This document shows, one piece after another, positions 1-64,000 of a stretch of 64,000 nucleotides of DNA (within the stretch, counting starts at the first letter, position 1; every line of letters starts with the position of its first letter). The translations under genes were made by a program, and so were the position numbers. The notes beneath the pieces are model-generated. The model did not search any database and had not been told where the DNA came from. It saw nothing but the letters and a program-made list of their open reading frames with translations. Source of the stretch: Roseobacter cerasinus. GTDB taxonomy: Bacteria > Pseudomonadota > Alphaproteobacteria > Rhodobacterales > Rhodobacteraceae. The stretch spans positions 124,001-188,000 of the forward strand of contig NZ_BLIV01000003.1 of assembly GCF_009811755.1 (NCBI RefSeq), given 5' to 3'.

Positions 1-1
1 G

Positions 2-1063
2 CTGCGCGAGGCGGCGACCCAGGCCAATCTGCCCGCCGCGGAAGCCGAGCGCGCGGATGAGCTGGCGGGTCGCTTTCCCGGCTGGGCCGAGGTGCTGGCC
101 GCCAGTCACCGCCGCATCGCCAGCCTGGAGCGCACGGTGGAAACCCTGTCGGATCGGCTGACGCACGATCCACATCTGGCCACCTCGGTGCACGAGCTGC
201 TGACCACGGCTGCCGCGATCCGCTCCACCGCCGCCATTCTGGCCGAAGACCCGGATTTGACGCAGGACTGGCGCGACCGCTTTCACGGCAACCTTGATCA
301 GGACAGCCGCCGCCTGGCCGACAGCTCGCGCGCGCTGGTGCAATATCTCGATGAAGGGCAGGGTGTGGAAGACGCAGGCGCCAGCCCGCAGGACGAGCTG
401 GAGGCGTTCCTGACCGACCATAAATTCGCCTTTGAAACGCTGGAGAGCGGGGCCGATACCCCTGACAGCATTGTAACCAAGGCAACGGCCCTGCGCTCCA
501 ATGCGGCGCGGCATATGGCGCGGGGTATTTTGCAGAAAGTGGCCGAAGATGCAGCGCAGGCCCCGCGCGCGGCGGTGCGGCGCGCGGTCAAGGAGCTGGG
601 GCCGGATCCGGTGGCGCTGGCCCGGCGTCTTGGCGTACCGGTGCCGATGGTGCTGCGCCGTCTGGCCAGCTTGCCGGAGCTGAACCTCGGCCTGGTGATC
701 TGTGACCGCGCAGGCAGTTTGCTGTTTCGCAAGCCCGCGGCGGGCTTTGTGATCCCCCGCTTTGGATCGGCCTGCGCGCTCTGGCCGCTCTTTGCGGCCT
801 TGGCGCAGCCGGGGCGTCTGATCCGGACACCCGTGGTGCAGCTGGGGCGCGGGCGTGCCGCCTTCGATTGCGTGGCTGTAGCCGAGACGGTTGGCCAGCC
901 GGATTACAACAGCGCGCCGCTGCTGCAGGCGAGTATGCTGGTGCTGCCTGCCGCCGCAGCTGACAGCGGTGAGGCGCTGGAGGTCGGCGCCTCCTGTGGT
1001 GTCTGCCCGCGTGAGCCTTGCCCGGGTCGGCGTGAGCCGTCGATCCTGACCGGCGGGTTGTGA
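2..1063 (+). CDS. ScfR/RamB-type XRE-family transcriptional regulator, 5' end outside window
   Basis: This is the C-terminal part of a regulator whose N-terminal helix-turn-helix lies before the window; the frame is open from base 2. The visible part has a helical middle (residues such as HRRIASLERTVETLSDRL) and a C-terminal region resembling DUF2083 (around IPRFGSACALWPLF). It ends in a cysteine cluster, CGVCPREPCPGRR. Members of the short-chain fatty acyl-CoA regulator family (PccR of Rhodobacter sphaeroides is one) combine an XRE helix-turn-helix with such a C-terminal sensor and control propionate, acetate or related acyl-CoA pathways. The target here cannot be read from the sequence. A GTG at 92 is only an internal codon, because good coding sequence continues upstream of it. 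Confidence 0.7.
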   Translation: MREAATQANLPAAEAERADELAGRFPGWAEVLAASHRRIASLERTVETLSDRLTHDPHLATSVHELLTTAAAIRSTAAILAEDPDLTQDWRDRFHGNLDQDSRRLADSSRALVQYLDEGQGVEDAGASPQDELEAFLTDHKFAFETLESGADTPDSIVTKATALRSNAARHMARGILQKVAEDAAQAPRAAVRRAVKELGPDPVALARRLGVPVPMVLRRLASLPELNLGLVICDRAGSLLFRKPAAGFVIPRFGSACALWPLFAALAQPGRLIRTPVVQLGRGRAAFDCVAVAETVGQPDYNSAPLLQASMLVLPAAAADSGEALEVGASCGVCPREPCPGRREPSILTGGL

Positions 1064-1185
1064 CCTCAGGTCATCTGTCTGCAACACTTTGACAGGTCGC
1101 TCAAAACCGACGATAGTTTGGTCTCCGCCCCGAGGGAGACGGGCCGATGGTCTGGCGGGGCTGTGCCTTTTGGGAGGAGGCCGCA

Positions 1186-1569
1186 ATGGGAAAGCAAGTG
1201 CTTTTGGTGGAAGACGAGATGAACATCGTCGAAGCCATACGGTTTTTGCTCAGCCGCGAGGGTTGGGACGTGGATACACATTCAGATGGGGCCAGCGCGA
1301 TTGACGTTATTCGGGATCGCAAGCCCGATCTGGTTGTGCTGGATGTGATGTTGCCGGGCAAAAGCGGCTTCGATATTCTGGAAGAGCTGCGCGGCGATGA
1401 TGCAACGGCGGATCTGCCGGTGCTTATGCTGACCGCGCGCGGGCAAAGCCGCGACCGCGAGATGGCGGAGAAGGCGGGTGTCAGCCGCTTCATGACCAAA
1501 CCGTTTTCCAACACCGAAGTGCTCACTGCGGTGCGCGATCTGCTTTACGTGCACGGCCAGCGGACCTGA
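1186..1569 (+). CDS. single-domain response regulator (receiver only)
   Basis: This 127-residue receiver has no output domain. It shows the acidic pocket (VEDE near residue 8), the phospho-acceptor Asp in VVLDVMLPGKSG, a conserved Thr in MLTARG and the switch Lys in MTKPFS. The start at 1186 is preferred over an in-frame ATG at 1147 because a strong ribosome-binding site (GGGAGGAGG, 1172-1180) precedes it and family similarity begins there. It is followed within a few bases by a small membrane protein and a symporter-linked histidine kinase, its likely phosphodonor. With no DNA-binding domain it probably acts by protein contact or passes phosphate on to another protein. Confidence 0.85.
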   Translation: MGKQVLLVEDEMNIVEAIRFLLSREGWDVDTHSDGASAIDVIRDRKPDLVVLDVMLPGKSGFDILEELRGDDATADLPVLMLTARGQSRDREMAEKAGVSRFMTKPFSNTEVLTAVRDLLYVHGQRT

Positions 1570-1572
1570 ACC

Positions 1573-1848
1573 ATGGCCGAGCCCCGCTCACCGCTCTTTC
1601 TGGAACGGGGCAGCTACCGGCAGCGGCGCTGGATGGACGCATTGCGTCTGCTTGTGGTCCTGGGAGTTGTGCTCTGGATGATCCCGCTGCTCTGGCCCTC
1701 CGGGTCCGTGACGGGGGAGGGCATCTCCATGTCACGGGCACTGCTTTACATTTTTGGGGTCTGGGTGCTGCTGATCTTGGCGTGCTATGGTCTGGCGCGC
1801 CGCTCCCACAGGTTGCCGGAGGGCGACGATGAGGGGGGAGAGGCCTAG
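1573..1848 (+). CDS. small two-helix membrane protein next to the symporter-kinase
   Basis: This 91-residue protein has a short basic N-terminus (SYRQRRWMD), a hydrophobic helix at about residues 24-43, a short loop, a second helix at about 54-73, and a charged C-terminus (EGDDEGGEA). It starts three bases after the response regulator stop, and its stop codon overlaps the GTG of the kinase by one base, so the three genes are translationally coupled. The size and topology recall the small subunits that accompany some sodium:solute symporters (DUF4212 type), but I cannot match it to that family by sequence. An accessory or sensing subunit of the neighbouring kinase is an inference from position only. 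Confidence 0.65.
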   Translation: MAEPRSPLFLERGSYRQRRWMDALRLLVVLGVVLWMIPLLWPSGSVTGEGISMSRALLYIFGVWVLLILACYGLARRSHRLPEGDDEGGEA

Positions 1849-4541
1849 TGGCCTCCCTGCATATTCTGGTGGCCGTGTCGCTGGCCTATGTGGCGCTTTT
1901 GTTCTGCGTGGCCTTCTTTGCCGAACGGGCAGGTATGCGCGGGCGCGCAGGCTGGCTGCTGCGGTCGCCACTGGTCTATACGCTGTCGCTGTCGATCTAC
2001 TGCACCGCCTGGACATTTTACGGCGCGGTGGGCTACGCGGCGCGGTCGGGGCTTGAGTATGTGACGATCTATCTGGGCCCCAGCCTCGTCATGATCGGCT
2101 GGTGGTGGATCGTGCGGCGGCTGGTCCGGATCGGGCGCACCCATAAGGTCACCTCGATTGCTGACCTGATCTCCTCGCGCTATGGCAAGTCAAACGGGCT
2201 TGCGATTGTGGTCACGGTCATGGCTGTGATTGGGGTGACACCCTATATTGCGCTGCAATTCCAATCGGTGATCGCGTCGCTGTCGATCTTTGCCGCGGGC
2301 GGGCTGGCGGAGCCGGTTGACGAGGGCGCGGCGCGGGCTGCGGGCTTCTGGATCGCCGCAGGTCTGGCTGTGTTCACGGTGCTCTTTGGGACGCGCAACC
2401 TCAATGTGAATGAACGTCAGCACGGCGTGGTCATCGCCGTCGCGGTTGAGGCTGTGGTCAAGCTGATCGCCCTGCTTGCGGTTGGCGCTTTTGTCGTCTG
2501 GGGCATCGCCGGAGGTGTGGCTGAGACGCTGGCCCGGATCGATGCCTCGGACCTTGGCACCTGGGAGATGGATGGCAGCCGCTGGGCCGGACTGACCTTC
2601 GTGTCGGCGGCGGCCTTCCTCTGCTTGCCACGTGTGTTTCAGGTCATGGTGGTGGAGAATGATGACGAGCGTCATCTGCAGATCGCCAGCTGGGCATTCC
2701 CGCTCTACCTGATGTTGATGAGCCTTTTTGTGGTGCCGATTGCGGTGATAGGCCTCGATCTTCTGCCCGCCGGTGCGAACCCGGATTTCTTTGTGCTCAG
2801 CCTGCCGCTCAGCCAGGGGCAGGAAGGTCTGGCGATGCTCAGCTTTCTGGGCGGGTTCTCTTCGGCCACCTCGATGGTGATCGTGGCAACGCTGGCGTTG
2901 TCCACGATGGTGTCGAACCATGTGGTCATGCCCGTGTTCCTGCATGTGCGTCAGGGCGGGGCGACTCAGTCCGGTGATGTGCGCAATGTGGTGATCATGG
3001 CGCGGAGGCTCTCGATCCTGACCATCATCGCGCTTGGCTACATCTATTACCAGATGTCTGGCGGGTCGGGCGCGTTGGCGGCGATTGGTCTGATATCCTT
3101 TACGGGCGTGGCTCAATTTCTGCCCGCCATGCTGGGTGGCATCTTCTGGCGTGGCGCCACGCGCGCCGGCGCCTTTGTCGGGCTCGGCGTTGGCTTCACC
3201 GTCTGGATCTTCACCATGTTGCTGCCGAGCTTCGGACCCGGTGCGGCGCTCAGCCTTGCGACCTTTGAAACCGGCCTTTGGGGCCTCGTCTGGGTCCGGC
3301 CGCAGGCGCTTTTTGGCATTGAGGGGCTCGACCCGACCGTGCATGCGATCTTCTGGAGCCTGTTGTTGAACGTGATCGGTTTTGTGTCGGTGTCCCTGGT
3401 GACCTTTCCGCATCCGCTGGAGCGTTTGCAGGGCGCGCAGTTTGTGAATGTCTTTGAGCATTCCGGCCAGACCCGCGGCTGGCAGGCCTCTGTGGCCGAG
3501 AGTGAGGATCTGATGATTATGACGCAACGCATCCTCGGGGCGGACGAGGCGCAGCGGCTGTTTCAGACGGCGGCCGACGCGCAGGGGCGCGGCGGTTATC
3601 TGCCTGAGCCCACAGCCGTTTTCCTGCAACAGCTGGAACGCGAACTGGCTGGATCCGTTGGTGGTGCCACCGCCCATGCGATGATCAGCCAGATTGTGGG
3701 CGGCACCGCCGTCTCGGTGCAGGATCTGCTGGCGGTCGCTGACGAATCCGCCCAGATCCTGGAGTATTCCAACCAGCTTGAGGCCAAATCGCGAGAGCTC
3801 AGTCAAACGGCGGCACAGCTGCGCGACGCCAATAACAAGCTGATGCAGCTGAGCGATCAGAAAGACGCCTTCCTCAGCCAGATCAGCCACGAGCTGCGCA
3901 CGCCGATGACCTCGATTCGCGCCTTTTCGGAGATTTTGCGCGATACCGACGGGCTTGGCCCCATGGAGAAGTCGAAATACGCTAATATCATCCATGTGGA
4001 GGCCATTCGGCTGACGCGGCTGCTCGATGATCTGCTGGATCTGAGCGTGCTGGAGAACGGGCAGGTGACCTTGAACCAGCAATCCGGGCGGCTGGTGGAT
4101 CTGCTTGATCATGCGGTCGCCACGGCAGAGGCGAGCGAGGCGCGCCCGATCACCTTCCGGCGCAGGCGGCTGGATGAGACGGTGACCCTGCACACCGATC
4201 TGGATCGGCTCAGTCAGGTCTTCATCAATCTGATCACCAATGCCCAGAAATACTGCGCGGCGCAGGTGCCGGAGCTGCGCATCGTGGTCAGTCAGACCGC
4301 CGAGGCGGTTCTGGTGGATTTCATGGACAATGGCAGCGGTATTCCGGCGGAGGCCCGCGATGTCATGTTCGAGAAGTTCAATCGCATCGGGGCAGAGGAC
4401 GGTGCGGGCGCGGGGCTGGGTCTGGCCATTTGTCGCGAAATCATGTCCCGGCTGGGCGGCGATGTGCGCTATCTCGATGGCACAGGCGGCACGGCGTTCC
4501 GGGTGACACTGCCCCATGCACAGGCCTTGGCCGCGCAGTAG
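1848..4541 (+). CDS. sodium:solute symporter-family sensor histidine kinase (SSF-HK hybrid, CbrA-like)
   Basis: This 897-residue hybrid begins with GTG. The first ~560 residues form a many-helix sodium:solute symporter (SLC5-like) domain. A linker and coiled coil follow (around LEAKSRELSQTAAQLRDANNKL), then a kinase core with H-box His681 (ISHELRTP), N-box (NLITNAQKYC), G1 (DNGSGIP) and G2 (GAGLGLAIC). I see no PAS domain between transporter and kinase, unlike pseudomonad CbrA. Related proteins transport or sense a nutrient (histidine for CbrA, proline or carboxylates for others) and adjust carbon and nitrogen use. The substrate here is unknown. The receiver at 1186-1569 is the likely partner. 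Confidence 0.88.
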   Translation: MASLHILVAVSLAYVALLFCVAFFAERAGMRGRAGWLLRSPLVYTLSLSIYCTAWTFYGAVGYAARSGLEYVTIYLGPSLVMIGWWWIVRRLVRIGRTHKVTSIADLISSRYGKSNGLAIVVTVMAVIGVTPYIALQFQSVIASLSIFAAGGLAEPVDEGAARAAGFWIAAGLAVFTVLFGTRNLNVNERQHGVVIAVAVEAVVKLIALLAVGAFVVWGIAGGVAETLARIDASDLGTWEMDGSRWAGLTFVSAAAFLCLPRVFQVMVVENDDERHLQIASWAFPLYLMLMSLFVVPIAVIGLDLLPAGANPDFFVLSLPLSQGQEGLAMLSFLGGFSSATSMVIVATLALSTMVSNHVVMPVFLHVRQGGATQSGDVRNVVIMARRLSILTIIALGYIYYQMSGGSGALAAIGLISFTGVAQFLPAMLGGIFWRGATRAGAFVGLGVGFTVWIFTMLLPSFGPGAALSLATFETGLWGLVWVRPQALFGIEGLDPTVHAIFWSLLLNVIGFVSVSLVTFPHPLERLQGAQFVNVFEHSGQTRGWQASVAESEDLMIMTQRILGADEAQRLFQTAADAQGRGGYLPEPTAVFLQQLERELAGSVGGATAHAMISQIVGGTAVSVQDLLAVADESAQILEYSNQLEAKSRELSQTAAQLRDANNKLMQLSDQKDAFLSQISHELRTPMTSIRAFSEILRDTDGLGPMEKSKYANIIHVEAIRLTRLLDDLLDLSVLENGQVTLNQQSGRLVDLLDHAVATAEASEARPITFRRRRLDETVTLHTDLDRLSQVFINLITNAQKYCAAQVPELRIVVSQTAEAVLVDFMDNGSGIPAEARDVMFEKFNRIGAEDGAGAGLGLAICREIMSRLGGDVRYLDGTGGTAFRVTLPHAQALAAQ

Positions 4542-4573
4542 AAATTCCGCAGAAAAACGCTCTGCCTTTTGAC

Positions 4574-4607
4574 AGATAAAGGCAATGGTAACCATTGGCC
4601 TTTATCT
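4574..4607. promoter_or_regulatory. 34-bp near-perfect inverted repeat before the FliM-like gene
   Basis: The left arm AGATAAAGG-C-AATGGT is matched by ACCATT-GG-CCTTTATCT around a single central A. The only imperfection is one extra base in the right arm. It lies 32 bp after the kinase stop and 60 bp before the FliM-like start. No T-run follows, so a simple intrinsic terminator is unlikely. An operator, or a hairpin in the 5' leader of the downstream gene, fits better. A TTGACA at 4569-4574 overlaps its left edge, but I see no convincing -10 box. Confidence 0.5.
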
Positions 4608-4667
4608 CCGCTTACGAAGGACCGGCTGCTGTGGGCGAGCCGCCGAATATCTTGACAAGGGCCATCG

Positions 4668-5948
4668 ATGTCAGTTTTGCAGCGCAAGGCGCAGGCAGGT
4701 AAGCAGGAACATCAGGCACGGGCGATGACCGTGCCCAAGGCCCTGCGTGTGAGCCTGGCCAAGATCGCGGATGATGTTTTTGACATGGCGCTGGTGGTGA
4801 TAGGCCTCACGCAGGAGAAATGTGAGGCAGACGCGCTCTCCGACAAGCTCGATGATGCCGCGCTTATGATGGTTCTTGACGGTCCGGGCAGCTGCGCTGG
4901 GGGCGCCATGATCGGGCCGGAGCTGGTCTCGGCCATGGTGCAGCAGCAGACCACCGGCAAGATATCCGCCACACCACCTGAGCCGCGGCCGCTGACCTCG
5001 ACGGATGCCTCGCTTTGCGCGCCGCTGGTCGACCTTCTGTTTCAACGCGCGAATGGGCTGCTGGAGAGCCATGAGGACCGTCTGGCCTTCCCGGTGCACC
5101 GCTTTGGTGCCCGGGTGGAAAGCGCGCGGCTGTTCAACCTGGCGCTTGATGCAACCGAATACCGCCTGTTCAAGCTGACTTTGGATGTCGCGGGCGGCGT
5201 CTTCCAGTCGAACCTGACGCTGTTCCTTCCGGTCCAGGATGCCTCCGCCGTCGTGGCGCAGGTGGAGGCTGGGCCGGGGACGGGGCCGGTGGCTCCGGTG
5301 ACTTTTGAAAAGACTGTGATGGAGATCAACGCGGATCTCACGGCGGTGCTTGGCCGCGTCCGCATGACGCTCTCCAAACTGGAGAAATTGCAGCCGGGAG
5401 ACGAGCTTGTCCTGCGGCCTGACGCATTCGAGACAGTGGAGATCAAGACCATCGACGGCCGCACCATCAGTCGCGGCGCGATGGGGCAGGTCGACGGCCA
5501 GCGCGCGGTGCAGTTGGACAGCATCGCGGGGCATGGCACGCGGTCGAAGCCGCAGCCGCAATCCGGCCACGCGCCCGGTGCCGATCTGCCGGATGTGGAA
5601 TTTGCCGACGCGCCCGAACCGCTTGGCGCCCTGCCATCTCCAGATCAAATGATGGACAGCCCGGCCTTCGCTGATGATCTTCCAGACCTGCCTGACCTTC
5701 CCGCTATGGACGATCTGCCTGATTTACCGGATCTCGATGTCGCTGATGTCGCTGATGTCGCTGATGTCGCTGATGTCGCTGATGTCGCTGATGTCGCTGT
5801 TGCTGATGATGGCGAGTTGCCGGACCTTCCCGACCTTCCTGATCTGCCCGACCTTGATGATCTGCCTGACCTTCCGGATTTGCCCGAGGGTGATGGCGAT
5901 GACGCCCTGCCCGAGATACCCGGCTTGGCTGATTTGAATACTGCATGA
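4668..5948 (+). CDS. FliM/FliN-family flagellar motor C-terminal domain protein with repetitive acidic tail
   Basis: This 426-residue protein has a FliM-like middle and a SpoA (FliM/FliN C-terminal) domain at about residues 243-290 (GDELVLRPDAF, ISRGAMGQVDGQRAVQL). The last ~110 residues are unusual: strings of LPDLPDLP, then seven tandem Asp-Val-Ala triplets, then more LPDLPDLDDLP, strongly acidic and probably extended. No other flagellar gene is in the window, so it stands outside a flagellar operon. SpoA domains form the C-ring of the motor switch, so an auxiliary switch or chemotaxis-adaptor role is plausible. An in-frame ATG at 4725 (MTVPKALRVSL) is an alternative start. Confidence 0.72.
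   Translation: MSVLQRKAQAGKQEHQARAMTVPKALRVSLAKIADDVFDMALVVIGLTQEKCEADALSDKLDDAALMMVLDGPGSCAGGAMIGPELVSAMVQQQTTGKISATPPEPRPLTSTDASLCAPLVDLLFQRANGLLESHEDRLAFPVHRFGARVESARLFNLALDATEYRLFKLTLDVAGGVFQSNLTLFLPVQDASAVVAQVEAGPGTGPVAPVTFEKTVMEINADLTAVLGRVRMTLSKLEKLQPGDELVLRPDAFETVEIKTIDGRTISRGAMGQVDGQRAVQLDSIAGHGTRSKPQPQSGHAPGADLPDVEFADAPEPLGALPSPDQMMDSPAFADDLPDLPDLPAMDDLPDLPDLDVADVADVADVADVADVADVAVADDGELPDLPDLPDLPDLDDLPDLPDLPEGDGDDALPEIPGLADLNTA
5736..5798 (+). repeat. seven perfect tandem copies of the 9-mer GATGTCGCT
   Basis: Seven uninterrupted copies of GATGTCGCT encode (Asp-Val-Ala)7, residues 357-377 of the FliM-like protein. Perfect identity at the DNA level, including third positions, suggests recent expansion by replication slippage. 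Changes in copy number would keep the reading frame. Confidence 0.95.
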
Positions 5949-6133
5949 TGTTTGGATCAGCCTGCTGGCAAGGGAGTTTGGACCCAAACCCTATGTGCGG
6001 ATCACAGGTTTGAACGTTCGCGGCGTCGCGAGGAGTGGTCAAAACCAAATCTGATGTAGACAGAGATGCCGTCAGATCGGTTTCACCAGGGTGCCTGCGC
6101 CGCGCAGTGGCCTAAGATCTGAGCACCTCGGAG

Positions 6134-6577
6134 TCAGCCGTTGCCGTCGCGCGCCATTGCGGCCACCGCCATCAAGGTCGGCTGCAGATTTCGCAGATCA
6201 TAGCCGCCGGTTCGCGCGGCCTCGATAACCCGCTCCACGGGCATGTCCTGTGCGGCTGCAAGCGCCCATGCAATTGTCGACCGGGTGCCCGAGGCACAAT
6301 AGGCCAGCACCGGCCCATTGCACGTGTCGATCAACTGGCGGTTCGCGGCAATCACATCGGGTGTCATGGTCTGATGGGTCAGCGGTTGCACGACGAACTC
6401 AAGCCCTGCGGCCTCGGCGGCGGCCTGCATATGCGCACAATGGTGGCTGGGGGGCACCTCGGCATCCGGACGGTTGCACAGGATCCGCTTGATCCCTGCG
6501 GCTGCGATGTCCGGCATGTCCTCGGGGCTGATCTGTGGCGCGGCAAAGAAAGTCGATGTGATTTGGCGCATATCCAT
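6134..6577 (-). CDS. TIGR01244-type phosphatase / sulfurtransferase-like protein (Blh N-domain family)
   Basis: This 147-residue stand-alone protein belongs to the dual-specificity-phosphatase-like family found alone or fused to metallo-beta-lactamase-like persulfide dioxygenases (Blh). It has the Cys-x4-Arg loop (YCASGTRS), a preceding CNRPDAE segment and a helix-rich C-terminus. Relatives take part in sulfide and persulfide handling, although many remain untested. The ATG at 6577 is chosen over a TTG two codons upstream. No sulfur-oxidation gene lies next to it, so the function rests on family alone. Confidence 0.75.
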   Translation of the reverse strand: MDMRQITSTFFAAPQISPEDMPDIAAAGIKRILCNRPDAEVPPSHHCAHMQAAAEAAGLEFVVQPLTHQTMTPDVIAANRQLIDTCNGPVLAYCASGTRSTIAWALAAAQDMPVERVIEAARTGGYDLRNLQPTLMAVAAMARDGNG

Positions 6578-6648
6578 AGGCAAGCTCTAGGCAAAGCGGG
6601 GCCAGCTGTCCAGACGGATCGGTTCTAGCATCGGGCGCTGCGTCGCAG

Positions 6649-6888
6649 TCAGCGCAGGAAAATACCGAGAATGACCAGCATCAATCCGATCACGGACAAA
6701 AAAAGCGCCCCGAGGTTCATCGGCAGGGCTTTGCGCAAATGATTGCGCATGTCGTCATCCGACAGTTTGGCCTTGCGGGCCCGCGCCACGTAGATGATGC
6801 ACCAGATAAGCCCGAAAAGCCCGATCAGGGACAGCCCTGCGCCACCCCAGACCAGCAAATCGAACACGGATGTCGTTGTGGGTTCCAT
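6649..6888 (-). CDS. small two-helix inner-membrane protein, function unknown
   Basis: This 79-residue protein has two hydrophobic helices, residues ~10-33 (LLVWGGAGLSLIGLFGLIWCIIYV) and ~57-78, joined by a charged stretch with RARKAKLSDDDMRNHL. It ends in an Arg. The composition and codon use match neighbouring genes, which supports a real gene, but I do not recognise the family. It lies divergent to gapR with a 130-bp gap, so the two promoters probably share that gap. Confidence 0.6.
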   Translation of the reverse strand: MEPTTTSVFDLLVWGGAGLSLIGLFGLIWCIIYVARARKAKLSDDDMRNHLRKALPMNLGALFLSVIGLMLVILGIFLR

Positions 6889-7018
6889 AGGCTGCAGCTA
6901 CCCAATCGCGCGCCCAAGCGCAAGCGGCTGGCCGCTGATGGGAAAGCGACTTGCAGGTCGGGCGCGACGGGGCTAGGCACACGGCGATCTAGACCACACC
7001 AGCCGCCAGGAGAGCTTC

Positions 7019-7303
7019 ATGAGCAACAGCACACCCGATCCAGCCGCCCCGGACGCCGTGGGCGATGCCACCTATCGCGTCACCGCCAATGAGCTGCGCC
7101 AGTTTGTCGAGCGGATCGAGCGGCTGGATGCGGAAAAGAAAGATCTGGCAGAGCAGCAGAAAGAGGTGATGGCCGAGGCCAAGGCGCGCGGCTATGACAC
7201 CAAGGTCATGCGCAAGGTGATTGCGCTGCGCAAACGTGATGCTGACGACATTGCCGAGGAAGAAGCGGTGCTCGACATGTATAAACAGGCGCTTGGCATG
7301 TAA
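7019..7303 (+). CDS. gapR: GapR-family (DUF2312) nucleoid-associated DNA-binding protein
   Basis: This 94-residue protein matches the DUF2312/GapR family along its length: an N-terminal tail, a long amphipathic helix (ANELRQFVERIERLDAEKKDLAEQQKEV), and a basic segment (AKARGYDTKVMRKVIALRKRD) before a C-terminal dimer/tetramer helix. In Caulobacter, GapR clamps overtwisted AT-rich DNA ahead of replication and transcription and is needed for chromosome duplication. A good Shine-Dalgarno (GGAGAG) precedes the ATG. The length agrees with the family (about 90 residues). Confidence 0.92.
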   Translation: MSNSTPDPAAPDAVGDATYRVTANELRQFVERIERLDAEKKDLAEQQKEVMAEAKARGYDTKVMRKVIALRKRDADDIAEEEAVLDMYKQALGM

Positions 7304-7392
7304 GCGCCGCCCTGTCTCTGGCGGTATCAGCGGATCCCGGGCTGCTGGGCCGCATATCGGACAGAGGCTTTTATCAGCGGGCTGGCGGGGGT

Positions 7393-10300
7393 ATGCTCGC
7401 GCGGCCCATGATTTTCCGGTTTCACACATTTCTATTGGACATCGAGCGTCGCGAATTGCGCGACGCTCAGCAGCATGTGGCCTTGGGCCCCAAGGCGTTC
7501 GACGTGCTGTGCTTTCTGCTTGAGCATCGCGATCGGCTGGTCACCAAGGCTGAGCTGCTCGATACGTTCTGGTCCGCACAGGTGTCCGAAGCGGCGCTGC
7601 AAAAGACCATCAGCCTTATTCGCAAGGCCCTGGCGCGGGGCGGAGATCGCCCCGATATTCTCAGGACACACCACGGGCTTGGGTTTCGGTTTGTTGCGGA
7701 GGTCACGCCAGAGCAGCCGACCGGGCCGGATGCGCCGCCCCACGCGGAGCAGACAGCAGTCCTGCGTGAACAGCGCATGATCACCGCGCTGTCTGTACGA
7801 TATCACAGCGGTGATGTGGGGTGGACAGCACAGACAGAGGCCGCGGCCAAATCGGTCATCGCGGCTGCACAGGATATCGTCGCCCGTTTCGATGGCCGTC
7901 TTCTACGCATGGGCACGGATGGGTTTTCGGTGTCGTTTGGCCTTGATGTGATCTGCGAGGATGGTCCGCGCCGGGCCGCGCATTGCGCGTTGGAACTGCG
8001 CGCCGCCGGAGACAATGCAGCTTTGCCGTTGGGTGTCGGCATCGACACCGGTCCGGCGCCGTCCGGCGAGGCGCAGGACGCCACGCCGTGGCAGACCCCC
8101 GGCGCGGTAGAGCGGCAGGCCGCCGCGCTCGCCGGACGGGCCAATACAGGAGAGATCCTTCTGAGCACCGCGGCCCGGGATCAGCTGCGCGACGAGGCGC
8201 AGACCAGCCGGAGTGGGGGTGCGCATTGTCTCCTTAATCTCAATAGCATGCAGTCTGGCGTGCCCGCGCGACCGCAACGCGATGCGGCTGGCTTTGTCGG
8301 GCGCGAGGCGGAGATGGCCTTTCTCAACGCAAGCCATGCGCGCGCGTTAAGGGGGAGCGGGCAGGCTGTGGTGCTGTCGGGCCCTGCGGGGATCGGCAAA
8401 TCGCGCCTGCTGGCGGAGTTCCTGTTACAGGTTGGAGATGCGCCGGGCTGGTCGCTCACCCTGCAATGTCTGCCTGCGCGTCGGAATACGCCGGGCGCCC
8501 TGATTGGGGATCTGTGCCGCGCGCTCTTTGCCGTGGCCCCCGATGGCATTCTGCGAGACGAGATCGACGCAGCCCTGCTGCGCGACCTCAGAGATCACGA
8601 TCCCAGCGCGGAGGCGGTACTCAAAACGCTGTCCGATCATCAACGTCGCCAGCGCGGCTTTGCCCTCCTGAACCGCATGCTCGCGGCGCGTTGTGAGGCG
8701 CAACCGCTGCTGCTTGCGGTGGAGGATACACATTGGATCGACGCCACCTCGCAGGCCTGTCTCGACGCCATCCTGCAGGATCTGGGCGACAAACGCCTGC
8801 TGGTGGTCATGACCACCCGCCCCACCGAGATGCCGACCCTCGCCGAAGGTGTGTTGCATCTGCCGCCGCTGGGCACCGCTGACAGCCTCGCGCTTTTGCG
8901 GCGGACCGTGGGTGCCGCGGTTCTGGACGAAAGCGGCGCAGATCACCTTGTGGGCCGGGCCGGTGGCAACCCGTTCTTCATCGAAGAGCTGGCACTGGCC
9001 GCGCAATCTGGCGGAAACCCGGCGACCGACCTGCCGGATACGGTACAGGCGGTCATTTCTGTCCGGCTCGGCACGCTGGAGCCGCGCTCGCGTGCAGTGG
9101 CTTTTGCTGTCGCGGTGGTTGGACCGGGGGCCTCTCAGGTTCTGATCGAGGCCATCACCGGCTGCGCGCCCGATGCTGTTGCGGCGCTGTTGGAAGGGCT
9201 GCTGCGGGCGGGCGTGCTGCGCGGTGAGGGCGAGGGATACGGGTTTCGGCACATGCTGATCCAGGATGCCGCCTATGCCATGATCTTGCCGGAGGAACGG
9301 GCGGGACTGCACCGCAAGATTGCCCAACTGTTGCAGGACGACGGCCTGCTGCTGGACGCGCGCCCTGAAACCCTGGCCTGGCACCACCAGCAGGGCGGCC
9401 AGCCAGACCAGGCGCTGACACATTGGACACGGGCCAGCCGCGACGCCTTGCGCCGCTCCGCTCGCGCTGAGGCTATTGCCTTTGCGCGCAACGGTCTGGC
9501 CCTGATTGACGCCGACACACCGCAGGCCGGGCAACGCGAGCTTGAGCTGCAGCTCTGCTTGGCGCCAGCTCTGGCGGCTTTGCGCGGGTATGCGGCGTCG
9601 GACGTTGGGGCGGCCTACAGGCGGGCACGTGTGCTCAACGCTGACATCGGCGATCTGAAGTCGGACATTCGCAGCCTCGTCGGCCTCTGGATCTACAGCT
9701 GGGTGCGCGGTGAGCTGGATGAGGCACTGCGCTTTGCACGCAAGCTGAACGCCATTGCGGCGCGGCTCGACGATCCGGCGCTGACCGTGCAGGCCGAGGC
9801 GAGCCTGGGCCAGGTGCTTTTGCATCAGGGGAAGACGGAACTGGCGCAAAAGCATCTGGCGGCAGGGCTTGCCTGTGTGGAAAACGCGCCCCCGACCACG
9901 CTGCCCGCGCAGAATTCAGCCGTTGCCTGCGCGTCTTACGCAGCCTGGGCGGCCAGCCTGATGGGGCGCACCGAGGAAGCGCTTGCGCATATCGAGACCT
10001 CCGAGCGGCTGAGCCAGCAGTTCGACAACCCCTTTGCTCGGGCCATCCACTTCGCATTGTGCTCGGAGCCTCATATGTTTCTTGGGGATGCGGCCGGTTG
10101 TCTGCGCTTGGCCGACCGCGCTGTTGATATCAGCCGCGAGCATGACTTTGCTTTCTGGCTGGGAACAGGGTTGGTCATGCGCGGCTGGGCACTCGGACGG
10201 GCCGGAGCTTCCGAGGCTGCCGAAGCAGCCTTCGACGAAGGGATCACTGTCTTTGAGGCCACGGGCGCGGGTGTGCAGCTGGCCAACTGGTACGGTTTGC

Positions 10301-10554
10301 GGGCAGAAGCGCATCTGTCCGCAGGCGAGGTCGAGGCCGGGATATCCGCGGCGACCCATGCGCTGACCTGTGCAGAGGCTGCGGGGGATCTCTTCTTCAC
10401 CCCTCGAATTCACGCCACTTTGGCTGCGCTTCACGCAGGGGGTGGGGCAGTCGAGACAGCGCAGAAACATCGCCAGATGGGTCAGGCTCTGGTGCGCGAC
10501 TTCTGCATCAGTGAACGCTTTTTGTCTGTCGGACGGGTGCCTGCAGCAGTCTGA
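7393..10554 (+). CDS. winged-helix / cyclase-like / AAA ATPase / TPR multidomain regulator
   Basis: This 1053-residue protein has an OmpR-type winged helix (residues 1-95, LGPKAFDVLCFLLEHRDRLVTK...), a class III nucleotidyl-cyclase-like region (~125-275), a STAND/AAA_16 ATPase (Walker A GPAGIGKS near residue 330, Walker B LLAVEDTHWID) and a long TPR-like helical C-terminus. The cyclase part looks inactive: the first metal-binding Asp position reads ITALSVRYHSG, although GTDGF and GIDTG remnants persist. Such proteins act as ATP-dependent transcription regulators with a ligand-gated TPR sensor. Starts at 7393 or 7408 are both possible. The target genes are unknown. Confidence 0.8.
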   Translation: MLARPMIFRFHTFLLDIERRELRDAQQHVALGPKAFDVLCFLLEHRDRLVTKAELLDTFWSAQVSEAALQKTISLIRKALARGGDRPDILRTHHGLGFRFVAEVTPEQPTGPDAPPHAEQTAVLREQRMITALSVRYHSGDVGWTAQTEAAAKSVIAAAQDIVARFDGRLLRMGTDGFSVSFGLDVICEDGPRRAAHCALELRAAGDNAALPLGVGIDTGPAPSGEAQDATPWQTPGAVERQAAALAGRANTGEILLSTAARDQLRDEAQTSRSGGAHCLLNLNSMQSGVPARPQRDAAGFVGREAEMAFLNASHARALRGSGQAVVLSGPAGIGKSRLLAEFLLQVGDAPGWSLTLQCLPARRNTPGALIGDLCRALFAVAPDGILRDEIDAALLRDLRDHDPSAEAVLKTLSDHQRRQRGFALLNRMLAARCEAQPLLLAVEDTHWIDATSQACLDAILQDLGDKRLLVVMTTRPTEMPTLAEGVLHLPPLGTADSLALLRRTVGAAVLDESGADHLVGRAGGNPFFIEELALAAQSGGNPATDLPDTVQAVISVRLGTLEPRSRAVAFAVAVVGPGASQVLIEAITGCAPDAVAALLEGLLRAGVLRGEGEGYGFRHMLIQDAAYAMILPEERAGLHRKIAQLLQDDGLLLDARPETLAWHHQQGGQPDQALTHWTRASRDALRRSARAEAIAFARNGLALIDADTPQAGQRELELQLCLAPALAALRGYAASDVGAAYRRARVLNADIGDLKSDIRSLVGLWIYSWVRGELDEALRFARKLNAIAARLDDPALTVQAEASLGQVLLHQGKTELAQKHLAAGLACVENAPPTTLPAQNSAVACASYAAWAASLMGRTEEALAHIETSERLSQQFDNPFARAIHFALCSEPHMFLGDAAGCLRLADRAVDISREHDFAFWLGTGLVMRGWALGRAGASEAAEAAFDEGITVFEATGAGVQLANWYGLRAEAHLSAGEVEAGISAATHALTCAEAAGDLFFTPRIHATLAALHAGGGAVETAQKHRQMGQALVRDFCISERFLSVGRVPAAV

Positions 10555-10789
10555 CGGCCTGGCATGTCAGTCTTTTGTCAGAACTCGGTCAGGATTTGCC
10601 GCACCACCTGTGACATGCTCTGACGACTGATCGGCCCCCGGGGCAGATCAGCTTATTTCAGTATGTATCTGGGGTTTGCGCGCAGGCCGCTGAAGTTTTG
10701 TTATGTCTTTGGCCCAATCCGAGGTGGGTGGGTCAGCCAGACTGCGCGGCGCCGCAAATCGCGAAGAGGGACAGGAAGGGCGTCAGATC

Positions 10790-11716
10790 GTGAACTTGAA
10801 CTGGGATGATCTGCGGGTTCTGCTGGCCATTGTCCGCTCCGGGTCTTTGACCCGTGCCGCGACGCAGCTTGGCATTGATCAGTCCACCGCCGGGCGCCGC
10901 CTCTCGGCGCTGGAAGCGGCCCTGGGCACCACGCTTTTTCTGCGCTCGAAGGTCGGCATTCTGCCCACCGAAGTCGGCGAAAAGCTCATCGTGCACGCGA
11001 TGGAGATTGAACGGCGCGCCGATACCATTGCCGAGGTCGCCGCCGCCCCAGAGAGCGGACCGGTGGGGCAACTGCAGATCAAGGGTGAGCACTGGGTTCT
11101 GGAACAGCTGGCCATGCGCTTTCTGCCGCCCTTTACCCGGGCGCATCCGCAGATGTCGCTGCGGCTGTCGTCCGGCCCGCCGATGTCCTCCGCCTGGACG
11201 GCGGCCACAATTTCGCTGTGGTTTGAGGACCCGCCCCAGATGGGTGAATTTGCGATCAAACTGGCCGAGGTGCCCTTTGCGGTCTATGCGCCGCGCGGGC
11301 TTAATCACGACGATCTCCCCTGGCTGTCGATGATGGATGAGAGCAGCACCCGGCGCGCCCCAGCCAAATTCCTCGAAAAGATGCGCAAGCCGGAGGAGAC
11401 GTTGCAAGTCACCGCCAATGATGCCCGGCTTGTGCGCTCTGCCATTGCCGGGGGGCTGGGCAAGGGGTTGCTGCCGGTGTGCCTTGCCGCGCAGGACCCG
11501 CAGCTGCAGCGGATCGATGCGCCGGACTATCAGCTCACCCGGGTGCTGCATCTGCACGCGCACCCCGACACGGTACAGACCTTGCGCGTTCAAACCGCTA
11601 TCCGGTGGCTGCGGGAGCGCGCGGCGGATGTCTTTTGTCATGACGCATCGCAGGACAGTTGCGGCATGGTCGCACCCCTCGATGCTCCGGGCCGTCCGAG
11701 AAAACGCTGCGCATAA
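10790..11716 (+). CDS. LysR-family transcriptional regulator
   Basis: The N-terminal helix-turn-helix (DLRVLLAIVRSGSLTRAATQLGIDQSTAGRRLSALE, written here as overlapping key parts DLRVLLAIVR and STAGRRLSALE) is followed by a substrate-binding domain that keeps the LysR fold but is weakly conserved. The GTG at 10790 is preferred to an in-frame ATG at 10703 because a purine-rich site (GGAAGGG) precedes it and the upstream 29 residues are unlike the family. The protein is then 308 residues, the usual LysR length. Both neighbours are unrelated, so no target is suggested. The 236-bp gap before it contains scattered TGTCAG and GGTCAG hexamers, and any regulatory role for them is not demonstrated. 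Confidence 0.85.
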   Translation: MNLNWDDLRVLLAIVRSGSLTRAATQLGIDQSTAGRRLSALEAALGTTLFLRSKVGILPTEVGEKLIVHAMEIERRADTIAEVAAAPESGPVGQLQIKGEHWVLEQLAMRFLPPFTRAHPQMSLRLSSGPPMSSAWTAATISLWFEDPPQMGEFAIKLAEVPFAVYAPRGLNHDDLPWLSMMDESSTRRAPAKFLEKMRKPEETLQVTANDARLVRSAIAGGLGKGLLPVCLAAQDPQLQRIDAPDYQLTRVLHLHAHPDTVQTLRVQTAIRWLRERAADVFCHDASQDSCGMVAPLDAPGRPRKRCA

Positions 11717-11915
11717 TCTCATGATGCGCGGGTCTTGTCGCCATGGTCAGGCACCATTTGGCGACCCCGCTCGCATGCGCAGGGATCACGGCAGATCAAC
11801 CTCTACGCAACCTCCGCCCGGGTTAACCATCTACAAGTAAATACGTATTCGTATAAAATTTTCGGCAGTATAAGGAGAAAAGTTTAACGATTATCTCGGA
11901 TCACGGAGCGACAAC

Positions 11916-12443
11916 ATGGCAGCAACACCGGAACATGCGGCACGCGTCCTCGGCCTTGATGATCATGCAACCTTGGAAGATGTGCGCCGGGTGCGGCGGG
12001 CCTTAGCGCGCAAGTATCATCCGGATCATGCGGCGGATCGGGCCAGTGCCTCCCGTCACATGGCGCGGATCAACGCAGCGGTTGACACGCTGGTGGCGCA
12101 TCTCAAAGAGCAGGCGGCAAAGCCAAAGCAAGCCGCGCAGGACGACAAGTTTGCCGCAAAGAGAAAGGCCGCAAGCGAGACCTTCCGAGCGGCGGCAGAA
12201 AAAGCCGCACAGCAAGCCCGCGAGCAGACACAACAGCGTGCCAGGGCGTCTTCGCAGCGCCGCGAGAGCACCCGTCAGACGGCACACCGGCACACAGCCA
12301 CAGCGCGAACCCTGTCCTCGGATGAGCGCGCCCTGGCGCAGGCGGCAGCGAGCTCCTATCGCTCTGTTCTGGACCGTATTGGCAAGATGGCCGTGCGTCC
12401 GAGTGTCGACACCAGGGTTATGTGCTTTTCGCGCACGGCCTGA
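11916..12443 (+). CDS. J-domain protein (type III, DnaJ-like)
   Basis: This 175-residue protein has an N-terminal J domain with the HPD motif at residues 35-37 (YHPDHA), followed by a long basic, Ala/Gln/Arg-rich, probably coiled region (KAAQQAREQTQQRARASSQRR). It lacks the Gly/Phe and zinc-finger regions of DnaJ, so it would be a specialised DnaK co-chaperone. The gap before it (11717-11915) ends in an AT-rich stretch around 11838-11900, a likely promoter. Function beyond stimulating Hsp70 is not evident. Confidence 0.8.
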   Translation: MAATPEHAARVLGLDDHATLEDVRRVRRALARKYHPDHAADRASASRHMARINAAVDTLVAHLKEQAAKPKQAAQDDKFAAKRKAASETFRAAAEKAAQQAREQTQQRARASSQRRESTRQTAHRHTATARTLSSDERALAQAAASSYRSVLDRIGKMAVRPSVDTRVMCFSRTA

Positions 12444-12608
12444 CGGGGTTTGCCTGCGCCGGACATCAGACGCAGGTGCACGCCTGGCAGGGCTGTTGCA
12501 CCGATCTGAGCCGGTCTTCTGTCTCAGATAGATTGGCGTGTTTTCGCGCCGCGCAACCTCAACTTAACCTTCGGGTGATAAGCGCCTTCTGCGACAAAGA
12601 GGTAGGCG

Positions 12609-13484
12609 ATGCGCAGGTTCATCCGGTTTACGGCAGCGATTGCGGCCGCGCTGGCCACAATTGGCAGCGCGTTTGCTGCTGCTGATCTGCAGCAGCAACA
12701 TGCGGATGCCCTCGCGCGGATCAAGACAGCGGCGCAGCAGCGCACCCTGGCGCAGACCATGGCAAAATCCACCTGCTATCTGATGGCGGGGGTTTCTCCG
12801 CAGATGCAGGCGGAGCAGGCGTTCATGGCGTCGATGATGTTCGATGACAATGCCTCGGCTCTGCTTTCTGGCGGGGCGGAAGGTATCACGCTCCCCGAGA
12901 GTGACGCGTCGACGCTGGCCGCACTGGCGCGCATCAGCGAGGTTTGGGCGGTCTTCGCGCCCGCCTCCCGGCAGGTGATGTCCGGCGATTTCCACGCCGT
13001 GCCCGTGCAGCAGCTCATCTCGCTGGATCCGGTTGTGACTGGCCATCTGGAGGACGTGCTGCTGCTTTTGGATGGTGTCTATCGGCAGCGGCTTGTGACC
13101 CGTCAGGAGATGGTCAACACCGTGATCCACGCGGCAGGTCAAAGCATGCTGGCCCGCAAGGCGATGAAGGAGCTCTGCTATATCACCATCGACTTGATGC
13201 GCGCCCGTATGCAACAGGATCTGCGAACAACCATTGACCAGTTCGACCGCGTGCTTGCAGCCATGGAGACTGGTGATTTCGACCTTGGGATCGCTGATCC
13301 GCCAAACCTCGCAGCGATCAAGCAGGTGATGGAGATCAAGACGCTGTGGGCCGAATTGCGCCCGGTGCTGGAGCGTGGTCTGCTGCCCGAGCCGCCTGAT
13401 CGCGAGATCCTGGCGCAGGCTGCGGAACTGGGCGACAGCATTGTTGCGCTGACCGATGGGATGCTTGCGCTCTACCTGGAGTGA
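12609..13484 (+). CDS. secreted PilJ-N-domain (type IV pili MCP N-terminal) protein, copy 1
   Basis: The 291-residue protein starts with a clear Sec signal peptide (MRRFIRFTAAIAAALATIGSAFA, cut after AFA). The rest contains two repeats of the PilJ N-terminal module: RTLAQTMAKSTCYLMAG near residue 40 and QSMLARKAMKELCYITI near residue 180, each with a conserved Cys. In PilJ and NarX-like receptors this helical module is the periplasmic sensor; here no membrane anchor or signalling domain follows. It probably binds a ligand in the periplasm. A paralogue lies 100 bp downstream. Confidence 0.8.
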   Translation: MRRFIRFTAAIAAALATIGSAFAAADLQQQHADALARIKTAAQQRTLAQTMAKSTCYLMAGVSPQMQAEQAFMASMMFDDNASALLSGGAEGITLPESDASTLAALARISEVWAVFAPASRQVMSGDFHAVPVQQLISLDPVVTGHLEDVLLLLDGVYRQRLVTRQEMVNTVIHAAGQSMLARKAMKELCYITIDLMRARMQQDLRTTIDQFDRVLAAMETGDFDLGIADPPNLAAIKQVMEIKTLWAELRPVLERGLLPEPPDREILAQAAELGDSIVALTDGMLALYLE

Positions 13485-13586
13485 TCGATTCCGTGTAACA
13501 GGATCGGTGCTGGCGGCTGCGACCGGTAACAAAATCTTCATACTTGAGGGGATACTTGGGCCAGACGGGGGCGTTGGAGTGAATAT

Positions 13587-14477
13587 ATGCAGGAAATGCT
13601 ACTTAAAAATGGCAACATGAGCGTCCTGGCCACCGCATTTGCCATGTCTTTTCTGGTTTGGCCGACCCCGGGGCACTCCGGACAGATTACTGCGGAGAGC
13701 AATGCGCGGGACCGGATGAACCTCGCTGGCCGCGAACGGATGCTGACGCAACAGCTCACAAGAAACGCCTGTTTCGTGATGGCTGGTGTTGCGCCTGACC
13801 GCTTTGCGCAGCGCACGCAGGAAAATGTTGAGGACTTCAACCGGGTTTTGGTCGGGCTGCGGGATGGCGATGCCGAGCTTGGCCTTCTGCCTGAGACGGA
13901 TCCGGGGGTGCTGGCGGCGCTCGATGATATCGAAGCGCTTTGGGAGCAGTTTCGACCCGCGGCACAGCAGATCTCCGCCGGGGACTTCCACACCATTCCA
14001 ATGGAGCAGCTTGTCTCGCTGAATATGGCCACGTTGAAACAGATGCACGAGACCGTGATGGCCATGGCCGATATTTACACCAATGACAACATGTCGCCGG
14101 ACCTGCTGAAAACGGTGGCGGTCGCCGGACGGCAGCGGATGCTGAGCCAGAAGGTTTCCAAGGAGGTGTGCTTCAAGATCATTGGCCTGGATGGGCTGGG
14201 CGCGTCGGACCTGGTGGAGGCGACAATCCAGGACTTTGATGATGCCATGGCCCGGCTGATGACCGGATCGGAAGCGGACGGGATCCTGCCGCCGCCCAAT
14301 GAGGCGACGCTGGCGCAGTTGCAGGTGACCAACGCGACATGGCAAGAGTTCAAGCAGCTTGTCGCTGATATCCAGGGTGAGGCAGAGGTGCCAGCGGAGA
14401 CCAAGATCCGGTTGTCCAATCTGAGCGATCAGGTGCTCAAGGAAATGAACGCCGCCGTACAGCTCTATGTCCAGTAA
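13587..14477 (+). CDS. secreted PilJ-N-domain protein, copy 2
   Basis: This 296-residue paralogue of the preceding gene has an N-terminal hydrophobic signal (about residues 12-31, ending HSG), then two PilJ-N modules marked by RERMLTQQLTRNACFVMAG and RQRMLSQKVSKEVCFKIIG. Sequence and spacing parallel copy 1, so both arose by duplication of an already double-module protein. It too lacks any transmembrane or methyl-accepting region. The second copy keeps the R-x-R-M-L-(T/S)-Q signature better than the first. An alternative start at the ATG at 13617 (MSVLATAFAM) would give a more typical signal peptide. Confidence 0.8.
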   Translation: MQEMLLKNGNMSVLATAFAMSFLVWPTPGHSGQITAESNARDRMNLAGRERMLTQQLTRNACFVMAGVAPDRFAQRTQENVEDFNRVLVGLRDGDAELGLLPETDPGVLAALDDIEALWEQFRPAAQQISAGDFHTIPMEQLVSLNMATLKQMHETVMAMADIYTNDNMSPDLLKTVAVAGRQRMLSQKVSKEVCFKIIGLDGLGASDLVEATIQDFDDAMARLMTGSEADGILPPPNEATLAQLQVTNATWQEFKQLVADIQGEAEVPAETKIRLSNLSDQVLKEMNAAVQLYVQ

Positions 14478-14503
14478 TCTGCGAGGCGCAGCCCTGTTGT
14501 GAC

Positions 14504-14528
14504 GGCGTGTCGCTTTGCGCATCACGCC
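14504..14528 (+). terminator. hairpin downstream of the PilJ-domain gene pair
   Basis: GGCGTG (14504-14509) pairs with CACGCC (14523-14528), with a further CGC-TTT-GCG inside. It follows the second PilJ-domain gene by 27 bp and precedes tig. Only a weak T-rich stretch follows, so it may be a poor terminator or a processed 3' end. Confidence 0.35.
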
Positions 14529-14614
14529 TCTTGCACCTTTCCGTCTGGGCACATAGAACGGCGCAAATTTGTTGCCCGCGCCTGCCTGGCGCGCCTTAAT
14601 TCTATGGAGCACAC

Positions 14615-15946
14615 ATGCAGGTTACCGAGACGCTGAACGAAGGTCTGAAACGCGGCTATGCCATCACCGTCACGGCGGCGGAGCTGGAGGCCAAGGTCAA
14701 CGAAAAGCTGGCCGAAGCACAGCCCGAGGTAGAGATGAAGGGCTTTCGCAAGGGCAAAGTGCCGATGGCACTGCTGAAAAAGCAGTTTGGCCAGCGCGTC
14801 ATGGGCGAGGCAATGCAGGAGAGCATTGATGGCGCGATGTCCGAGCATTTTGAAAGCTCCGGCGACCGCCCCGCGCTTCAGCCCGAGGTCAAGATGACCA
14901 ATGAGGACTGGAAAGAGGGCGACGACGTCGAAGTGTCGATGTCCTACGAGGCGCTGCCCGAGATCCCGGAGGTCGACTACGGCAAGATCAAACTCGAAAA
15001 GCTGGTGGTGAAGGCCGAGGACGCGGCGGTGGACGAGGCGCTCGGAAATCTGGCTGAGACCGCGCAGGACTTCAAGGCGCGCAAGAAAGGCTCCAAGGCC
15101 AAGGACGGCGACCAGGTTGTGATGGATTTCATTGGCAAGGTCGATGGTGAGGCGTTTGAGGGTGGCTCAGCCGAGGACTACCCGCTGGTGCTGGGCTCCA
15201 ACTCCTTCATCCCCGGTTTCGAAGAGCAGCTGGTTGGTGTGAAGGCCGGTGAAGAGAAAGCCGTGACCGTAACCTTCCCCGAGGACTATCAGGCCGAGAA
15301 CCTCAAGGGCAAAGAGGCGGTCTTTGACTGCACCATCAAAGAAGTGAAACAGCCGGTTGCGGCCGAGATCGACGACGAGCTGGCCAAGAAGTTTGGTGCG
15401 GAGGATCTGGCGGCCCTGAAGGGACAGATTTCCGAGCGTTTGGAGGCGGAATACGCCGGTGCCGCCCGCGCGGTCATGAAGCGTGGGTTGCTGGATGAAC
15501 TGGACGGTCTGGTTGATTTCGACCTGCCGCCCTCGCTGGTGGAGGCGGAGGCCAAGCAGATCGCGCATCAGCTCTGGCACGAGGAGAACCCGGATGTGGA
15601 AGGCCACGACCACCCGGAGATCGAAGCCACGGACGAGCACAACAAGCTGGCCACGCGCCGTGTGCGTCTGGGCCTGCTGCTGGCCGAGATTGGTCAGAAG
15701 GCTGAGGTTGAAGTGACGGACGCAGAGATGACCCAAGCGATCATGGCACAGGCGCGTCAGTACCCGGGCCAGGAGCGTCAGTTCTTTGAGTTTGTGCAGC
15801 AAAACCAGCAGATGCAACAGCAGATGCGCGCACCGATCTTTGAAGACAAGGTTGTGGACCACGTCTTTGAGCAGGCGACTGTGAGCGAGAAAGAGGTCTC
15901 AAAGGACGATCTGCAAAAGGCGGTTGAGGCGCTCGAAGACGAGTAA
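14615..15946 (+). CDS. tig: trigger factor
   Basis: This 443-residue ribosome-associated chaperone and peptidyl-prolyl isomerase receives nascent chains at the exit tunnel. The N-terminal ribosome-binding domain holds the signature near residues 43-50 (GFRKGKVP). An FKBP-like domain follows at about 150-245 ([30 protein letters not shown]), then a helical C-terminal chaperone domain ending in an acidic tail ([10 protein letters not shown]). The length is normal for alphaproteobacteria. A GGAGCACAC site precedes the ATG, and a strong terminator lies 19 bp after the stop. Confidence 0.97.
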
Positions 15947-15964
15947 GCCGACCAGGCAGATACA

Positions 15965-16001
15965 AAAAAGGGCCGCGCAGGAGACTGCCGCGGCCCTTTT
16001 T
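15965..16001. terminator. bidirectional intrinsic terminator between tig and the lytic transglycosylase
   Basis: AAAAAGGGCCGCG (15965-15977) and CGCGGCCCTTTTT (15989-16001) form a 13-bp perfect inverted repeat with an 11-base loop. The A- and T-tracts at both ends allow termination of both convergent transcripts. Confidence 0.93.
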
Positions 16002-16003
16002 GG

Positions 16004-16462
16004 TCAGCCCGGGCGCAGGCCGGTTTCCACCAGCATGCCGCGCCGCTTGGCCTCGTAGTAGTAGCCGCGCGCGTACCACATGATGGCGGTGTCGTGATCG
16101 CCATCCGACAACAGCCAGGCACCGCGCAGGTACTTCAGCGCGTACTTCAGATTGGTCTCGGCATCGAGCAGGTCCTCGGGCTGGCCGCGAAAGCCCATGG
16201 TGCGGGCGGTCTGAGGCAGGATCTGCAGCAGCCCGTAGTAAGGGCCGTTGCGCGCCCAGGGCCGGTGCGTGCTTTCGCGGATCGCCAGCTTGTGCACCAG
16301 CGGGCGCGGCAACTCGTAGAGATCCGCATATTGGTTGATCAACCGCCGCAGCTCGGGCGTCTCATTGGGATAGAGCGGTGGGTTGAGGTCGGCAGGCTCG
16401 GACGCCCCGCAGGCGGCGAGCGGTGCGGCGCAGAGCAAAAAGAAATGGCGGCGGTTCAGCAT
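16004..16462 (-). CDS. lipoprotein lytic transglycosylase (SLT domain)
   Basis: From the ATG at 16462 the protein is 152 residues with a lipoprotein signal (MLNRRHFFLLCAAPLAACG, lipobox LAAC). It has a compact SLT fold: the catalytic Glu in IRESTHRPWA, followed by GPYYGLLQILPQTARTMGF, the GLLQ core of Slt/MltE-type enzymes, then a helix with NLKYALKYLRG. It would cleave peptidoglycan glycan strands from the periplasmic side of the outer membrane. The in-frame extension to 16504 is not used because it would bury the signal peptide. Convergent with tig. Confidence 0.87.
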   Translation of the reverse strand: MLNRRHFFLLCAAPLAACGASEPADLNPPLYPNETPELRRLINQYADLYELPRPLVHKLAIRESTHRPWARNGPYYGLLQILPQTARTMGFRGQPEDLLDAETNLKYALKYLRGAWLLSDGDHDTAIMWYARGYYYEAKRRGMLVETGLRPG

Positions 16463-16798
16463 ATGGGGGCGGTCCTTGTCAGTCAGTGACGGGATATCGG
16501 CCATCGTCGCGTGGACCGCAAGAGGGGGCCGAGGCGCAGGGCGGCGGATTGCTGATCATCCACGCATCCGAGGGCCAATCCGGCCTCTACAAGGATGTCA
16601 CCTGCGCCGAATACGCGGTGCGGCGCGCAGGGTTGGGGGTGATACCGCCTGATATTTGCAGAGTGAACGTGGCTCGGCGACGGGGCATCTGCCTCTGTGG
16701 CCAGCGTGACGTGACGTCGCCTTTGGTCTGTTGATGTGGGTCAAGTCCTGCGAGGAACAGGCTGTTTAGGTAGGGGCATCACAGTCAGGAAAGAGGCC
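16463..16798. other. 336-bp intergenic stretch with a possible coding relic
   Basis: No complete gene is recognised here. On the plus strand, bases ~16545-16660 read like real protein (LLIIHASEGQSGLYKDV then CAEYAVRRAGLGVIPP), but the frame has no credible start or ribosome-binding site and loses coding character downstream. It may be a decayed gene fragment. The left end must also carry the promoter of the minus-strand transglycosylase gene. Confidence 0.3.
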
Positions 16799-16960
16799 AT
16801 GATGAAGACACTGAGACACATGATGCTTGCGTTTGGGGTGGTTGCGCTGGCCGCCTGCACGCAGCCCGAGACCTATCCGGTCAGTGGCGAGACCTGCGGG
16901 CCCGAAGATCCGGTGTTGCAACTGGATGCAGCTGATTGCCGGATGCCCGGAATGACGTAA
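16799..16960 (+). CDS. small lipoprotein, function unknown
   Basis: This 53-residue protein has a lipoprotein signal (MMKTLRHMMLAFGVVALAAC) with lipobox LAAC, so the mature part starts at the Cys and is only about 33 residues. It contains two more cysteines (GETCGPED, AADCRMPG). A GGAAAGAGG site lies just before the tandem ATG codons at 16799 and 16802. I do not recognise a family. A strong terminator follows at once, which supports a real, separately transcribed gene. Confidence 0.65.
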   Translation: MMKTLRHMMLAFGVVALAACTQPETYPVSGETCGPEDPVLQLDAADCRMPGMT

Positions 16961-16982
16961 CGCCGGGCGTGCGCCCAAGAAA

Positions 16983-17013
16983 AAAGGCCGGTGCGCAAAT
17001 GCGACCGGCCTTT
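16983..17013. terminator. bidirectional terminator between the small lipoprotein gene and rplI
   Basis: AAAGGCCGGT (16983-16992) pairs with ACCGGCCTTT (17004-17013). An A-tract precedes and TTTCTT follows, so it can stop both the plus-strand lipoprotein transcript and the minus-strand ribosomal-protein operon. Confidence 0.88.
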
Positions 17014-17034
17014 CTTGTCTCTAGAGCGGGAAGA

Positions 17035-17676
17035 TCAGCTGCGGCCGGCGGTGTCTTCCTGGTCGCCGGAGGCGGCGTCGCTGTCTTCGGCAACGGCTTC
17101 CGCCAGATCGTCGTCATCGGATGTCGCAGCACCGATATCGTCGAAGAGCTCGGCGATTTCGAATTCGGCTGCGGCTTCTTCTTCAGCGGCCAGTTCCTGA
17201 ATGGATTTGCCGGAGGCTTGCAGTTCCGCTTCCTCTTCGGAGCGGGCGACGTTCAGCTGAATGGTGGCGTCTACCTCGGGGTGCAGCACGACGGTCACCT
17301 CGTGCAGACCAAGCTCTTTGATCGGCTGCAGGACAACCTGCTTGCGATCGACGGAGAAGCCAGCGGCGGTGGCCGCCTCAGCCGCGTCACGGGTGGTGAC
17401 GGAGCCATAGAGCGAACCTGCGTCGGAGGCGGAGCGAATCACGATGAACTGCTGCCCATCGAGTTTCTCGGCCAGGGCTTCGGCTTCTTTCTTGGTTTCC
17501 AGGTTGCGCGCTTCAAGCTGGGCTTTCTGCGCCTCAAAGGCTTCGATGTTGGCCTTGGAGGCCGACAGCGCCTTGCCCTGCGGCAGCAGGAAGTTGCGGG
17601 CGTAGCCGGGTTTCACATCGACGACTTCGCCCATCTGACCCAGTTTTGCGACGCGTTCGAGAAGGATAACTTGCAT
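17035..17676 (-). CDS. rplI: 50S ribosomal protein L9, with long acidic C-terminal extension
   Basis: The N-terminal ~150 residues are standard L9 ([32 protein letters not shown], given here by its parts MQVILLERV and GYARNFLLP). The remaining ~60 residues are acidic and Ala-rich ([20 protein letters not shown]) and go beyond the usual bacterial length of about 150. L9 binds the base of the L1 stalk in 23S rRNA and helps frame maintenance. It is the last gene of the rpsF-rpsR-rplI operon, 10 bp after rpsR. Confidence 0.97.
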
Positions 17677-17686
17677 GGTCAGCTCC

Positions 17687-17914
17687 TTACTTCACGGCGT
17701 AGGGCAGCAGAGCCAGAAAGCGGGCGCGCTTGATGGCACGGGCCAGTTCGCGTTGCTTCTTGGCGGAGACTGCGGTGATACGGGAGGGCACAATCTTGCC
17801 ACGCTCGGAGATATAGCGCTGCAGCAGACGTGTGTCTTTGTAGTCGATCTTCGGCGCGTTGTCGCCCGAGAAGGGGCAGACCTTGCGGCGGCGGAAAAAT
17901 GGTTTAGCGGCCAT
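17687..17914 (-). CDS. rpsR: 30S ribosomal protein S18
   Basis: This 75-residue S18 has the conserved [12 protein letters not shown] start, [19 protein letters not shown], and the basic C-terminal helix [21 protein letters not shown]. It binds 16S rRNA with S6 on the platform of the small subunit. It is the middle gene of rpsF-rpsR-rplI, with 26 bp separating it from rpsF. Length and sequence are ordinary for the family. Confidence 0.98.
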
Positions 17915-17940
17915 GGGTTATGTCCTTATCCTAAAGCTGA

Positions 17941-18294
17941 TCAACGGCGCTCGCGACGGCCTTCACGCTCGTCACGTTTCTGCATCTGCACCGACGGCAG
18001 CTCGGCGTGTTCATCGACCTTGATGGTCAGAACGCGCATCACGTCGTCATGCAGGCGCATCAGGCGTTCCATTTCCTGCACGGCCGGCGCGGGGGCGTCC
18101 GAGCGCAGGAAGGCATAGTGGCCCTTGCGGTTTTTGTTGATCTTATAGGCCATCGTCTTGACGCCCCAGTACTCGTGATCCACGAGATTGCCGCCATTGT
18201 CCGACAGGACGGCGCCAAAGTGTTCGATCAGCCCTTCGGCTTGCGTGTTGGAGAGATCCTGACGCGCGATCATGACATGCTCATACAAAGGCAT
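17941..18294 (-). CDS. rpsF: 30S ribosomal protein S6
   Basis: This 117-residue S6 has the typical start MPLYEHVMIARQDLSNTQ, the core WGVKTMAYKINKNRKGHYAFL, and a basic/acidic mixed C-terminal tail (KRDEREGRRERR). It pairs with S18 in the small subunit. It is the first gene of the operon, and its leader on the minus strand contains a GC-rich hairpin (18333-18356) where an autoregulatory S6:S18 site could be expected. Confidence 0.98.
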   Translation of the reverse strand: MPLYEHVMIARQDLSNTQAEGLIEHFGAVLSDNGGNLVDHEYWGVKTMAYKINKNRKGHYAFLRSDAPAPAVQEMERLMRLHDDVMRVLTIKVDEHAELPSVQMQKRDEREGRRERR

Positions 18295-18332
18295 GTGTGG
18301 TCCTCATTTCTATCAAGGCGCATTTCAAAGGA

Positions 18333-18356
18333 GGGGCGATGGCCTTTTGCGGCCCC
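18333..18356 (-). promoter_or_regulatory. hairpin in the rpsF leader, possible S6:S18 autoregulatory element
   Basis: On the minus strand GGGG and CCCC at the outer ends enclose a GGCC/GGCC pair with a short A-rich loop, about 40 bases before the rpsF ATG. Many bacteria carry an S6:S18-binding hairpin in this position. I cannot confirm the diagnostic CCG box, so this is a positional suggestion. Confidence 0.28.
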
Positions 18357-18546
18357 ACCACGAGAGACTGCGCGGTTCATGTGTTTGCAAAAGGATGCGT
18401 CCGTATACACGGCTAGGCCTGTGGCGCAAGAGGTCACTGGGCCGATGTTCGCTGGCGCGCAGCATTTGTTCGAACCTGTGGAATTGTCTCACCCGCTCAA
18501 AGCCCCACATTAAGTGCATGTTTTCAACAAACCGGAGGTTCCCTCA

Positions 18547-19119
18547 ATGAAGTCCTTTGTTCTTGCCGCCGCTTTGGCTGCATCCGCAACCATGGCCTCT
18601 GCTGCGGCGGAGAAATATGTTCTGGATTCCAGCCACAGCCAGGTTTTGTTCAGTTATAACCACTTGGGCTATTCGACCACCTTTGGCATGTTCTCCGGTT
18701 TTGAGGGGGAGATCATGTTTGATCAGGAGGACCCCACAGCCTCTTCCGTGACGGTCTCGATGCCTGTGAAGAGCATGTTCACCGGCTGGGAGAAGCGCGA
18801 GCAGCACTTCTTTTCCGCGGATTTCTTCGGGGCCGAGGATGGTGATCTGATCACGTTCACGTCAACGGCGATTGAGGTGACGGGCGAGGATACCGCGAAG
18901 ATCACCGGCGATCTGACCATGAACGACGTGACGAAATCGGTGGTGCTGGACGCGGTGCTGAACCAGACCGGCACGCACCCGATGGCCAACAAGGCCTGGG
19001 CCGGGTTTGATGCAACAACAACACTGCTGCGCTCGGACTTTGGGCTTGGCGCCATCGCGCCTGCCGTGAGTGACGAGGTGGAGGTGCGCATCTCCATCGA
19101 GGCCAGCAAGGCGGAGTAA
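18547..19119 (+). CDS. periplasmic YceI-family protein
   Basis: The 190-residue protein begins at the ATG at 18547, preceded by GGAGGTT; an in-frame ATG at 18514 would hide the signal. A Sec signal peptide (MKSFVLAAALAASATMASA) precedes a YceI lipocalin-like barrel, recognised by KYVLDSSHSQVLFSYNHLGYS near the mature start and LTMNDVTKSVVLDAVL in the middle. YceI proteins bind long isoprenoid lipids and are often linked to cytochrome b561, and such a fusion gene lies convergent to it here. A terminator follows within 25 bp. Confidence 0.9.
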   Translation: MKSFVLAAALAASATMASAAAEKYVLDSSHSQVLFSYNHLGYSTTFGMFSGFEGEIMFDQEDPTASSVTVSMPVKSMFTGWEKREQHFFSADFFGAEDGDLITFTSTAIEVTGEDTAKITGDLTMNDVTKSVVLDAVLNQTGTHPMANKAWAGFDATTTLLRSDFGLGAIAPAVSDEVEVRISIEASKAE

Positions 19120-19141
19120 GTCTGCGCGTTACCTATGAGAG

Positions 19142-19173
19142 AGCCGCGTCCTGGTTTCAGGGCGCGGCTTTTT
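19142..19173 (+). terminator. intrinsic terminator after the YceI gene
   Basis: AGCCGCGTCCTG (19142-19153) pairs with CAGGGCGCGGCT (19158-19169) with one G-T pair and a 4-base loop, followed by a run of T. It ends the yceI transcript 23 bp after the stop codon. Confidence 0.9.
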
Positions 19174-19242
19174 CGTTTCTGATGGTGTGTTTGTGGCGGC
19201 TGCTGCGCGGATGAGTATTTTTGGAAGGGTGAAGGGGCGGGG

Positions 19243-20442
19243 TCAGCCGCCCTGGGCTGCGGTCAGCGAGATCGTGACACCGACAGAGAAGCCGACCGAG
19301 GATTCGTCGGTCTGGCTTTCGCCGATGCCGTAGTTGCGCCGGTCGAGTGTGGTCTCGGCGGTGACAGTGGCCTCGCCATCGGCAATCTGCAGATCGAAGG
19401 CGAAGGAGACCGGCACGGATTGGTCCTTGATGGTCAGCGTTCCTTCGGCGCGGTCGCCCTCGGGGCTGCGGATCAGCTCGGCGGTATAGCGGGCGGTGGG
19501 GAAGGCATCGGCGTTGAAGTAGTCGGCGCCCAGGGCCTGACCGGTGACAGAGCCAAGCGTCAGCGATCCGATGGCGATGGTGACATCAACGGTGCCTGCG
19601 GGGCCTTCGGTGACGCTGTCGTCGAAGGTGATGGCGGCGGTCCAGTCGGCGAAGCTGCCAGTCACATCGGAGCCGAGCTGCTTCACAGTGATGGCGATGT
19701 CGCCCTCCTGCACGGCCCACTCGGATTGCACCGCTTCAAGTTCGGCGGCGGCCACGGCGACCGTGTGTTTTTCGTATAAGCCCAGTGCGTTGCCGATGCC
19801 CAAGGCCCCAGCCCAGATCACCAGCGCACTGATCAGGGGCATCGCCACGTGGTGCGGGGTGAGGGGGGCGGTGATGGCGGGACGACCCGGCAGCATGCGC
19901 AGGAGCGTCGCGTCTTTGTCTATGATGTGGTGTTTCAGGGCGCCTGCGATATGCAGGAGGATCGATCCGGCGAGCACCCGTTCAAAGACGATGTGCAGCC
20001 CGGCGGCGGTGGAGGCGAGCGTTTCGGATTTGGGCACGAAGGGCAGATTTTGCCCCAGTGGCCACCAGATCGGCGCAAAGCCGTCGGTGGCGGCGTGGTG
20101 GATCCAGCCGGACAGCGGTACCAGCAGCAAGGAGCCATAGAGCAGCCAGTGCACGGTCTCAGCCGCAAGGCTTTCGAGCTTGCGGTCGGGGTGCAGCAGC
20201 GTGGGTTTCGGCTGGCGTAGCGCCCAGACGATGCGGGCGAGGGCCACGAAGAAGACGGTCACGCCGAGGGTTTTGTGCAGCGAGAAGAGCCAGGCCTTGC
20301 GGGCCAGCTCTTCGGAGGTGTCGTAAGGCAGCCAGTTGGCGTAGATGCCCAGCGGGATCAGCGTGAGGATCAGCAGGGCGGTGAGCCAGTGGAAGGTCTT
20401 GGTGACCCCGCCGTAGTGGGTCGATGTGTTGGACAGGGCCAT
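19243..20442 (-). CDS. cytochrome b561 - YceI fusion protein
   Basis: From the ATG at 20442 the protein is 399 residues. Residues ~1-220 form a four-helix cytochrome b561 module with candidate haem ligands in FHWLTA, LHKTLG, ETVHWLLYG and LHIAGALKHH. After a further helix (~MPLISALVIWAGALGIGNAL), residues ~230-399 form a YceI barrel (WTAAITFD, ALGADYFNADAFPTARY, LTIKDQSVPVSFAFDL). It would link membrane electron transfer with lipid or quinone-like binding in the periplasm. The upstream extension to 20604 lacks a ribosome-binding site and family similarity. It converges on the single-domain yceI gene. Confidence 0.9.
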   Translation of the reverse strand: MALSNTSTHYGGVTKTFHWLTALLILTLIPLGIYANWLPYDTSEELARKAWLFSLHKTLGVTVFFVALARIVWALRQPKPTLLHPDRKLESLAAETVHWLLYGSLLLVPLSGWIHHAATDGFAPIWWPLGQNLPFVPKSETLASTAAGLHIVFERVLAGSILLHIAGALKHHIIDKDATLLRMLPGRPAITAPLTPHHVAMPLISALVIWAGALGIGNALGLYEKHTVAVAAAELEAVQSEWAVQEGDIAITVKQLGSDVTGSFADWTAAITFDDSVTEGPAGTVDVTIAIGSLTLGSVTGQALGADYFNADAFPTARYTAELIRSPEGDRAEGTLTIKDQSVPVSFAFDLQIADGEATVTAETTLDRRNYGIGESQTDESSVGFSVGVTISLTAAQGG

Positions 20443-20607
20443 CTGCCGTCTCCGAAGGCTGTTGGTGTGGTCTTTAGAGTAGATGCTTGGGCTCGCGGGA
20501 CAATGGCGTTCGCTGCACAGGCGCTGCGCGCTTTCGCGCGCCTTGCCGTTGCGCCCTCGCTGTGGGCAGGCTAAGCGGGGAGCCAAGAACCGGAACGGGG
20601 GCATATC

Positions 20608-21540
20608 ATGAGCACGGCATTTGTATTTCCAGGGCAGGGCGCACAGACGATCGGCATGGGCCGGGCGTTGGCCGAGGCCTATCCGGCGGCGCGGGCGGTT
20701 TTCGACGAGGTCGATGAGGCACTGGGCGAAAAGCTGAGCACGCTGATCTGGGCGGGCGAGGTCGAGACGCTCACCCTGACCGAGAATGCGCAGCCGGCGC
20801 TGATGGCGACATCAATGGCAGCGTTGCGCGCGTTGGAGGCGGAAGGGTTCGGCCTGGAGCGTGCGAGCCATGTGGCAGGGCATTCGCTGGGGGAGTATTC
20901 GGCGCTGGCGGCCGCAGGTGCATTGTCGGTCGCGGATGCAGCGCGGCTCTTGCGCACGCGCGGGTTGGCGATGCAGCAGGCCGTGCCCGTGGGGCAGGGG
21001 GCGATGGCGGCGGTGCTGGGGCTCGACTTTGACACGGTGACCAAGGTGGCGGAGGCGGCCGCGGAAGGTGAGGTCTGCCAGGTCGCCAATGAGAATGATC
21101 CGGCGCAGAATGTGGTTTCGGGCGACAAGGCGGCGGTGGAACGGGCTTGCGTGCTGGCCAAGGAGGCGGGTGCCAAGCGGGCGCTGATGCTGCCGGTCTC
21201 CGCGCCGTTCCATTGCGCGCTGATGGCGCCGGCGGCGGAGAAGATGGCTGAGGCATTGGACAGCGCCGAGATGAAGGCGCCTGCTGTTCCGTTGGTGGCG
21301 AATGTGACGGCGGAGGCGGTGACAGACCCGGCGGAGATCAAGGCGCTGCTGATCAAACAGGTGACCGGGCAGGTGCGCTGGAAAACCTCGGTGGAGTGGA
21401 TGGCCGAAAATGGCGTGACCGGGTTCTGGGAGATCGGCGCAGGCAAGGCGCTTACGGGCATGATCCGGCGCATCGCCAAGGGCGCAGAGACGCGCAACGT
21501 GGGCGCGCCCGAAGATATCAAGGCAATTTTGGAAGGCTGA
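20608..21540 (+). CDS. fabD: malonyl-CoA:ACP transacylase
   Basis: This 310-residue FabD loads malonate on acyl carrier protein for fatty acid synthesis. It shows the start TAFVFPGQGAQTIGMG, the catalytic Ser93 in GHSLGEYSAL and the His in APFHCALM. It is the first gene of a fab cluster: fabG follows after 3 bp, and acpP and fabF lie downstream on the same strand. The promoter probably lies in the 165-bp gap shared with the divergent cytochrome b561 gene. Confidence 0.97.
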   Translation: MSTAFVFPGQGAQTIGMGRALAEAYPAARAVFDEVDEALGEKLSTLIWAGEVETLTLTENAQPALMATSMAALRALEAEGFGLERASHVAGHSLGEYSALAAAGALSVADAARLLRTRGLAMQQAVPVGQGAMAAVLGLDFDTVTKVAEAAAEGEVCQVANENDPAQNVVSGDKAAVERACVLAKEAGAKRALMLPVSAPFHCALMAPAAEKMAEALDSAEMKAPAVPLVANVTAEAVTDPAEIKALLIKQVTGQVRWKTSVEWMAENGVTGFWEIGAGKALTGMIRRIAKGAETRNVGAPEDIKAILEG

Positions 21541-21543
21541 GAC

Positions 21544-22281
21544 ATGTTTGATCTGACAGGCAAGAGCGCGCTGATCACCGGCGCATCGGGTGGCATTGGG
21601 GCCGACATCGCACGGGTCTTGCATGGCGCGGGGGCGGCGGTGGGGCTGTCTGGCACACGGGTGGATCCGCTGGAGGCGCTGGCTGCTGAGCTCGGCGAGC
21701 GGGCGCATGTGCTACCCTGCAACCTCAGCGATATGGCGGCTGTCGAGGCGCTGCCCAAGCAGGCGGCGGAGGCCATGGGGGGCGTCGATATTCTGGTCAA
21801 CAACGCCGGTATCACCCGCGACAACCTGTTCATGCGCATGTCGGATGATGAGTGGCAGTCGGTGCTCGACGTGAACCTGACGGCCACCTTCAAACTCTGC
21901 AAAGGCGTGATGCGCGGCATGATGAAGGCGCGCTGGGGGCGGATCGTGAATATATCCTCAATTGTGGGGGCCACCGGCAATCCGGGGCAGGCCAATTACG
22001 CGGCGAGCAAGGCGGGCATGATTGGCATGTCCAAGAGCTTGGCGTATGAGGTGGCAAGCCGGGGCATCACCGTGAACGCCGTCGCGCCGGGGTTCATTGA
22101 GACGGCGATGACCGATAAGCTGACTGATGATCAAAAGTCTGGAATCATGGGACAAATTCCTGCCGGGCGTATGGGTACACCTGCGGAAATCAGCGCAGCG
22201 GTGCTCTATCTGGCAAGCCCCGAGGCCGCGTATGTGACTGGTACCACCTTGCATGTGAATGGCGGCATGGCCATGTTGTAG
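21544..22281 (+). CDS. fabG: 3-oxoacyl-ACP reductase
   Basis: This 245-residue short-chain dehydrogenase has the NADPH-binding TGASGGIG near residue 14, NNAG, and the catalytic Tyr152 and Lys156 in NYAASKAGM. The C-terminus NGGMAML is typical for FabG. It reduces 3-oxoacyl-ACP in each elongation cycle. It lies three bases after fabD in an evident operon. A 252-bp structured gap then separates it from acpP. Confidence 0.97.
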   Translation: MFDLTGKSALITGASGGIGADIARVLHGAGAAVGLSGTRVDPLEALAAELGERAHVLPCNLSDMAAVEALPKQAAEAMGGVDILVNNAGITRDNLFMRMSDDEWQSVLDVNLTATFKLCKGVMRGMMKARWGRIVNISSIVGATGNPGQANYAASKAGMIGMSKSLAYEVASRGITVNAVAPGFIETAMTDKLTDDQKSGIMGQIPAGRMGTPAEISAAVLYLASPEAAYVTGTTLHVNGGMAML

Positions 22282-22533
22282 CTCACATTTGCGCCCCCCA
22301 ACCAGAGCGTGCACAATGCGTTTGCCATCTGTGTCGCGTGTGCTAAAGGGGGCGCAGATTCTTGACCTCACCTGCCGGTGTTGGCATGTGAATTGATCCG
22401 AAACGGCACAGCGACAGGCGTGCTGAGCCGGACAGAGCCGCCCCCTTTGGGGCACAGGCCCCTGATCTGCCAGAGACGGCGGGCGGCGGGCAACCGAAAA
22501 GGGCCAACTGGCCCGAACGAATGAGGGACTATT

Positions 22534-22767
22534 ATGAGCGACGTCGCAGATCGCGTGAAGAAAATCGTGGTGGAGCACTTGGGTGTTGAAGAGGATAAAG
22601 TGACCGAGAACGCGTCGTTCATCGACGATCTTGGCGCAGACAGCCTCGACACCGTTGAGCTGGTCATGGCGTTCGAAGAGGAATTCGGCATCGAGATCCC
22701 CGACGACGCGGCTGAGACGATCCAGACGTTTGGCGACGCGGTGAAGTTCATCACCGAGGCGTCCTGA
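22534..22767 (+). CDS. acpP: acyl carrier protein
   Basis: This 77-residue acidic helical protein carries the phosphopantetheine attachment Ser37 in [12 protein letters not shown]. It is the central carrier of type II fatty acid synthesis. A GAGGGA site precedes the ATG. The 252-bp leader contains several GC-rich inverted repeats: GCCCC/GGGGC near 22440-22453, an overlapping GGGG/CCCC to 22462, and GGGCC-AACT-GGCCC at 22501-22514. These could shape mRNA stability or allow separate control from fabDG. Confidence 0.98.
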
Positions 22768-22931
22768 AGCGCGGCCTCGTCCACGACCATGTGACACTGA
22801 AAGGCGTCTTTCCTGCGGGAGAGGCGCCTTTTGCTATGGGGCGCTCGCTCGGGGGTTGAATTGACCGGGCAGTTTGCGCAAATCTGAACCAAGAGGGCGC
22901 CAAGCCCCGATCTGTGAGCAGAGGCCGAGCG

Positions 22932-23465
22932 ATGTCCCGCACCATACCGACGATCAACACGCAACGCCTGACGTTGCGCGGGATGCGCCCTGAGGATTTC
23001 AGGCGCTATGCGGAGATCTGGGCGATGCCGGACGTGGTGGCGCGTATCAACGATGCGCCCTGGCCGAAGTCGAAGGCCTGGGACGCGTTTCTGCGCAATG
23101 CGGGCCATTGGCAGATCACCGGTTTTGGCCAGTGGGCCGTTCAGCGCCACGGTGTGCCGGACATGTCCGGTCAGGTCGGGTTCTTCTATGCCAAGCGCGA
23201 TTTGGGCGAGGATTTCGACAGTTACCCCGAAGCGGGCTGGGTGTTGGAGCCGGGTGTGCATGGGAAGGGTCTGGGTATGGAGGCGGCGCGCGCTGCGCAT
23301 GACTGGTTTGACCGGGTGGTGACAGGTCATCTGGTCTGCATGATCGCGCCGGAGCATAAAGCCTCGCTTCGGATTGCCGAAGCCATGGGATATCAGGTGA
23401 TGCGCGATGCGGACTACTCCGGAAGCGCGGTGCGGCTTTTGGCGCGCAAGGGACCGCCGCAATAG
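22932..23465 (+). CDS. GNAT-family N-acetyltransferase (RimJ/RimL-like)
   Basis: This 177-residue acetyltransferase begins TINTQRLTLRGMRPEDF, typical of RimJ/RimL-type GNATs, and has the acetyl-CoA-binding region GWVLEPGVHGKGLGMEAARAA (key part VHGKGLGMEA) and NxxS-like APEHKASLRIAEAMGY. The ATG at 22932 is preferred over an in-frame start at 22914. It sits between acpP and fabF on the same strand, perhaps by chance. The acceptor (protein N-terminus or small molecule) is unknown. Confidence 0.85.
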   Translation: MSRTIPTINTQRLTLRGMRPEDFRRYAEIWAMPDVVARINDAPWPKSKAWDAFLRNAGHWQITGFGQWAVQRHGVPDMSGQVGFFYAKRDLGEDFDSYPEAGWVLEPGVHGKGLGMEAARAAHDWFDRVVTGHLVCMIAPEHKASLRIAEAMGYQVMRDADYSGSAVRLLARKGPPQ

Positions 23466-23555
23466 GGCTGGTCGGGCCGGGGGGCGGTTGCGTGCCCTTG
23501 CATCAAAACCTCCCGTCACTGTATGGGGAGGCACAAATTTGGAAGGGGCATTGCG

Positions 23556-24815
23556 ATGCGCAGAGTAGTTGTCACGGGGCTGGGTCTGGTCACGCCTTTG
23601 GCGGATGGGGTCGAGGCGAGCTGGTCGCGGATTCTGGATGGTCAGTCTGGCGCGGGGCCGATCACCGGGTTTGACCCCAGCAAGCTGGTGACGCAATACG
23701 CCTGCGAAGTGCCGTTGGGGGATGGCAGCGATGGTACCTTCAACGCGGATGCGTATATGGAGCCGAAGGACCAACGCAAGGTGGATACTTTCATCCTGTT
23801 TGGTCTGGCCGCCGCACAGCAGGCGGTTGAGGATTCCGGTTGGCAGCCGGAAGACCGGGAGAGCCTGGAGCGCACCGGCGTTCTCATCGGGTCGGGGATT
23901 GGCGGGCTGAACTCCATCGCCAACACAGCGATTATGATGAATGAGAAGGGCCCGCGCCGCGTGTCGCCCTTCTTTGTGCCGGGCGCGCTGATCAATCTGA
24001 TCTCCGGTCAGGTGTCGATCAAATACGGGTTCAAGGGGCCGAACCACTCGGTGGTGACGGCTTGTTCGACGGGCGCGCATGCGATTGGCGATGCCAGCCG
24101 TCTCATTCAGCATGGCGATGCGGATGTGATGATTGCTGGCGGGGCTGAGGCCGCAATCTGTGAAATCGGGATTGCCGGGTTCAACGCCTGCAAGGCGCTC
24201 AGCACCAAACGCGCGGATGATCCGCAGAAAGCCAGCCGCCCCTATGATGCGGACCGCGACGGGTTTGTCATGGGGGAAGGCGCAGGTATCGTGGTGCTGG
24301 AAGAATATGAGCACGCGAAGGCGCGGGGCGCCAAGATCTATGCCGAGGTGCTGGGGTATGGGCTGTCCGGGGATGCGTACCACATCACGGCACCATCCGA
24401 GGACGGCGAAGGCGGTGAACGCTCGATGCGGGCGGCGCTGAAGAACGCCGGGCTGGAGCCGAAGGATTTGGACTATATCAACGCGCATGGCACCTCGACC
24501 ATGGCGGACACCATCGAGCTTGGCGCGGTGGAGCGGCTGATGGGCGCGCATGCGGGCAAGGTCACGATGTCGTCGACCAAATCCGCCACCGGGCACCTTC
24601 TGGGGGCGGCGGGGGCCATCGAGGCGATCTTCTCGATCCTCGCGATTCGGGACCAGGTGGCGCCGCCGACTATCAACCTCGACAACCCGGCCGTGGAGAC
24701 GGAGATTGATCTGGCGCCCAATGCCAAGCGCGAACGGGAGGTCAATGTGGCCTTGTCGAACTCCTTTGGCTTTGGCGGCACCAATGCGAGCGTCATCTTC
24801 GGGAAGATGCGCTGA
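23556..24815 (+). CDS. fabF: 3-oxoacyl-ACP synthase II (KAS II)
   Basis: This 419-residue condensing enzyme has the catalytic triad Cys170 (VTACSTGAHAI), His311 (NAHGTSTM) and His347 (SATGHLLGA), and the usual start RRVVVTGLGLVTPLA. It elongates acyl-ACP with malonyl-ACP. The ATG at 23556 is preceded by GGAAGGGG; an in-frame GTG at 23523 is rejected. Its stop overlaps the mltG start by one base, so the two are translated together. Confidence 0.97.
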   Translation: MRRVVVTGLGLVTPLADGVEASWSRILDGQSGAGPITGFDPSKLVTQYACEVPLGDGSDGTFNADAYMEPKDQRKVDTFILFGLAAAQQAVEDSGWQPEDRESLERTGVLIGSGIGGLNSIANTAIMMNEKGPRRVSPFFVPGALINLISGQVSIKYGFKGPNHSVVTACSTGAHAIGDASRLIQHGDADVMIAGGAEAAICEIGIAGFNACKALSTKRADDPQKASRPYDADRDGFVMGEGAGIVVLEEYEHAKARGAKIYAEVLGYGLSGDAYHITAPSEDGEGGERSMRAALKNAGLEPKDLDYINAHGTSTMADTIELGAVERLMGAHAGKVTMSSTKSATGHLLGAAGAIEAIFSILAIRDQVAPPTINLDNPAVETEIDLAPNAKREREVNVALSNSFGFGGTNASVIFGKMR

Positions 24816-25981
24816 TGTGGCGTCATATCGCCTCCAACGCGGTCACGATGCTGATTGTGCTGTTGTTTCTGATGGGCGGTCTGATCCTTTGGGGTCGTGG
24901 GCAATATCAGGCGGCGGGGCCGCTGGAGCAGGCAATTTGTTTGCAGGTGGAGCGCGGCTCCAACATGCGGCGGGTGAGTGTTGACTTGGAAGACCGAGGT
25001 GCGGTGAGCTCGTCGACCATTTTCCGCATGGGCGCGGATTATGCCGAGAAAACAAGCCAGTTGAAGGCGGGCAGCTATTTGGTGGACCCTGGCGCGTCGA
25101 TGGAAGAGATCGTCGATATCGTGACGCGCGGCGGGGCGAGCACCTGCGGCACGGAGGTGGTCTACCGCATTGGGGTGAACCGTTTGGGTGTGCAGGTGCG
25201 CGAGCTGGACCCGGGCACCAACCGGTTTGAAGAGCAGGCGAGCTTTACCCCCGCCGAGGATGAGACGCCGGAGATCTACACCGAGAAGAAGGCCGCAGCG
25301 GACACGCGGTTTCGCGTGGCTCTGGCGGAAGGTGTGACCAGTTGGCAGGTGGTTGAGAGCCTGAAGGCGATGGATGTGCTGGAAGGGGCTGTAGACGATC
25401 TGCCGCCCGAAGGGTCTCTGGCTCCTGACAGCTATGAGGTGCAGCCGGGTGATGACCGTGCGGCGATCATCGCGCGGATGCAGGAGGCGCAGGAGTTGCG
25501 CGTGGCGCAGGCCTGGTTGAACCGCGACGAGGATTTGCCGATTGAAAGCCCGGAAGAGCTGTTGGTGCTGGCTTCGATCATCGAGAAAGAGACCGGGGTC
25601 GCGAATGAACGCGGGCAGGTGGCCAGCGTCTTTGTGAACCGGCTCAATCGCGGCATGCGGCTGCAGACCGACCCGACGGTGATTTATGGCGTGACCGAGG
25701 GCAAGGGTGTGCTGGGGCGCGGGTTGCGGCAGAGCGAGCTGCGGGCAGCGACGCCGTGGAACACCTATGTGATCGAAGGGCTGCCGCCGACGCCGATTGC
25801 GAACCCCGGGATTGCGAGCCTTGAGGCAGCAGCGCGACCGCTGGAGACGCCTTATGTGTTCTTTGTGGCGGATGGGACCGGTGGACATGCGTTTGCCGAG
25901 ACACTGGCCGAGCACAACCGCAATGTTGCGAAATGGCGCGAGATCGAACGGCAGCGCGCCACCCCGTCGTCGGGCAATTGA
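24815..25981 (+). CDS. mltG: endolytic transglycosylase MltG
   Basis: This 388-residue protein has an N-terminal membrane helix (MLIVLLFLMGGLILWG), a LysM-like segment and the YceG domain with the catalytic Glu in LLVLASIIEKETGV, followed by RLNRGMRLQTDPTVIYG and the C-terminal ATPWNTYVIEGLPPTPIANPG (key parts WNTYVIEGLPP). MltG cleaves nascent glycan strands and sets their length. The fabF-mltG overlap is common in alphaproteobacteria. It is the last gene before the gene transfer agent cluster, and no T-rich terminator was found directly after it. Confidence 0.95.
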   Translation: MWRHIASNAVTMLIVLLFLMGGLILWGRGQYQAAGPLEQAICLQVERGSNMRRVSVDLEDRGAVSSSTIFRMGADYAEKTSQLKAGSYLVDPGASMEEIVDIVTRGGASTCGTEVVYRIGVNRLGVQVRELDPGTNRFEEQASFTPAEDETPEIYTEKKAAADTRFRVALAEGVTSWQVVESLKAMDVLEGAVDDLPPEGSLAPDSYEVQPGDDRAAIIARMQEAQELRVAQAWLNRDEDLPIESPEELLVLASIIEKETGVANERGQVASVFVNRLNRGMRLQTDPTVIYGVTEGKGVLGRGLRQSELRAATPWNTYVIEGLPPTPIANPGIASLEAAARPLETPYVFFVADGTGGHAFAETLAEHNRNVAKWREIERQRATPSSGN

Positions 25982-26091
25982 AGCAGGCCTAGGCCGTGGC
26001 CTGAAAGCCCACCGCACCTGCTGGTTTTGACGGGGTTTGCGCTGTGTTCGCGGACGGCCCGTCGGCCTCACAGCACGGAAATCGTTAATGG

Positions 26092-26103
26092 CACCGTACG
26101 GTG
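26092..26103. promoter_or_regulatory. 12-bp perfect palindrome upstream of the GTA promoter
   Basis: CACCGTACGGTG is fully self-complementary. Its centre is about 67 bp before the predicted start of transcription, a usual site for an activator. The GTA activator GafA is known to act on the corresponding promoter in Rhodobacter capsulatus, but whether this palindrome is its site is a guess. A second dyad, GACGG-C-CCGTC, lies at 26053-26063 inside a larger hairpin (26041-26074). Confidence 0.45.
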
Positions 26104-26129
26104 GTCCCCTCTTAACAATTTGATTTTTC

Positions 26130-26158
26130 TTGACTTTGCGTGCGCTGATCCGTATAAC
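26130..26158 (+). promoter_or_regulatory. predicted sigma70-type promoter of the GTA operon
   Basis: TTGACT (26130-26135) and TATAAC (26153-26158) match the -35 and -10 consensus at five of six bases each, with an ideal 17-bp spacer. Transcription should start near 26165, about 100 bases before the first GTA codon. A strong terminator follows only ~20 bases later. Confidence 0.72.
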
Positions 26159-26184
26159 TTGTGACACGCTAGAAGAAGTGGGCG

Positions 26185-26220
26185 AACGACCCCGGGAGTA
26201 ATCCCGTTGGGTCGTTTTTT
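26185..26220 (+). terminator. strong intrinsic terminator inside the GTA leader (possible attenuator)
   Basis: AACGACCC pairs with GGGTCGTT, and inside it CGGGA pairs with TCCCG around a GTAA loop, with two unpaired T. Six T follow (26215-26220). It lies between the predicted promoter and the first gene, so without read-through the RNA would be about 55 bases long. It could instead simply end transcripts arriving from mltG. Confidence 0.8.
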
Positions 26221-26225
26221 CGTTT

Positions 26226-26255
26226 CTCTCGTGCGGAGACTACGCGCATGAGAGG
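26226..26255 (+). promoter_or_regulatory. hairpin covering the g1 ribosome-binding site
   Basis: CTCTCGTGCG (26226-26235) can pair with CGCATGAGAG (26245-26254) with one G-T pair. The right arm contains GAGAGG (26250-26255), the only good Shine-Dalgarno for the g1 ATG at 26266. Folding would hide it, so translation of the first GTA gene may depend on opening this stem. Confidence 0.5.
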
Positions 26256-26265
26256 TAGAACCTGA

Positions 26266-26610
26266 ATGACCTTAATCACCCCGGAGCACGTAGAGTCGCA
26301 GACCGAAGATCTTTTGAATTCGGTCCTCGGTTCCATCAGAGATTTGCGGAAAGAACTGGAAGGCCTGAAAGAACGGGTCCGCGCAACGGATGGAGCTGCG
26401 ACAGCGCAAGGGTCCAAGACCGTGATGCAGGCTGCATCGCTGCTGGAGACCTGTCAGAAAGTGGAGAACCGCCTTGTCGAATGTCGAAGCAAACATGCAG
26501 GGATCGCCCAAGGGGGCTATGCCCTCGATCTCGAAAAAGCACGGGCTACGATTTGCGGCAAGCTGGATAAGCTCCGCGCCACGCGATCTACAGGAGCAAT
26601 TTCTGAATGA
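26266..26610 (+). CDS. g1: GTA small terminase subunit (gene g1)
   Basis: This 114-residue, largely helical protein (SQTEDLLNSVLGSIRDLRKELEGLKERV) has the size and position of gene g1 of the Rhodobacter capsulatus GTA, shown to be the small terminase. It would form a ring that brings host DNA to the large terminase; in GTAs it is thought not to recognise a specific site, so any chromosomal DNA is packaged. The g2 reading frame overlaps its 3' end by about 90 bases. The upstream leader is unusually structured. Confidence 0.85.
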   Translation: MTLITPEHVESQTEDLLNSVLGSIRDLRKELEGLKERVRATDGAATAQGSKTVMQAASLLETCQKVENRLVECRSKHAGIAQGGYALDLEKARATICGKLDKLRATRSTGAISE

Positions 26611-27889
26611 CCTTGATGAGGGAGAGCTTATGGCTCTCCCTTTTTTGTTCGAGTTCTGGGCGATGGAGCATCAGCTGCCGCCGGAGGGAGACTGGCGGTC
26701 GTGGGTGATCATGGGCGGGCGCGGTGCGGGGAAGACGCGCGCCGGGGCCGAGTGGGTGCGGGCGCAGGTTGAGGGCGCGCGACCGATGGATGAGGGACGG
26801 GCGCGCCGGGTCGCGCTTGTGGGGGAGACCGTGGACCAGGTCCGCGAGGTGATGATTTTTGGCGAAAGCGGGATACTGGCGTGTTCGCCACCGGATCGCT
26901 GTCCGACGTGGGAGGCGGGGCGCAAGCGGCTTGTCTGGCCCAATGGGGCGATTGCGACGGTGCATTCGGCCTTTGACCCGGAAGGGTTGCGGGGGCCGCA
27001 GTTTGATGCGGCCTGGGTCGATGAGCTAGCCAAGTGGAAGAAGGCCGAGGCCACCTGGGATATGCTGCAGTTTGCACTGCGGTTGGGGGATAAACCGCAG
27101 GTTTGTGTGACGACCACGCCGCGGAATGTGGGCGTGTTGAAGGCACTGTTGCAGTCGCCCTCGACGGTGGTGACGCAGGCGCCGACGGAGGCCAATGCGG
27201 CGAACCTCGCGGCCTCGTTTCTGGAGGAGGTGCGCGCGCGCTATGAGGGCACGCGGCTGGGGCGGCAGGAGCTGGATGGCGTCTTGCTGGAGGATGCGGA
27301 AGGGGCGCTTTGGACCTCAGCCGGGATTGAGAGCTGCCGGGTGCGCAAGCTGCCGGAGCTGGACCGGATTGTTGTGGCCCTTGATCCTGCGACGACGGGC
27401 AATGCGGGGTCTGATGAATGTGGGATCGTTGTGGCCGGTGTCAGGATGAGCGGACCGCCGCAGGATTGGAAGGCCACGGTGATTGCCGACTGTACGGTTG
27501 CGGGCGCAACGCCTGCGGGCTGGGCGCAGGCAGCGATTTCGGCCATGGAGCGCTTTGGCGCGGACCGGCTGGTGGCGGAAGTGAACCAGGGTGGGCAGAT
27601 GGTGGGGGAAGTGCTGCGTCAGGTGGATCCGCTGGTGCCCTACAAGGGGGTGCACGCGAGCCGGGGCAAGGTTGCGCGGGCTGAGCCCATCGCTGCGCTT
27701 TATGAGCAAGGGCGGGTCCGGCATATGCCGGGTCTTGACGATCTGGAAGACCAGATGTGCCGTATGACCTTGCAGGGCTATGAGGGCAAGGGGTCGCCTG
27801 ATCGGGTTGATGCGCTGGTCTGGGCGCTGCATGAATTGATGATCGAACCGGCGGCCAAATGGCGGGCGCCGCGCGTACGGTCCCTTTAA
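26519..27889 (+). CDS. g2: GTA large terminase (gene g2)
   Basis: The packaging motor ATPase/nuclease has Walker A GGRGAGKT, Walker B in FDAAWVDELAKW, a coupling motif CVTTTPR and, in the C-terminal RNase H-like nuclease, VVALDPATT and GADRLVAEVN-like segments (FGADRLVAEVNQGG). The start is uncertain: the ATG at 26519 has GGGGG two bases before it, while 26495 (ATG) and 26474 (TTG) are in-frame alternatives, all overlapping g1. It works with g1 and the portal to fill heads with about one head-full of host DNA. Confidence 0.93.
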   Translation: MPSISKKHGLRFAASWISSAPRDLQEQFLNDLDEGELMALPFLFEFWAMEHQLPPEGDWRSWVIMGGRGAGKTRAGAEWVRAQVEGARPMDEGRARRVALVGETVDQVREVMIFGESGILACSPPDRCPTWEAGRKRLVWPNGAIATVHSAFDPEGLRGPQFDAAWVDELAKWKKAEATWDMLQFALRLGDKPQVCVTTTPRNVGVLKALLQSPSTVVTQAPTEANAANLAASFLEEVRARYEGTRLGRQELDGVLLEDAEGALWTSAGIESCRVRKLPELDRIVVALDPATTGNAGSDECGIVVAGVRMSGPPQDWKATVIADCTVAGATPAGWAQAAISAMERFGADRLVAEVNQGGQMVGEVLRQVDPLVPYKGVHASRGKVARAEPIAALYEQGRVRHMPGLDDLEDQMCRMTLQGYEGKGSPDRVDALVWALHELMIEPAAKWRAPRVRSL

Positions 27890-27935
27890 CCGCTCGGTAA
27901 CATTCGGGCGTTGAGCCAAGCCTGTAGGGGCACGG

Positions 27936-27951
27936 GGCAGCGTACGCTGCC
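27936..27951. promoter_or_regulatory. 16-bp perfect palindrome between GTA genes g2 and g3
   Basis: GGCAGCGTACGCTGCC is fully self-complementary and sits in the 178-bp gap between terminase and portal genes. It shares the core CGTACG with the palindrome upstream of the GTA promoter. It could be an internal operator or an RNA hairpin; no T-run follows. Confidence 0.5.
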
Positions 27952-28067
27952 TTCTCACCTTTGAAATCGGAAATCGCCAGACTGTGGGCAAGCAAGATCA
28001 GCCGCCCGCGCCGATCTTTTGCGCGGGTGCAACTGACCCGCCGGCGAGCAACGAAGGAGCAGACAAC

Positions 28068-29246
28068 ATGGTTTTTGACTTTCTAAAACGCGGTGCGGTG
28101 AGTGAAGCACCCGAACAGAAAGCGAGCGCCGCCGGGCCGGTTGTGGCCTATCAGACCTCGGGCCGCGTGGCCTGGAGCCCGCGCGATGCGGTGTCACTGA
28201 CCCGGACGGGGTTTTCCAGCAATCCGGTGGGGTTTCGGTCGGTCAAGCTGATCGCCGAGGCGGCGGCGGCGCTGCCGCTGGTGCTGCAGGACACCGAGCA
28301 GCGCTATGACATTCATCCGGTGATCGACCTTGTGGCGCGTCCGAACCCGATGCAGGGCCGGGCGGAGTTGCTGGAGGCGCTGTATGCGCAGCTGCTGCTG
28401 AACGGGAATGGCTATGTCGAGGCGGTGGCAGGGGATGAGGGCCTCCCGGTTGAACTGCATGTGCTGCGCTCGGACCGGATGAGCGTGGTGCCCGGCGGGG
28501 ACGGTTGGCCGGTGGCCTATGAATACGCCGTGGGCGGGCGTAAGCACCGGTTTGATGTCACGGGCGCGCGGGTGCCGGTGTGTCACATCAAGAATTTCCA
28601 CCCGCAGGATGACCACTATGGCTTTAGCCCGATGCAGGCGGCAGCCATGGCCGTGGATGTGCATAATTCGGCCAGCCGTTGGTCGAAGGCTTTGCTCGAC
28701 AACGCGGCGCGGCCTTCGGGCGCGATTGTTTATCGCGGGGCTGAGGGGCAGGGCACCATGGCGCCGGACCAATACGAACGGCTGGTGCATGAGATGGAGA
28801 GCCATCATCAGGGCGCGCGCAATGCGGGCCGCCCGATGCTACTGGAAGGCGGACTGGACTGGAAACCGATGGGCTTTTCGCCTTCGGACATGGAGTTCCA
28901 GAAGAGCAAGGATGCCGCCGCACGCGAGATCGCGCTGGCCTTTGGGGTGCCGCCGATGCTGCTAGGCATTCAGGGGGACGCGACTTACGCGAATTATCAG
29001 GAGGCGAACCGGGCGTTCTATCGCCTGACGGTTCTGCCGCTGGCCACGCGGGTCACGGCGGCGCTGGCGCATTGGATTGCGGGGTTCACGGGAGCGCCGC
29101 TGGTGCTGAAGCCGGATCTGGACCAGGTGCCTGCGTTGGCGGCGGAACGCGATGCGCAGTGGAGCCGGGTGAGCCAGGCGGATTTCCTCACGCAGGCGGA
29201 GAAACGCGCGCTGCTGGGTCTGCCTGCGGAGGGAGGTGCCGCGTGA
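28068..29246 (+). CDS. g3: GTA portal protein (gene g3)
   Basis: This 392-residue HK97-type portal starts at the ATG at 28068, preceded by GAAGGAGC; an in-frame upstream extension to 27984 lacks such a site. Family signatures include FRSVKLIAEAAAALPL, the central MLLEGGLDWKPMGFSPSDMEF (key part WKPMGFSPSDMEF), and AAAREIALAFGVPPMLLGI. Twelve copies form the DNA entry channel at one head vertex and join head to tail. Its stop overlaps the start of g3.5 by four bases (GTGA). Confidence 0.95.
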   Translation: MVFDFLKRGAVSEAPEQKASAAGPVVAYQTSGRVAWSPRDAVSLTRTGFSSNPVGFRSVKLIAEAAAALPLVLQDTEQRYDIHPVIDLVARPNPMQGRAELLEALYAQLLLNGNGYVEAVAGDEGLPVELHVLRSDRMSVVPGGDGWPVAYEYAVGGRKHRFDVTGARVPVCHIKNFHPQDDHYGFSPMQAAAMAVDVHNSASRWSKALLDNAARPSGAIVYRGAEGQGTMAPDQYERLVHEMESHHQGARNAGRPMLLEGGLDWKPMGFSPSDMEFQKSKDAAAREIALAFGVPPMLLGIQGDATYANYQEANRAFYRLTVLPLATRVTAALAHWIAGFTGAPLVLKPDLDQVPALAAERDAQWSRVSQADFLTQAEKRALLGLPAEGGAA

Positions 29247-29545
29247 GCTCCGCGGAGAAAAAGTCGTTCAACCAGCATGTGATCTACCCGTTTGACGACT
29301 TTGAGAACGTCTTTCAACGGATTGATCAGCGCATGACGGCGATTGAACGCGCCACCGTCCTGCTGGAGCGGGAGCTCGCCGTGGCGGAGGAGAAACGCAA
29401 GTTCGTGGAGCAGCGGTTCAACCAGGTGGACACGCGGCTGGACCGGATCGACGGGCATATCTCGCGGCTGGTCTGGTTGATCATCGCGACCATCGTGGGG
29501 GGGCTGATGTCCTTCATCATGCGGGGCGCGATGTTTGGGCCGTGA
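29243..29545 (+). CDS. g3.5: GTA gene g3.5, small membrane-anchored or coiled-coil protein
   Basis: Starting at the GTG at 29243, within the portal stop codon and after GGGAGG, the protein is 100 residues. It has a charged, heptad-rich helix (DQRMTAIERATVLLERELAVAEEKRKF), then a hydrophobic C-terminal helix (LVWLIIATIVGGLMSFIM). The position between portal and protease matches g3.5 of the Rhodobacter capsulatus GTA, whose role is not known to me. The C-terminal helix suggests membrane attachment or a role in head assembly. Confidence 0.8.
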   Translation: MSSAEKKSFNQHVIYPFDDFENVFQRIDQRMTAIERATVLLERELAVAEEKRKFVEQRFNQVDTRLDRIDGHISRLVWLIIATIVGGLMSFIMRGAMFGP

Positions 29546-29623
29546 GATCGCCGCCCTGCTTTTTGCCAATGACGGTCGGGTGCGCCCCGGCCCTCGCATT
29601 CCCACTCAACGAGGAGAGTGACT

Positions 29624-30181
29624 ATGGATATCGACACCGGACTGGAGCGCAAGTTCGCTCGTTTCGGCGGCCCGCTGGAGGTGGAGGACGGCTGCGTGAT
29701 CAGCGGCTATGCCAGCCTCTTTGGCGCGGTTGATCAGGGCAATGACGTTGTGGCGGAAGGCGCTTATGCGGCCTCTCTGAGTGCGCTGGCGGCCAAAGGC
29801 GGCAAGGTCAAGATGCTGTGGCAGCATGACCCCGCGCAGCCCATCGGAATCTGGGATGAGGTGCGCGAGGATGCCAAGGGCCTGTGGGTTAAAGGCCGTT
29901 TGCTGGAGAGCGTGGCCAAGGGCCGTGAGGCGGCGGCGCTGATCGAGGCGGGTGCGATTGACGGTCTGTCCATCGGCTACCGGACGCGCAAGGCCACCAA
30001 GAATTCCAAGGGCCAGAGGCTCTTGCAGGAACTGGAGCTTTGGGAGGTGTCGCTGGTGACCTTCCCGATGCTGCCCAGTGCGCGGGTTGCGGGCAAGTCC
30101 GGTGAGACCGAGCTTGATCGTTCCCTGCGCGACATGGCCGCCGTCTTTGCAGGCGCGCGCGCCGATCTGGCGCGCCGTTAA
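29624..30181 (+). CDS. g4: GTA prohead protease (gene g4)
   Basis: This 185-residue HK97-type (U35) prohead protease has FARFGGPLEVEDGCVISGYAS near the start, the catalytic His in MLWQHDPAQPIG and the Ser/Gly region DGLSIGYR, followed by LWEVSLVTFPM. It cleaves the N-terminal delta domain of the major capsid protein during head maturation. The ATG at 29624 lies eight bases after GAGGA; a GTG two codons upstream is within the ribosome-binding site. Confidence 0.95.
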   Translation: MDIDTGLERKFARFGGPLEVEDGCVISGYASLFGAVDQGNDVVAEGAYAASLSALAAKGGKVKMLWQHDPAQPIGIWDEVREDAKGLWVKGRLLESVAKGREAAALIEAGAIDGLSIGYRTRKATKNSKGQRLLQELELWEVSLVTFPMLPSARVAGKSGETELDRSLRDMAAVFAGARADLARR

Positions 30182-30201
30182 CGCGCAGCTGTCGTCCCGG
30201 T

Positions 30202-30221
30202 CGCGCGGGAACGTTCGCGCG
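30202..30221 (+). promoter_or_regulatory. GC-rich hairpin before the major capsid gene
   Basis: CGCGCG (30202-30207) pairs with CGCGCG (30216-30221) around eight bases, 29 bp before the capsid start. It may mark an mRNA processing boundary or protect the 5' end of the capsid message. Confidence 0.4.
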
Positions 30222-30250
30222 GCCCTTACACACCAACAAGAGGATTTGCC

Positions 30251-31429
30251 ATGAGCAAGACCGAATGCAAAGCGGCGGGCGGGGACCCGATGAGCCCCGC
30301 TGAGGATGTCAGGCAGGCCGTGACCGGCTTTGTCACTGATTTCAAACGCTTTCAAGACGATATCGACATGAAACTTCAACAGACAGAAGAGCGACTGACC
30401 ATGCTTGACAAAAAGACATTGACCTCACAGCGCAGCCCCCTTGGCGGAGCCATCGACGCGGGCGCGCCGCATCAGAAAGCGTTCAACGCCTATTTGCGTT
30501 CGGGTGATGACGATGGCCTGCGCGGCCTGGAAATGGATGTGAAATCGCTGTCTACGGCAGTGAATTCCGACGGCGGCTATCTGGTTGATCCGCAGACGTC
30601 CGAAACGGTGAAGTCGGTGCTGAATGCGACCGCCTCCATCCGCTCCATCGCGGCGGTGGTGAATGTCGAAGCGACATCCTACGACGTGCTTGTGGACCAC
30701 ACCGATGTGGGCGCGGGCTGGGCCACCGAAGCGGGCACAACCGCTGAGACGGACACACCGCAGATTGATCGGATCACCATTCCGCTGCACGAGCTGAGCG
30801 CACTGCCGAAAGCCTCGCAGCGTCTGCTGGACGACAGCGCCTTTGACATCGAGACCTGGCTCGCGGCCCGCATCGCGGACAAATTCGCCCGCGCCGAAGC
30901 GGCAGCCTTCATCAATGGTGATGGCATCGACAAGCCCAAGGGCATTCTGGACCACACCTCGGTCGACAACGACGTCTGGACCTGGGGCACCATTGGTTAC
31001 GTGCCGACCGGCGTTGCAGGTGACGTGACAGCGGATGCGATCATTGATCTGGTCTACGCGCTGGGGGCCGAATACCGCGCCAACGCGACCTTTGTGCTGA
31101 ACTCCAAGACCGCCGGTCTGGTGCGCAAGCTGAAAGACAATGATGGCCGTTTCCTGTGGTCGGACGGTCTGGCTGCGGCTGAGCCTGCGCGTCTGATGGG
31201 CTATCCGGTGGTGATCGCCGAGGATATGCCGGATGCCGCCATCGATGCGACCGCGATTGCCTTTGGTGATTTCTCTGTTGGCTACACCATTGCCGAGCGT
31301 CCGGACCTGCGCGTGCTGCGTGACCCGTTCAGCGCCAAGCCACATGTGCTCTTCTATGCAACCAAGCGTGTGGGCGGCGATGTGAGCGACTTTGCCGCGA
31401 TCAAACTGCTGAAATTCGGCACCTCCTAA
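30251..31429 (+). CDS. g5: GTA major capsid protein, HK97 fold (gene g5)
   Basis: This 392-residue capsid protein has an N-terminal helical delta domain (~1-110, FQDDIDMKLQQTEERLTMLDKK as its coiled coil, key part QQTEERLTML), normally removed by the g4 protease, then the HK97 core (STAVNSDGGYLVDPQTS, FARAEAAAFINGDG, LMGYPVVIAEDMP, FGDFSVGYTIAERP). It builds the small GTA head. An AAGAGG site precedes the ATG. Strong hairpins lie both before (30202) and just after (31444) the gene, consistent with its need for high expression. Confidence 0.96.
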   Translation: MSKTECKAAGGDPMSPAEDVRQAVTGFVTDFKRFQDDIDMKLQQTEERLTMLDKKTLTSQRSPLGGAIDAGAPHQKAFNAYLRSGDDDGLRGLEMDVKSLSTAVNSDGGYLVDPQTSETVKSVLNATASIRSIAAVVNVEATSYDVLVDHTDVGAGWATEAGTTAETDTPQIDRITIPLHELSALPKASQRLLDDSAFDIETWLAARIADKFARAEAAAFINGDGIDKPKGILDHTSVDNDVWTWGTIGYVPTGVAGDVTADAIIDLVYALGAEYRANATFVLNSKTAGLVRKLKDNDGRFLWSDGLAAAEPARLMGYPVVIAEDMPDAAIDATAIAFGDFSVGYTIAERPDLRVLRDPFSAKPHVLFYATKRVGGDVSDFAAIKLLKFGTS

Positions 31430-31443
31430 GGGTGGTGACGATA

Positions 31444-31471
31444 CCGGCGCGGGGGATGCCCCTCGCGCCGG
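31444..31471 (+). promoter_or_regulatory. very stable hairpin 14 bp after the major capsid gene
   Basis: CCGGCGCG-GGGG (31444-31455) pairs with CCCC-T-CGCGCCGG (31459-31471), twelve pairs with one bulged T and a 3-base loop. There is no T-run, so it would act as a 3' stabiliser or partial attenuator between capsid and g6 messages rather than as a full terminator. Confidence 0.6.
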
Positions 31472-31590
31472 GCCGGGTGCGCGCCGGGACGTTTGTGTTG
31501 TCTAGCTGCTCCCCTCCGACCGAGCAATGCAGATGGGTGCGCGCCCGGTTTCCGGGTGGGGAAGCACAGTGAATTTGGAGACATTCGACG

Positions 31591-32190
31591 ATGATGTTGA
31601 TCGAAGAAACGACCGTGCCGGATGTGGCGCTCCCGATTGAGGCCTTCAAGGCGCACCTGCGGCTGGGCACCGGCTTTGGTCAGGAGAGCGTGCAGGATGA
31701 AGTCCTGGGAGGGTTTTTGCGAGCGGCAATGGCCGCGATTGAATCGCGCACCGGCAAGATACTGATGACGCGGACTTTCAGCTGGTCGCTGACCTTCTGG
31801 CGGGACCGCGATTGCCAGGTGCTGCCGGTGGCGCCGATCACAGCGGTGACGCGCCTGGCGCTGGTGACTCGCGATGGAACGACAACAGAGATTGCCGCCG
31901 ATCAGTATTGGCTGGAGCAAGACAGCCAGCGCCCGCGTTTGCGGGCTGTGGGCGCGCGTCTGCCGAACATCCCCCAAGCCGGATCGGCCGTGGTGGAGTT
32001 CGAGGCCGGGTTTGGCGCGGACTGGAGCGCGTTGCCGGCGGATCTGAGCCAGGCGGTGTTCCTGCTGGCCGCGCATTACTACGAATATCGCGACGAGACG
32101 TCGCTGCAGGAGGGCAGCATGCCCTTTGGCGTGAGCAGCCTGATCGAGCGCTATAAGGCGTTGCGCATCGGCGGCGGAGCACGCCGATGA
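31591..32190 (+). CDS. g6: GTA head-tail adaptor (gene g6)
   Basis: This 199-residue protein resembles the HK97 gp6 / phage connector family: PIEAFKAHLRLG at the start, FLRAAMAAIESRTGKIL, and WSLTFWRDRDCQVLPVAPITAVTRL (key part VLPVAPITAVTRL), ending in AVFLLAAHYYEYRDE. It docks below the portal as the first ring of the neck. The stop overlaps the g7 start by four bases. Tandem ATGs at 31591 and 31594 are equally possible starts. Confidence 0.88.
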   Translation: MMLIEETTVPDVALPIEAFKAHLRLGTGFGQESVQDEVLGGFLRAAMAAIESRTGKILMTRTFSWSLTFWRDRDCQVLPVAPITAVTRLALVTRDGTTTEIAADQYWLEQDSQRPRLRAVGARLPNIPQAGSAVVEFEAGFGADWSALPADLSQAVFLLAAHYYEYRDETSLQEGSMPFGVSSLIERYKALRIGGGARR

Positions 32191-32525
32191 CCGCGCCGCG
32201 ACTGAACCGGAAGCTTGTGCTTGAGGCCCCGTCGCGGCTGGAAGACGGCGCGGGCGGATATGTGGAAAGCTGGCAGGCGCTGGGCACCCTTTGGGCGCAG
32301 GTGCTGCCGCGCTCGGGCCGCGAGGCGGCGCTGGTAGGTGTCGCGATCTCGGCGACAAGCTACCGCGTGGTTGTGCGCGGCGCGCCGGAAGGGGATGCGC
32401 AGCGCCCGGTTCCGGGCCAGCGGTTTCGCGAAGGTGCGCGGCTCTTTCACATTGAAGCGGTGGCCGAGCATGACGCGGACGGGCGTTACCTCACCTGCTT
32501 TGCATCTGAGGAGGCAGCGGTATGA
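32187..32525 (+). CDS. g7: GTA head completion / stopper protein (gene g7)
   Basis: This 112-residue protein belongs to the phage head-closure family: LNRKLVLEAPSRLEDGAGGYVESWQALGTLWAQV (key parts APSRLEDGAGG and WQALGTLWAQV) and RLFHIEAVAEHDADGRYLTC. It forms the ring below the adaptor that seals the filled head and connects to the tail. It overlaps g6 and g8 by four bases each, so g6-g7-g8 are translationally coupled. Confidence 0.88.
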   Translation: MTAPRLNRKLVLEAPSRLEDGAGGYVESWQALGTLWAQVLPRSGREAALVGVAISATSYRVVVRGAPEGDAQRPVPGQRFREGARLFHIEAVAEHDADGRYLTCFASEEAAV

Positions 32526-32932
32526 GCTATGCCATGTCGGGCGCGCTGCAGGCCGCCATTTACGACGCGCTGATCAATGATGGGGCTGTTGCCGCGCTGG
32601 TTGGCCCGCACGTCTATGACGCGGTGCCAAGCGGCGTGGTGCCCGAGACCTACGTCAGCCTTGGTCGCGAGCAGGTGCGCGATGCGTCTGATCAGACAGG
32701 GGATGGCGCGCTGCATGATCTGGAGATTTCGATCATCACGGCGCAGCCCGGATTTGCCGCTGCGAAGGACCTCGCAGGTGCCATTTCAGACGTGCTGCAT
32801 GATGCAGACCTGACCTTAAGTCGCGGGCGGCTGGTCTTTCTGAAGTTCCAGCGGGCCGATGCACGCCGGGTCGATGCCAACACGGGCCGCGAGATCCGCA
32901 TGCGCTTTCGCGCGCGGGTCGACGCTGACTAA
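32522..32932 (+). CDS. g8: GTA tail terminator, DUF3168 family (gene g8)
   Basis: This 136-residue DUF3168 protein has ALQAAIYDALINDGAVAALVG at its start (key part ALQAAIYDAL), the central PETYVSLGREQVRDASDQ and a beta-rich C-terminus. Proteins of this type cap the tail tube and join it to the neck. It starts within the g7 stop codon. A 28-bp gap with AGGAGA follows before the tail tube gene. Confidence 0.88.
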   Translation: MSYAMSGALQAAIYDALINDGAVAALVGPHVYDAVPSGVVPETYVSLGREQVRDASDQTGDGALHDLEISIITAQPGFAAAKDLAGAISDVLHDADLTLSRGRLVFLKFQRADARRVDANTGREIRMRFRARVDAD

Positions 32933-32960
32933 TCAACAGATTTCAAACAGGAGATAACCC

Positions 32961-33374
32961 ATGGGTGCTCAGAACGGAAAGGACCTTTTGATCAAGGTCG
33001 ACATGACGGACAACGGGTCCTTCACCACGCTTGCGGGTCTGCGCGCCACGCGGGTGAGTTTCAACGCCGAGACCATCGACGTGACCACATTGGAGAGCCA
33101 GGGCGGCTGGCGCGAGCTCTTGTCGGGGGCCGGGGTGCGGTCTGTCTCGATCAGCGGGTCGGGTGTGTTCCGCGATGCGGATACGGATGAGCGCGCGCGG
33201 CAGCTGTTCTTTGATGGCGAGGCGCCGAATTTTCAGGTGGTGATCCCTGATTTTGGGATTGTCGAGGGGCCGTTCCAGGTCACCTCCATCGAATATGGCG
33301 GCAGCCACAATGGCGAGGCGACCTATGAGCTGTCGCTGGCCAGCGCGGGTGCGCTCAGCTTTACGGTGATCTGA
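32961..33374 (+). CDS. g9: GTA major tail tube protein (gene g9)
   Basis: This 137-residue tail tube protein has the family start AQNGKDLLIKVD, then TTLAGLRATRVSFNAETIDVT (key part GLRATRVSFNAETID), TLESQGGWRELLSGAGVRSVS and a beta-rich core ending ALSFTVI. Stacked hexamers form the tail tube through which DNA passes. A separate AGGAGATAAC site precedes the ATG, which would allow higher translation than the coupled genes on both sides. Confidence 0.93.
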   Translation: MGAQNGKDLLIKVDMTDNGSFTTLAGLRATRVSFNAETIDVTTLESQGGWRELLSGAGVRSVSISGSGVFRDADTDERARQLFFDGEAPNFQVVIPDFGIVEGPFQVTSIEYGGSHNGEATYELSLASAGALSFTVI

Positions 33375-33376
33375 CC

Positions 33377-33694
33377 ATGGCAAATCCCTGGAGGGGCGAT
33401 GTGGCCTTGGTGATCGACGGCGAGACGCATGTGATGCGTCTGACGCTGGGGGCGCTGGCCGAGTTGGAAGCAGCGATGGAAGCGGACTCGCTGCTGGCCA
33501 TGGTGCAGCGCTTTGAGAGCAGCAGTTTCACGGCGGGTGATGTCCTGGCGTTGTTGCGGGCCGGGCTGAAGGGCGGCGGCTGCGGCGTCTCGGATGAGGG
33601 ACTGCTGCACGGCGACATCGAGGGCGGGCCGATTGCGGCAGCGCGCGCGGCGGCGGAGCTTTTGGCGCGCGCCTTCACGGCGCCACCTGCATGA
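33377..33694 (+). CDS. g10: GTA gene g10, probable tail assembly chaperone
   Basis: This 105-residue protein of the GTA-TIM/GTA gp10 family has GDVALVIDGETHVMRLTLGALAELEA, here marked by MRLTLGALAELE, followed by helices and an Ala-rich end. The N-terminal motif is shared by small chaperones that bind the tape measure protein in siphophages. It begins two bases after the g9 stop and overlaps g10.1 by four bases. Confidence 0.85.
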   Translation: MANPWRGDVALVIDGETHVMRLTLGALAELEAAMEADSLLAMVQRFESSSFTAGDVLALLRAGLKGGGCGVSDEGLLHGDIEGGPIAAARAAAELLARAFTAPPA

Positions 33695-33900
33695 GCCGGC
33701 TGGACTGGCCAGCGCTGATGCGGGTGGGCCTGCGCGGGCTGCGGTTGGAGCCGGAGGTGTTCTGGGCGCTGACGCCCGCCGAGCTGCAAATCATGCTGGG
33801 CGATCCTGCGCAGTCAGGGCCGCTGCTCAGCACCGGGTTGGAGGCCTTGATGGCCGCTTATCCGGACAATGACGACAAGGATGATGGCAATGACGGATGA
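33691..33900 (+). CDS. g10.1: GTA gene g10.1, phage tail assembly chaperone
   Basis: This 69-residue protein has the signature LDWPALMRVGLRGLRLEPEVFWALTPAELQIML (key parts LRGLRLEPEVFW and LTPAELQIML) of the small tail assembly chaperone found between g10 and g11 in GTAs. Its acidic end (YPDNDDKDDGNDG) overlaps the g11 start. The partner of g10 in loading the tape measure protein is the likely role. Confidence 0.85.
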   Translation: MSRLDWPALMRVGLRGLRLEPEVFWALTPAELQIMLGDPAQSGPLLSTGLEALMAAYPDNDDKDDGNDG

Positions 33901-34549
33901 GAGCGGTTTCGACGATCTGGAAGGGCGGGCGCAGGGGCTGAACGACACTCTGGGCCAGACCGGTCAGCTTGTTGCAGGGTTCGACACGGAGCTGCGACGG
34001 ATGAAGACGTCGCTGGAGGCCACGGGTCGCGACATTGCCGTGCTTGAGCGCGGGCTGAGCAGCGGGCTGCGCCGCGCCTTCGATGGGGTGGTGTTTGACG
34101 GAAACAGCCTGTCAACGGCGTTGGATACGCTGGCGAATAGCCTTGTGAATACGGCCTATAGCGCGGCGATTTCTCCTGTGACCAAGCAGGTCGGTGGATT
34201 GCTGGCGCAGGGGGTGGATGGGCTGATCGGGAGCATTCTGCCCTTTGCCGATGGCGCGCCCTTCAGCCAGGGGCGCGTGATGCCCTTTGCCACGGGTGGC
34301 ATTGTCAGCGGGGCCACGCCCTTTGGCATGCGCGGCGGTATGGGCGTGATGGGCGAGGCCGGGCCGGAGGCAATCATGCCGCTGGCGCGCGGGCCGGACG
34401 GCAAGCTGGGCGTGCGCGGTGCGGGCGGTGGTGGGCAGACCATCGTGATGAACATCAATACGCCCGACGTGAAGGGCTTCCAACGCAGCCAGGGCCAGAT
34501 CGCGGCGCAGATGACGCGGGCGCTGGGGCGCGGACAGCGCAATCGGTAA
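33890..34549 (+). CDS. g11: GTA tape measure protein (gene g11)
   Basis: From the ATG at 33890 the protein is 219 residues, very short for a tape measure but usual for GTAs, whose tail is about 50 nm. The N-terminal half is helical (FDDLEGRAQGLNDTL, TSLEATGRDIAVLERGL); the C-terminal half contains PFATGGIVSGATPFGMRGGMGVMGEAGPEAIMPL (key part GVMGEAGPEAIMPL), conserved in small phage tape measures. AAGG nine bases before 33890 supports this start; ATG codons at 33869, 33881 and 33884 are in frame. It overlaps g10.1 by 11 bases. Confidence 0.92.
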   Translation: MTDESGFDDLEGRAQGLNDTLGQTGQLVAGFDTELRRMKTSLEATGRDIAVLERGLSSGLRRAFDGVVFDGNSLSTALDTLANSLVNTAYSAAISPVTKQVGGLLAQGVDGLIGSILPFADGAPFSQGRVMPFATGGIVSGATPFGMRGGMGVMGEAGPEAIMPLARGPDGKLGVRGAGGGGQTIVMNINTPDVKGFQRSQGQIAAQMTRALGRGQRNR

Positions 34550-34568
34550 ATTCTAGGGGAGCAGACCT

Positions 34569-35201
34569 ATGCAGTTTCATGAAGTGAGGTTTCCGGCCAC
34601 GCTGAGCTTTGGTTCGGTGGGTGGCCCCGAACGGCGCACCGATGTGGTAACCATCAGCAACGGGTTCGAGGAGCGCAATTCGCCTTGGGCGCATTCGCGG
34701 CGGCGCTATGACGCCGGGCTGGGCATGCGGTCGCTCGATGATGTGGAGACGCTGATTGCGTTTTTCGAGGCACGGTTCGGGCAGCTCTTTGCGTTTCGCT
34801 GGAAGGATTGGTCGGACTACCGCTCGGCCAAGCCGTCGCTGGACATCACCGCCTTTGATCAGGTGATTGGAACCGGGGATGGGGTGCAGACGGAGTTTTC
34901 ACTGCTCAAGACCTACGAATCCGGCAGCCACACTTATGAGCGGCCGATCACCAAACCGGTGGTGGGTACGGCGCTTGTGGGTCTGGACGGGGCCGCGCTG
35001 GTGGAGGCCTCTGACTACGCAATCGACCACACGACCGGGGTGGTGACCCTCGCGGCTGCGCCCGCAGAGGGCGCGACGGTAACAGCGGGGTTCGAGTTCG
35101 ATGTGCCCGTGCGTTTTGACACCGACCGCATCCAGACCAGCATCGCCAGTTTCCAGGCGGGTGAAGTGCCCAATGTGCCCATCGTGGAGGTGCGGATCTG
35201 A
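34569..35201 (+). CDS. g12: GTA distal tail protein, DUF2460 (gene g12)
   Basis: This 210-residue DUF2460/TIGR02217 protein has FHEVRFPATLSFGSVGGPERRTDVVT (key part FPATLSFGSVGGPERRT), GFEERNSPWAHSRRRYDAG and FRWKDWSDYRS. It forms the hexameric ring at the tail tip that connects tube and baseplate. GGGGAGCAG precedes the ATG. Its stop overlaps the g13 start by one base, and g12-g15 are tightly packed. Confidence 0.95.
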   Translation: MQFHEVRFPATLSFGSVGGPERRTDVVTISNGFEERNSPWAHSRRRYDAGLGMRSLDDVETLIAFFEARFGQLFAFRWKDWSDYRSAKPSLDITAFDQVIGTGDGVQTEFSLLKTYESGSHTYERPITKPVVGTALVGLDGAALVEASDYAIDHTTGVVTLAAAPAEGATVTAGFEFDVPVRFDTDRIQTSIASFQAGEVPNVPIVEVRI

Positions 35202-36088
35202 TGCCGGGGATGGATGCAGGGCTGCAGGCCCATCTGGAGGGGGGGCTGACCACCGTCGCCCATGCCTGGGCGATCACGCGTAAGGACGGCGTGGTGCTGG
35301 GTTTCACTGATCATGATCGGGAGCTGAGTTTTGATGGCATCACCTTCCGGGCAGATACGGGGTTAAGTGCGGTTGCTCTGTCGCAGAGCACAGGCCTGTC
35401 GGTGGACAACACCGAGGCGCTGGGGGCGTTGAGCGATCTGTCGATCCGCGAGGATGAGATCGAGCAGGGGCGGTTTGACGAGGCGGCTGTCGAGGCCTGG
35501 CTGGTCAATTGGCAGAATGTGGATCAACGCTGGCTGCAGTTTCGTGGCTCCATTGGTGAGCTGCGCCGGGCCGATGGTGGCTTTCAGGCGGAGCTGCGGG
35601 GGCTGACTGAGCTGCTGAACCGTCCGCTCGGCCGAGTTTATCAGACGCCGTGCACGGCAGTGCTGGGTGACAGCAGCTGCCGGTTTGACATGGCTACGCC
35701 CGGATTCTCCATCGAATTGCCGATTGAGGAGGTGAGCCAGTCGCGTGTCTTCCGCTGGGAGGATTTCGGCGGATTTGACGCGGGCTGGTTCACGCGGGGC
35801 CGCATGGAGATCCTCAGCGGCGCGGCGGCGGGCCTTTGGGGCATGGTCAAGCAGGACCGCTTTGAGGGGTCGCAGCGTGTGATCGAGCTGTGGGAGCCGG
35901 TGCGCAGTGCGCTGACACCGGGCCAGACCGTTCGATTGATCGCGGGCTGTGACAAGCGCAGCGAGACCTGCCGTATGAAGTTTTCGAACCTGGTCAACTT
36001 CCAGGGCTTCCCGGATGTGCCGGGCGAGGACTGGATGATCGCGGTGCCGAAATCCACTGGTGCCAACACGGGCGGGAGCCGCAGATGA
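35201..36088 (+). CDS. g13: GTA baseplate hub protein, DUF2163 (gene g13)
   Basis: This 295-residue protein matches the phage BR0599/DUF2163 family: AHLEGGLTTVAHAWAITRKDG (key part LTTVAHAW), GFTDHDRELSF, and the cysteine-bearing region TPCTAVLGDSSCRFDM and GCDKRSETCRMKFSNLVNFQGFP (key part CDKRSETCRMKF). In GTA particles it forms a hub trimer, and the Cys cluster may bind an iron-sulfur cluster as in related tail hub proteins, which is inference here. It overlaps g14 by four bases. Confidence 0.93.
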   Translation: MPGMDAGLQAHLEGGLTTVAHAWAITRKDGVVLGFTDHDRELSFDGITFRADTGLSAVALSQSTGLSVDNTEALGALSDLSIREDEIEQGRFDEAAVEAWLVNWQNVDQRWLQFRGSIGELRRADGGFQAELRGLTELLNRPLGRVYQTPCTAVLGDSSCRFDMATPGFSIELPIEEVSQSRVFRWEDFGGFDAGWFTRGRMEILSGAAAGLWGMVKQDRFEGSQRVIELWEPVRSALTPGQTVRLIAGCDKRSETCRMKFSNLVNFQGFPDVPGEDWMIAVPKSTGANTGGSRR

Positions 36089-36531
36089 CACCGTTTCAGC
36101 AAAGCATTCTGGCGGAGGCCCGCGATTGGGTGGGAACACCTTATGTGCATCAGTCCGCCCGCAAGGGTGCGGGCAGCGATTGTCTGGGGCTGATCCGTGG
36201 CATTTGGATCGCGCTTTATGGGCAGGAACCGGAACCGGTGCCCGCCTATTCGATGGATTGGTCGGAGCCACAGGGCGAAGAGCGTCTGTGGGAGGCCGCA
36301 CTGCGGCATCTCGACCCGAAGCCGCTAGCGGAACCCGCACCTGCTGACGTTGTGCTGTTCCGCATGCGCAGCGGCGGGGTGGCCAAACATCTGGGCATCA
36401 TTGGCGAGATCGGGTCTTACCCGACCTTCATCCATGCCTATTCGCGCTTTGGCGTGATCGAAAGCCCTCTGAGCCTGCCCTGGCGGCGGCGCATCGTGGC
36501 CCGGTTTACATTTCCTGAGGAGACCCTCTGA
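36085..36531 (+). CDS. g14: GTA cell-wall peptidase, NlpC/P60 (gene g14)
   Basis: This 148-residue NlpC/P60 peptidase has the catalytic Cys in GAGSDCLGLIRGIW and the His in KHLGIIGE, preceded by ARDWVGTPYVHQ. It would cut peptide cross-links of the recipient wall so that the DNA can enter. It begins within the g13 stop and its own stop shares one base with the g15 start. Confidence 0.95.
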   Translation: MTPFQQSILAEARDWVGTPYVHQSARKGAGSDCLGLIRGIWIALYGQEPEPVPAYSMDWSEPQGEERLWEAALRHLDPKPLAEPAPADVVLFRMRSGGVAKHLGIIGEIGSYPTFIHAYSRFGVIESPLSLPWRRRIVARFTFPEETL

Positions 36532-39500
36532 TGGCGACGATTGTTCTTTCTGCGGCAGGGGCGGCGATTGGTGGCTCTATTGGCGGGACGGTGGCGGGTC
36601 TGTCCACGGCGGTGATCGGCCGTGCGGTTGGGGCGACCCTTGGCCGAGTGATTGACCAGAAGCTTCTGGGCGAAGGGTCAGAAGTGGTGGAAACCGGCAA
36701 GGTCGACCGGTTCCGGATTTCGAGTGTCGGTGAAGGAGAGGCGCTGGCGCAGGTCTATGGGCGCATGCGCCTGGGGGGGCAGGTGATCTGGGCGTCTGAT
36801 TTCGCCGAGACTGTGACCACGTCGACCAGTGGCGGTGGTGGTGGCAAGGGTGGCGGTGGCGGTGGTCAGCCGCAGACCACGACGCGCAGCTATTCCTATT
36901 CCGTCAATCTGGCGGTGGCGGTTTGTGAGGGAGAGATCACGCGGATCGGGCGCATCTGGGCCAATGGCGAAGAGGTGGCCCCTGATGACTTCAACATGCG
37001 GATCTACAAAGGGCGCGCAGACCAGTTGCCCGATCCGGTGATTGAGGCCATCGAGGGAACCGGCACGGTGCCCGCCTATCGCGGCACCGCTTATGTGGTT
37101 TTCGAGAACCTGCAGTTGGATCGGTTCGGCAACCGCATTCCGCAGTTCTCCTTCGAGGTCTCCCGGCCTGAACAACTCGATGAGCCGGATGCAGAGCTGG
37201 CCCTGACCTATGCGATCAAGGGCGTTGCGGTCATTCCGGGCACGGGCGAGTATTCGCTGGCCACAACACCCGTTCACTACACCAGCGGGCCGGGCAGCCG
37301 GTGGACTGCAAATGTCAACACACCGGCGGAGAAGGCGGATTTTGCCGCTTCGCTGGATATGCTGAACGATGAGCTGCCCAATTGCGAGGCGGCCTCGCTG
37401 GTGGTGTCTTGGTTCGGGGATGATCTGCGCTGCGGCAGTTGTCAGGTGCGCCCCCGGGTGACGGAAAAGCAATATGAAGGCGAGAATATGCCGTGGCGGG
37501 TGGCCGGGGCGACCCGGAGCACGGCCGAGGGTATGCCGAAGATAGACGATCGTCCGGTCTATGGCGGTACCCCGACAGATCAGTCGGTGGTGCAGGCGAT
37601 CCAGGCGATGAGGGGTGCGGGCAAGGCGGTGTTGTTCTACCCGTTTATCCTGATGGATCAGCTGGGCGACAACAGCCTGCCAAACCCTTATGCTCCGGAA
37701 GAGACGCAACCCGCACTGCCGTGGCGCGGCAGGATCACGCTGTCGCGGGCACCCGGGGTCGATGGCTCGCCAGACGGCACGGCCGCAGCTGATACAGAGG
37801 TTGACGCGTTTTTCGGAACGGCGCGCGCCTCCCATTTTTCGGTATCTGGCGCCTCGGTGAACTACAGCGGGCCAAGCGAGTGGTCATTCTGCCGCTTCAT
37901 TCTGCACTATGCCGCGCTCTGCAAGGCGGCGGGCGGTGTCGAGGCATTCTGTATCGGGACGGAGATGCGCGGGCTCACGCAGATCCGGGGGGCGGGGAAC
38001 CGGTTTGTCGCCGTACAACGTCTGCGCGCTCTGGCTGCCGATGTGCGGGCGATCCTTGGAGCCCAGACCAAGATCACCTATGCTGCGGACTGGAGTGAAT
38101 ACTTCGGATATCAGCCGCAGGACGGCTCGGGGGACCGCTATTTCCACCTCGATCCGCTTTGGGCGGATGACAACATCGATTTCATCGGGATCGACAATTA
38201 CATGCCGATTTCTGATTGGCGCGAGGGCGATGAGCATCTCGACGCGGATGTCGGCTCGATCTATGATCTCGACTATCTGAAGGCCAATATCGCCGGCGGC
38301 GAAGGCTATGATTGGTACTATGCCTCTGAACAGGATGCGATTGATCAGGTGCGAACGCCCATTGAAGACGGTGCCCATGGCGAGCCTTGGGTCTACCGCT
38401 ACAAGGATATTCGCAACTGGTGGCTGAACCCGCACCACGAGCGGATCGGTGGCGTCAGATCTGCGGAGGCCACCGGGTGGGTCCCGCAGTCGAAACCCAT
38501 CTGGTTCACCGAGATTGGGTGCGCGTGCATCGACAAGGGCACCAACCAGCCGAACAAGTTCCTTGACCTGAAGTCCTCGGAAAGCAGCCTGCCGAAGTTC
38601 TCGAACGGCGCGCGCGACGATTTCATTCAAGCGCAGTACCTGCGCGCGCTGGTCTCATTTTGGGCGGATGTCGAGGAGAATCCGACCTCTGATGTCTACG
38701 GTGGGCCGATGGTCGACATGAACCGCGCTTATGTCTGGGCGTGGGATGCGCGGCCCTATCCATACTTCCCCAACAATGCCGTGCTTTGGAGCGATTCAGA
38801 GAACTACGCCAGGGGGCATTGGATCAACGGGCGCACTTCTGCCCGGTCCTTGGCGTCCGTGGTGTCCGAGATCTGCCGGAAGGCTGGGGTAGACAACTTC
38901 GACGTCAGCAAGCTTTACGGCACGGTTCGGGGGTATCAGGTCAACGATGTGAACGATGCCCGTTCGTCCTTACAGCCCTTAATGCTGCGATACTCCTTTG
39001 ATGCGGTGGAGCGGGATGGCGAGTTGGTGTTCCGGATGCGCAGCGGGCAGACACCCTTGCCGCTCAATCGCGAGATATTGGCGTTGAGCGATGAACTTGA
39101 CGGCGTTGTCGAGCAGTCGCGCTCGTCACAGGCAGATCTGGCAGGGCGGGTCCGGTTGCGATTTGTCCAGGCAGACGCCGAGTTTGATGCATTGGCAGAG
39201 GAGGCGGTGCTGGCGGATGAGCGCACGCATTCCGTCTCGACATCGGAGATCCCGATTGCTCTGACACGGGGTGAGGGGCGTCAGACAGCTGAGCGCTGGC
39301 TGACGGAAGCACGTGTGGCCCGCGATGCGGTGCGCTTTGCCTTGCCGCCATCCTGTCTGACAATGGGCGCCGGGGATGTGGTCGAGTTCGAGGGCGATCA
39401 GACCGAAGGCCGCGCGCTTTACCGGATCGACCGGGTGGAGCAGGGCGCCTTGCAGATTGTCGAAGCTGTTCGGATCGAGCCGGATGTTTATACCTCCGCC

Positions 39501-40481
39501 GAGATGATCGACGATTTGCCAAGCCCGCGACCGTTTGTGCCGCCGGTGCCTGTTTCCCCCTTGTTCCTCGATTTGCCGTTGATCACCGGCGATGAGGTGC
39601 CGCATGCGCCGCATCTGGCGGTGACATCGCAGCCGTGGCAAGGCTCCGTTGCGGTCTACCGCTCGCCGAGTGACAGCGACTTCCGGCTTATCAATCAGGT
39701 GTCGGTCCGGTCGATTATCGGTGTCACGCAGTCGGCTCTGGCCACCGCACCTGCGGGGCGATTTGATCGTGGCCCCGGACTGGAGGTGAAGCTCATCAGC
39801 GGGACGCTCAGTTCGGTTGAGATCGCCTCCATGCTCAGTGGCGCAAATCTTGCGGCGATCGGCGATGGGTCTCCGGACAACTGGGAGGTGTTCCAGTTTG
39901 CCGACGCCACGATTGTCGACAAGGATACCTATCATCTTGGGGGGCGCCTGCGGGGTCAATTGGGCACCGATGGGTTGATCCCTGATGTTTGGCCGGAAGG
40001 ATCGTGGTTTGTGCTGCTCAACGGGTTGCCGGAGCAGATCGACCTCAGCCGCAACTTGCGGCGGGTTGTGCAGACCTACCGCGTGGGGCCGGCCCGACGC
40101 CCGGTGGACGATGTGTCTTATGTGCAGGAGACGCTGGCCTTCAACGGAAACGGCGAGCGGCCTTACGCGCCGGTGCATCTGCGCGCCCAGCGGGCACAGG
40201 GTGGTGATCTGGTGGCGACATGGGTGCGCCGCACCCGGGTGGACGGCGACAGCTGGGACGTGCTGGAGGTCCCGCTCGGTGAGGAAAGCGAGGCCTATCT
40301 GCTGCGCCTTCTGCGCGGGGCAGAGGTGATCCATGAGACCACGGTCAGCGACGCGCGGTGGCAGTATTCGATGTCCGATCAGATCGCGGACGGAGCCACG
40401 GGCGCGCTTGAGCTTGAAATTGCGCAGATCTCCGCTGCATATGGCCCGGGGCTGTCAGCTCGTCTGGCCCTGACATTATAA
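36531..40481 (+). CDS. g15: GTA megatron / host specificity protein (gene g15)
   Basis: This 1316-residue tail-tip protein corresponds to the 'megatron' of the Rhodobacter capsulatus GTA. It begins with a glycine-rich membrane-like segment (AAGAAIGGSIGGTVAGLS), carries a poly-Gly stretch near residue 100 (SGGGGGKGGGGGGQ), a glycoside-hydrolase-like TIM barrel domain (about 380-720; GTEMRGLTQIRGAGN, YAADWSEYFGY, WFTEIGCACIDKG), then tail-tip beta domains. It likely binds the cell surface and penetrates the outer membrane. It ends the GTA operon; a hairpin follows after 10 bp. Confidence 0.95.
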   Translation: MATIVLSAAGAAIGGSIGGTVAGLSTAVIGRAVGATLGRVIDQKLLGEGSEVVETGKVDRFRISSVGEGEALAQVYGRMRLGGQVIWASDFAETVTTSTSGGGGGKGGGGGGQPQTTTRSYSYSVNLAVAVCEGEITRIGRIWANGEEVAPDDFNMRIYKGRADQLPDPVIEAIEGTGTVPAYRGTAYVVFENLQLDRFGNRIPQFSFEVSRPEQLDEPDAELALTYAIKGVAVIPGTGEYSLATTPVHYTSGPGSRWTANVNTPAEKADFAASLDMLNDELPNCEAASLVVSWFGDDLRCGSCQVRPRVTEKQYEGENMPWRVAGATRSTAEGMPKIDDRPVYGGTPTDQSVVQAIQAMRGAGKAVLFYPFILMDQLGDNSLPNPYAPEETQPALPWRGRITLSRAPGVDGSPDGTAAADTEVDAFFGTARASHFSVSGASVNYSGPSEWSFCRFILHYAALCKAAGGVEAFCIGTEMRGLTQIRGAGNRFVAVQRLRALAADVRAILGAQTKITYAADWSEYFGYQPQDGSGDRYFHLDPLWADDNIDFIGIDNYMPISDWREGDEHLDADVGSIYDLDYLKANIAGGEGYDWYYASEQDAIDQVRTPIEDGAHGEPWVYRYKDIRNWWLNPHHERIGGVRSAEATGWVPQSKPIWFTEIGCACIDKGTNQPNKFLDLKSSESSLPKFSNGARDDFIQAQYLRALVSFWADVEENPTSDVYGGPMVDMNRAYVWAWDARPYPYFPNNAVLWSDSENYARGHWINGRTSARSLASVVSEICRKAGVDNFDVSKLYGTVRGYQVNDVNDARSSLQPLMLRYSFDAVERDGELVFRMRSGQTPLPLNREILALSDELDGVVEQSRSSQADLAGRVRLRFVQADAEFDALAEEAVLADERTHSVSTSEIPIALTRGEGRQTAERWLTEARVARDAVRFALPPSCLTMGAGDVVEFEGDQTEGRALYRIDRVEQGALQIVEAVRIEPDVYTSAEMIDDLPSPRPFVPPVPVSPLFLDLPLITGDEVPHAPHLAVTSQPWQGSVAVYRSPSDSDFRLINQVSVRSIIGVTQSALATAPAGRFDRGPGLEVKLISGTLSSVEIASMLSGANLAAIGDGSPDNWEVFQFADATIVDKDTYHLGGRLRGQLGTDGLIPDVWPEGSWFVLLNGLPEQIDLSRNLRRVVQTYRVGPARRPVDDVSYVQETLAFNGNGERPYAPVHLRAQRAQGGDLVATWVRRTRVDGDSWDVLEVPLGEESEAYLLRLLRGAEVIHETTVSDARWQYSMSDQIADGATGALELEIAQISAAYGPGLSARLALTL

Positions 40482-40491
40482 GCCTGGGGCG

Positions 40492-40519
40492 GGTCGGGTG
40501 CTGCGCCACCCGACCATTT
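40492..40519 (+). terminator. hairpin closing the GTA operon
   Basis: GGTCGGGTG (40492-40500) and CACCCGACC (40507-40515) form nine perfect pairs around a six-base loop, followed by ATTTC. The T-run is weak, but the stem is strong and lies right after the last GTA gene. Confidence 0.65.
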
Positions 40520-40610
40520 CGAAACGGAATATACACCATCACAGGTTTGCGTTTGGTCTCGGCCTCCTAAATGGGTTACCATAGTGGCCGATAGCAGAAG
40601 GATGGGCGCG

Positions 40611-41420
40611 ATGGCTGAACGCAAACCGAATATCACCCCGGTTGATCCTGCGTGGGATCAGATCTGTGCCGAGGCGCGACAGGCGGCTCTGGACGAGCCG
40701 CTGATGGGTGGCTTTCTGCATGCTTGCATTCTGCATCACAAGAACATCGAAAAGGCGCTCTCTTACCGGATCGCCGCCAAGCTGGCGTCTAACGAGATGT
40801 CGATGGTGGTCGTGCGCGAGATGGTCGAGGACGCCTATGCGAGCGATCCGTCACTGGTTCAGGCGGCGCGCGCGGATCTTGTGGCGATCTACGAACGCGA
40901 CCCGGCGTGCCACCGGTTGTTGCAGCCGATCCTCTATTTCAAAGGGTATCAGGCGATGCAGGCTTACCGGGTTGGGCATCACCTCTGGACGCAGGGCAAA
41001 CGCGATCTGGCGTATTTTGTGCAGATGCGGGTCTCGGAGATTTTTGGCGTTGACATCCACCCTGCGGCCCGCATCGGGAAGGGCATCATGATCGACCACG
41101 CGCATTCCATTGTCATCGGTGAAACGGCGGTGGTGGGGGACAATGTCTCCATGCTGCATTCGGTGACGCTGGGCGGCACTGGCAAGGAAGAGGAAGATCG
41201 GCACCCGAAGATCGGCAATGGCGTATTGATCGGCGCGGGCGCCAAGGTGCTCGGCAACATCAAGGTGGGCGATTGCAGCCGGATTGCGGCGGGTTCGGTT
41301 GTCTTGGAAGAAGTGCCGCCCTGCAAGACGGTCGCGGGGATCCCTGCGCGGATCGTAGGCGAGGCGGGCTGTGATCAGCCGTCCATTTCCATGAACCATA
41401 TGCTCGGCCCTCAGGCCTGA
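40611..41420 (+). CDS. cysE: serine O-acetyltransferase
   Basis: This 269-residue CysE makes O-acetylserine for cysteine synthesis. It has the helical N-terminal domain (DPAWDQICAEARQAALDEP, EKALSYRIAAKLAS) and the left-handed hexapeptide helix (IHPAARIGKGIMIDHAHSIVIGETAVVGDNV, key part MIDHAHSIVIGETAV) with the catalytic Asp and His. AGAAGG lies about ten bases before the ATG at 40611; the ATG at 40602 is too close to it. cysE also follows the GTA cluster in Rhodobacter capsulatus, so the neighbourhood is old. Confidence 0.96.
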   Translation: MAERKPNITPVDPAWDQICAEARQAALDEPLMGGFLHACILHHKNIEKALSYRIAAKLASNEMSMVVVREMVEDAYASDPSLVQAARADLVAIYERDPACHRLLQPILYFKGYQAMQAYRVGHHLWTQGKRDLAYFVQMRVSEIFGVDIHPAARIGKGIMIDHAHSIVIGETAVVGDNVSMLHSVTLGGTGKEEEDRHPKIGNGVLIGAGAKVLGNIKVGDCSRIAAGSVVLEEVPPCKTVAGIPARIVGEAGCDQPSISMNHMLGPQA

Positions 41421-41443
41421 GAGCTCTGTAGACACTGAAAAGA

Positions 41444-41468
41444 CCGGGGCTGAGCCCCGGCTTTTTTT
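41444..41468. terminator. intrinsic terminator between cysE and pdhC
   Basis: CCGGGGC-TGA-GCCCCGG (41444-41460) is followed by seven T, and AAAAG precedes it. It is an efficient terminator for cysE and possibly also for the convergent pdh operon on the minus strand. Confidence 0.92.
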
Positions 41469-41484
41469 GTTTTGAGCCTCGGCT

Positions 41485-42786
41485 TTAGGCGAGCATGGTC
41501 ATCGGGTTTTCCAGATTGTCCTTGATCGCCTGGAGAAGCTGCGCCCCAAGCGCGCCATCGATCACACGGTGATCGACCGAGAGGGTCACGGACATCACGG
41601 TGGCGACGGCCAATTCTCCATCCTTCCCGACAACCGGTTTCTTCACACCAGCCCCGACAGCGAGGATCGCACCATGGGGTGGGTTGATCACCGCGTCGAA
41701 GTTGTCGATGCCGAACATGCCGAGGTTGGAGATGGCAAAGCTGCCGCCCTGATATTCATGCGGGGCAAGCTTGCGGTCGCGGGCGCGGGTCGCGAGGTCT
41801 TTCATTTCCGCTGAGAGGGCAGAGAGGGATTTCATCTCGGCATCTTTCAACACGGGCGTGAAAAGCCCGCCTTCGATAGCCACGGCTACGGCGACGTCAG
41901 AGGGTTTCAGCTTGAGCATCCGGTCGCCGGCCCAGACGGCATTGGCGTCGGGCACCGCCTGCAGGGCGAGTGCACAGGCCTTGATGATGAAGTCATTGAC
42001 CGAGAGTTTCACGCCGCGCGCTTCCAACTGTTTGTTCAACTCGCCCCGGAACTTCAGCAGCGCGTCGAGCTCGATATCGCGGCGCAGGTAGAAATGCGGG
42101 ATGGATTGCTTGGCTTCGGTCAGGCGGCTGGCGATGGTCTTGCGCATGCCGTCGAGGCTGACCTCTTCGTAGTCGCGCCCTTCATACATCGCCATCACAG
42201 TGCTGGCGCTTGGTCCGGACGCGGCGGGCGCAGGGGCGGCCGGGGCTGCTGCCGCGGGCGCGCTTGCGGCTGCCTTGGGCGCCGCCGTTGCGTTTTCCAC
42301 ATCTGCCTTCACGATCCGGCCGTGTGGGCCGGAGCCTTTGAGGCTGGTTAAATCGAGCCCTTTATCCTTGGCAATTCGGCGCGCCAGGGGAGAGGCGAAG
42401 ATGCGAGTGCCGTCGGCGGCTTTCGGAGCAGCGGAAGCAGGCGCGGGCGCCTCGGAGGCCGCAGGGGCCGCCTCGTTGCCCGCGTCGGCAGCGGGTGCTG
42501 CCTCCGGCGCTGATGAAGGCGTTGCGATATCATCTGCGCTTTCGCCGTCTTCGAGCAGGATCGCGATGGCGGTATTCACTTTCACGCCTTCACTGCCCTC
42601 AGCCACGAGGATCTTGCCGATGGTGCCTTCATCAACGGCTTCGAATTCCATTGTGGCCTTGTCGGTTTCGATCTCGGCCATGATGTCGCCGGAGGAGACC
42701 GTGTCGCCCTCCTTGACGTGCCATTTGGCCAGCGTGCCTTCTTCCATGGTCGGGCTGAGGGCGGGCATGAGGATTTCTGTCGGCAT
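41485..42786 (-). CDS. pdhC: pyruvate dehydrogenase E2, dihydrolipoamide acetyltransferase
   Basis: This 433-residue E2 has one lipoyl domain (residues 1-78, lipoyl Lys in ETDKATMEF), an Ala/Pro-rich linker, a peripheral subunit-binding domain ([19 protein letters not shown], key part [12 protein letters not shown]) and a catalytic core ending with the active-site [12 protein letters not shown]. It transfers acetyl groups to CoA in the core of the complex. It is the last gene of pdhA-pdhB-pdhC. The lipoyl domain is almost identical to that of pdhB. Confidence 0.97.
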
Positions 42787-42796
42787 GTCGCGCTCC

Positions 42797-44176
42797 TTAG
42801 CTGTAGGTGACTTTTTTCACGGCGGCGATCACCTCTTCGGTGGTCACCAGGGCCAGTTTTTCGAGGTTGGCCGCATAGGGCATTGGCACGTCCTTGCCGG
42901 TGCAGTTGATCACGGGGGCATCGAGGTAGTCGAAGGCCTCCTGCATGATCACGCTCGTGATGTAGTTGCCGACGGAGCCCTGCGGCCAGCCTTCCTCGAC
43001 CGTGACGCAGCGGTTGGTCTTCATCACTGATTTCAGGATGCTGCCGGTGTCCATCGGGCGCAGGGTGCGCAGGTCGATGACTTCGGCGGAGATGCCGTCT
43101 TCCGCGAGCTTGTCCGCGGCTTCCAGCGCGTAAGTCATGCCGATGCCGAAACTGACGATGGTGACATCCGTGCCTTCGCGCCAGATGCGGGCTTTGCCAA
43201 ACGGGACCGCATAGTCGTCCAGTTCCGGCACGTCGAAGCTGCGCCCGTAGAGGATTTCGTTTTCGAGGAAGATCACCGGGTTGGGGTCGCGGATCGCGGT
43301 TTTCATCAGCCCTTTGTAGTCGGAGGCGGAGTAGGGCATGGCCACTTTCAGGCCTGGGATCTGCATGTACCAGGCGGCGTAGTCCTGGCTGTGCTGGGCA
43401 CCCACGCGGGCGGCGGCGCCGTTGGGGCCGCGGAAGACCATGGGCGCGCCCATTTGGCCGCCGGACATATAGAGCGTTTTGGCGGCAGAGTTGATGATCT
43501 GGTCAATGGCCTGCATGGCGAAGTTGAAGGTCATGAACTCCACGATGGGGCGCAGCCCGCCAAAGGCGGCACCCGTGGCGATGCCGGCAAAGCCGTGCTC
43601 GGTGATCGGCGTGTCGATCACGCGCTTGGCGCCGAATTCATCGAGCATGCCCTGGCTGATCTTGTAGGCGCCCTGATACTCGGCGACCTCTTCCCCCATC
43701 AGAAAGACGCTGTCGTCGCGGCGCATTTCTTCGGCCATGCCGTCGCGGAGCGCCTCGCGGACGGTTTGCTGTTTGAGTGTTGTGCCTTCGGGCCAGTCGG
43801 GCGAGGTGTCCGTTTGCGGCGCGGCAAGGGCGGGCGCCTCGGAGCCTCCGCTGGAGGCCGCCTCGTTGCCCGCGTCGGCAGCGGGGGCTGCCTCCGGCGC
43901 GGCGGCGGGCGTTGCGATATCATCGGCACTTTCGCCCTCGTCGAGCAGGATCGCGATGGCGGTGTTGACCTTCACGCCTTCACTGCCTTCGGCCACGAGG
44001 ATCTTGCCGATGGTGCCTTCGTCCACGGCTTCGAATTCCATCGTTGCCTTGTCGGTCTCGATCTCAGCCATGATGTCGCCGGAGGAGACGGTGTCGCCTT
44101 CCTTCACCAGCCATTTGGCAAGCGTGCCCTCTTCCATTGTCGGCGAGAGCGCAGGCATGAGAATTTCGGTTGCCAT
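42797..44176 (-). CDS. pdhB: pyruvate dehydrogenase E1 beta with N-terminal lipoyl domain
   Basis: The 459-residue protein carries a lipoyl domain (1-80, Lys in ETDKATMEF), then a linker ([17 protein letters not shown]) and the E1 beta core ([38 protein letters not shown], key part [17 protein letters not shown]). An E1 beta with its own lipoyl domain is characteristic of alphaproteobacteria. AGGAGG at the end of pdhA serves as its ribosome-binding site; pdhC follows after ten bases. Confidence 0.97.
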
Positions 44177-44179
44177 GGA

Positions 44180-45190
44180 TCAAGCCTCCTGCGGGAATTC
44201 GGTTGCGTAGATGTCGGTCCAGAGCTCGTCGAGCGCGGGCTCCGGGGAGGTTTTGGCGAATTCGGCGCTCTCGTTCACGATATCCTTGATTTCCTTGTCG
44301 ATCGCCTTGAGATCGTCTTCGCTGGCGTGCTTGCCGGTGAGCAGCAGGGAACGGACCTGTTCAATCGGGTCGCGTTCGTCGCGCATCTTCTGCACCTCTT
44401 CGCGGGTGCGATACTTCGCCGGGTCCGACATGGAGTGGCCCCGGTAGCGATACGTCTTGATCTCCAGGATGTAGGGCCCTTTGCCCGCGCGGCAGTGCGC
44501 GACGGCCTTCTGCCCGGCCTCCTTCACGGCCAGCACATCCATACCGTCCACCTCCTCGCCGGGGATGCCATAAGCCGCACCGCGCTCCCAATAGCTGGGC
44601 GACATGGTCGAGCGTTTCGTCGAGGTGCCCATGGCGTATTGATTGTTTTCAATGACAAAAACGACGGGCAGCATCCACAGCTCCGCCATGTTGTAGGATT
44701 CGTAGACCTGGCCCTGGTTGGCCGCGCCATCCCCGAAATAGGTGAAGGTCACACGGTCATTGCCCTTGTATTTGTCCGAGAAGGCCAGCCCCGCGCCCAG
44801 CGGGACCTGGGCGGCGACAATGCCGTGGCCGCCGTAAAAATGCTTCTCTTTCGAGAACATATGCATGGAGCCGCCCTTGCCCTTGGAATAACCGCCTTCC
44901 CGGCCCGTGAGCTCGGCCATCACGCCGTTGGGGTCCATCCCGCAGGCCAGCATGTGACCGTGATCGCGATAGGATGTGATGCGCTTGTCGCCCTCTTCAG
45001 CGGCCGCCTCCAGACCGACCACAACCGCCTCCTGCCCGATATAGAGGTGGCAGAACCCGCCAATCAGACCCATGCCGTAAAGCTGCCCCGCCTTTTCCTC
45101 GAACCGCCGAATGAGCAGCATGTCGCGGTAATACGCCTTGAGCTCATCCGCAGAGACATTGGGTTTTTTGGTGGATTTTCGCGGTGCCAT
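44180..45190 (-). CDS. pdhA: pyruvate dehydrogenase E1 alpha
   Basis: This 336-residue E1 alpha has the thiamine diphosphate motif FGDGAANQGQVYESYNMA, the phosphorylation-loop region YRYRGHSMSDPAKYR and GQEAVVVGLEAA. With E1 beta it decarboxylates pyruvate and reductively acetylates the lipoyl groups. It is the first gene of the operon. A 22-bp inverted repeat shared with lpdA lies 38 bp upstream of the ATG, and an ftsB-like gene lies further upstream on the same strand. Confidence 0.97.
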   Translation of the reverse strand: MAPRKSTKKPNVSADELKAYYRDMLLIRRFEEKAGQLYGMGLIGGFCHLYIGQEAVVVGLEAAAEEGDKRITSYRDHGHMLACGMDPNGVMAELTGREGGYSKGKGGSMHMFSKEKHFYGGHGIVAAQVPLGAGLAFSDKYKGNDRVTFTYFGDGAANQGQVYESYNMAELWMLPVVFVIENNQYAMGTSTKRSTMSPSYWERGAAYGIPGEEVDGMDVLAVKEAGQKAVAHCRAGKGPYILEIKTYRYRGHSMSDPAKYRTREEVQKMRDERDPIEQVRSLLLTGKHASEDDLKAIDKEIKDIVNESAEFAKTSPEPALDELWTDIYATEFPQEA

Positions 45191-45227
45191 CTGAGCGGTT
45201 CTCCCTCGTCGCGCCCGGTGTGGGGCA

Positions 45228-45249
45228 GATAGTTTAGCGTTAAACTATC
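45228..45249. promoter_or_regulatory. putative operator of the pdh operon (shared with lpdA)
   Basis: GATAGTTTA-GCGT-TAAACTATC has nine perfect pairs per arm and lies 38 bp before the pdhA ATG. On the minus strand a possible -10 (TTTAAC) falls inside it, 17 bp from a weak -35 (TTGTCG), so a bound protein would block the promoter. The same core stands before lpdA at 59532. Confidence 0.7.
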
Positions 45250-45339
45250 TTTTATCGGATTCGACAACGGATTGCGAGGGGCAATCTGACGCGCGGTCAA
45301 CCATACGGTCAAACGCTTTGTTTCTATAGCCAAATCAAC

Positions 45340-45639
45340 CTAGCGGATGACGATCTCATCCGCCCGGATCATGCCCAGAACCGAGCGCGCCTGTTCGTCC
45401 AACAGATCGAGGTCCAGGAAATCGTCAGATAGCCGCCGGGTCAGGTTTTCCATCCGGGCAACCTCTTTGCGCACGTCTCCAAGCTGGGACTTCAGCGCTG
45501 TCGCCTCGGCACTAATCTCGGCGCGGCGGAACAGACCAAAGTCACCTTGCACGGCGGCGAAGGTGAAATAGGTGCCAAGGCCAAGAGCAAGCGTAAAAAA
45601 CACAAAGGCACCCAGGGCGGGTCGGGGGGATCGGGTCAT
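45340..45639 (-). CDS. FtsB/DivIC-like septum formation initiator protein
   Basis: From the ATG at 45639 (MTRSPRPALGAF) the protein is 99 residues: a short cytoplasmic start, one membrane helix (FVFFTLALGLGTYFTFAAV), then a periplasmic coiled coil (ISAEATALKSQLGDVRKEVARMENLTRRL) and a conserved end with LDEQARSVLGMIRADEIVI. This is the FtsB layout of the divisome. The position between pgk and pdhA agrees with the usual alphaproteobacterial neighbourhood. The upstream extension to 45729 is not supported. Confidence 0.85.
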   Translation of the reverse strand: MTRSPRPALGAFVFFTLALGLGTYFTFAAVQGDFGLFRRAEISAEATALKSQLGDVRKEVARMENLTRRLSDDFLDLDLLDEQARSVLGMIRADEIVIR

Positions 45640-45753
45640 CTGCTCGGCCTTCTGGTCGCCTCTTCGCGGGCGTGCATTACTTATGACACAGCGGAGCCGA
45701 CAAGGGAATCCCCTTTGTCCCAAAGCCATGCATCACAAGCGTTTTGGTGCCGT

Positions 45754-46941
<1,188 letters not shown>

Positions 46942-47067
46942 CCTGCGGTCCTCTCATTTCCGTCGCGCCTTTGTGTTGCGCGTATCATTGCCTGCGTCAA
47001 TGACCGGCTTGGCATTCAGGGCGCCACCAATTAGGAAGTGGCCAAACTATGAGGTAAGGAGTGCGGC

Positions 47068-47574
47068 ATGGCCGAGATCAAAGACCCCGAAAACACCATT
47101 CTGATGGAGCTGAAGGGCGGCACCGTGACCATCCAGTTGTTGCCGGACGTGGCCCCCAAACATGTGGAGCGGATGAAGGAACTCGCCCGGGCCGGAGAGT
47201 ATGACAATGTCGCTTTCCACCGGGTGATCGAAGGGTTCATGGCGCAAACCGGTGACGTACAGCACGGTGATATGGAAGACGGGTTCAACCTGTCGATGGC
47301 TGGCACGGGCGGGTCTGATCTGCCGAATGTGCCTGCGGAATTCTCCAAGATCCCACATGCGCGTGGCAGCCTTGGTGCCGCGCGGTCGCAAAACCCGGAC
47401 AGCGCAAACAGCCAGTTCTTCATCAACTTCAAGGACAATGACTTCCTGAACGGTCAATACACCGTTTACGGCCAGGTCATCGAAGGGATGGAGCATGTGG
47501 ATGCGATCACACGGGGCGAGCCGCCAGCCGAGCCCGACCGGATGATCTCTGTCAAGGTGGCGGCGGATGTATAA
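47068..47574 (+). CDS. ppiB: cytoplasmic cyclophilin-type peptidyl-prolyl isomerase
   Basis: This 168-residue cyclophilin has no signal peptide. Catalytic and binding residues are visible in VAFHRVIEGFMAQTGDVQHGD (key part FHRVIEGFMAQTGD), the SANSQFFINF motif and LNGQYTVYGQVIEGM. It speeds up cis-trans change of prolyl bonds. AAGGAG precedes the ATG. Its last eight bases overlap the start of a secreted paralogue, so a duplicated pair is made together, one copy for each compartment. Confidence 0.93.
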   Translation: MAEIKDPENTILMELKGGTVTIQLLPDVAPKHVERMKELARAGEYDNVAFHRVIEGFMAQTGDVQHGDMEDGFNLSMAGTGGSDLPNVPAEFSKIPHARGSLGAARSQNPDSANSQFFINFKDNDFLNGQYTVYGQVIEGMEHVDAITRGEPPAEPDRMISVKVAADV

Positions 47575-48112
47575 ATCTGCCCTAGCCGCCCTAATGCTCG
47601 CCACGCCCGCCGCAGCGACCGGCATCGAAATCACGGTCGCGGGTGAAGCCAGTGGGACGATCAGCATTGACCTGCTTGAAGACGTGGCGCCCGGCCATGT
47701 GGAACGGATCACCGCGCTGGCGGAGAGCGGGGCTTATGACGGCGTCGTCTTCCACCGGGTGATCGAGGGTTTTATGGCTCAGACCGGCGATGTGGAATTC
47801 GGTAAATCCGGCGACGACATGCGTCGTGCGGGCATGGGTGGCTCTGATCAGCCGGACCTGGCGGCAGAGTTCTCAGACGTGCCCTTTGACCGGGGTGTCG
47901 TCGGCATGGCGCGGGCGCAGGACCCTGATTCCGCCAACAGTCAGTTCTTTATCATGTTCAAGGAAGGCTATTTCCTGAACGGGCAATACACCGTTGTGGG
48001 CCGTGTCACCGAGGGTTTGGAGGTGCTCGACGCCATCAAGCTGGGCACCGGGCCAAATGGGGCCGTCATTGGCGCGCCTGACGTGATGCAGAAGGTGACT
48101 GTGACTGAGTAA
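47567..48112 (+). CDS. periplasmic cyclophilin-type peptidyl-prolyl isomerase
   Basis: This 181-residue paralogue of the preceding gene has a short Sec signal (MYKSALAALMLATPAAATG). The cyclophilin core has FHRVIEGFMAQTGDVEFG, PDSANSQFFIMF and LNGQYTVVGRVTEGLEVLD. It would assist folding of exported proteins. It starts eight bases before the stop of the cytoplasmic copy, in another frame. An inverted repeat (GTTGGGC/GGCCCAAC) lies about 10-35 bp after the stop, without a T-run. Confidence 0.92.
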   Translation: MYKSALAALMLATPAAATGIEITVAGEASGTISIDLLEDVAPGHVERITALAESGAYDGVVFHRVIEGFMAQTGDVEFGKSGDDMRRAGMGGSDQPDLAAEFSDVPFDRGVVGMARAQDPDSANSQFFIMFKEGYFLNGQYTVVGRVTEGLEVLDAIKLGTGPNGAVIGAPDVMQKVTVTE

Positions 48113-48192
48113 GTCTAAATCGTTGGGCTGGCCTTGGCTGGCCCAACCGCCTTCGGGCCAGCTTTGAACGGTGTGTGGCACCTAGGATGATG

Positions 48193-48468
48193 TCAGTCTG
48201 TTGTGGGGGGCGCTGGCTCGTGCCGTTCCTCCACAAAGAGGCGCCCTTCTGTGCGCGCGGCCTCATCGATGGCAGCCCCAATCAGAGATTGGAACAGGGC
48301 ATTGGCCTGTGGCGTGACACCCGGCGCGGGCGACTGGACCTGTCCCACCACCGCACTGGAGCTTGCGGTGTTGCGGTGGCCATCGAACCTCGGCGGGCCG
48401 GATGTCTCCTGCGCGGCGGCGACCAGAGGCGAGAGCATGATCGCAAGCTGGATCATCGGGCGTATCAT
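48193..48468 (-). CDS. small secreted protein, function unknown
   Basis: Starting at the ATG at 48468, after AAGGAG, the protein has 91 residues with a Sec-type signal (MIRPMIQLAIMLSPLVAAAQ). The mature part is Ser/Pro/Ala-rich with a helical segment (NALFQSLIGAAIDEAARTEG) and a polar end. I do not recognise a family. A GTG directly before this ATG is an equal alternative start. It converges on the second cyclophilin gene. Confidence 0.55.
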   Translation of the reverse strand: MIRPMIQLAIMLSPLVAAAQETSGPPRFDGHRNTASSSAVVGQVQSPAPGVTPQANALFQSLIGAAIDEAARTEGRLFVEERHEPAPPTTD

Positions 48469-48620
48469 CACGGTCTGCTCCTTCCTAAATCGCACACAAT
48501 GTTACCATGTGATTGTGGCTCTCCCTGAGCTATAGCGAAACATGGTTATTAAAGCATTGCTCGCCGCTGATGCAGCGGCTATCGCTGAAGGCCTGCGGTG
48601 TTTCGGTAAGGGGGTGCAAC

Positions 48621-49412
48621 ATGGCACGACTGTCTGAGGGTCTGGCTGCGCTGGTGGTGGCCGTTAGTTTGGTTGCAGCGCCCGCGTTTGCGGACAGCGC
48701 TGCGCCGCAACGTTTGAGCATCGAGACGCTGCCTTACCCCGCCGGGGTCACGAAGCCAGGCGCCAATGTGAGCTATGTGGCCCCCGATCTGTCGGCCCTG
48801 CGACACAGCATCACCTACGACGGTTCCGCGCGGAGCTACTATTTGCATGTGCCTGACACAGCCGCGTCGGGCCCGCGCCCGGTGATCCTGCTGCTGCACG
48901 GAGCACAGCGCGACGGCGCATCGATGATCGACATGTGGCGGAACGTGGCGGATCAGCATGGCGCGGTGCTTGTTGCCCCGGACTCCTTTGGCGCAGGTTG
49001 GTCGCCGGTCGAGGATCATCCGAACTTTCTGATGACGACGTTGCGCGATGCGAGCGTGCGCGCGCCTCTCGATCCCAGCCGTGTTTATCTTTTTGGCCAT
49101 TCTGCAGGCGGCGTGCTCGCAACGCTCTATGGCAACCGGGTGGGCGCGCCCTGGCGGGCTGTGGCGACCCACGCAGGCACGCTGGACCCGGCCAACATCG
49201 CACAAGCTGAGGCTGCCCCACCGATGCGCCACTATGTTGGTACAAATGACCACCTGTTTCCGGGCCGCGCCGCACAGGTGAGTGCGCAGGCTCTGGTCGA
49301 CGCCGGGCATGAAATAGAGCTTCGGATGATCCGCGGGCATACCCATTGGTACTATGCGATCGGCCCGCATCTGAGCGAAGAGATCTGGGCCTATTGGCAA
49401 GGGCTGGAGTAA
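48621..49412 (+). CDS. secreted esterase, LpqC / polyhydroxybutyrate depolymerase-like
   Basis: This 263-residue alpha/beta hydrolase has a Sec signal (MARLSEGLAALVVAVSLVAAPAFA, key part LVVAVSLVAAPAFA), the oxyanion-hole region VILLLHGAQRDG, the nucleophile elbow GHSAGGVLA and a C-terminal His in IRGHTHWYY. The Asp of the triad is probably in GTNDHLFP. Relatives cleave polyhydroxybutyrate or feruloyl and acetyl esters; the substrate here cannot be told. The start at 48621 is chosen because it gives a clean signal peptide. Confidence 0.8.
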   Translation: MARLSEGLAALVVAVSLVAAPAFADSAAPQRLSIETLPYPAGVTKPGANVSYVAPDLSALRHSITYDGSARSYYLHVPDTAASGPRPVILLLHGAQRDGASMIDMWRNVADQHGAVLVAPDSFGAGWSPVEDHPNFLMTTLRDASVRAPLDPSRVYLFGHSAGGVLATLYGNRVGAPWRAVATHAGTLDPANIAQAEAAPPMRHYVGTNDHLFPGRAAQVSAQALVDAGHEIELRMIRGHTHWYYAIGPHLSEEIWAYWQGLE

Positions 49413-49478
49413 AGGAGGCGACAGCTCGCCGAGCGCAGATCGCCGACCCAATCAACCATATCGCGGCATCTTTCAATG

Positions 49479-49503
49479 AAAAGGCGCCGCTTTTGCGACG
49501 CCT
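49479..49503 (-). terminator. terminator of the M23-bactofilin operon
   Basis: On the minus strand AGGCGTCGC-AAAA-GCGGCGCCT forms nine pairs (one G-T) followed by TTTTC. It lies 27 bp past the bactofilin stop. On the plus strand the stem has a C-A mismatch, so it acts mainly on the minus strand. Confidence 0.75.
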
Positions 49504-49529
49504 CCATACGACAACGGGTTTTCAGCAGC

Positions 49530-50027
49530 TTAAGAAGCCGGGTTGGCCTTGGCCGCAGGCGCGGATTTCGCACCGGGGCTGAGCGGGTCGTCCTGCCGTT
49601 GCACAGAGCCTTCGAAATGCGCGCCGCTCTCGATGGCAATGGTCTTGTGGATGATGTCACCCTCGACCCGCGCGGTCGAGGTCAGGCGGACCTTCAAGCC
49701 ACGCACACGGCCCACGATGCGGCCGTTCACCACCACATCATCTGCGATGACCTCGCCCTTGATGGTCGCGGTCTCACCGATGGTCAGCAGATGCGCGCGA
49801 ATGTCACCCTCGACCGTGCCCTCGACCTGGATGTCGCCGGTGGTCTTCATATTGCCCGTCACATGCAGGTCAGACGACAGCACGGAGGCTGGCGGTTTGG
49901 CCTTGGGTGGGGCCGGCTTGTAGTCTGCCGGGGCAGGGGAGGCCGGCGCCGAGGACGCCGCAGGTTTTGCTGTCTCGGTGTCCGCCTGCTTCTGGCCCGG
50001 TTCGTTGATTTTGCTCTTAGAAAACAT
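49530..50027 (-). CDS. bactofilin (polymer-forming cytoskeletal protein)
   Basis: This 165-residue bactofilin has a Pro/Ala-rich disordered start (about residues 1-48) and a right-handed beta-helix core (SDLHVTGNMKTTGDIQVEGTVEGDI, VIADDVVVNGRIVGRVRGLKVRL; key parts GDIQVEGTVEGDI and NGRIVGRVRGLKV). Bactofilins polymerise without nucleotide at the membrane and position cell-wall enzymes. Its start overlaps the M23 peptidase stop by 11 bases, and such bactofilin-M23 pairs determine cell shape in other bacteria. Confidence 0.92.
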   Translation of the reverse strand: MFSKSKINEPGQKQADTETAKPAASSAPASPAPADYKPAPPKAKPPASVLSSDLHVTGNMKTTGDIQVEGTVEGDIRAHLLTIGETATIKGEVIADDVVVNGRIVGRVRGLKVRLTSTARVEGDIIHKTIAIESGAHFEGSVQRQDDPLSPGAKSAPAAKANPAS

Positions 50028-51348
50028 CTCTTGCAGCCTTGATATAGATCATTGGGTTTACAGCTTTCCCGCCGACTCGCACCTCATAGTGCAGATGCAC
50101 GCCGGTCACCCGTCCACTTGCACCCATATCACCGATATGATCCCCGCGCGAGACCCTTTGCCCAACTTTGACGCGAATTTTTGACAGATGCGCGTAGCGT
50201 GTCTCTATTCCAAAGTCGTGCTGGATCTTGATCAGCCGTCCATAGCCTGACTGCCAGCCTGCATGGATGACGACGCCATCTGCGGTCGCGTGCAGATCCG
50301 TGCCCACGGGGGCCGCGAAATCAACGCCTTTGTGCATGCGCCGACCGCCGGTTTTCGGGTCGCGGCGAAAGCCATACTCGCTGGTGAACCGGAACGCCTG
50401 TTTAACCGGCAGCGCAAAGGGCGCCCGCTCGGCCGCGATCCGGTAGAGGTTCAACTCATCCATCTGTTCCAGAAGGCGGTTGGCGCGCAGGAAGTCGGGC
50501 GACAGCTCCTCGCCTCGGCTGGAGAAAGACAGCGGCGTCAGCGGGCCGCCTTTGCCGGAATAGCCGCGGCGGACCTGGTCAAGAATGCGTTCGGGTGGCA
50601 TGTTTGCGGCCCGGAACATCTTGTCCAGTGGTTTGACCGAGATCGTCATCGCCTCTTCCAGCTGGCGGAAAATCTGGTCGTTGTTTTCACGCATCAATGC
50701 GATTTCCAGCGCCAGATCATCCGCCTGATCAAGCGCGTCTTGCGCGTCAGCGACCATCTGGTCGCGTTCCTGCGCGGTCCGGGCCAGAGCATCCGCAAGG
50801 AAATCAACCGGTGCGCCCGTTTCTGCCGATGCCAGCGCGGTGGGGCGTTGGTCTGCATCGGCTTCACTTTGCAGCGCCGCAAGCGCAACCCGTGCGGCCT
50901 CGCGCTCCTCCATCGTGCGCCGCAGAGTGGACTGCACAACCTCCAGGCCGGTTTCCAGCTCGTGCCGCCGGGTCTCAGACGTCAGCAGATCGGACTGCAT
51001 CACCGAGATCTGATCCAGCGCGGCGTTAAAACGTTCCTGCGCGGCCAGGGCCTCACCCGCGCGTTGATCGCGTTGGGCGGCCAGATCATCGAGCCGCGCC
51101 TGATAGGTTGCCTGGTCGCGTTTGGCCTGATCGCGGAAATTCCCGGCCCCGATGCTGTCCATCAGCAAAACGGCCGTGGCGATGATGGACCAGCCGACAA
51201 GAGCAGCAGCGCCGGTCACAGCAACCAATTGGGTTTCGGACTTGAGGCGAATAAATCTGGTGTCAGTGTCGGATTTCAGAAAGACGCGGCGTTCGGGGAA
51301 ATAGCGCTCCAGGAGCCCATGAACCTTTATTGCCAAACGTGTCCGCAC
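50017..51348 (-). CDS. M23 family metallopeptidase with coiled coil (LytM-like)
   Basis: From the GTG at 51348 the protein has 443 residues: a short cytoplasmic part (KVHGLLERYFPERRVFLKSD, key part ERYFPERRVFLKS), one membrane helix (~VTGAAALVGWSIIATAVLL), a long periplasmic coiled coil (~75-260) and a C-terminal M23 domain with HKGVDFAAP, TRYAHLSKI and HLHYEVRV supplying the zinc ligands and catalytic His. It is probably an active peptidoglycan endopeptidase. It overlaps bactofilin by 11 bases. The in-frame extension to 51501 is rejected because it lacks family similarity. Confidence 0.9.
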   Translation of the reverse strand: MRTRLAIKVHGLLERYFPERRVFLKSDTDTRFIRLKSETQLVAVTGAAALVGWSIIATAVLLMDSIGAGNFRDQAKRDQATYQARLDDLAAQRDQRAGEALAAQERFNAALDQISVMQSDLLTSETRRHELETGLEVVQSTLRRTMEEREAARVALAALQSEADADQRPTALASAETGAPVDFLADALARTAQERDQMVADAQDALDQADDLALEIALMRENNDQIFRQLEEAMTISVKPLDKMFRAANMPPERILDQVRRGYSGKGGPLTPLSFSSRGEELSPDFLRANRLLEQMDELNLYRIAAERAPFALPVKQAFRFTSEYGFRRDPKTGGRRMHKGVDFAAPVGTDLHATADGVVIHAGWQSGYGRLIKIQHDFGIETRYAHLSKIRVKVGQRVSRGDHIGDMGASGRVTGVHLHYEVRVGGKAVNPMIYIKAARDVF

Positions 51349-51531
51349 AAAGTCGTCCCTCTGCTCGTCTTCCCCGGATGCGCACCCATTCTGTCGCGGG
51401 CTCACACCACATTTCAATTTGCTTAAAGAGCGGGCAGAGATGGGGCAAGCATGATTAACGCGGGATCGACAACTTGAAGTTGATTTGTTGCAAATCGGCA
51501 AAAATCTGCTGATATCTAGGGGTTTTTGCGC

Positions 51532-52341
51532 TCAAACACCCTCTGCAAGCGGCCAATAGAAGTCCGGAGGGATCCCGGCTTCGGCGCGTTTCTCTTCGTT
51601 GAAGGGCGGTTTCAACGCACCGTGGAAGTAAGTGCGCACCAGCGCGTGGAAGCGTTCCTTCGGGTCCTCTTCATGCCGGCCGCAGAGAAAGTGGAACCAC
51701 TTCGAGCCATAGGCCACATGCCCAACCTCTTCGGCATATATGGTCTCAAGGGCGGCCACCGCATCAGCGGCCTTGGCCTTGCGGAAGACTTCAATCATTC
51801 CGGGCGTCACATCCAGCCCGCGCGCTTCAAGGACCATGGGCACAACCGCCAGGCGGCCCATGAAATCGTCAACCGTATCCTCGGCGGCCCGCCACATGCC
51901 GGCATGCGCGGGCAAGGCACCATAGTGGCTGTCCAGTGCTTCAAGGCAGTCACACATCAGATTGAAATGTTTGGATTCTTCATCCGCCGCCTTCACCCAG
52001 TCGTCATAGAACCCCATGGGCATTTTCACATGAGCAAAGCGGGCGATGATGTCCCAGTGCAGGTCCACCGCGTTCAGCTCGATATGCGCCACCGCATGCA
52101 GCAGCGCGATGCGCCCCTCAGGTGTGCCGGGGCGGCGGCGCGGCACGTCGCGCGGGCTCAGAAGTTCGGGTTTGGCGGGCCGTGCAGGGTGCAGCGGCGG
52201 GTCGGCGCGTCCGATCTCAGGTGTCTCTCCACGATCACGCGCGGCCTGCCAGCCAGCGGCATAGCGGCGCGACAGTGCCGTCTTTTCGCGGCCATCCGCA
52301 GTGCGCAACACCGCCTCAGCCATCTGTGCCAGCGGCATCAT
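51532..52341 (-). CDS. ferritin-like DUF455 protein
   Basis: This 269-residue DUF455 protein has conserved helices with candidate diiron ligands: LLHAVAHIELNAVDLHWDII (key part AHIELNAVDL), KAADEESKHFNLM and ETIYAEEVGHVAYGSKWF. The spacing of Glu and Glu-x-x-His is that of ferritin-like diiron proteins; some relatives act in tRNA or cofactor modification, but no function is settled for this one. It overlaps bcp by four bases, so both are translated together, perhaps in oxidative stress defence. Confidence 0.85.
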   Translation of the reverse strand: MMPLAQMAEAVLRTADGREKTALSRRYAAGWQAARDRGETPEIGRADPPLHPARPAKPELLSPRDVPRRRPGTPEGRIALLHAVAHIELNAVDLHWDIIARFAHVKMPMGFYDDWVKAADEESKHFNLMCDCLEALDSHYGALPAHAGMWRAAEDTVDDFMGRLAVVPMVLEARGLDVTPGMIEVFRKAKAADAVAALETIYAEEVGHVAYGSKWFHFLCGRHEEDPKERFHALVRTYFHGALKPPFNEEKRAEAGIPPDFYWPLAEGV

Positions 52342-52799
52342 AGAGACTGGACCGCCTCCAGCACCTCATCCACATGGCCGGGGACTTTCACCTTAGGCCA
52401 GACGCGCGCGATCGTGCCATCACCCGCGATCAGAAAGGTCGAGCGCTCAATCCCCATGAATGTCTTGCCGTACATGCTCTTTTCCTTCCACACGCCATAA
52501 TCCTCGCAGGTCGAGTCATGCTCGTCCGACAGAAGCGGCACGGTCAGCTCTTTCTTGGCAACGAATTTGTCGTGGCTCGCCATGCTGTCTTTCGAGATGC
52601 CAAAAACCTTGGCGCCTGCGGCCTCGAAGGCGGGCTTGCTTTCGGAGAAGCCCACGCTCTCTTTTGTGCAGCCGGGCGTGTTGTCGCGCGGGTAAAAGAA
52701 CAGCACCACGGGCGCGCCTTTCAGGTCGGACAGGGTGACGTCGCCGCCATCGGTGCTGGGCAGGGTGAAGTCGGGGGCTGGGTCGGAAATCTCAGGCAT
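52338..52799 (-). CDS. bcp: thioredoxin-dependent peroxiredoxin, Bcp type
   Basis: This 153-residue Bcp/PrxQ reduces peroxides. The peroxidatic Cys44 lies in FYPRDNTPGCTKESVGF. The usual resolving Cys five residues later is Val here (position 49), so it is an atypical or 1-Cys form; another Cys in STCEDYG might resolve. The DUF455 gene follows with a four-base overlap. The 123-bp gap to the divergent AsmA-like gene holds both promoters. Confidence 0.94.
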   Translation of the reverse strand: MPEISDPAPDFTLPSTDGGDVTLSDLKGAPVVLFFYPRDNTPGCTKESVGFSESKPAFEAAGAKVFGISKDSMASHDKFVAKKELTVPLLSDEHDSTCEDYGVWKEKSMYGKTFMGIERSTFLIAGDGTIARVWPKVKVPGHVDEVLEAVQSL

Positions 52800-52922
52800 G
52801 ACACGCTCGTGGGTTTAATGGATTGCTTTCCAGTGACATATTAGAACGGAGCGTGCGACAGAAAAGGCCCATGCGTCCGTTTACCTGTCGTCTTTATTGA
52901 AACTCAAAGGTCGCCCGGAGAA

Positions 52923-55900
52923 GTGAGCACCACCCCCGCAGAACCGCCCAGACGGCGCCTCAAGAAACGGTACGTGCTGCCGGTGCTGGCGCTTGCGCTG
53001 GTTTTTGCCGCCGTTGGGGGGGCGGTGCTCTGGGTCAAGGATCGCGACATCATTGTGCCCGACTGGGCGCGTGCGCAGATCCAGCAGCGGCTGACCGAGG
53101 CCGCGCCTGAGACGCGGGTTGATTTTGGCGAGCTGCTGCTGATCGTGGACGAAGACTGGCGGCCCCGCGTCCGGGTGCGCGATGTGCGGATCTCCACCGA
53201 GACGGGCACCGAAGTGGTCAGCTTCTCTGAGCTGCGGGCAAGCCTGTCGATGACCGGCTTGCTGAAGCAGCAAGTGGAGCTGAAATCGGTGGATGCCAGC
53301 GGTGTGTTTCTGACGCTGCACCGAGATGCGGAGGGGGTCACCCTGTCGGGCGGGCTTGGCGCGCGCAGCGCCTCGCGCGCGGCTCCCAACCTTGCTGAGC
53401 TTGTGGCGGAACTGGATGATCTGTTGCTGAGGCCCGGGCTGGCCCGGCTCACTCGGGCGCAGGTGCAGGCGCTCACCCTGCGCTATGAGGATGAGCGCAC
53501 AGGCCGGGCCTGGACAATTGACGGCGGGCGGCTGACGCTGGACCGGTCGGGCGCTGATCTGCAAGTTGCTGTGGATATCGCGGTGCTGGGTGGGGGCGCA
53601 GAGGTGGCCACGGTCTCGGCCAATTATGCGGGGCGCATTGGCGCATTGGCCTCTGATTTCGGCGTGACCTTCGCGAACGTGGATGCGGCGGATGTGGCCG
53701 CGCAAGGCCCCGCCTTCGGATGGCTGCAGGCGCTGGATGCGCCCATCTCCGGATCTCTGCGCGGCGGGGTAAACGAAGACCGCAGCTTTGATCCGCTGAA
53801 TGCGTCGCTGCGGATCGGTGAGGGCGTGATCCAGCCGACGCCGGAATCGCGCGCGATCCCGATCACCAGTGCCTTCAGCTCCTTCACTTACGTCCCCGCC
53901 ACGCGCGTTCTGGACTTCAACGACCTGTCGGTCGACAGCAAATGGGTCAGCGGGCGGCTCAGCGGCACAGCGCAACTGGCTGACGACGGCCGGGGCCGCA
54001 TCGAGGATCTTGTGGGCCAGCTTCGGCTGACCGATCTGGCGATCAACCCGGCCGATTTCTACGCCGAGCCGGTGCGCATTGCCGAAGCTGAGCTGGATTT
54101 CCGCCTGACCCCAGAGCCCTTTGCGTTGCAGCTGGGGCGGTTGCAGGTCATCGACGCGGGGCAGGTGTTGACCGCCAACGGACGTTTGACGGCAGATGCA
54201 CGCGGCTGGGACATTGCGCTGGACGCGCAGCTCGATGGGTATGAGCACGGGCGGCTGTTGCAGTTGTGGCCTGAACAGATCGGCGCCAAGACCCGGCGTT
54301 GGCTGAGTGAAAACCTCTTTGCAGGCCAGTTGCGCGATATTGGCGCCTCCTTGCGATGGCAGGCGGGGGAGGAGCCGGAGATCTACCTGGGGTTCGATTT
54401 TGAGCAGGCGGATGTGCGCTTTCTCAAGGAGATGCCTCGGATCGAAGGGGCGAAGGGGCACGCCTCGCTGCTGCGCGACCGCTTTGTGCTGGTTGTCGAT
54501 GACGGTGGGGTCGACGCGCCGGAGGGGGGGGCTATTGGTCTTGCGGGGTCTTCCTTCATTGTCCCGGACGTGAAGGCGAAGGAGGGCACACCAGGCGTGG
54601 TTCGCCTGCAGACCACCTCGTCGGTCACGGCGGCCCTGTCGATGCTGGATCAACCCCCGCTCAATGTCATGCGGAAGGCCGACCTGCCGGTGACATTGGC
54701 AGAGGGGCAGGCGCAGATGCAGGGCACTCTGGCGCTGCCGCTGATCAAGGATCTGCCGGTCGAGGCAGTGGAGTTCAACGTGACAGGCCGCGTAACGGAT
54801 GTGCGCAGCGATGCGCTGATCAAGGATCGGGTGCTGAGCGCAGAGCGCTTGGATCTTGTGGCCTCCGACGAGGGGGTGCGCGTCTCGGGACGGGGCACCC
54901 TTGATGGCGTGCCCTTCGATGCCGGATGGTCGCAGCCCCTGAATGCCCCCGGCGCGCCCGGTCAGGTGGTGGGAGAGGTCGAGGTGTCACCGCAGACACT
55001 GGAGGCGTTCAACATTGATCTGCCGCCCGGCACGCTGAGCGGGCAGGGGCGCGCCGAAATCGACATCACACTGGTCAAAGGCGCAGCCCCGGCGCTGCGT
55101 CTGACCTCTGATCTGCGCGGCGTTGGCCTGTCTGCGCCGTCGCTCGGTTGGGGCAAAGCCGCAGCCACGCCCGCCAGTTTCGAACTTGTGGCAGAACTCT
55201 CCGAAGTACCCGTGATCGAGAGGATTGCGCTGGACGCGCCGGGCCTTGATGCCAGCGGAGAGATCACCCTGACCCAAGAGGGCGTGCTGGAGCGGCTGCG
55301 GTTTGACCGTGTGCGTGTGGGCCGCTGGCTCGATGCGCCGGTTGATCTGATCGGGCGCGGACCGGGGGTGCCGCCCGCGATTGTTCTGCGCGGCGGGCGG
55401 CTTGATCTGCGGGCGTCTGATCTGCCGGAGTCGAATGGCGGTGGGGAGAGCGGGCCGCTCACCGTTGCGCTGGACCGCCTGCAGGTCACGGATGCCATTG
55501 CGATCACCGGACTGCGTGGCGAGTTTGCCGCAGGCACCGGGCTGGATGGCCGCTTTTCCGGGCGCATCAACGGGGGCGCGCAGGTTGTGGGCCGGATGGT
55601 GCCCCAAGGGCAGCGCAGCGCAATCCGGTTGACCGCGCAGGATGCGGGCGCGGTCTTTGCCTCCGCCAATGTGGTTCAGACGGTGCGTGGCGGGGTGTTC
55701 GAGCTTATCTTACGGCCCGTCGGCACCGGCGGCGCCTTCGACGGGCAACTGAAGGTGCGCAACACAAGTGTGGTGGATGCGCCTGCGATGGTTGCGCTGT
55801 TGAATGCCGTGAGCATTGTGGGCCTCTTTAATGCGGAAGGGGGCGACAGCCTGTTCTTCTCGGATGTGGATGCGGATTTCCGCCTCTCCCCGCGCCGGAT

Positions 55901-56261
55901 CACCCTGCGGCAGGGCAGCGCGGTGGGGCCTTCGACCGGGCTCTCCATGGATGGGGTCTATGCCACCGACACCGGCCAGCTCCAGATGCAGGGCGTGATC
56001 ACGCCGGTCTATGTTCTCAACGGCATCGGCAGCATTTTTACGCGCCCGGGTGAAGGGCTTTTTGCCTTCAACTACACCATCGGCGGCTCGGTGCGTGACC
56101 CGCAGGTCTTTGTGAACCCGCTGACCGGCCTCGCTCCCGCCGGTATCCGCGATCTCTTTCGCGCGCCCAAGCCCGATGTGCCCCTGGCCGAGGGCGAAAC
56201 CCCACCGCCGCCCCCACCCAAACCAAAGCGGCGCGAAACCATCCGGGGGTCGGACCGGTAG
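52923..56261 (+). CDS. AsmA/YhdP-like inner-membrane-anchored protein (DUF3971)
   Basis: This 1112-residue protein starts with GTG. A single N-terminal membrane helix (YVLPVLALALVFAAVGGAVLW) follows a basic start, and the rest is a long periplasmic beta-rich repeat structure with an AsmA-like C-terminal region (RITLRQGSAVGPSTGLSMDG, YVLNGIGSIF) and a Pro-rich end. YhdP, TamB and AsmA proteins form bridge-like grooves that carry phospholipids between the membranes. By size and order it is closest to YhdP. It precedes queA by 75 bp on the same strand. Confidence 0.82.
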   Translation: MSTTPAEPPRRRLKKRYVLPVLALALVFAAVGGAVLWVKDRDIIVPDWARAQIQQRLTEAAPETRVDFGELLLIVDEDWRPRVRVRDVRISTETGTEVVSFSELRASLSMTGLLKQQVELKSVDASGVFLTLHRDAEGVTLSGGLGARSASRAAPNLAELVAELDDLLLRPGLARLTRAQVQALTLRYEDERTGRAWTIDGGRLTLDRSGADLQVAVDIAVLGGGAEVATVSANYAGRIGALASDFGVTFANVDAADVAAQGPAFGWLQALDAPISGSLRGGVNEDRSFDPLNASLRIGEGVIQPTPESRAIPITSAFSSFTYVPATRVLDFNDLSVDSKWVSGRLSGTAQLADDGRGRIEDLVGQLRLTDLAINPADFYAEPVRIAEAELDFRLTPEPFALQLGRLQVIDAGQVLTANGRLTADARGWDIALDAQLDGYEHGRLLQLWPEQIGAKTRRWLSENLFAGQLRDIGASLRWQAGEEPEIYLGFDFEQADVRFLKEMPRIEGAKGHASLLRDRFVLVVDDGGVDAPEGGAIGLAGSSFIVPDVKAKEGTPGVVRLQTTSSVTAALSMLDQPPLNVMRKADLPVTLAEGQAQMQGTLALPLIKDLPVEAVEFNVTGRVTDVRSDALIKDRVLSAERLDLVASDEGVRVSGRGTLDGVPFDAGWSQPLNAPGAPGQVVGEVEVSPQTLEAFNIDLPPGTLSGQGRAEIDITLVKGAAPALRLTSDLRGVGLSAPSLGWGKAAATPASFELVAELSEVPVIERIALDAPGLDASGEITLTQEGVLERLRFDRVRVGRWLDAPVDLIGRGPGVPPAIVLRGGRLDLRASDLPESNGGGESGPLTVALDRLQVTDAIAITGLRGEFAAGTGLDGRFSGRINGGAQVVGRMVPQGQRSAIRLTAQDAGAVFASANVVQTVRGGVFELILRPVGTGGAFDGQLKVRNTSVVDAPAMVALLNAVSIVGLFNAEGGDSLFFSDVDADFRLSPRRITLRQGSAVGPSTGLSMDGVYATDTGQLQMQGVITPVYVLNGIGSIFTRPGEGLFAFNYTIGGSVRDPQVFVNPLTGLAPAGIRDLFRAPKPDVPLAEGETPPPPPPKPKRRETIRGSDR

Positions 56262-56336
56262 GTTTTTGCGCGGGCGGACCAGTTTGCGGCCTATGTGTCA
56301 TTGCGCCTCAAAATGACTTGCCCCAAAAGGCGCGCC

Positions 56337-57386
56337 ATGAACCTGAGCGATTTTGACTTCGATCTGCCCGAGCGGCTCATTGCAACGCGCCCCGCCGTGC
56401 CACGCACCTCGGCGCGCCTCCTGGTTGCGGAAGGCGGCGACATCGTCGATGCAGTGGTCTCTGACATCACCCGTTTTCTGCGGCCCGGAGACCGGCTGGT
56501 GTTGAACGACACGCGCGTGATCCCGGCGCGGCTGACCGGGCTTCGGCACCGGATGAGCGCGCAGGGTGCCACGCAGGCCAAGATAGAGGTCACGCTGCTG
56601 GAACCGCGTGCGGATGGCGCCTGGGCGGCGCTGATCAAACCACTGAAAAAGTTGAAGCCGGGGGAAGAGGTGATTTTCAGCGCTGATCTGCGCGCCACTT
56701 TGCAGAGGGTCGAAGACGGGCAGGGGCACTTGGAATTCAACCTGACCGGCGATGATTTCGATGCCGCGCTGAACGCCGCGGGGGCCATGCCGCTGCCGCC
56801 CTATATCGCGGCCAAGCGACCGGCGGATGCCCAAGACCTGACGGACTACCAGACTGTCTTTGCGCGCAACAGCGGAGCTGTGGCCGCGCCCACCGCCTCG
56901 CTGCATTTTGATGAGGCGCTGTTGCAGGCGATTGCTGATCATGGCGTCAGTTTTAGCCATGTGACCCTGCATGTGGGGGCTGGCACGTTCCTGCCCGTGA
57001 AGGTCGACGATGTGACCACGCACAAGATGCACAGCGAATGGGGCCAGGTGAGCGCGCAGGCTGCCGCTGAAATCGCCGCCACCAAGGCCGCCGGAGGCCG
57101 TGTGATTCCCGTCGGCACCACCGCCTTGCGCCTGATCGAGACAGCGGCGCGCGGCGGCGTGATCTCCGCCTGGGAGGGCGACACGGACATTTTCATCTAC
57201 CCCGGCTTCGCGTTTCAGATCACCGACGCGTTGATGACCAATTTCCACTTGCCGAAATCGACCCTGATGATGCTCGTCTCTGCGCTGATGGGTCAGGAGA
57301 CCGTGCGGCGCATTTACGATCACGCCATTGCTCGGGAGTATCGTTTCTTCTCGTACGGTGATGCGTCGCTGCTTGTTCCGGAGTGA
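56337..57386 (+). CDS. queA: tRNA preQ1(34) S-adenosylmethionine ribosyltransferase-isomerase
   Basis: This 349-residue QueA adds the epoxycyclopentane group to preQ1 in tRNA, forming epoxyqueuosine. It begins [20 protein letters not shown] and has [21 protein letters not shown], the conserved [21 protein letters not shown] (key part [12 protein letters not shown]), [16 protein letters not shown] [14 protein letters not shown] and the end [14 protein letters not shown] [24 protein letters not shown] precedes the ATG at 56337. Other queuosine genes are not in the window. Confidence 0.97.
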
Positions 57387-57408
57387 TCCAATGTGCTCAA
57401 AACGACGT

Positions 57409-57448
57409 CGCAGGTCGCGCATGAGCGTGACCGGCGCTGCGACCTGCG
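57409..57448. promoter_or_regulatory. 10-bp perfect inverted repeat between queA and the MFS gene
   Basis: CGCAGGTCGC (57409-57418) is repeated inverted as GCGACCTGCG (57439-57448), 46 bp before the transporter start. The 20-base spacing suits either an operator or an RNA hairpin; there is no T-run. Confidence 0.5.
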
Positions 57449-57493
57449 GCAGGGAGGGGACACCACGTCATCCCAGCCCGGCGGGAGAGTCTT

Positions 57494-58759
57494 ATGCTTC
57501 AGGTTCTGTCTAGCGCTTGGGCGCTGTTGCTCGGCATGTCGCTGCTGATGGTGGGCAACGGGATGCAGGGCACGCTGCTGGGCATTCGGGGTGAGATCGA
57601 AGGCTTCTCGACCCTGGAGATGTCCATTGTGATGTCCGCCTATTTCCTCGGGTTTCTTGGCGGCTCCCGCATGGCGCCGGGTATGATCCGCCGGGTGGGC
57701 CATGTGCGTGTCTTCGCTGCTCTGGCCTCGCTGATCTCAGCGGTGATGATCCTCTATCCGACGATTACCGAGGTTTGGCTTTGGACATTGGGCCGCGTGC
57801 TGATCGGCTTTTGCTTTTCTGCCGTCTATGTGACGGCTGAAAGCTGGCTGAACAACGCGGCCACAAATGAAAACCGCGGGCAGGCGCTGTCGCTCTACAT
57901 GATCGTGCAGACGGCAGGCATTGTGGTCAGCCAGGCGCTGCTGCTTACGGCGGATCCATCGGGCTATGTGCTCTTTGTGATCCCGTCAATTTTGGTGTCC
58001 ATCGCCATCACACCCATTCTGTTGTCGATCAGCCCGACACCTGCCTTTGAAACCACCAAACCGATGAGCCTGCGCGAGCTTGTGGGATACTCCCCCTTGG
58101 GCTGCGTGGGTATGTTTCTGCTGGGTGGTGTCTTTGCCGCGCAGTTCGGCATGGCCTCGGTCTATGGCACCAAGGCGGGCTTGAGCGTTGCGGAAATCTC
58201 GACCTTCGTGGCCATGTTCTTTGTGGGCGCTGTCCTGCTGCAATACCCGATCGGTTGGATCTCCGACCGGATGGACAGGCGGTTCTTGATCCTGATCGTA
58301 TCTGCCGTTGGGGCGGGGGGCTCCGTGCTTGGCATGCTGCTGGGCGGGCAGTTCACGCTCCTCTTGGCGTCAGCCTTCATTGTGGGCGGCATGTCCAACC
58401 CGCTCTATTCCCTGCTCATCGCGCACACCAATGACTTTCTGCAGCATGAGGATATGGCCGCAGCCTCCGGCGGGCTGATCTTCATCAATGGTTTGGGCGC
58501 GATCCTGGGGCCTATCATCACCGGTTACATGATGGATGTGGTCGGACCGGCGGGGTTCTACCTGTTCACCGGCGTGCTATTCGTGGCGCTGGTCTTTTAC
58601 GCCGCCTATCGGTCGACGGTGCGCAAATCCATCCCGGTGGACGAGACCGGCGCTTATGTGGCGGTCGCCCCCTCCTACACACCGCTGGCGATGGAATATG
58701 CTCAGGAATATGCCATCGAGACCGAGTTGAGTGAAGAAAATACAACCAGCACGCCCTGA
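57494..58759 (+). CDS. MFS transporter (YcaD/TsgA-like)
   Basis: This 421-residue transporter has 12 predicted membrane helices. The N-terminal half shows LGFLGGSRMAPGMIRRVGHVRVF, an MFS loop 2-3 motif of the YcaD-type (key part SRMAPGMIRRVG), and the second half PIGWISDRMDRR, the matching motif. The C-terminus is acidic. The substrate is unknown; the preceding inverted repeat may control it. It follows queA by 107 bp. Confidence 0.88.
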   Translation: MLQVLSSAWALLLGMSLLMVGNGMQGTLLGIRGEIEGFSTLEMSIVMSAYFLGFLGGSRMAPGMIRRVGHVRVFAALASLISAVMILYPTITEVWLWTLGRVLIGFCFSAVYVTAESWLNNAATNENRGQALSLYMIVQTAGIVVSQALLLTADPSGYVLFVIPSILVSIAITPILLSISPTPAFETTKPMSLRELVGYSPLGCVGMFLLGGVFAAQFGMASVYGTKAGLSVAEISTFVAMFFVGAVLLQYPIGWISDRMDRRFLILIVSAVGAGGSVLGMLLGGQFTLLLASAFIVGGMSNPLYSLLIAHTNDFLQHEDMAAASGGLIFINGLGAILGPIITGYMMDVVGPAGFYLFTGVLFVALVFYAAYRSTVRKSIPVDETGAYVAVAPSYTPLAMEYAQEYAIETELSEENTTSTP

Positions 58760-58869
58760 TAGCGCAAGCAGGGGTTGAATGTGACGCATTGATGTAAAAT
58801 GTGACTAGGAGTTTCGGCAAAATGGAACTTAACATCCACGTGAGTGTTTGTGAGTGAGGAGTGAATGTA

Positions 58870-59454
58870 ATGGTAAGCCCTGACGAGATTTTGAGCTTTT
58901 GGCTGGACGAGGTTGGCCCGGACGGCTGGTATAAACAGTCCGACGCGCTGGACGCCACCATACGGACCCGGTTTGAAGAGACCTGGCACGGAGCCTGCGA
59001 GGGGCGCTTTTCCCTCTGGTTGACATATCCCTCCGGCGCATTGGCCTACATCATTCTGATGGATCAGCTCTCGCGCAATATGTTCCGTGGATCCGCAAAA
59101 GCCTTTGCCAGTGACAGGGTCGCGCTTGCCGCGGCGAAATCGGCCATCGACAAGAACTGGGATCTCAAGATCGATGAGCCCGCGCGGCAGTTCTTCTACC
59201 TGCCCCTAATGCATTCCGAGAACCTGTGCGATCAGGAGCGCTGTGTGCGGCTGATGTGCGAAAGGATGCCGGAGCATGGCGCGAGCAACCTGCTGCACGC
59301 GCAGGCGCATCGGGCTGTGATCCGTGAATTCGGTCGCTTCCCCTTCCGCAATGAAGCATTGGCCCGCACCCCGACACCTGCGGAGACCGCATTTGCAGCG
59401 CGTGGTGGATACGGTGACGTGCTGCGCAGCCTGGAGCTGTCCAGGGCGGCCTGA
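58870..59454 (+). CDS. DUF924 family protein
   Basis: This 194-residue DUF924 protein has the family start PDEILSFWLDEVGPDGWYKQ, the middle ALAYIILMDQLSRNMFRGSAKAFASD (key part LMDQLSRNMFRG) and FFYLPLMHSENLCDQ. DUF924 folds like a TPR-type helical repeat, and its function is not established. GAGGA nine bases before the ATG at 58870 supports this start over the GTG at 58861. lpdA follows 125 bp downstream behind its own operator. Confidence 0.88.
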   Translation: MVSPDEILSFWLDEVGPDGWYKQSDALDATIRTRFEETWHGACEGRFSLWLTYPSGALAYIILMDQLSRNMFRGSAKAFASDRVALAAAKSAIDKNWDLKIDEPARQFFYLPLMHSENLCDQERCVRLMCERMPEHGASNLLHAQAHRAVIREFGRFPFRNEALARTPTPAETAFAARGGYGDVLRSLELSRAA

Positions 59455-59531
59455 ACCCGAATACAGTATCTGATAAAATCACGGGGCGCGCATATGTCGC
59501 GCGCCTCTTCTGGTTGTCGCGGGGCCGGAAG

Positions 59532-59549
59532 TAGTTTAATGGTAAACTA
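59532..59549. promoter_or_regulatory. putative operator of lpdA (shared with pdhA)
   Basis: TAGTTTA-ATGG-TAAACTA stands 30 bp before the lpdA ATG. It has the same arms and the same 4-base spacer as the element before pdhA, at nearly the same distance from the start codon, which suggests one regulator for both. Confidence 0.7.
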
Positions 59550-59579
59550 TCTTCTGACAGCTACACGCGAGGACATGTC

Positions 59580-60977
59580 ATGGCTGCGAAATCCTTTGAT
59601 CTGATTGTGATTGGCGCAGGCCCGGGTGGCTATGTGGCCGCGATCCGTGGCGCGCAGCTTGGCATGTCGGTGGCCATCATTGAACGTGAGCATCTGGGTG
59701 GGATTTGCCTCAACTGGGGCTGTATCCCGACCAAGGCGATGCTGCGCTCCTCCGAAGTCTTCCACCTCATGCACCGCGCCAAGGAGTTTGGTCTGAAGGC
59801 CGACAATGTGGGCTATGACCTCGACGCCGTGGTCAAACGGTCACGCCAGGTGGCGGGGCAGCTCTCAGGCGGGATCGGCCATCTGATGAAGAAAAACAAG
59901 GTCACCGTCGTGATGGGCGAGGCCACGATCCCCGCCAAGGGTAAGGTCACGGTGAAGACCGAAAAGGGCACCGAGGAGCTGACTGCGAAAAACATCGTAC
60001 TGGCGACGGGTGCGCGGGCGCGTGAATTGCCGGGGCTGGAGGCGGATGGCGATCTGGTCTGGACTTACAAGCACGCGCTGCAGCCCAAGCACATGCCCAA
60101 GAAGCTGTTGGTTATTGGATCAGGCGCCATCGGCATCGAATTCGCCAGCTTTTATAACACGCTTGGCGCCGACACGACCGTGGTCGAGGTGATGGACCGG
60201 GTTCTGCCTGTCGAAGACGCGGAGATTTCCGCCTTTGCGAAGAAAAGCTTCGAGAAGCAGGGCATGAAGATCATGCAGAAGGCCATGGTCAAGCAGCTCG
60301 ACCGGGGCAAGGGCAAGGTTACGGCCCATATCGAAACGGGCGGCAAGACAGAGAAACACGAATTCGACACGGTGATCTCCGCCGTGGGCATCGTCGGCAA
60401 TGTCGAAGGCCTGGGGCTGGAGGCGCTTGGCGTCAAGATCGACCGCACCCATGTCGTGACGGATGAGTTCTGCCGCACCGGCGTTGATGGCCTTTACGCC
60501 ATCGGCGACATCGCAGGCGCCCCCTGGCTCGCGCACAAGGCCAGCCATGAAGGTGTCATGGTTGCGGAACTGATCGCGGGTCATAATGACGTGCATCCCG
60601 TGAAGCCTGAGAGCATCGCGGGCTGCACCTACTGCCACCCGCAAGTCGCCTCCGTTGGCTATTCCGAGGCCAAGGCCAAGGAGCTGGGGTATGAGATCAA
60701 GGTGGGCCGCTTCCCCTTCATCGGCAATGGTAAGGCCATCGCGCTGGGTGAGCAGGAAGGCATGATCAAGACGGTCTTTGATGCGAAGACAGGCGAGCTT
60801 TTGGGTGCGCATATGGTCGGCGCGGAAGTGACCGAGCTGATCCAGGGGTATGTGGTGGGTCGGCAGTTGGAGACCACGGAAGAAGACCTGATGAACACCG
60901 TCTTCCCGCACCCAACGCTGTCTGAGATGATGCATGAAAGCGTGCTCGACGCCTACGGGCGCGTCATTCACATGTAG
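59580..60977 (+). CDS. lpdA: dihydrolipoyl dehydrogenase (E3)
   Basis: This 465-residue flavoprotein reoxidises lipoyl groups and makes NADH. It has the FAD-binding VIGAGPGGYVAAIRGAQLG (key part GAGPGGYVAA), the redox disulfide Cys43/Cys48 in GGICLNWGCIPTKAM, the NAD site VIGSGAIGIEFASFY and the C-terminal His-Glu in CTYCHPQ... and FPHPTLSEMMHE. The shared operator with pdhA suggests that it mainly serves the pyruvate dehydrogenase complex; a 2-oxoglutarate dehydrogenase E3 may be encoded elsewhere. Confidence 0.97.
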   Translation: MAAKSFDLIVIGAGPGGYVAAIRGAQLGMSVAIIEREHLGGICLNWGCIPTKAMLRSSEVFHLMHRAKEFGLKADNVGYDLDAVVKRSRQVAGQLSGGIGHLMKKNKVTVVMGEATIPAKGKVTVKTEKGTEELTAKNIVLATGARARELPGLEADGDLVWTYKHALQPKHMPKKLLVIGSGAIGIEFASFYNTLGADTTVVEVMDRVLPVEDAEISAFAKKSFEKQGMKIMQKAMVKQLDRGKGKVTAHIETGGKTEKHEFDTVISAVGIVGNVEGLGLEALGVKIDRTHVVTDEFCRTGVDGLYAIGDIAGAPWLAHKASHEGVMVAELIAGHNDVHPVKPESIAGCTYCHPQVASVGYSEAKAKELGYEIKVGRFPFIGNGKAIALGEQEGMIKTVFDAKTGELLGAHMVGAEVTELIQGYVVGRQLETTEEDLMNTVFPHPTLSEMMHESVLDAYGRVIHM

Positions 60978-61118
60978 CTGCGCCTGAGGCCCCCGCATTG
61001 TATCTATGGGCGCTGTGGTCTGGGCGACCGCAGCTACAGGGTGTGCTCAGACACTGCTGACGCGAGATGGTGGTTTCACCGGGACCATTCAACTGACACG
61101 TGGCTGGGCCTGTCCAAC

Positions 61119-61225
61119 CTAAAGCGTCATGCGAAAAACCTGACTCACATAACGCTGCCTGAAATCATAGATTTCAACGCGTGACGTGATGTGCGATGTT
61201 TCAGGTATTTCGTCAGACGCTCTAG
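61119..61225. repeat. ~107-bp imperfect palindromic element at the acyltransferase 3' end
   Basis: The ends CTAAAGCGTC (61119-61128) and GACGCTCTAG (61216-61225) are inverted repeats with one mismatch, and pairing continues with gaps inward (GCGAAAAACCTG with CAGGTATTTCGT). It looks like a small non-autonomous, REP- or MITE-like dispersed repeat. Its right end contains the stop codon of the acyltransferase gene. The remainder of the gap (60978-61118) shows nothing I can identify. Confidence 0.65.
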
Positions 61226-63216
61226 TTGAGAAGAGCCGCCGCCCAATTCATCAGCACCTTTGACGCGCCGACGCTCAGATGATCATCATCCGAGTAGTAG
61301 CTGGATGATGGATCTCCGAAAGAACAGATGCCTTGCGGCTCGCAAAGCACATCTGCCGGATCGTGCAGACTCACCCGTTCGGAAAGGTTGGCCGTGTGGG
61401 TCAGACGTGCTTTGACCTCTCCGGTAAAGGCTTGATGCGCTTCAGCGGACACCGCGCTAAGGCGGAGAACGTCGCCGCCATGACGAAAGTGTTCGTTGAA
61501 GACCTGCTTCGGGTCATATCTCTGATGAGGAACCTGCGCGACAAAGCTGATCCGAGCGCCAGCGTCGTTGTACATGCTGACAGTAGTATCCAACGCGGCC
61601 CCGAGGATATCAATCCGCTCTTGCCGGCTGTTGGCCCACTCCTGCCCTGGGTGGCGGATGTTTTGTGTGTAGCCGCAGTCCTCCTTGGGTTCGCCGCAAA
61701 CATAGTAGTTCCAGCGTGATGAAAAGATCACCTTTGGGATCTCATTCGCCCTGACAAACTCCAGAACGCGTGCGGCCAGTTGCAGACATTGCCCCGACAG
61801 CGGCTCACCCCGCCGCGGTTCCAGGTCAGATAGAAGCGGGCAACCCGATCGTGCGATCAGCAGCCCGGCTTTTCCGTCCCTTAGGGCTGCGGCGTGCAGG
61901 GTCGCCGCCAGAGCGTCTGCATGACTGTCGCCGATCAGAAGAAAAGACACCGCCGATGTTCCGGCGCCCATCTTGCACCAGCTCTCAATTTCCAGGAAAT
62001 TGTCCTGATCAACACAGCGTGGCGCCTGCGCTTCCGGTCGCTCATAGGTTTTGAAGCTGGCCATGAATTCCGGCGGGATCGCGTCGTAGCTTTCATCGAT
62101 ACTGCGGTTCAACAGGAGGGCGCCAACCAGGCACAATCCGGCAAGCGGTGTGCCGACGATGACTGCAAATCGCCGCACCGAAAATACTTTTGCCCGTCTG
62201 AACGGCTGTTCAACCCATCTCCATGTGGCCCAGGCCAGCAAGACGGAGGTGACGATGCCGAAGGAGACAAGGACAGGGTCGGAGATCCCATCGTTCCAGA
62301 CCCGGAGATAGGCGAAGATCGGAAAATGCCAAAGATAGAGCGAATAGGATATCAACCCGACAGCAACGAACGCCCGGCTGGACAACAACTTGATCGCGGG
62401 GTCCTTTGGGTTTGCAAATCCGATGATGAAGACAGCACCAAGAACCGGCAGAAGGGTCAGAAGGGAGGGGTGTGCTGTGTTGTCTGTAAAGGTTGCAATG
62501 GCCCCCAGTATCATCAGCAGCCCAACCGACGGCATGTACCGCGCAAACGCGCCTGAAACAGCGAGCCGACCGCCCGGCACAAGAGCCAGAAGCGACCCCA
62601 GCAGCAATTCCCAGGCGCGTGTCACCGGGAGAAAGAAATTGGCGTCGAAATGCCGCCCTGACAGATACTGCGCCAGCATCAGAGACGCCAAGGCAAGACT
62701 GAACAGCAGCCACATGCGGACGTTCAAGCTGACACCCGCCAAACAGATCATAAGCAGCGGGAAGAGAAGATAAAACTGCTCTTCGACAGACAGGCTCCAG
62801 GTGTGCAGCAATGGCTTTAGCTGGCTGATTTCGGCGGTGTAGCTGTCCTCAAACAAGAAGAAAAAGTTCGAGTAGAAGAGGATGGAAGACAGGATGGAGC
62901 CGGAAAACTCGCGCAGGGCTGCAGGAGACAGAAGGACAGGCGCAACCATGGCTGCGGCCAGCAGGACACAGGTCAGCGCCGGTAGAATGCGCCGCGCGCG
63001 GCGTTCGTAGAACGTTTTGATCGAGAACTGACCGCTGTCGAGTTCCAGAGCAATGAGCCGCGTGATGAGAAAGCCTGATATGACAAAGAAAATGTCGACC
63101 CCGAGGTAGCCGCCCTGCGCAATGCGCGCGCCATCAACCACGTATCTGGAGTGGTAGAGGACAACGGACCCAACGGAGACTGCCCTCAAGCTATCGATTT
63201 CAGGTCTGTATTTCAT
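61222..63216 (-). CDS. acyltransferase 3 (OafA/YrhL type) with C-terminal SGNH domain
   Basis: This 664-residue protein has an N-terminal acyltransferase-3 membrane domain (~1-350; YRPEIDSLRAVSVGSVVLYH, GGYLGVDIFFVISGFLITRLI, WSLSVEEQFYLLFPL) and a C-terminal SGNH esterase-like domain (LLIGDSHADALAATL near residue 425; DDDHLSVGASKVL at the end, supplying Asp and His). Such proteins O-acetylate lipopolysaccharide or exopolysaccharide. It is a stand-alone gene. Its stop codon falls within the terminal repeat of a palindromic element. Confidence 0.93.
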   Translation of the reverse strand: MKYRPEIDSLRAVSVGSVVLYHSRYVVDGARIAQGGYLGVDIFFVISGFLITRLIALELDSGQFSIKTFYERRARRILPALTCVLLAAAMVAPVLLSPAALREFSGSILSSILFYSNFFFLFEDSYTAEISQLKPLLHTWSLSVEEQFYLLFPLLMICLAGVSLNVRMWLLFSLALASLMLAQYLSGRHFDANFFLPVTRAWELLLGSLLALVPGGRLAVSGAFARYMPSVGLLMILGAIATFTDNTAHPSLLTLLPVLGAVFIIGFANPKDPAIKLLSSRAFVAVGLISYSLYLWHFPIFAYLRVWNDGISDPVLVSFGIVTSVLLAWATWRWVEQPFRRAKVFSVRRFAVIVGTPLAGLCLVGALLLNRSIDESYDAIPPEFMASFKTYERPEAQAPRCVDQDNFLEIESWCKMGAGTSAVSFLLIGDSHADALAATLHAAALRDGKAGLLIARSGCPLLSDLEPRRGEPLSGQCLQLAARVLEFVRANEIPKVIFSSRWNYYVCGEPKEDCGYTQNIRHPGQEWANSRQERIDILGAALDTTVSMYNDAGARISFVAQVPHQRYDPKQVFNEHFRHGGDVLRLSAVSAEAHQAFTGEVKARLTHTANLSERVSLHDPADVLCEPQGICSFGDPSSSYYSDDDHLSVGASKVLMNWAAALLN

Positions 63217-63310
63217 TGTACGTCAGTCAGACCTATCCCTATCCGCTCTGGAATCAGGCGTCTCCAGCCCATTCGCCGTCGGACAGTGGTGCGCTACAAT
63301 TGCGCGCCCG

Positions 63311-63649
63311 TCAATGTGATCTGACCTCTGCGCGGCACGCAGCCCTTTGCCATACCTTGCGTGCCTTGCTGAGACGCCAGACCAACGGTGCGGACAGCAG
63401 CAAGAGCGGCAGGGCAAAGGCGCGATAGGTTATCTGGGCGTTAAAGCCCAGATATGCGCTCCAGGATCCGTTGAACAGCAGCAAGCTCTCCTCGATGCTG
63501 CTGCCTTCAAAGCCCAAGGCGCTGTGCAACACGAATTGCGCCAAAAAGAGGGTGACAGCTGCGTTCAGAAAACCCGGCAGCCCCCAACGCAGGGGCATCA
63601 AAACGCCGAAAGCCAGCGCTGCGGTCGAAACGGCAAGGGTCAGGATCAT
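63311..63649 (-). CDS. small membrane protein, function unknown
   Basis: This 112-residue protein has about three hydrophobic helices (LTLAVSTAALAFGVLMPL, FLNAAVTLFLAQFVLHSAL, FALPLLLLSAPLVWRL) and a basic C-terminus (KARKVWQRAACRAEVRSH). I do not recognise the family. It lies upstream of the acyltransferase on the same strand, with a 94-bp gap, so it may be transcribed with it. Confidence 0.55.
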   Translation of the reverse strand: MILTLAVSTAALAFGVLMPLRWGLPGFLNAAVTLFLAQFVLHSALGFEGSSIEESLLLFNGSWSAYLGFNAQITYRAFALPLLLLSAPLVWRLSKARKVWQRAACRAEVRSH

Positions 63650-63800
63650 GGCAAAAGGTCCAGAGATAGCGTCGATGTCTGCGTCTACCTAAGGGCAGCC
63701 GGTCAAAACCCAAGGCGGATCGGTCTCACGTTGTGGTGACACGCGTGGCCAATTGCACGGGTCTGCATCCTCTGTCATGCAGGCGGCAAGGAGAACGATC

Positions 63801-64000
63801 ATGCAGACAACATCCTGGGGGCTTGTCCTCACGCTCTGGGGTGCCGGCCTTGGGGCGGCAGCTCAATACGGCAAGTTCAGCGCGATTTTCGACCAACTGC
63901 CAGAGGTTTACCCGGAGGCGGGAGCCGCACTGGGGCTGATTGTGTCGGTTGTCGGGTTGCTCGGCATTTTTTTCGGCGTGGCAGCAGGGCTGATGGTGGC
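63801..64000 (+). CDS. MFS transporter, N-terminal part (continues past the window)
   Basis: The ATG at 63801 follows AAGGAG by seven bases. The 66 visible residues hold two membrane helices (WGLVLTLWGAGLGAAAQYG, LIVSVVGLLGIFFGVAAGL) joined by FSAIFDQLPEVYPEAG, as in the first two helices of a major facilitator transporter. The substrate is unknown. It is read away from the minus-strand membrane protein, and the 151-bp gap between them holds both promoters. Confidence 0.75.
   Translation, partial: MQTTSWGLVLTLWGAGLGAAAQYGKFSAIFDQLPEVYPEAGAALGLIVSVVGLLGIFFGVAAGLMV

Follow-up and report, generated by a model that had tools for sequence, protein, structure and literature searches.

A conserved terminator in the leader of the Roseobacter cerasinus GTA operon and its possible opening by GafA

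In Roseobacter cerasinus the GTA operon stands, on the + strand, at the end of the order mltG, promoter, hairpin (referred to here as t1), g1, which raises the question of whether RNA polymerase starting at this promoter is stopped before it reaches the first gene, and of what would carry it past the stop. We addressed this question in the window, i.e., the whole stretch of 64,000 nucleotides that was analysed, and in related genomes. The assignment of the genes to a GTA was upheld by profile matches to the terminase, portal, HK97 capsid, RcGTA tape measure and megatron families. The first gene, g1 (26266..26610, + strand, ATG at 26266, 114 aa), is a small terminase by position, had no Pfam match and no NCBIfam match, and corresponds to a gene described as the small terminase in R. 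capsulatus in the text available of PMC6854486. It is followed by g2, the large terminase, an open frame at 26474..27889 on the + strand with a provisional start codon.

We propose that GTA transcription would begin at the sigma70 promoter and that t1 would halt the first transcript after about 55 bases. GafA would occupy the promoter spacer and/or a box at the start of the transcript, join the departing RNA polymerase, and make the polymerase ignore t1 and later stops such as t2 (described below), and the whole operon would be read only in cells with GafA. Judging from sequence and comparison, we lean towards this mechanism as a whole, with t1 as the gate of the operon and GafA as the factor that opens it. 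That t1 stops the polymerase in vivo is likely, and GafA, by its homology and its place in the system, would be the best single explanation for the opening. The switching of the GTA by GafA in few cells is thereby reduced to one question, namely whether the polymerase moves past t1 with GafA, and the mechanism, if true, would help account for the tight silence of the lethal GTA operon.

The promoter consists of a -35 element TTGACT (26130..26135, + strand, with TTGAC identical in all 61 rows of alignment A1, described below), a 17-base spacer (26136..26152, + strand) with the family consensus TTGCGAACGGTC followed by variable bases, which is a candidate site for the GafA C-domain, and a -10 element TATAAC (26153..26158, + strand), read directly and from A1. 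A conserved box, GCTAGAAGAAGTGGGC, lies at 26168..26183 on the + strand, 38 bases after the start of the -35 element, and is located at the predicted start of the transcript. As regards an early pause at which an antiterminator would be loaded, the box contains TAGAAG, a loose -10-like word whose second base is G in 23 of 98 loci. Next comes t1 (26184..26220, + strand), assigned by its fold, its covariation and its presence in 90 of 98 loci: the hairpin spans 26184-26217, has a GTAA loop and a 2-base bulge, and is followed by six T at 26215-26220. Its predicted energy is -22.3 kcal/mol (z -4.4), and none of 200 shuffled sequences folded as well. Direct reading therefore bore out the coordinates and order of the TTGACT / 17 bp / TATAAC promoter given in an earlier note on this DNA, as well as its strong intrinsic terminator about 20 transcribed bases after the promoter and before g1. 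The two-part stem given there as 8 plus 5 pairs is present too, with one pair more, i.e., 9 plus 5. A simple motif scan reported neither element, because its promoter pattern requires T at position 6 of the -10 element and its terminator pattern requires an unbroken stem; over the whole region it counted about as many sites as in shuffled sequences (3 vs. 3.0 promoter-like and 12 vs. 12.6 terminator-like). As far as sequence allows certainty, the promoter-terminator-g1 anatomy is certain.

The leader RNA was further analysed in alignment A1, which consists of 61 of the 76 box-bearing loci available at that stage and leans to well-behaved loci because 15 near-duplicate or poorly aligned ones were left out. 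RNAalifold found the terminator stem and an outer stem in A1 unaided, with both-side changes in 10 of 15 pairs. We also fixed a structure of 21 pairs, comprising the terminator and a hairpin over the ribosome-binding site; none of 500 shuffles reached it in any of five whole-structure measures, and sliding the partner by 1-3 columns lowered the pairing from 90% to 40-56%. The count of pairs with both-side changes taken alone did no better than the slid versions (13 vs. 9-13). Within t1, 97.9% of the cells in the lower stem were paired, and both-side changes occurred in seven of its eight pairs. This covariation in A1 indicates that the t1 hairpin has been maintained as an RNA structure despite sequence drift.

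We then compared the regions upstream of the large terminase in 117 GTA loci, comprising 100 distinct ones from near genomes and a named genome collection, 14 from the genus of R. capsulatus, and 3 from Paracoccus plasmids; the set is biased to near relatives, and many of its members are not independent. By one fixed procedure, the promoter and the box were found in 98 loci, 97 of which pass the -35 criterion while L052 was admitted on its box alone. The remaining 19 comprise 11 without a box (including the truncated contigs L076 and L085) and 8 that have a box with more than one mismatch and a weak -35 element. The distance from -35 to box is 36-38 bases in all 98 loci (the procedure searched 30-42 bases upstream). 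An intrinsic terminator within 80 bases of the box start, our criterion for t1, was present in 90 of the 98; in 83 of these 90 its hairpin starts 15-20 bases downstream of the first base of the box. It was also present in five of the eight loci set aside for a weak -35, giving 95 of 106 in all. The same criterion picked out 89 of 980 dinucleotide-shuffled leaders (9%), none of 294 windows placed in g1/g2, and none of the 98 reverse strands, on which ground t1 was rejected as an opposite-strand terminator. In several of the eight loci that it did not pick out, a hairpin is present and the T-run after it is shorter or interrupted. The conservation of promoter, hairpin and T-run across Rhodobacterales, a check that the earlier note had called for, thus came out in favour of an arrangement kept in most of the loci compared.

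To follow the leader more widely, we used a covariance model of the whole leader, tentatively referred to as R1. It had one match in its own genome, and matched 146 of 196 sampled genomes of the order, representing 75 of 87 genera (E<=0.01), while the terminase was found at 1e-60 in 188 of the 196. Distances to the terminase were taken from 137 R1 places, 31 of which have no listed terminase place (five genomes among these 31 have no terminase match at 1e-60); all 106 best matches with a listed terminase place share contig and strand with the terminase and precede it by 197-307 bases. R1 could serve as a sequence mark by which to find GTA promoters within the order. Among 192 genomes sampled from the class, besides two of the same family, there were four weak R1 matches (E 6e-5 to 7e-4), and the two of these that were inspected have no clear GTA terminase within about 1.5 kb on each side. 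Beyond the order, R1 no longer recognises the leader as a sequence. A phage origin of the leader was also considered and rejected on finding no DNA match in the phage collection, where the matches to the GTA terminase all have less than 60% identity.

Some lineages do without t1. Among 40 R1-negative GTA loci (39 from genomes without an R1 match, and G180, whose match is on another contig), the pair of motifs TTGAC/GCTRG is present in 24, and the criterion used for t1 finds a terminator in five of these 24; at least two further loci of this set (L136 and L143) lack a recognised box and have a terminator in the position of the leader one. In the genus g44, a leader terminator was found in none of the 11 loci examined (L115, L120-L122, L129, L131, L132, L135, L138, L140, and L153; the g44 genomes G156 and G165 are in the sample and outside these loci). 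The TTGAC/GCTRG pair is kept in 11 of 11, including L132, which was scored at the wrong place and in which the pair is readable further down. The promoter and a box-like sequence can be read in g44, and a hairpin over the ribosome-binding site is seen by eye; more generally, the box is still recognisable in loci without a leader terminator. Since g44 lacks t1 and every genome of the sample nevertheless encodes a DUF6456 protein, GafA control does not need t1. Antitermination in t1-less GTAs, if there is any, must act elsewhere, as in Caulobacter.

The existence of t1-less lineages would also suit the alternative that t1 is a partial terminator without a dedicated antiterminator, which lowers leakage while GafA only recruits the polymerase, and so would the finding that GafA works via the omega subunit in R. 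capsulatus (main text of PMC9638019). We consider this alternative unlikely, because a hairpin of -22 kcal/mol followed by six T is not weak by sequence, the strong covariation indicates that the full stem is kept, and the related GafZ is reported to antiterminate (PMC11150451, in the text available).

A second alternative is that t1 merely insulates the GTA operon from read-through out of mltG and stops transcripts from the GTA promoter only poorly; the earlier note had held a similar view to be the simpler one, with the true promoter elsewhere. In keeping with it, no strong terminator is listed between mltG and the promoter in the window, and mltG was matched in 85 of the 98 loci. Against it, t1 is found 3' of the promoter, at an almost constant distance, and is present in 12 of the 13 loci without an mltG match (in some of them with about 1.5 kb upstream covered). 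A terminator-like site before -35 occurs in 26 of the 98 loci, 20 of which also have t1. The case is clearest in Rhodobacter: mltG was matched in 14 of 14 loci, and 12 of the 14 have a terminator between mltG and the promoter, 10 of these 12 with t1 as well.

The R. capsulatus locus itself bears on both the promoter and the insulation. We identified the genome by its capsid, which is 100% identical to that of RcGTA in PDB 6tb9, and the g1 primers given in PMC6854486 (as far as its text is available) fit the start of its g1. Its leader reads TTGACT-spacer-TAGAGA-box-hairpin-TTTTTTC, with the box 92 to 77 and the hairpin (-17.7 kcal/mol) 76 to 50 bases before the g1 ATG. According to PMC6363796 and PMC9638019, the promoter elements (-10 and -35), the start of transcription and the fragment bound by GafA all fall roughly 75-125 bases 5' of g1, the bound fragment itself being 76-125. 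The hairpin begins where the GafA-bound fragment ends, and is transcribed from the GafA-bound promoter, and the order of promoter and then hairpin before g1, as claimed from the window, holds directly 3' of the published promoter. A separate terminator, AAAACCCCGGCTTCGTCCGGGGTTTTTTC, stands between the end of the mltG match (L171:694) and -35 (L171:761). Since R. capsulatus and other Rhodobacter carry such a pre-promoter terminator of their own, mltG read-through is unlikely as a general reason for t1; the view that t1 serves mltG only meets its strongest objection here and is thus disfavoured, and we regard insulation as improbable.

A third alternative, RNA-based attenuation, would have a leader peptide, a small RNA, a metabolite or a leader-binding protein choose between t1 and read-through. 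The box is conserved, and its 3' half may pair with sequence 3' of the T-run in a stem tentatively referred to as P1, with AGAAGUG at 26174..26180 as the 5' side and CGUUUCU at 26221..26227, directly after the T-run, as the 3' side (both + strand). P1 encloses t1, and 90.7% of its cells in A1 are paired, compared with 40-65% after sliding and 86.3% after shuffling (none of 500 shuffles as good). One pair changes from A-U to C-G in seven sequences. Support for P1 is moderate only, because two of its five measures in A1 were matched by 44 and 20 of 500 shuffles, and in 32 loci outside A1 the gain was modest (a mean of 5.9 of 7 pairs, compared with 5.1 in shuffles). As its 3' side follows the T-run, P1 would form only after t1 has been passed and would be unable to act before termination. 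A leader peptide read through the box was rejected: an ATG precedes CTAG in 58 of the 98 loci, with an 11-codon frame in 16 of these 58, but the window has ACG at that place and 40 loci have no ATG, and the stops are variable, the frames running from 5 to 41 codons with 12 of the 58 lacking a stop within 50. No known riboswitch or leader RNA was found by Rfam at E<=1 over 24000-44000. Attenuation of this kind is accordingly about as improbable as insulation. A fourth alternative, that the short leader RNA is itself the product, with the GTA promoter serving to make a regulatory small RNA, would agree with a conserved 5' end followed by a terminator, a typical small-RNA shape, and is very improbable, since g44 keeps the TTGAC/GCTRG pair without t1 and no short RNA could end at the t1 position there.

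Returning to termination at t1 and its opening by GafA, we found two more RNA elements in the path of the polymerase. The first is a second hairpin at 26225..26255 (+ strand, from the fold of 26164-26270), whose 3' arm, CGCAUGAGAGG, is the likely ribosome-binding site of g1 and whose 5' arm has three bases in common with the 3' side of P1. In its two helices, 80% and 84% of cells are paired, and both-side changes occur in four of 11 pairs; a crude tally of the loci in which the 3' arm of a hairpin includes the ribosome-binding site came to 33 of 98, which is weaker than the count from the alignment. The second, t2, is a terminator-like hairpin at 26618..26647 (+ strand), where g1 gives way to g2, within the open frame of the latter. 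It begins 8 bases after the g1 stop codon, so that translating ribosomes may mask it. t2 occurs in 41 of the 117 loci, mainly in relatives of Roseobacter, Sulfitobacter and Tateyamaria, and in none of the 14 Rhodobacter loci. There are two differing stem sequences, both of which pair, Tateyamaria having the other stem, and in relatives of Roseobacter and Sulfitobacter t2 is kept by codon choice. When the window sequence was resampled synonymously, 257 of 2000 versions had any terminator-like hairpin, and four of 2000 had one at -15 kcal/mol or better. A second hairpin embedded in codons at these loci fits a polymerase that has to pass several stops.

A wider reading would join these elements: GafA would be a Q-like processive antiterminator in most Rhodobacterales, including RcGTA, and the bistable switch would be a double lock, formed by t1 in the first ~55 bases (plus the codon-embedded t2 in the Roseobacter-Sulfitobacter-Tateyamaria group) and by the fold of the read-through leader, in which P1 and the ribosome-binding-site hairpin compete for the same three bases. 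We put this forward tentatively, as a possibility rather than an expectation. At the far end of the locus, a cysE-like gene (serine acetyltransferase, 40584-41464) lies directly 3' of the GTA genes, with a strong terminator at 41444-41460 after it. As cysE adjoins the GTA genes and the strong terminator comes only after it, cysE possibly lies within antiterminated transcripts; the title of PMC9552610 gives cysE1 a role in GTA transfer in R. capsulatus.

Upstream of the promoter, the palindrome ACCGTACGGT (26093..26102, no strand assigned) lies 37 bases before the start of the -35 element and is a candidate upstream operator, perhaps for the GafA N-terminal domain or for another regulator. It is exact in 22 of the 98 promoters and has two mismatches or fewer in 44 (vs. 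0.05% and 3.1% in base-shuffled controls), and 38 of these 44 copies sit 36-39 bases before -35. That it marks further members of a GafA regulon in this genome was unsupported, because its two other exact genome copies are near repA/parA-like and cobS/carD-like genes. Just 5' of -35 is TAACAATTTGATT (26113..26125, + strand), which is similar to the IHF consensus. Its pattern has a single match in the 64-kb window, yet at least one match in 40 of 100 shuffled windows; the exact consensus occurs in nine of the 98 relatives, compared with a shuffled rate of 0.4%.

The GafA of this genome is 392 residues long; DUF6456 occupies 245-382, and a helix-turn-helix was matched weakly near the N terminus, under the Pfam cut-off. 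DUF6456 was found in every one of the 196 genomes sampled from the order, and Caulobacter was the only one of 14 control genomes to have it. A TTAAC-N6-GTAAC site, of the kind known for gafA promoters (PMC6363796, in the text available), is located 72-87 bases before the gafA start. In addition, TTAACGAACGGGTAAC in the gafA promoter (L112:682-697) is a CtrA-type site that contains CGAACGG. This word is common to the gafA promoter and the spacer consensus of the GTA promoter, and is possibly a shared GafA recognition word.

Several known systems resemble the proposed one. In phage lambda, the late genes are held by a promoter-terminator pair that is opened by Q, and the lambda tR' is further from its promoter than t1 is. 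Both lambda Q at pR'-tR' and Pseudomonas AlpA likewise involve a terminator downstream of the promoter that is opened by a promoter-loaded protein (PMC11150451, in the text available). By its sequence, the window has two of the features of a Q/AlpA/GafZ-type system, in that a sigma70-type promoter is followed by an early terminator and a protein related to an antiterminator is encoded. The closest likeness is to the Caulobacter crescentus CcGTA, which also has a GTA operon, a sigma70 promoter and a GafA-related activator/antiterminator (PMC11150451). According to the available text of that paper, GafY is the counterpart of the N-terminal part of GafA and GafZ that of the C-terminal part, and GafZ requires an element between -35 and -10 (ZBE), joins the elongation complex and lets the polymerase pass a terminator; its authors suggest that GafA may act as an antiterminator like GafZ. 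The window spacer, a candidate element between -35 and -10, occupies the same place as ZBE, and an IHF-like site lies upstream in the window. Spacer and box are the conserved sequences at this place, and a palindrome of the Caulobacter type is not evident in the spacer by eye. The two systems differ in that GafA is one fused protein rather than two, and in the terminator, which in CcGTA consists of three 150-base GC-rich repeats after the first gene, with the start codon at +251 (PMC11150451), and in the window is a compact intrinsic terminator ending about 50-55 bases into the predicted transcript. Direct repeats of the Caulobacter type, of 30 bases or more, are absent from 26000-29300, where instead t2 is found at the g1/g2 junction.

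For R. capsulatus, PMC6363796 and PMC9638019 describe the same promoter and activator, with activation via the omega subunit in the latter, and the R. capsulatus locus has the same leader; in the portions available, these papers treat activation, and the word "terminator" does not occur in their main texts or in that of PMC6854486. Within the GTA literature covered, antitermination was found for Caulobacter only (PMC11150451), and a Rhodobacterales leader terminator goes unmentioned. Thus, of the leader antitermination suggested in the earlier note, the promoter-terminator-g1 order stands as conserved, while the idea itself is not new for GTAs, as it is already published for Caulobacter GafZ. 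What is added here is the conserved leader terminator of Rhodobacterales, of which an earlier printed description may exist. If GafA does open it, the GTA systems of Rhodobacterales and Caulobacter would come under one mechanism.
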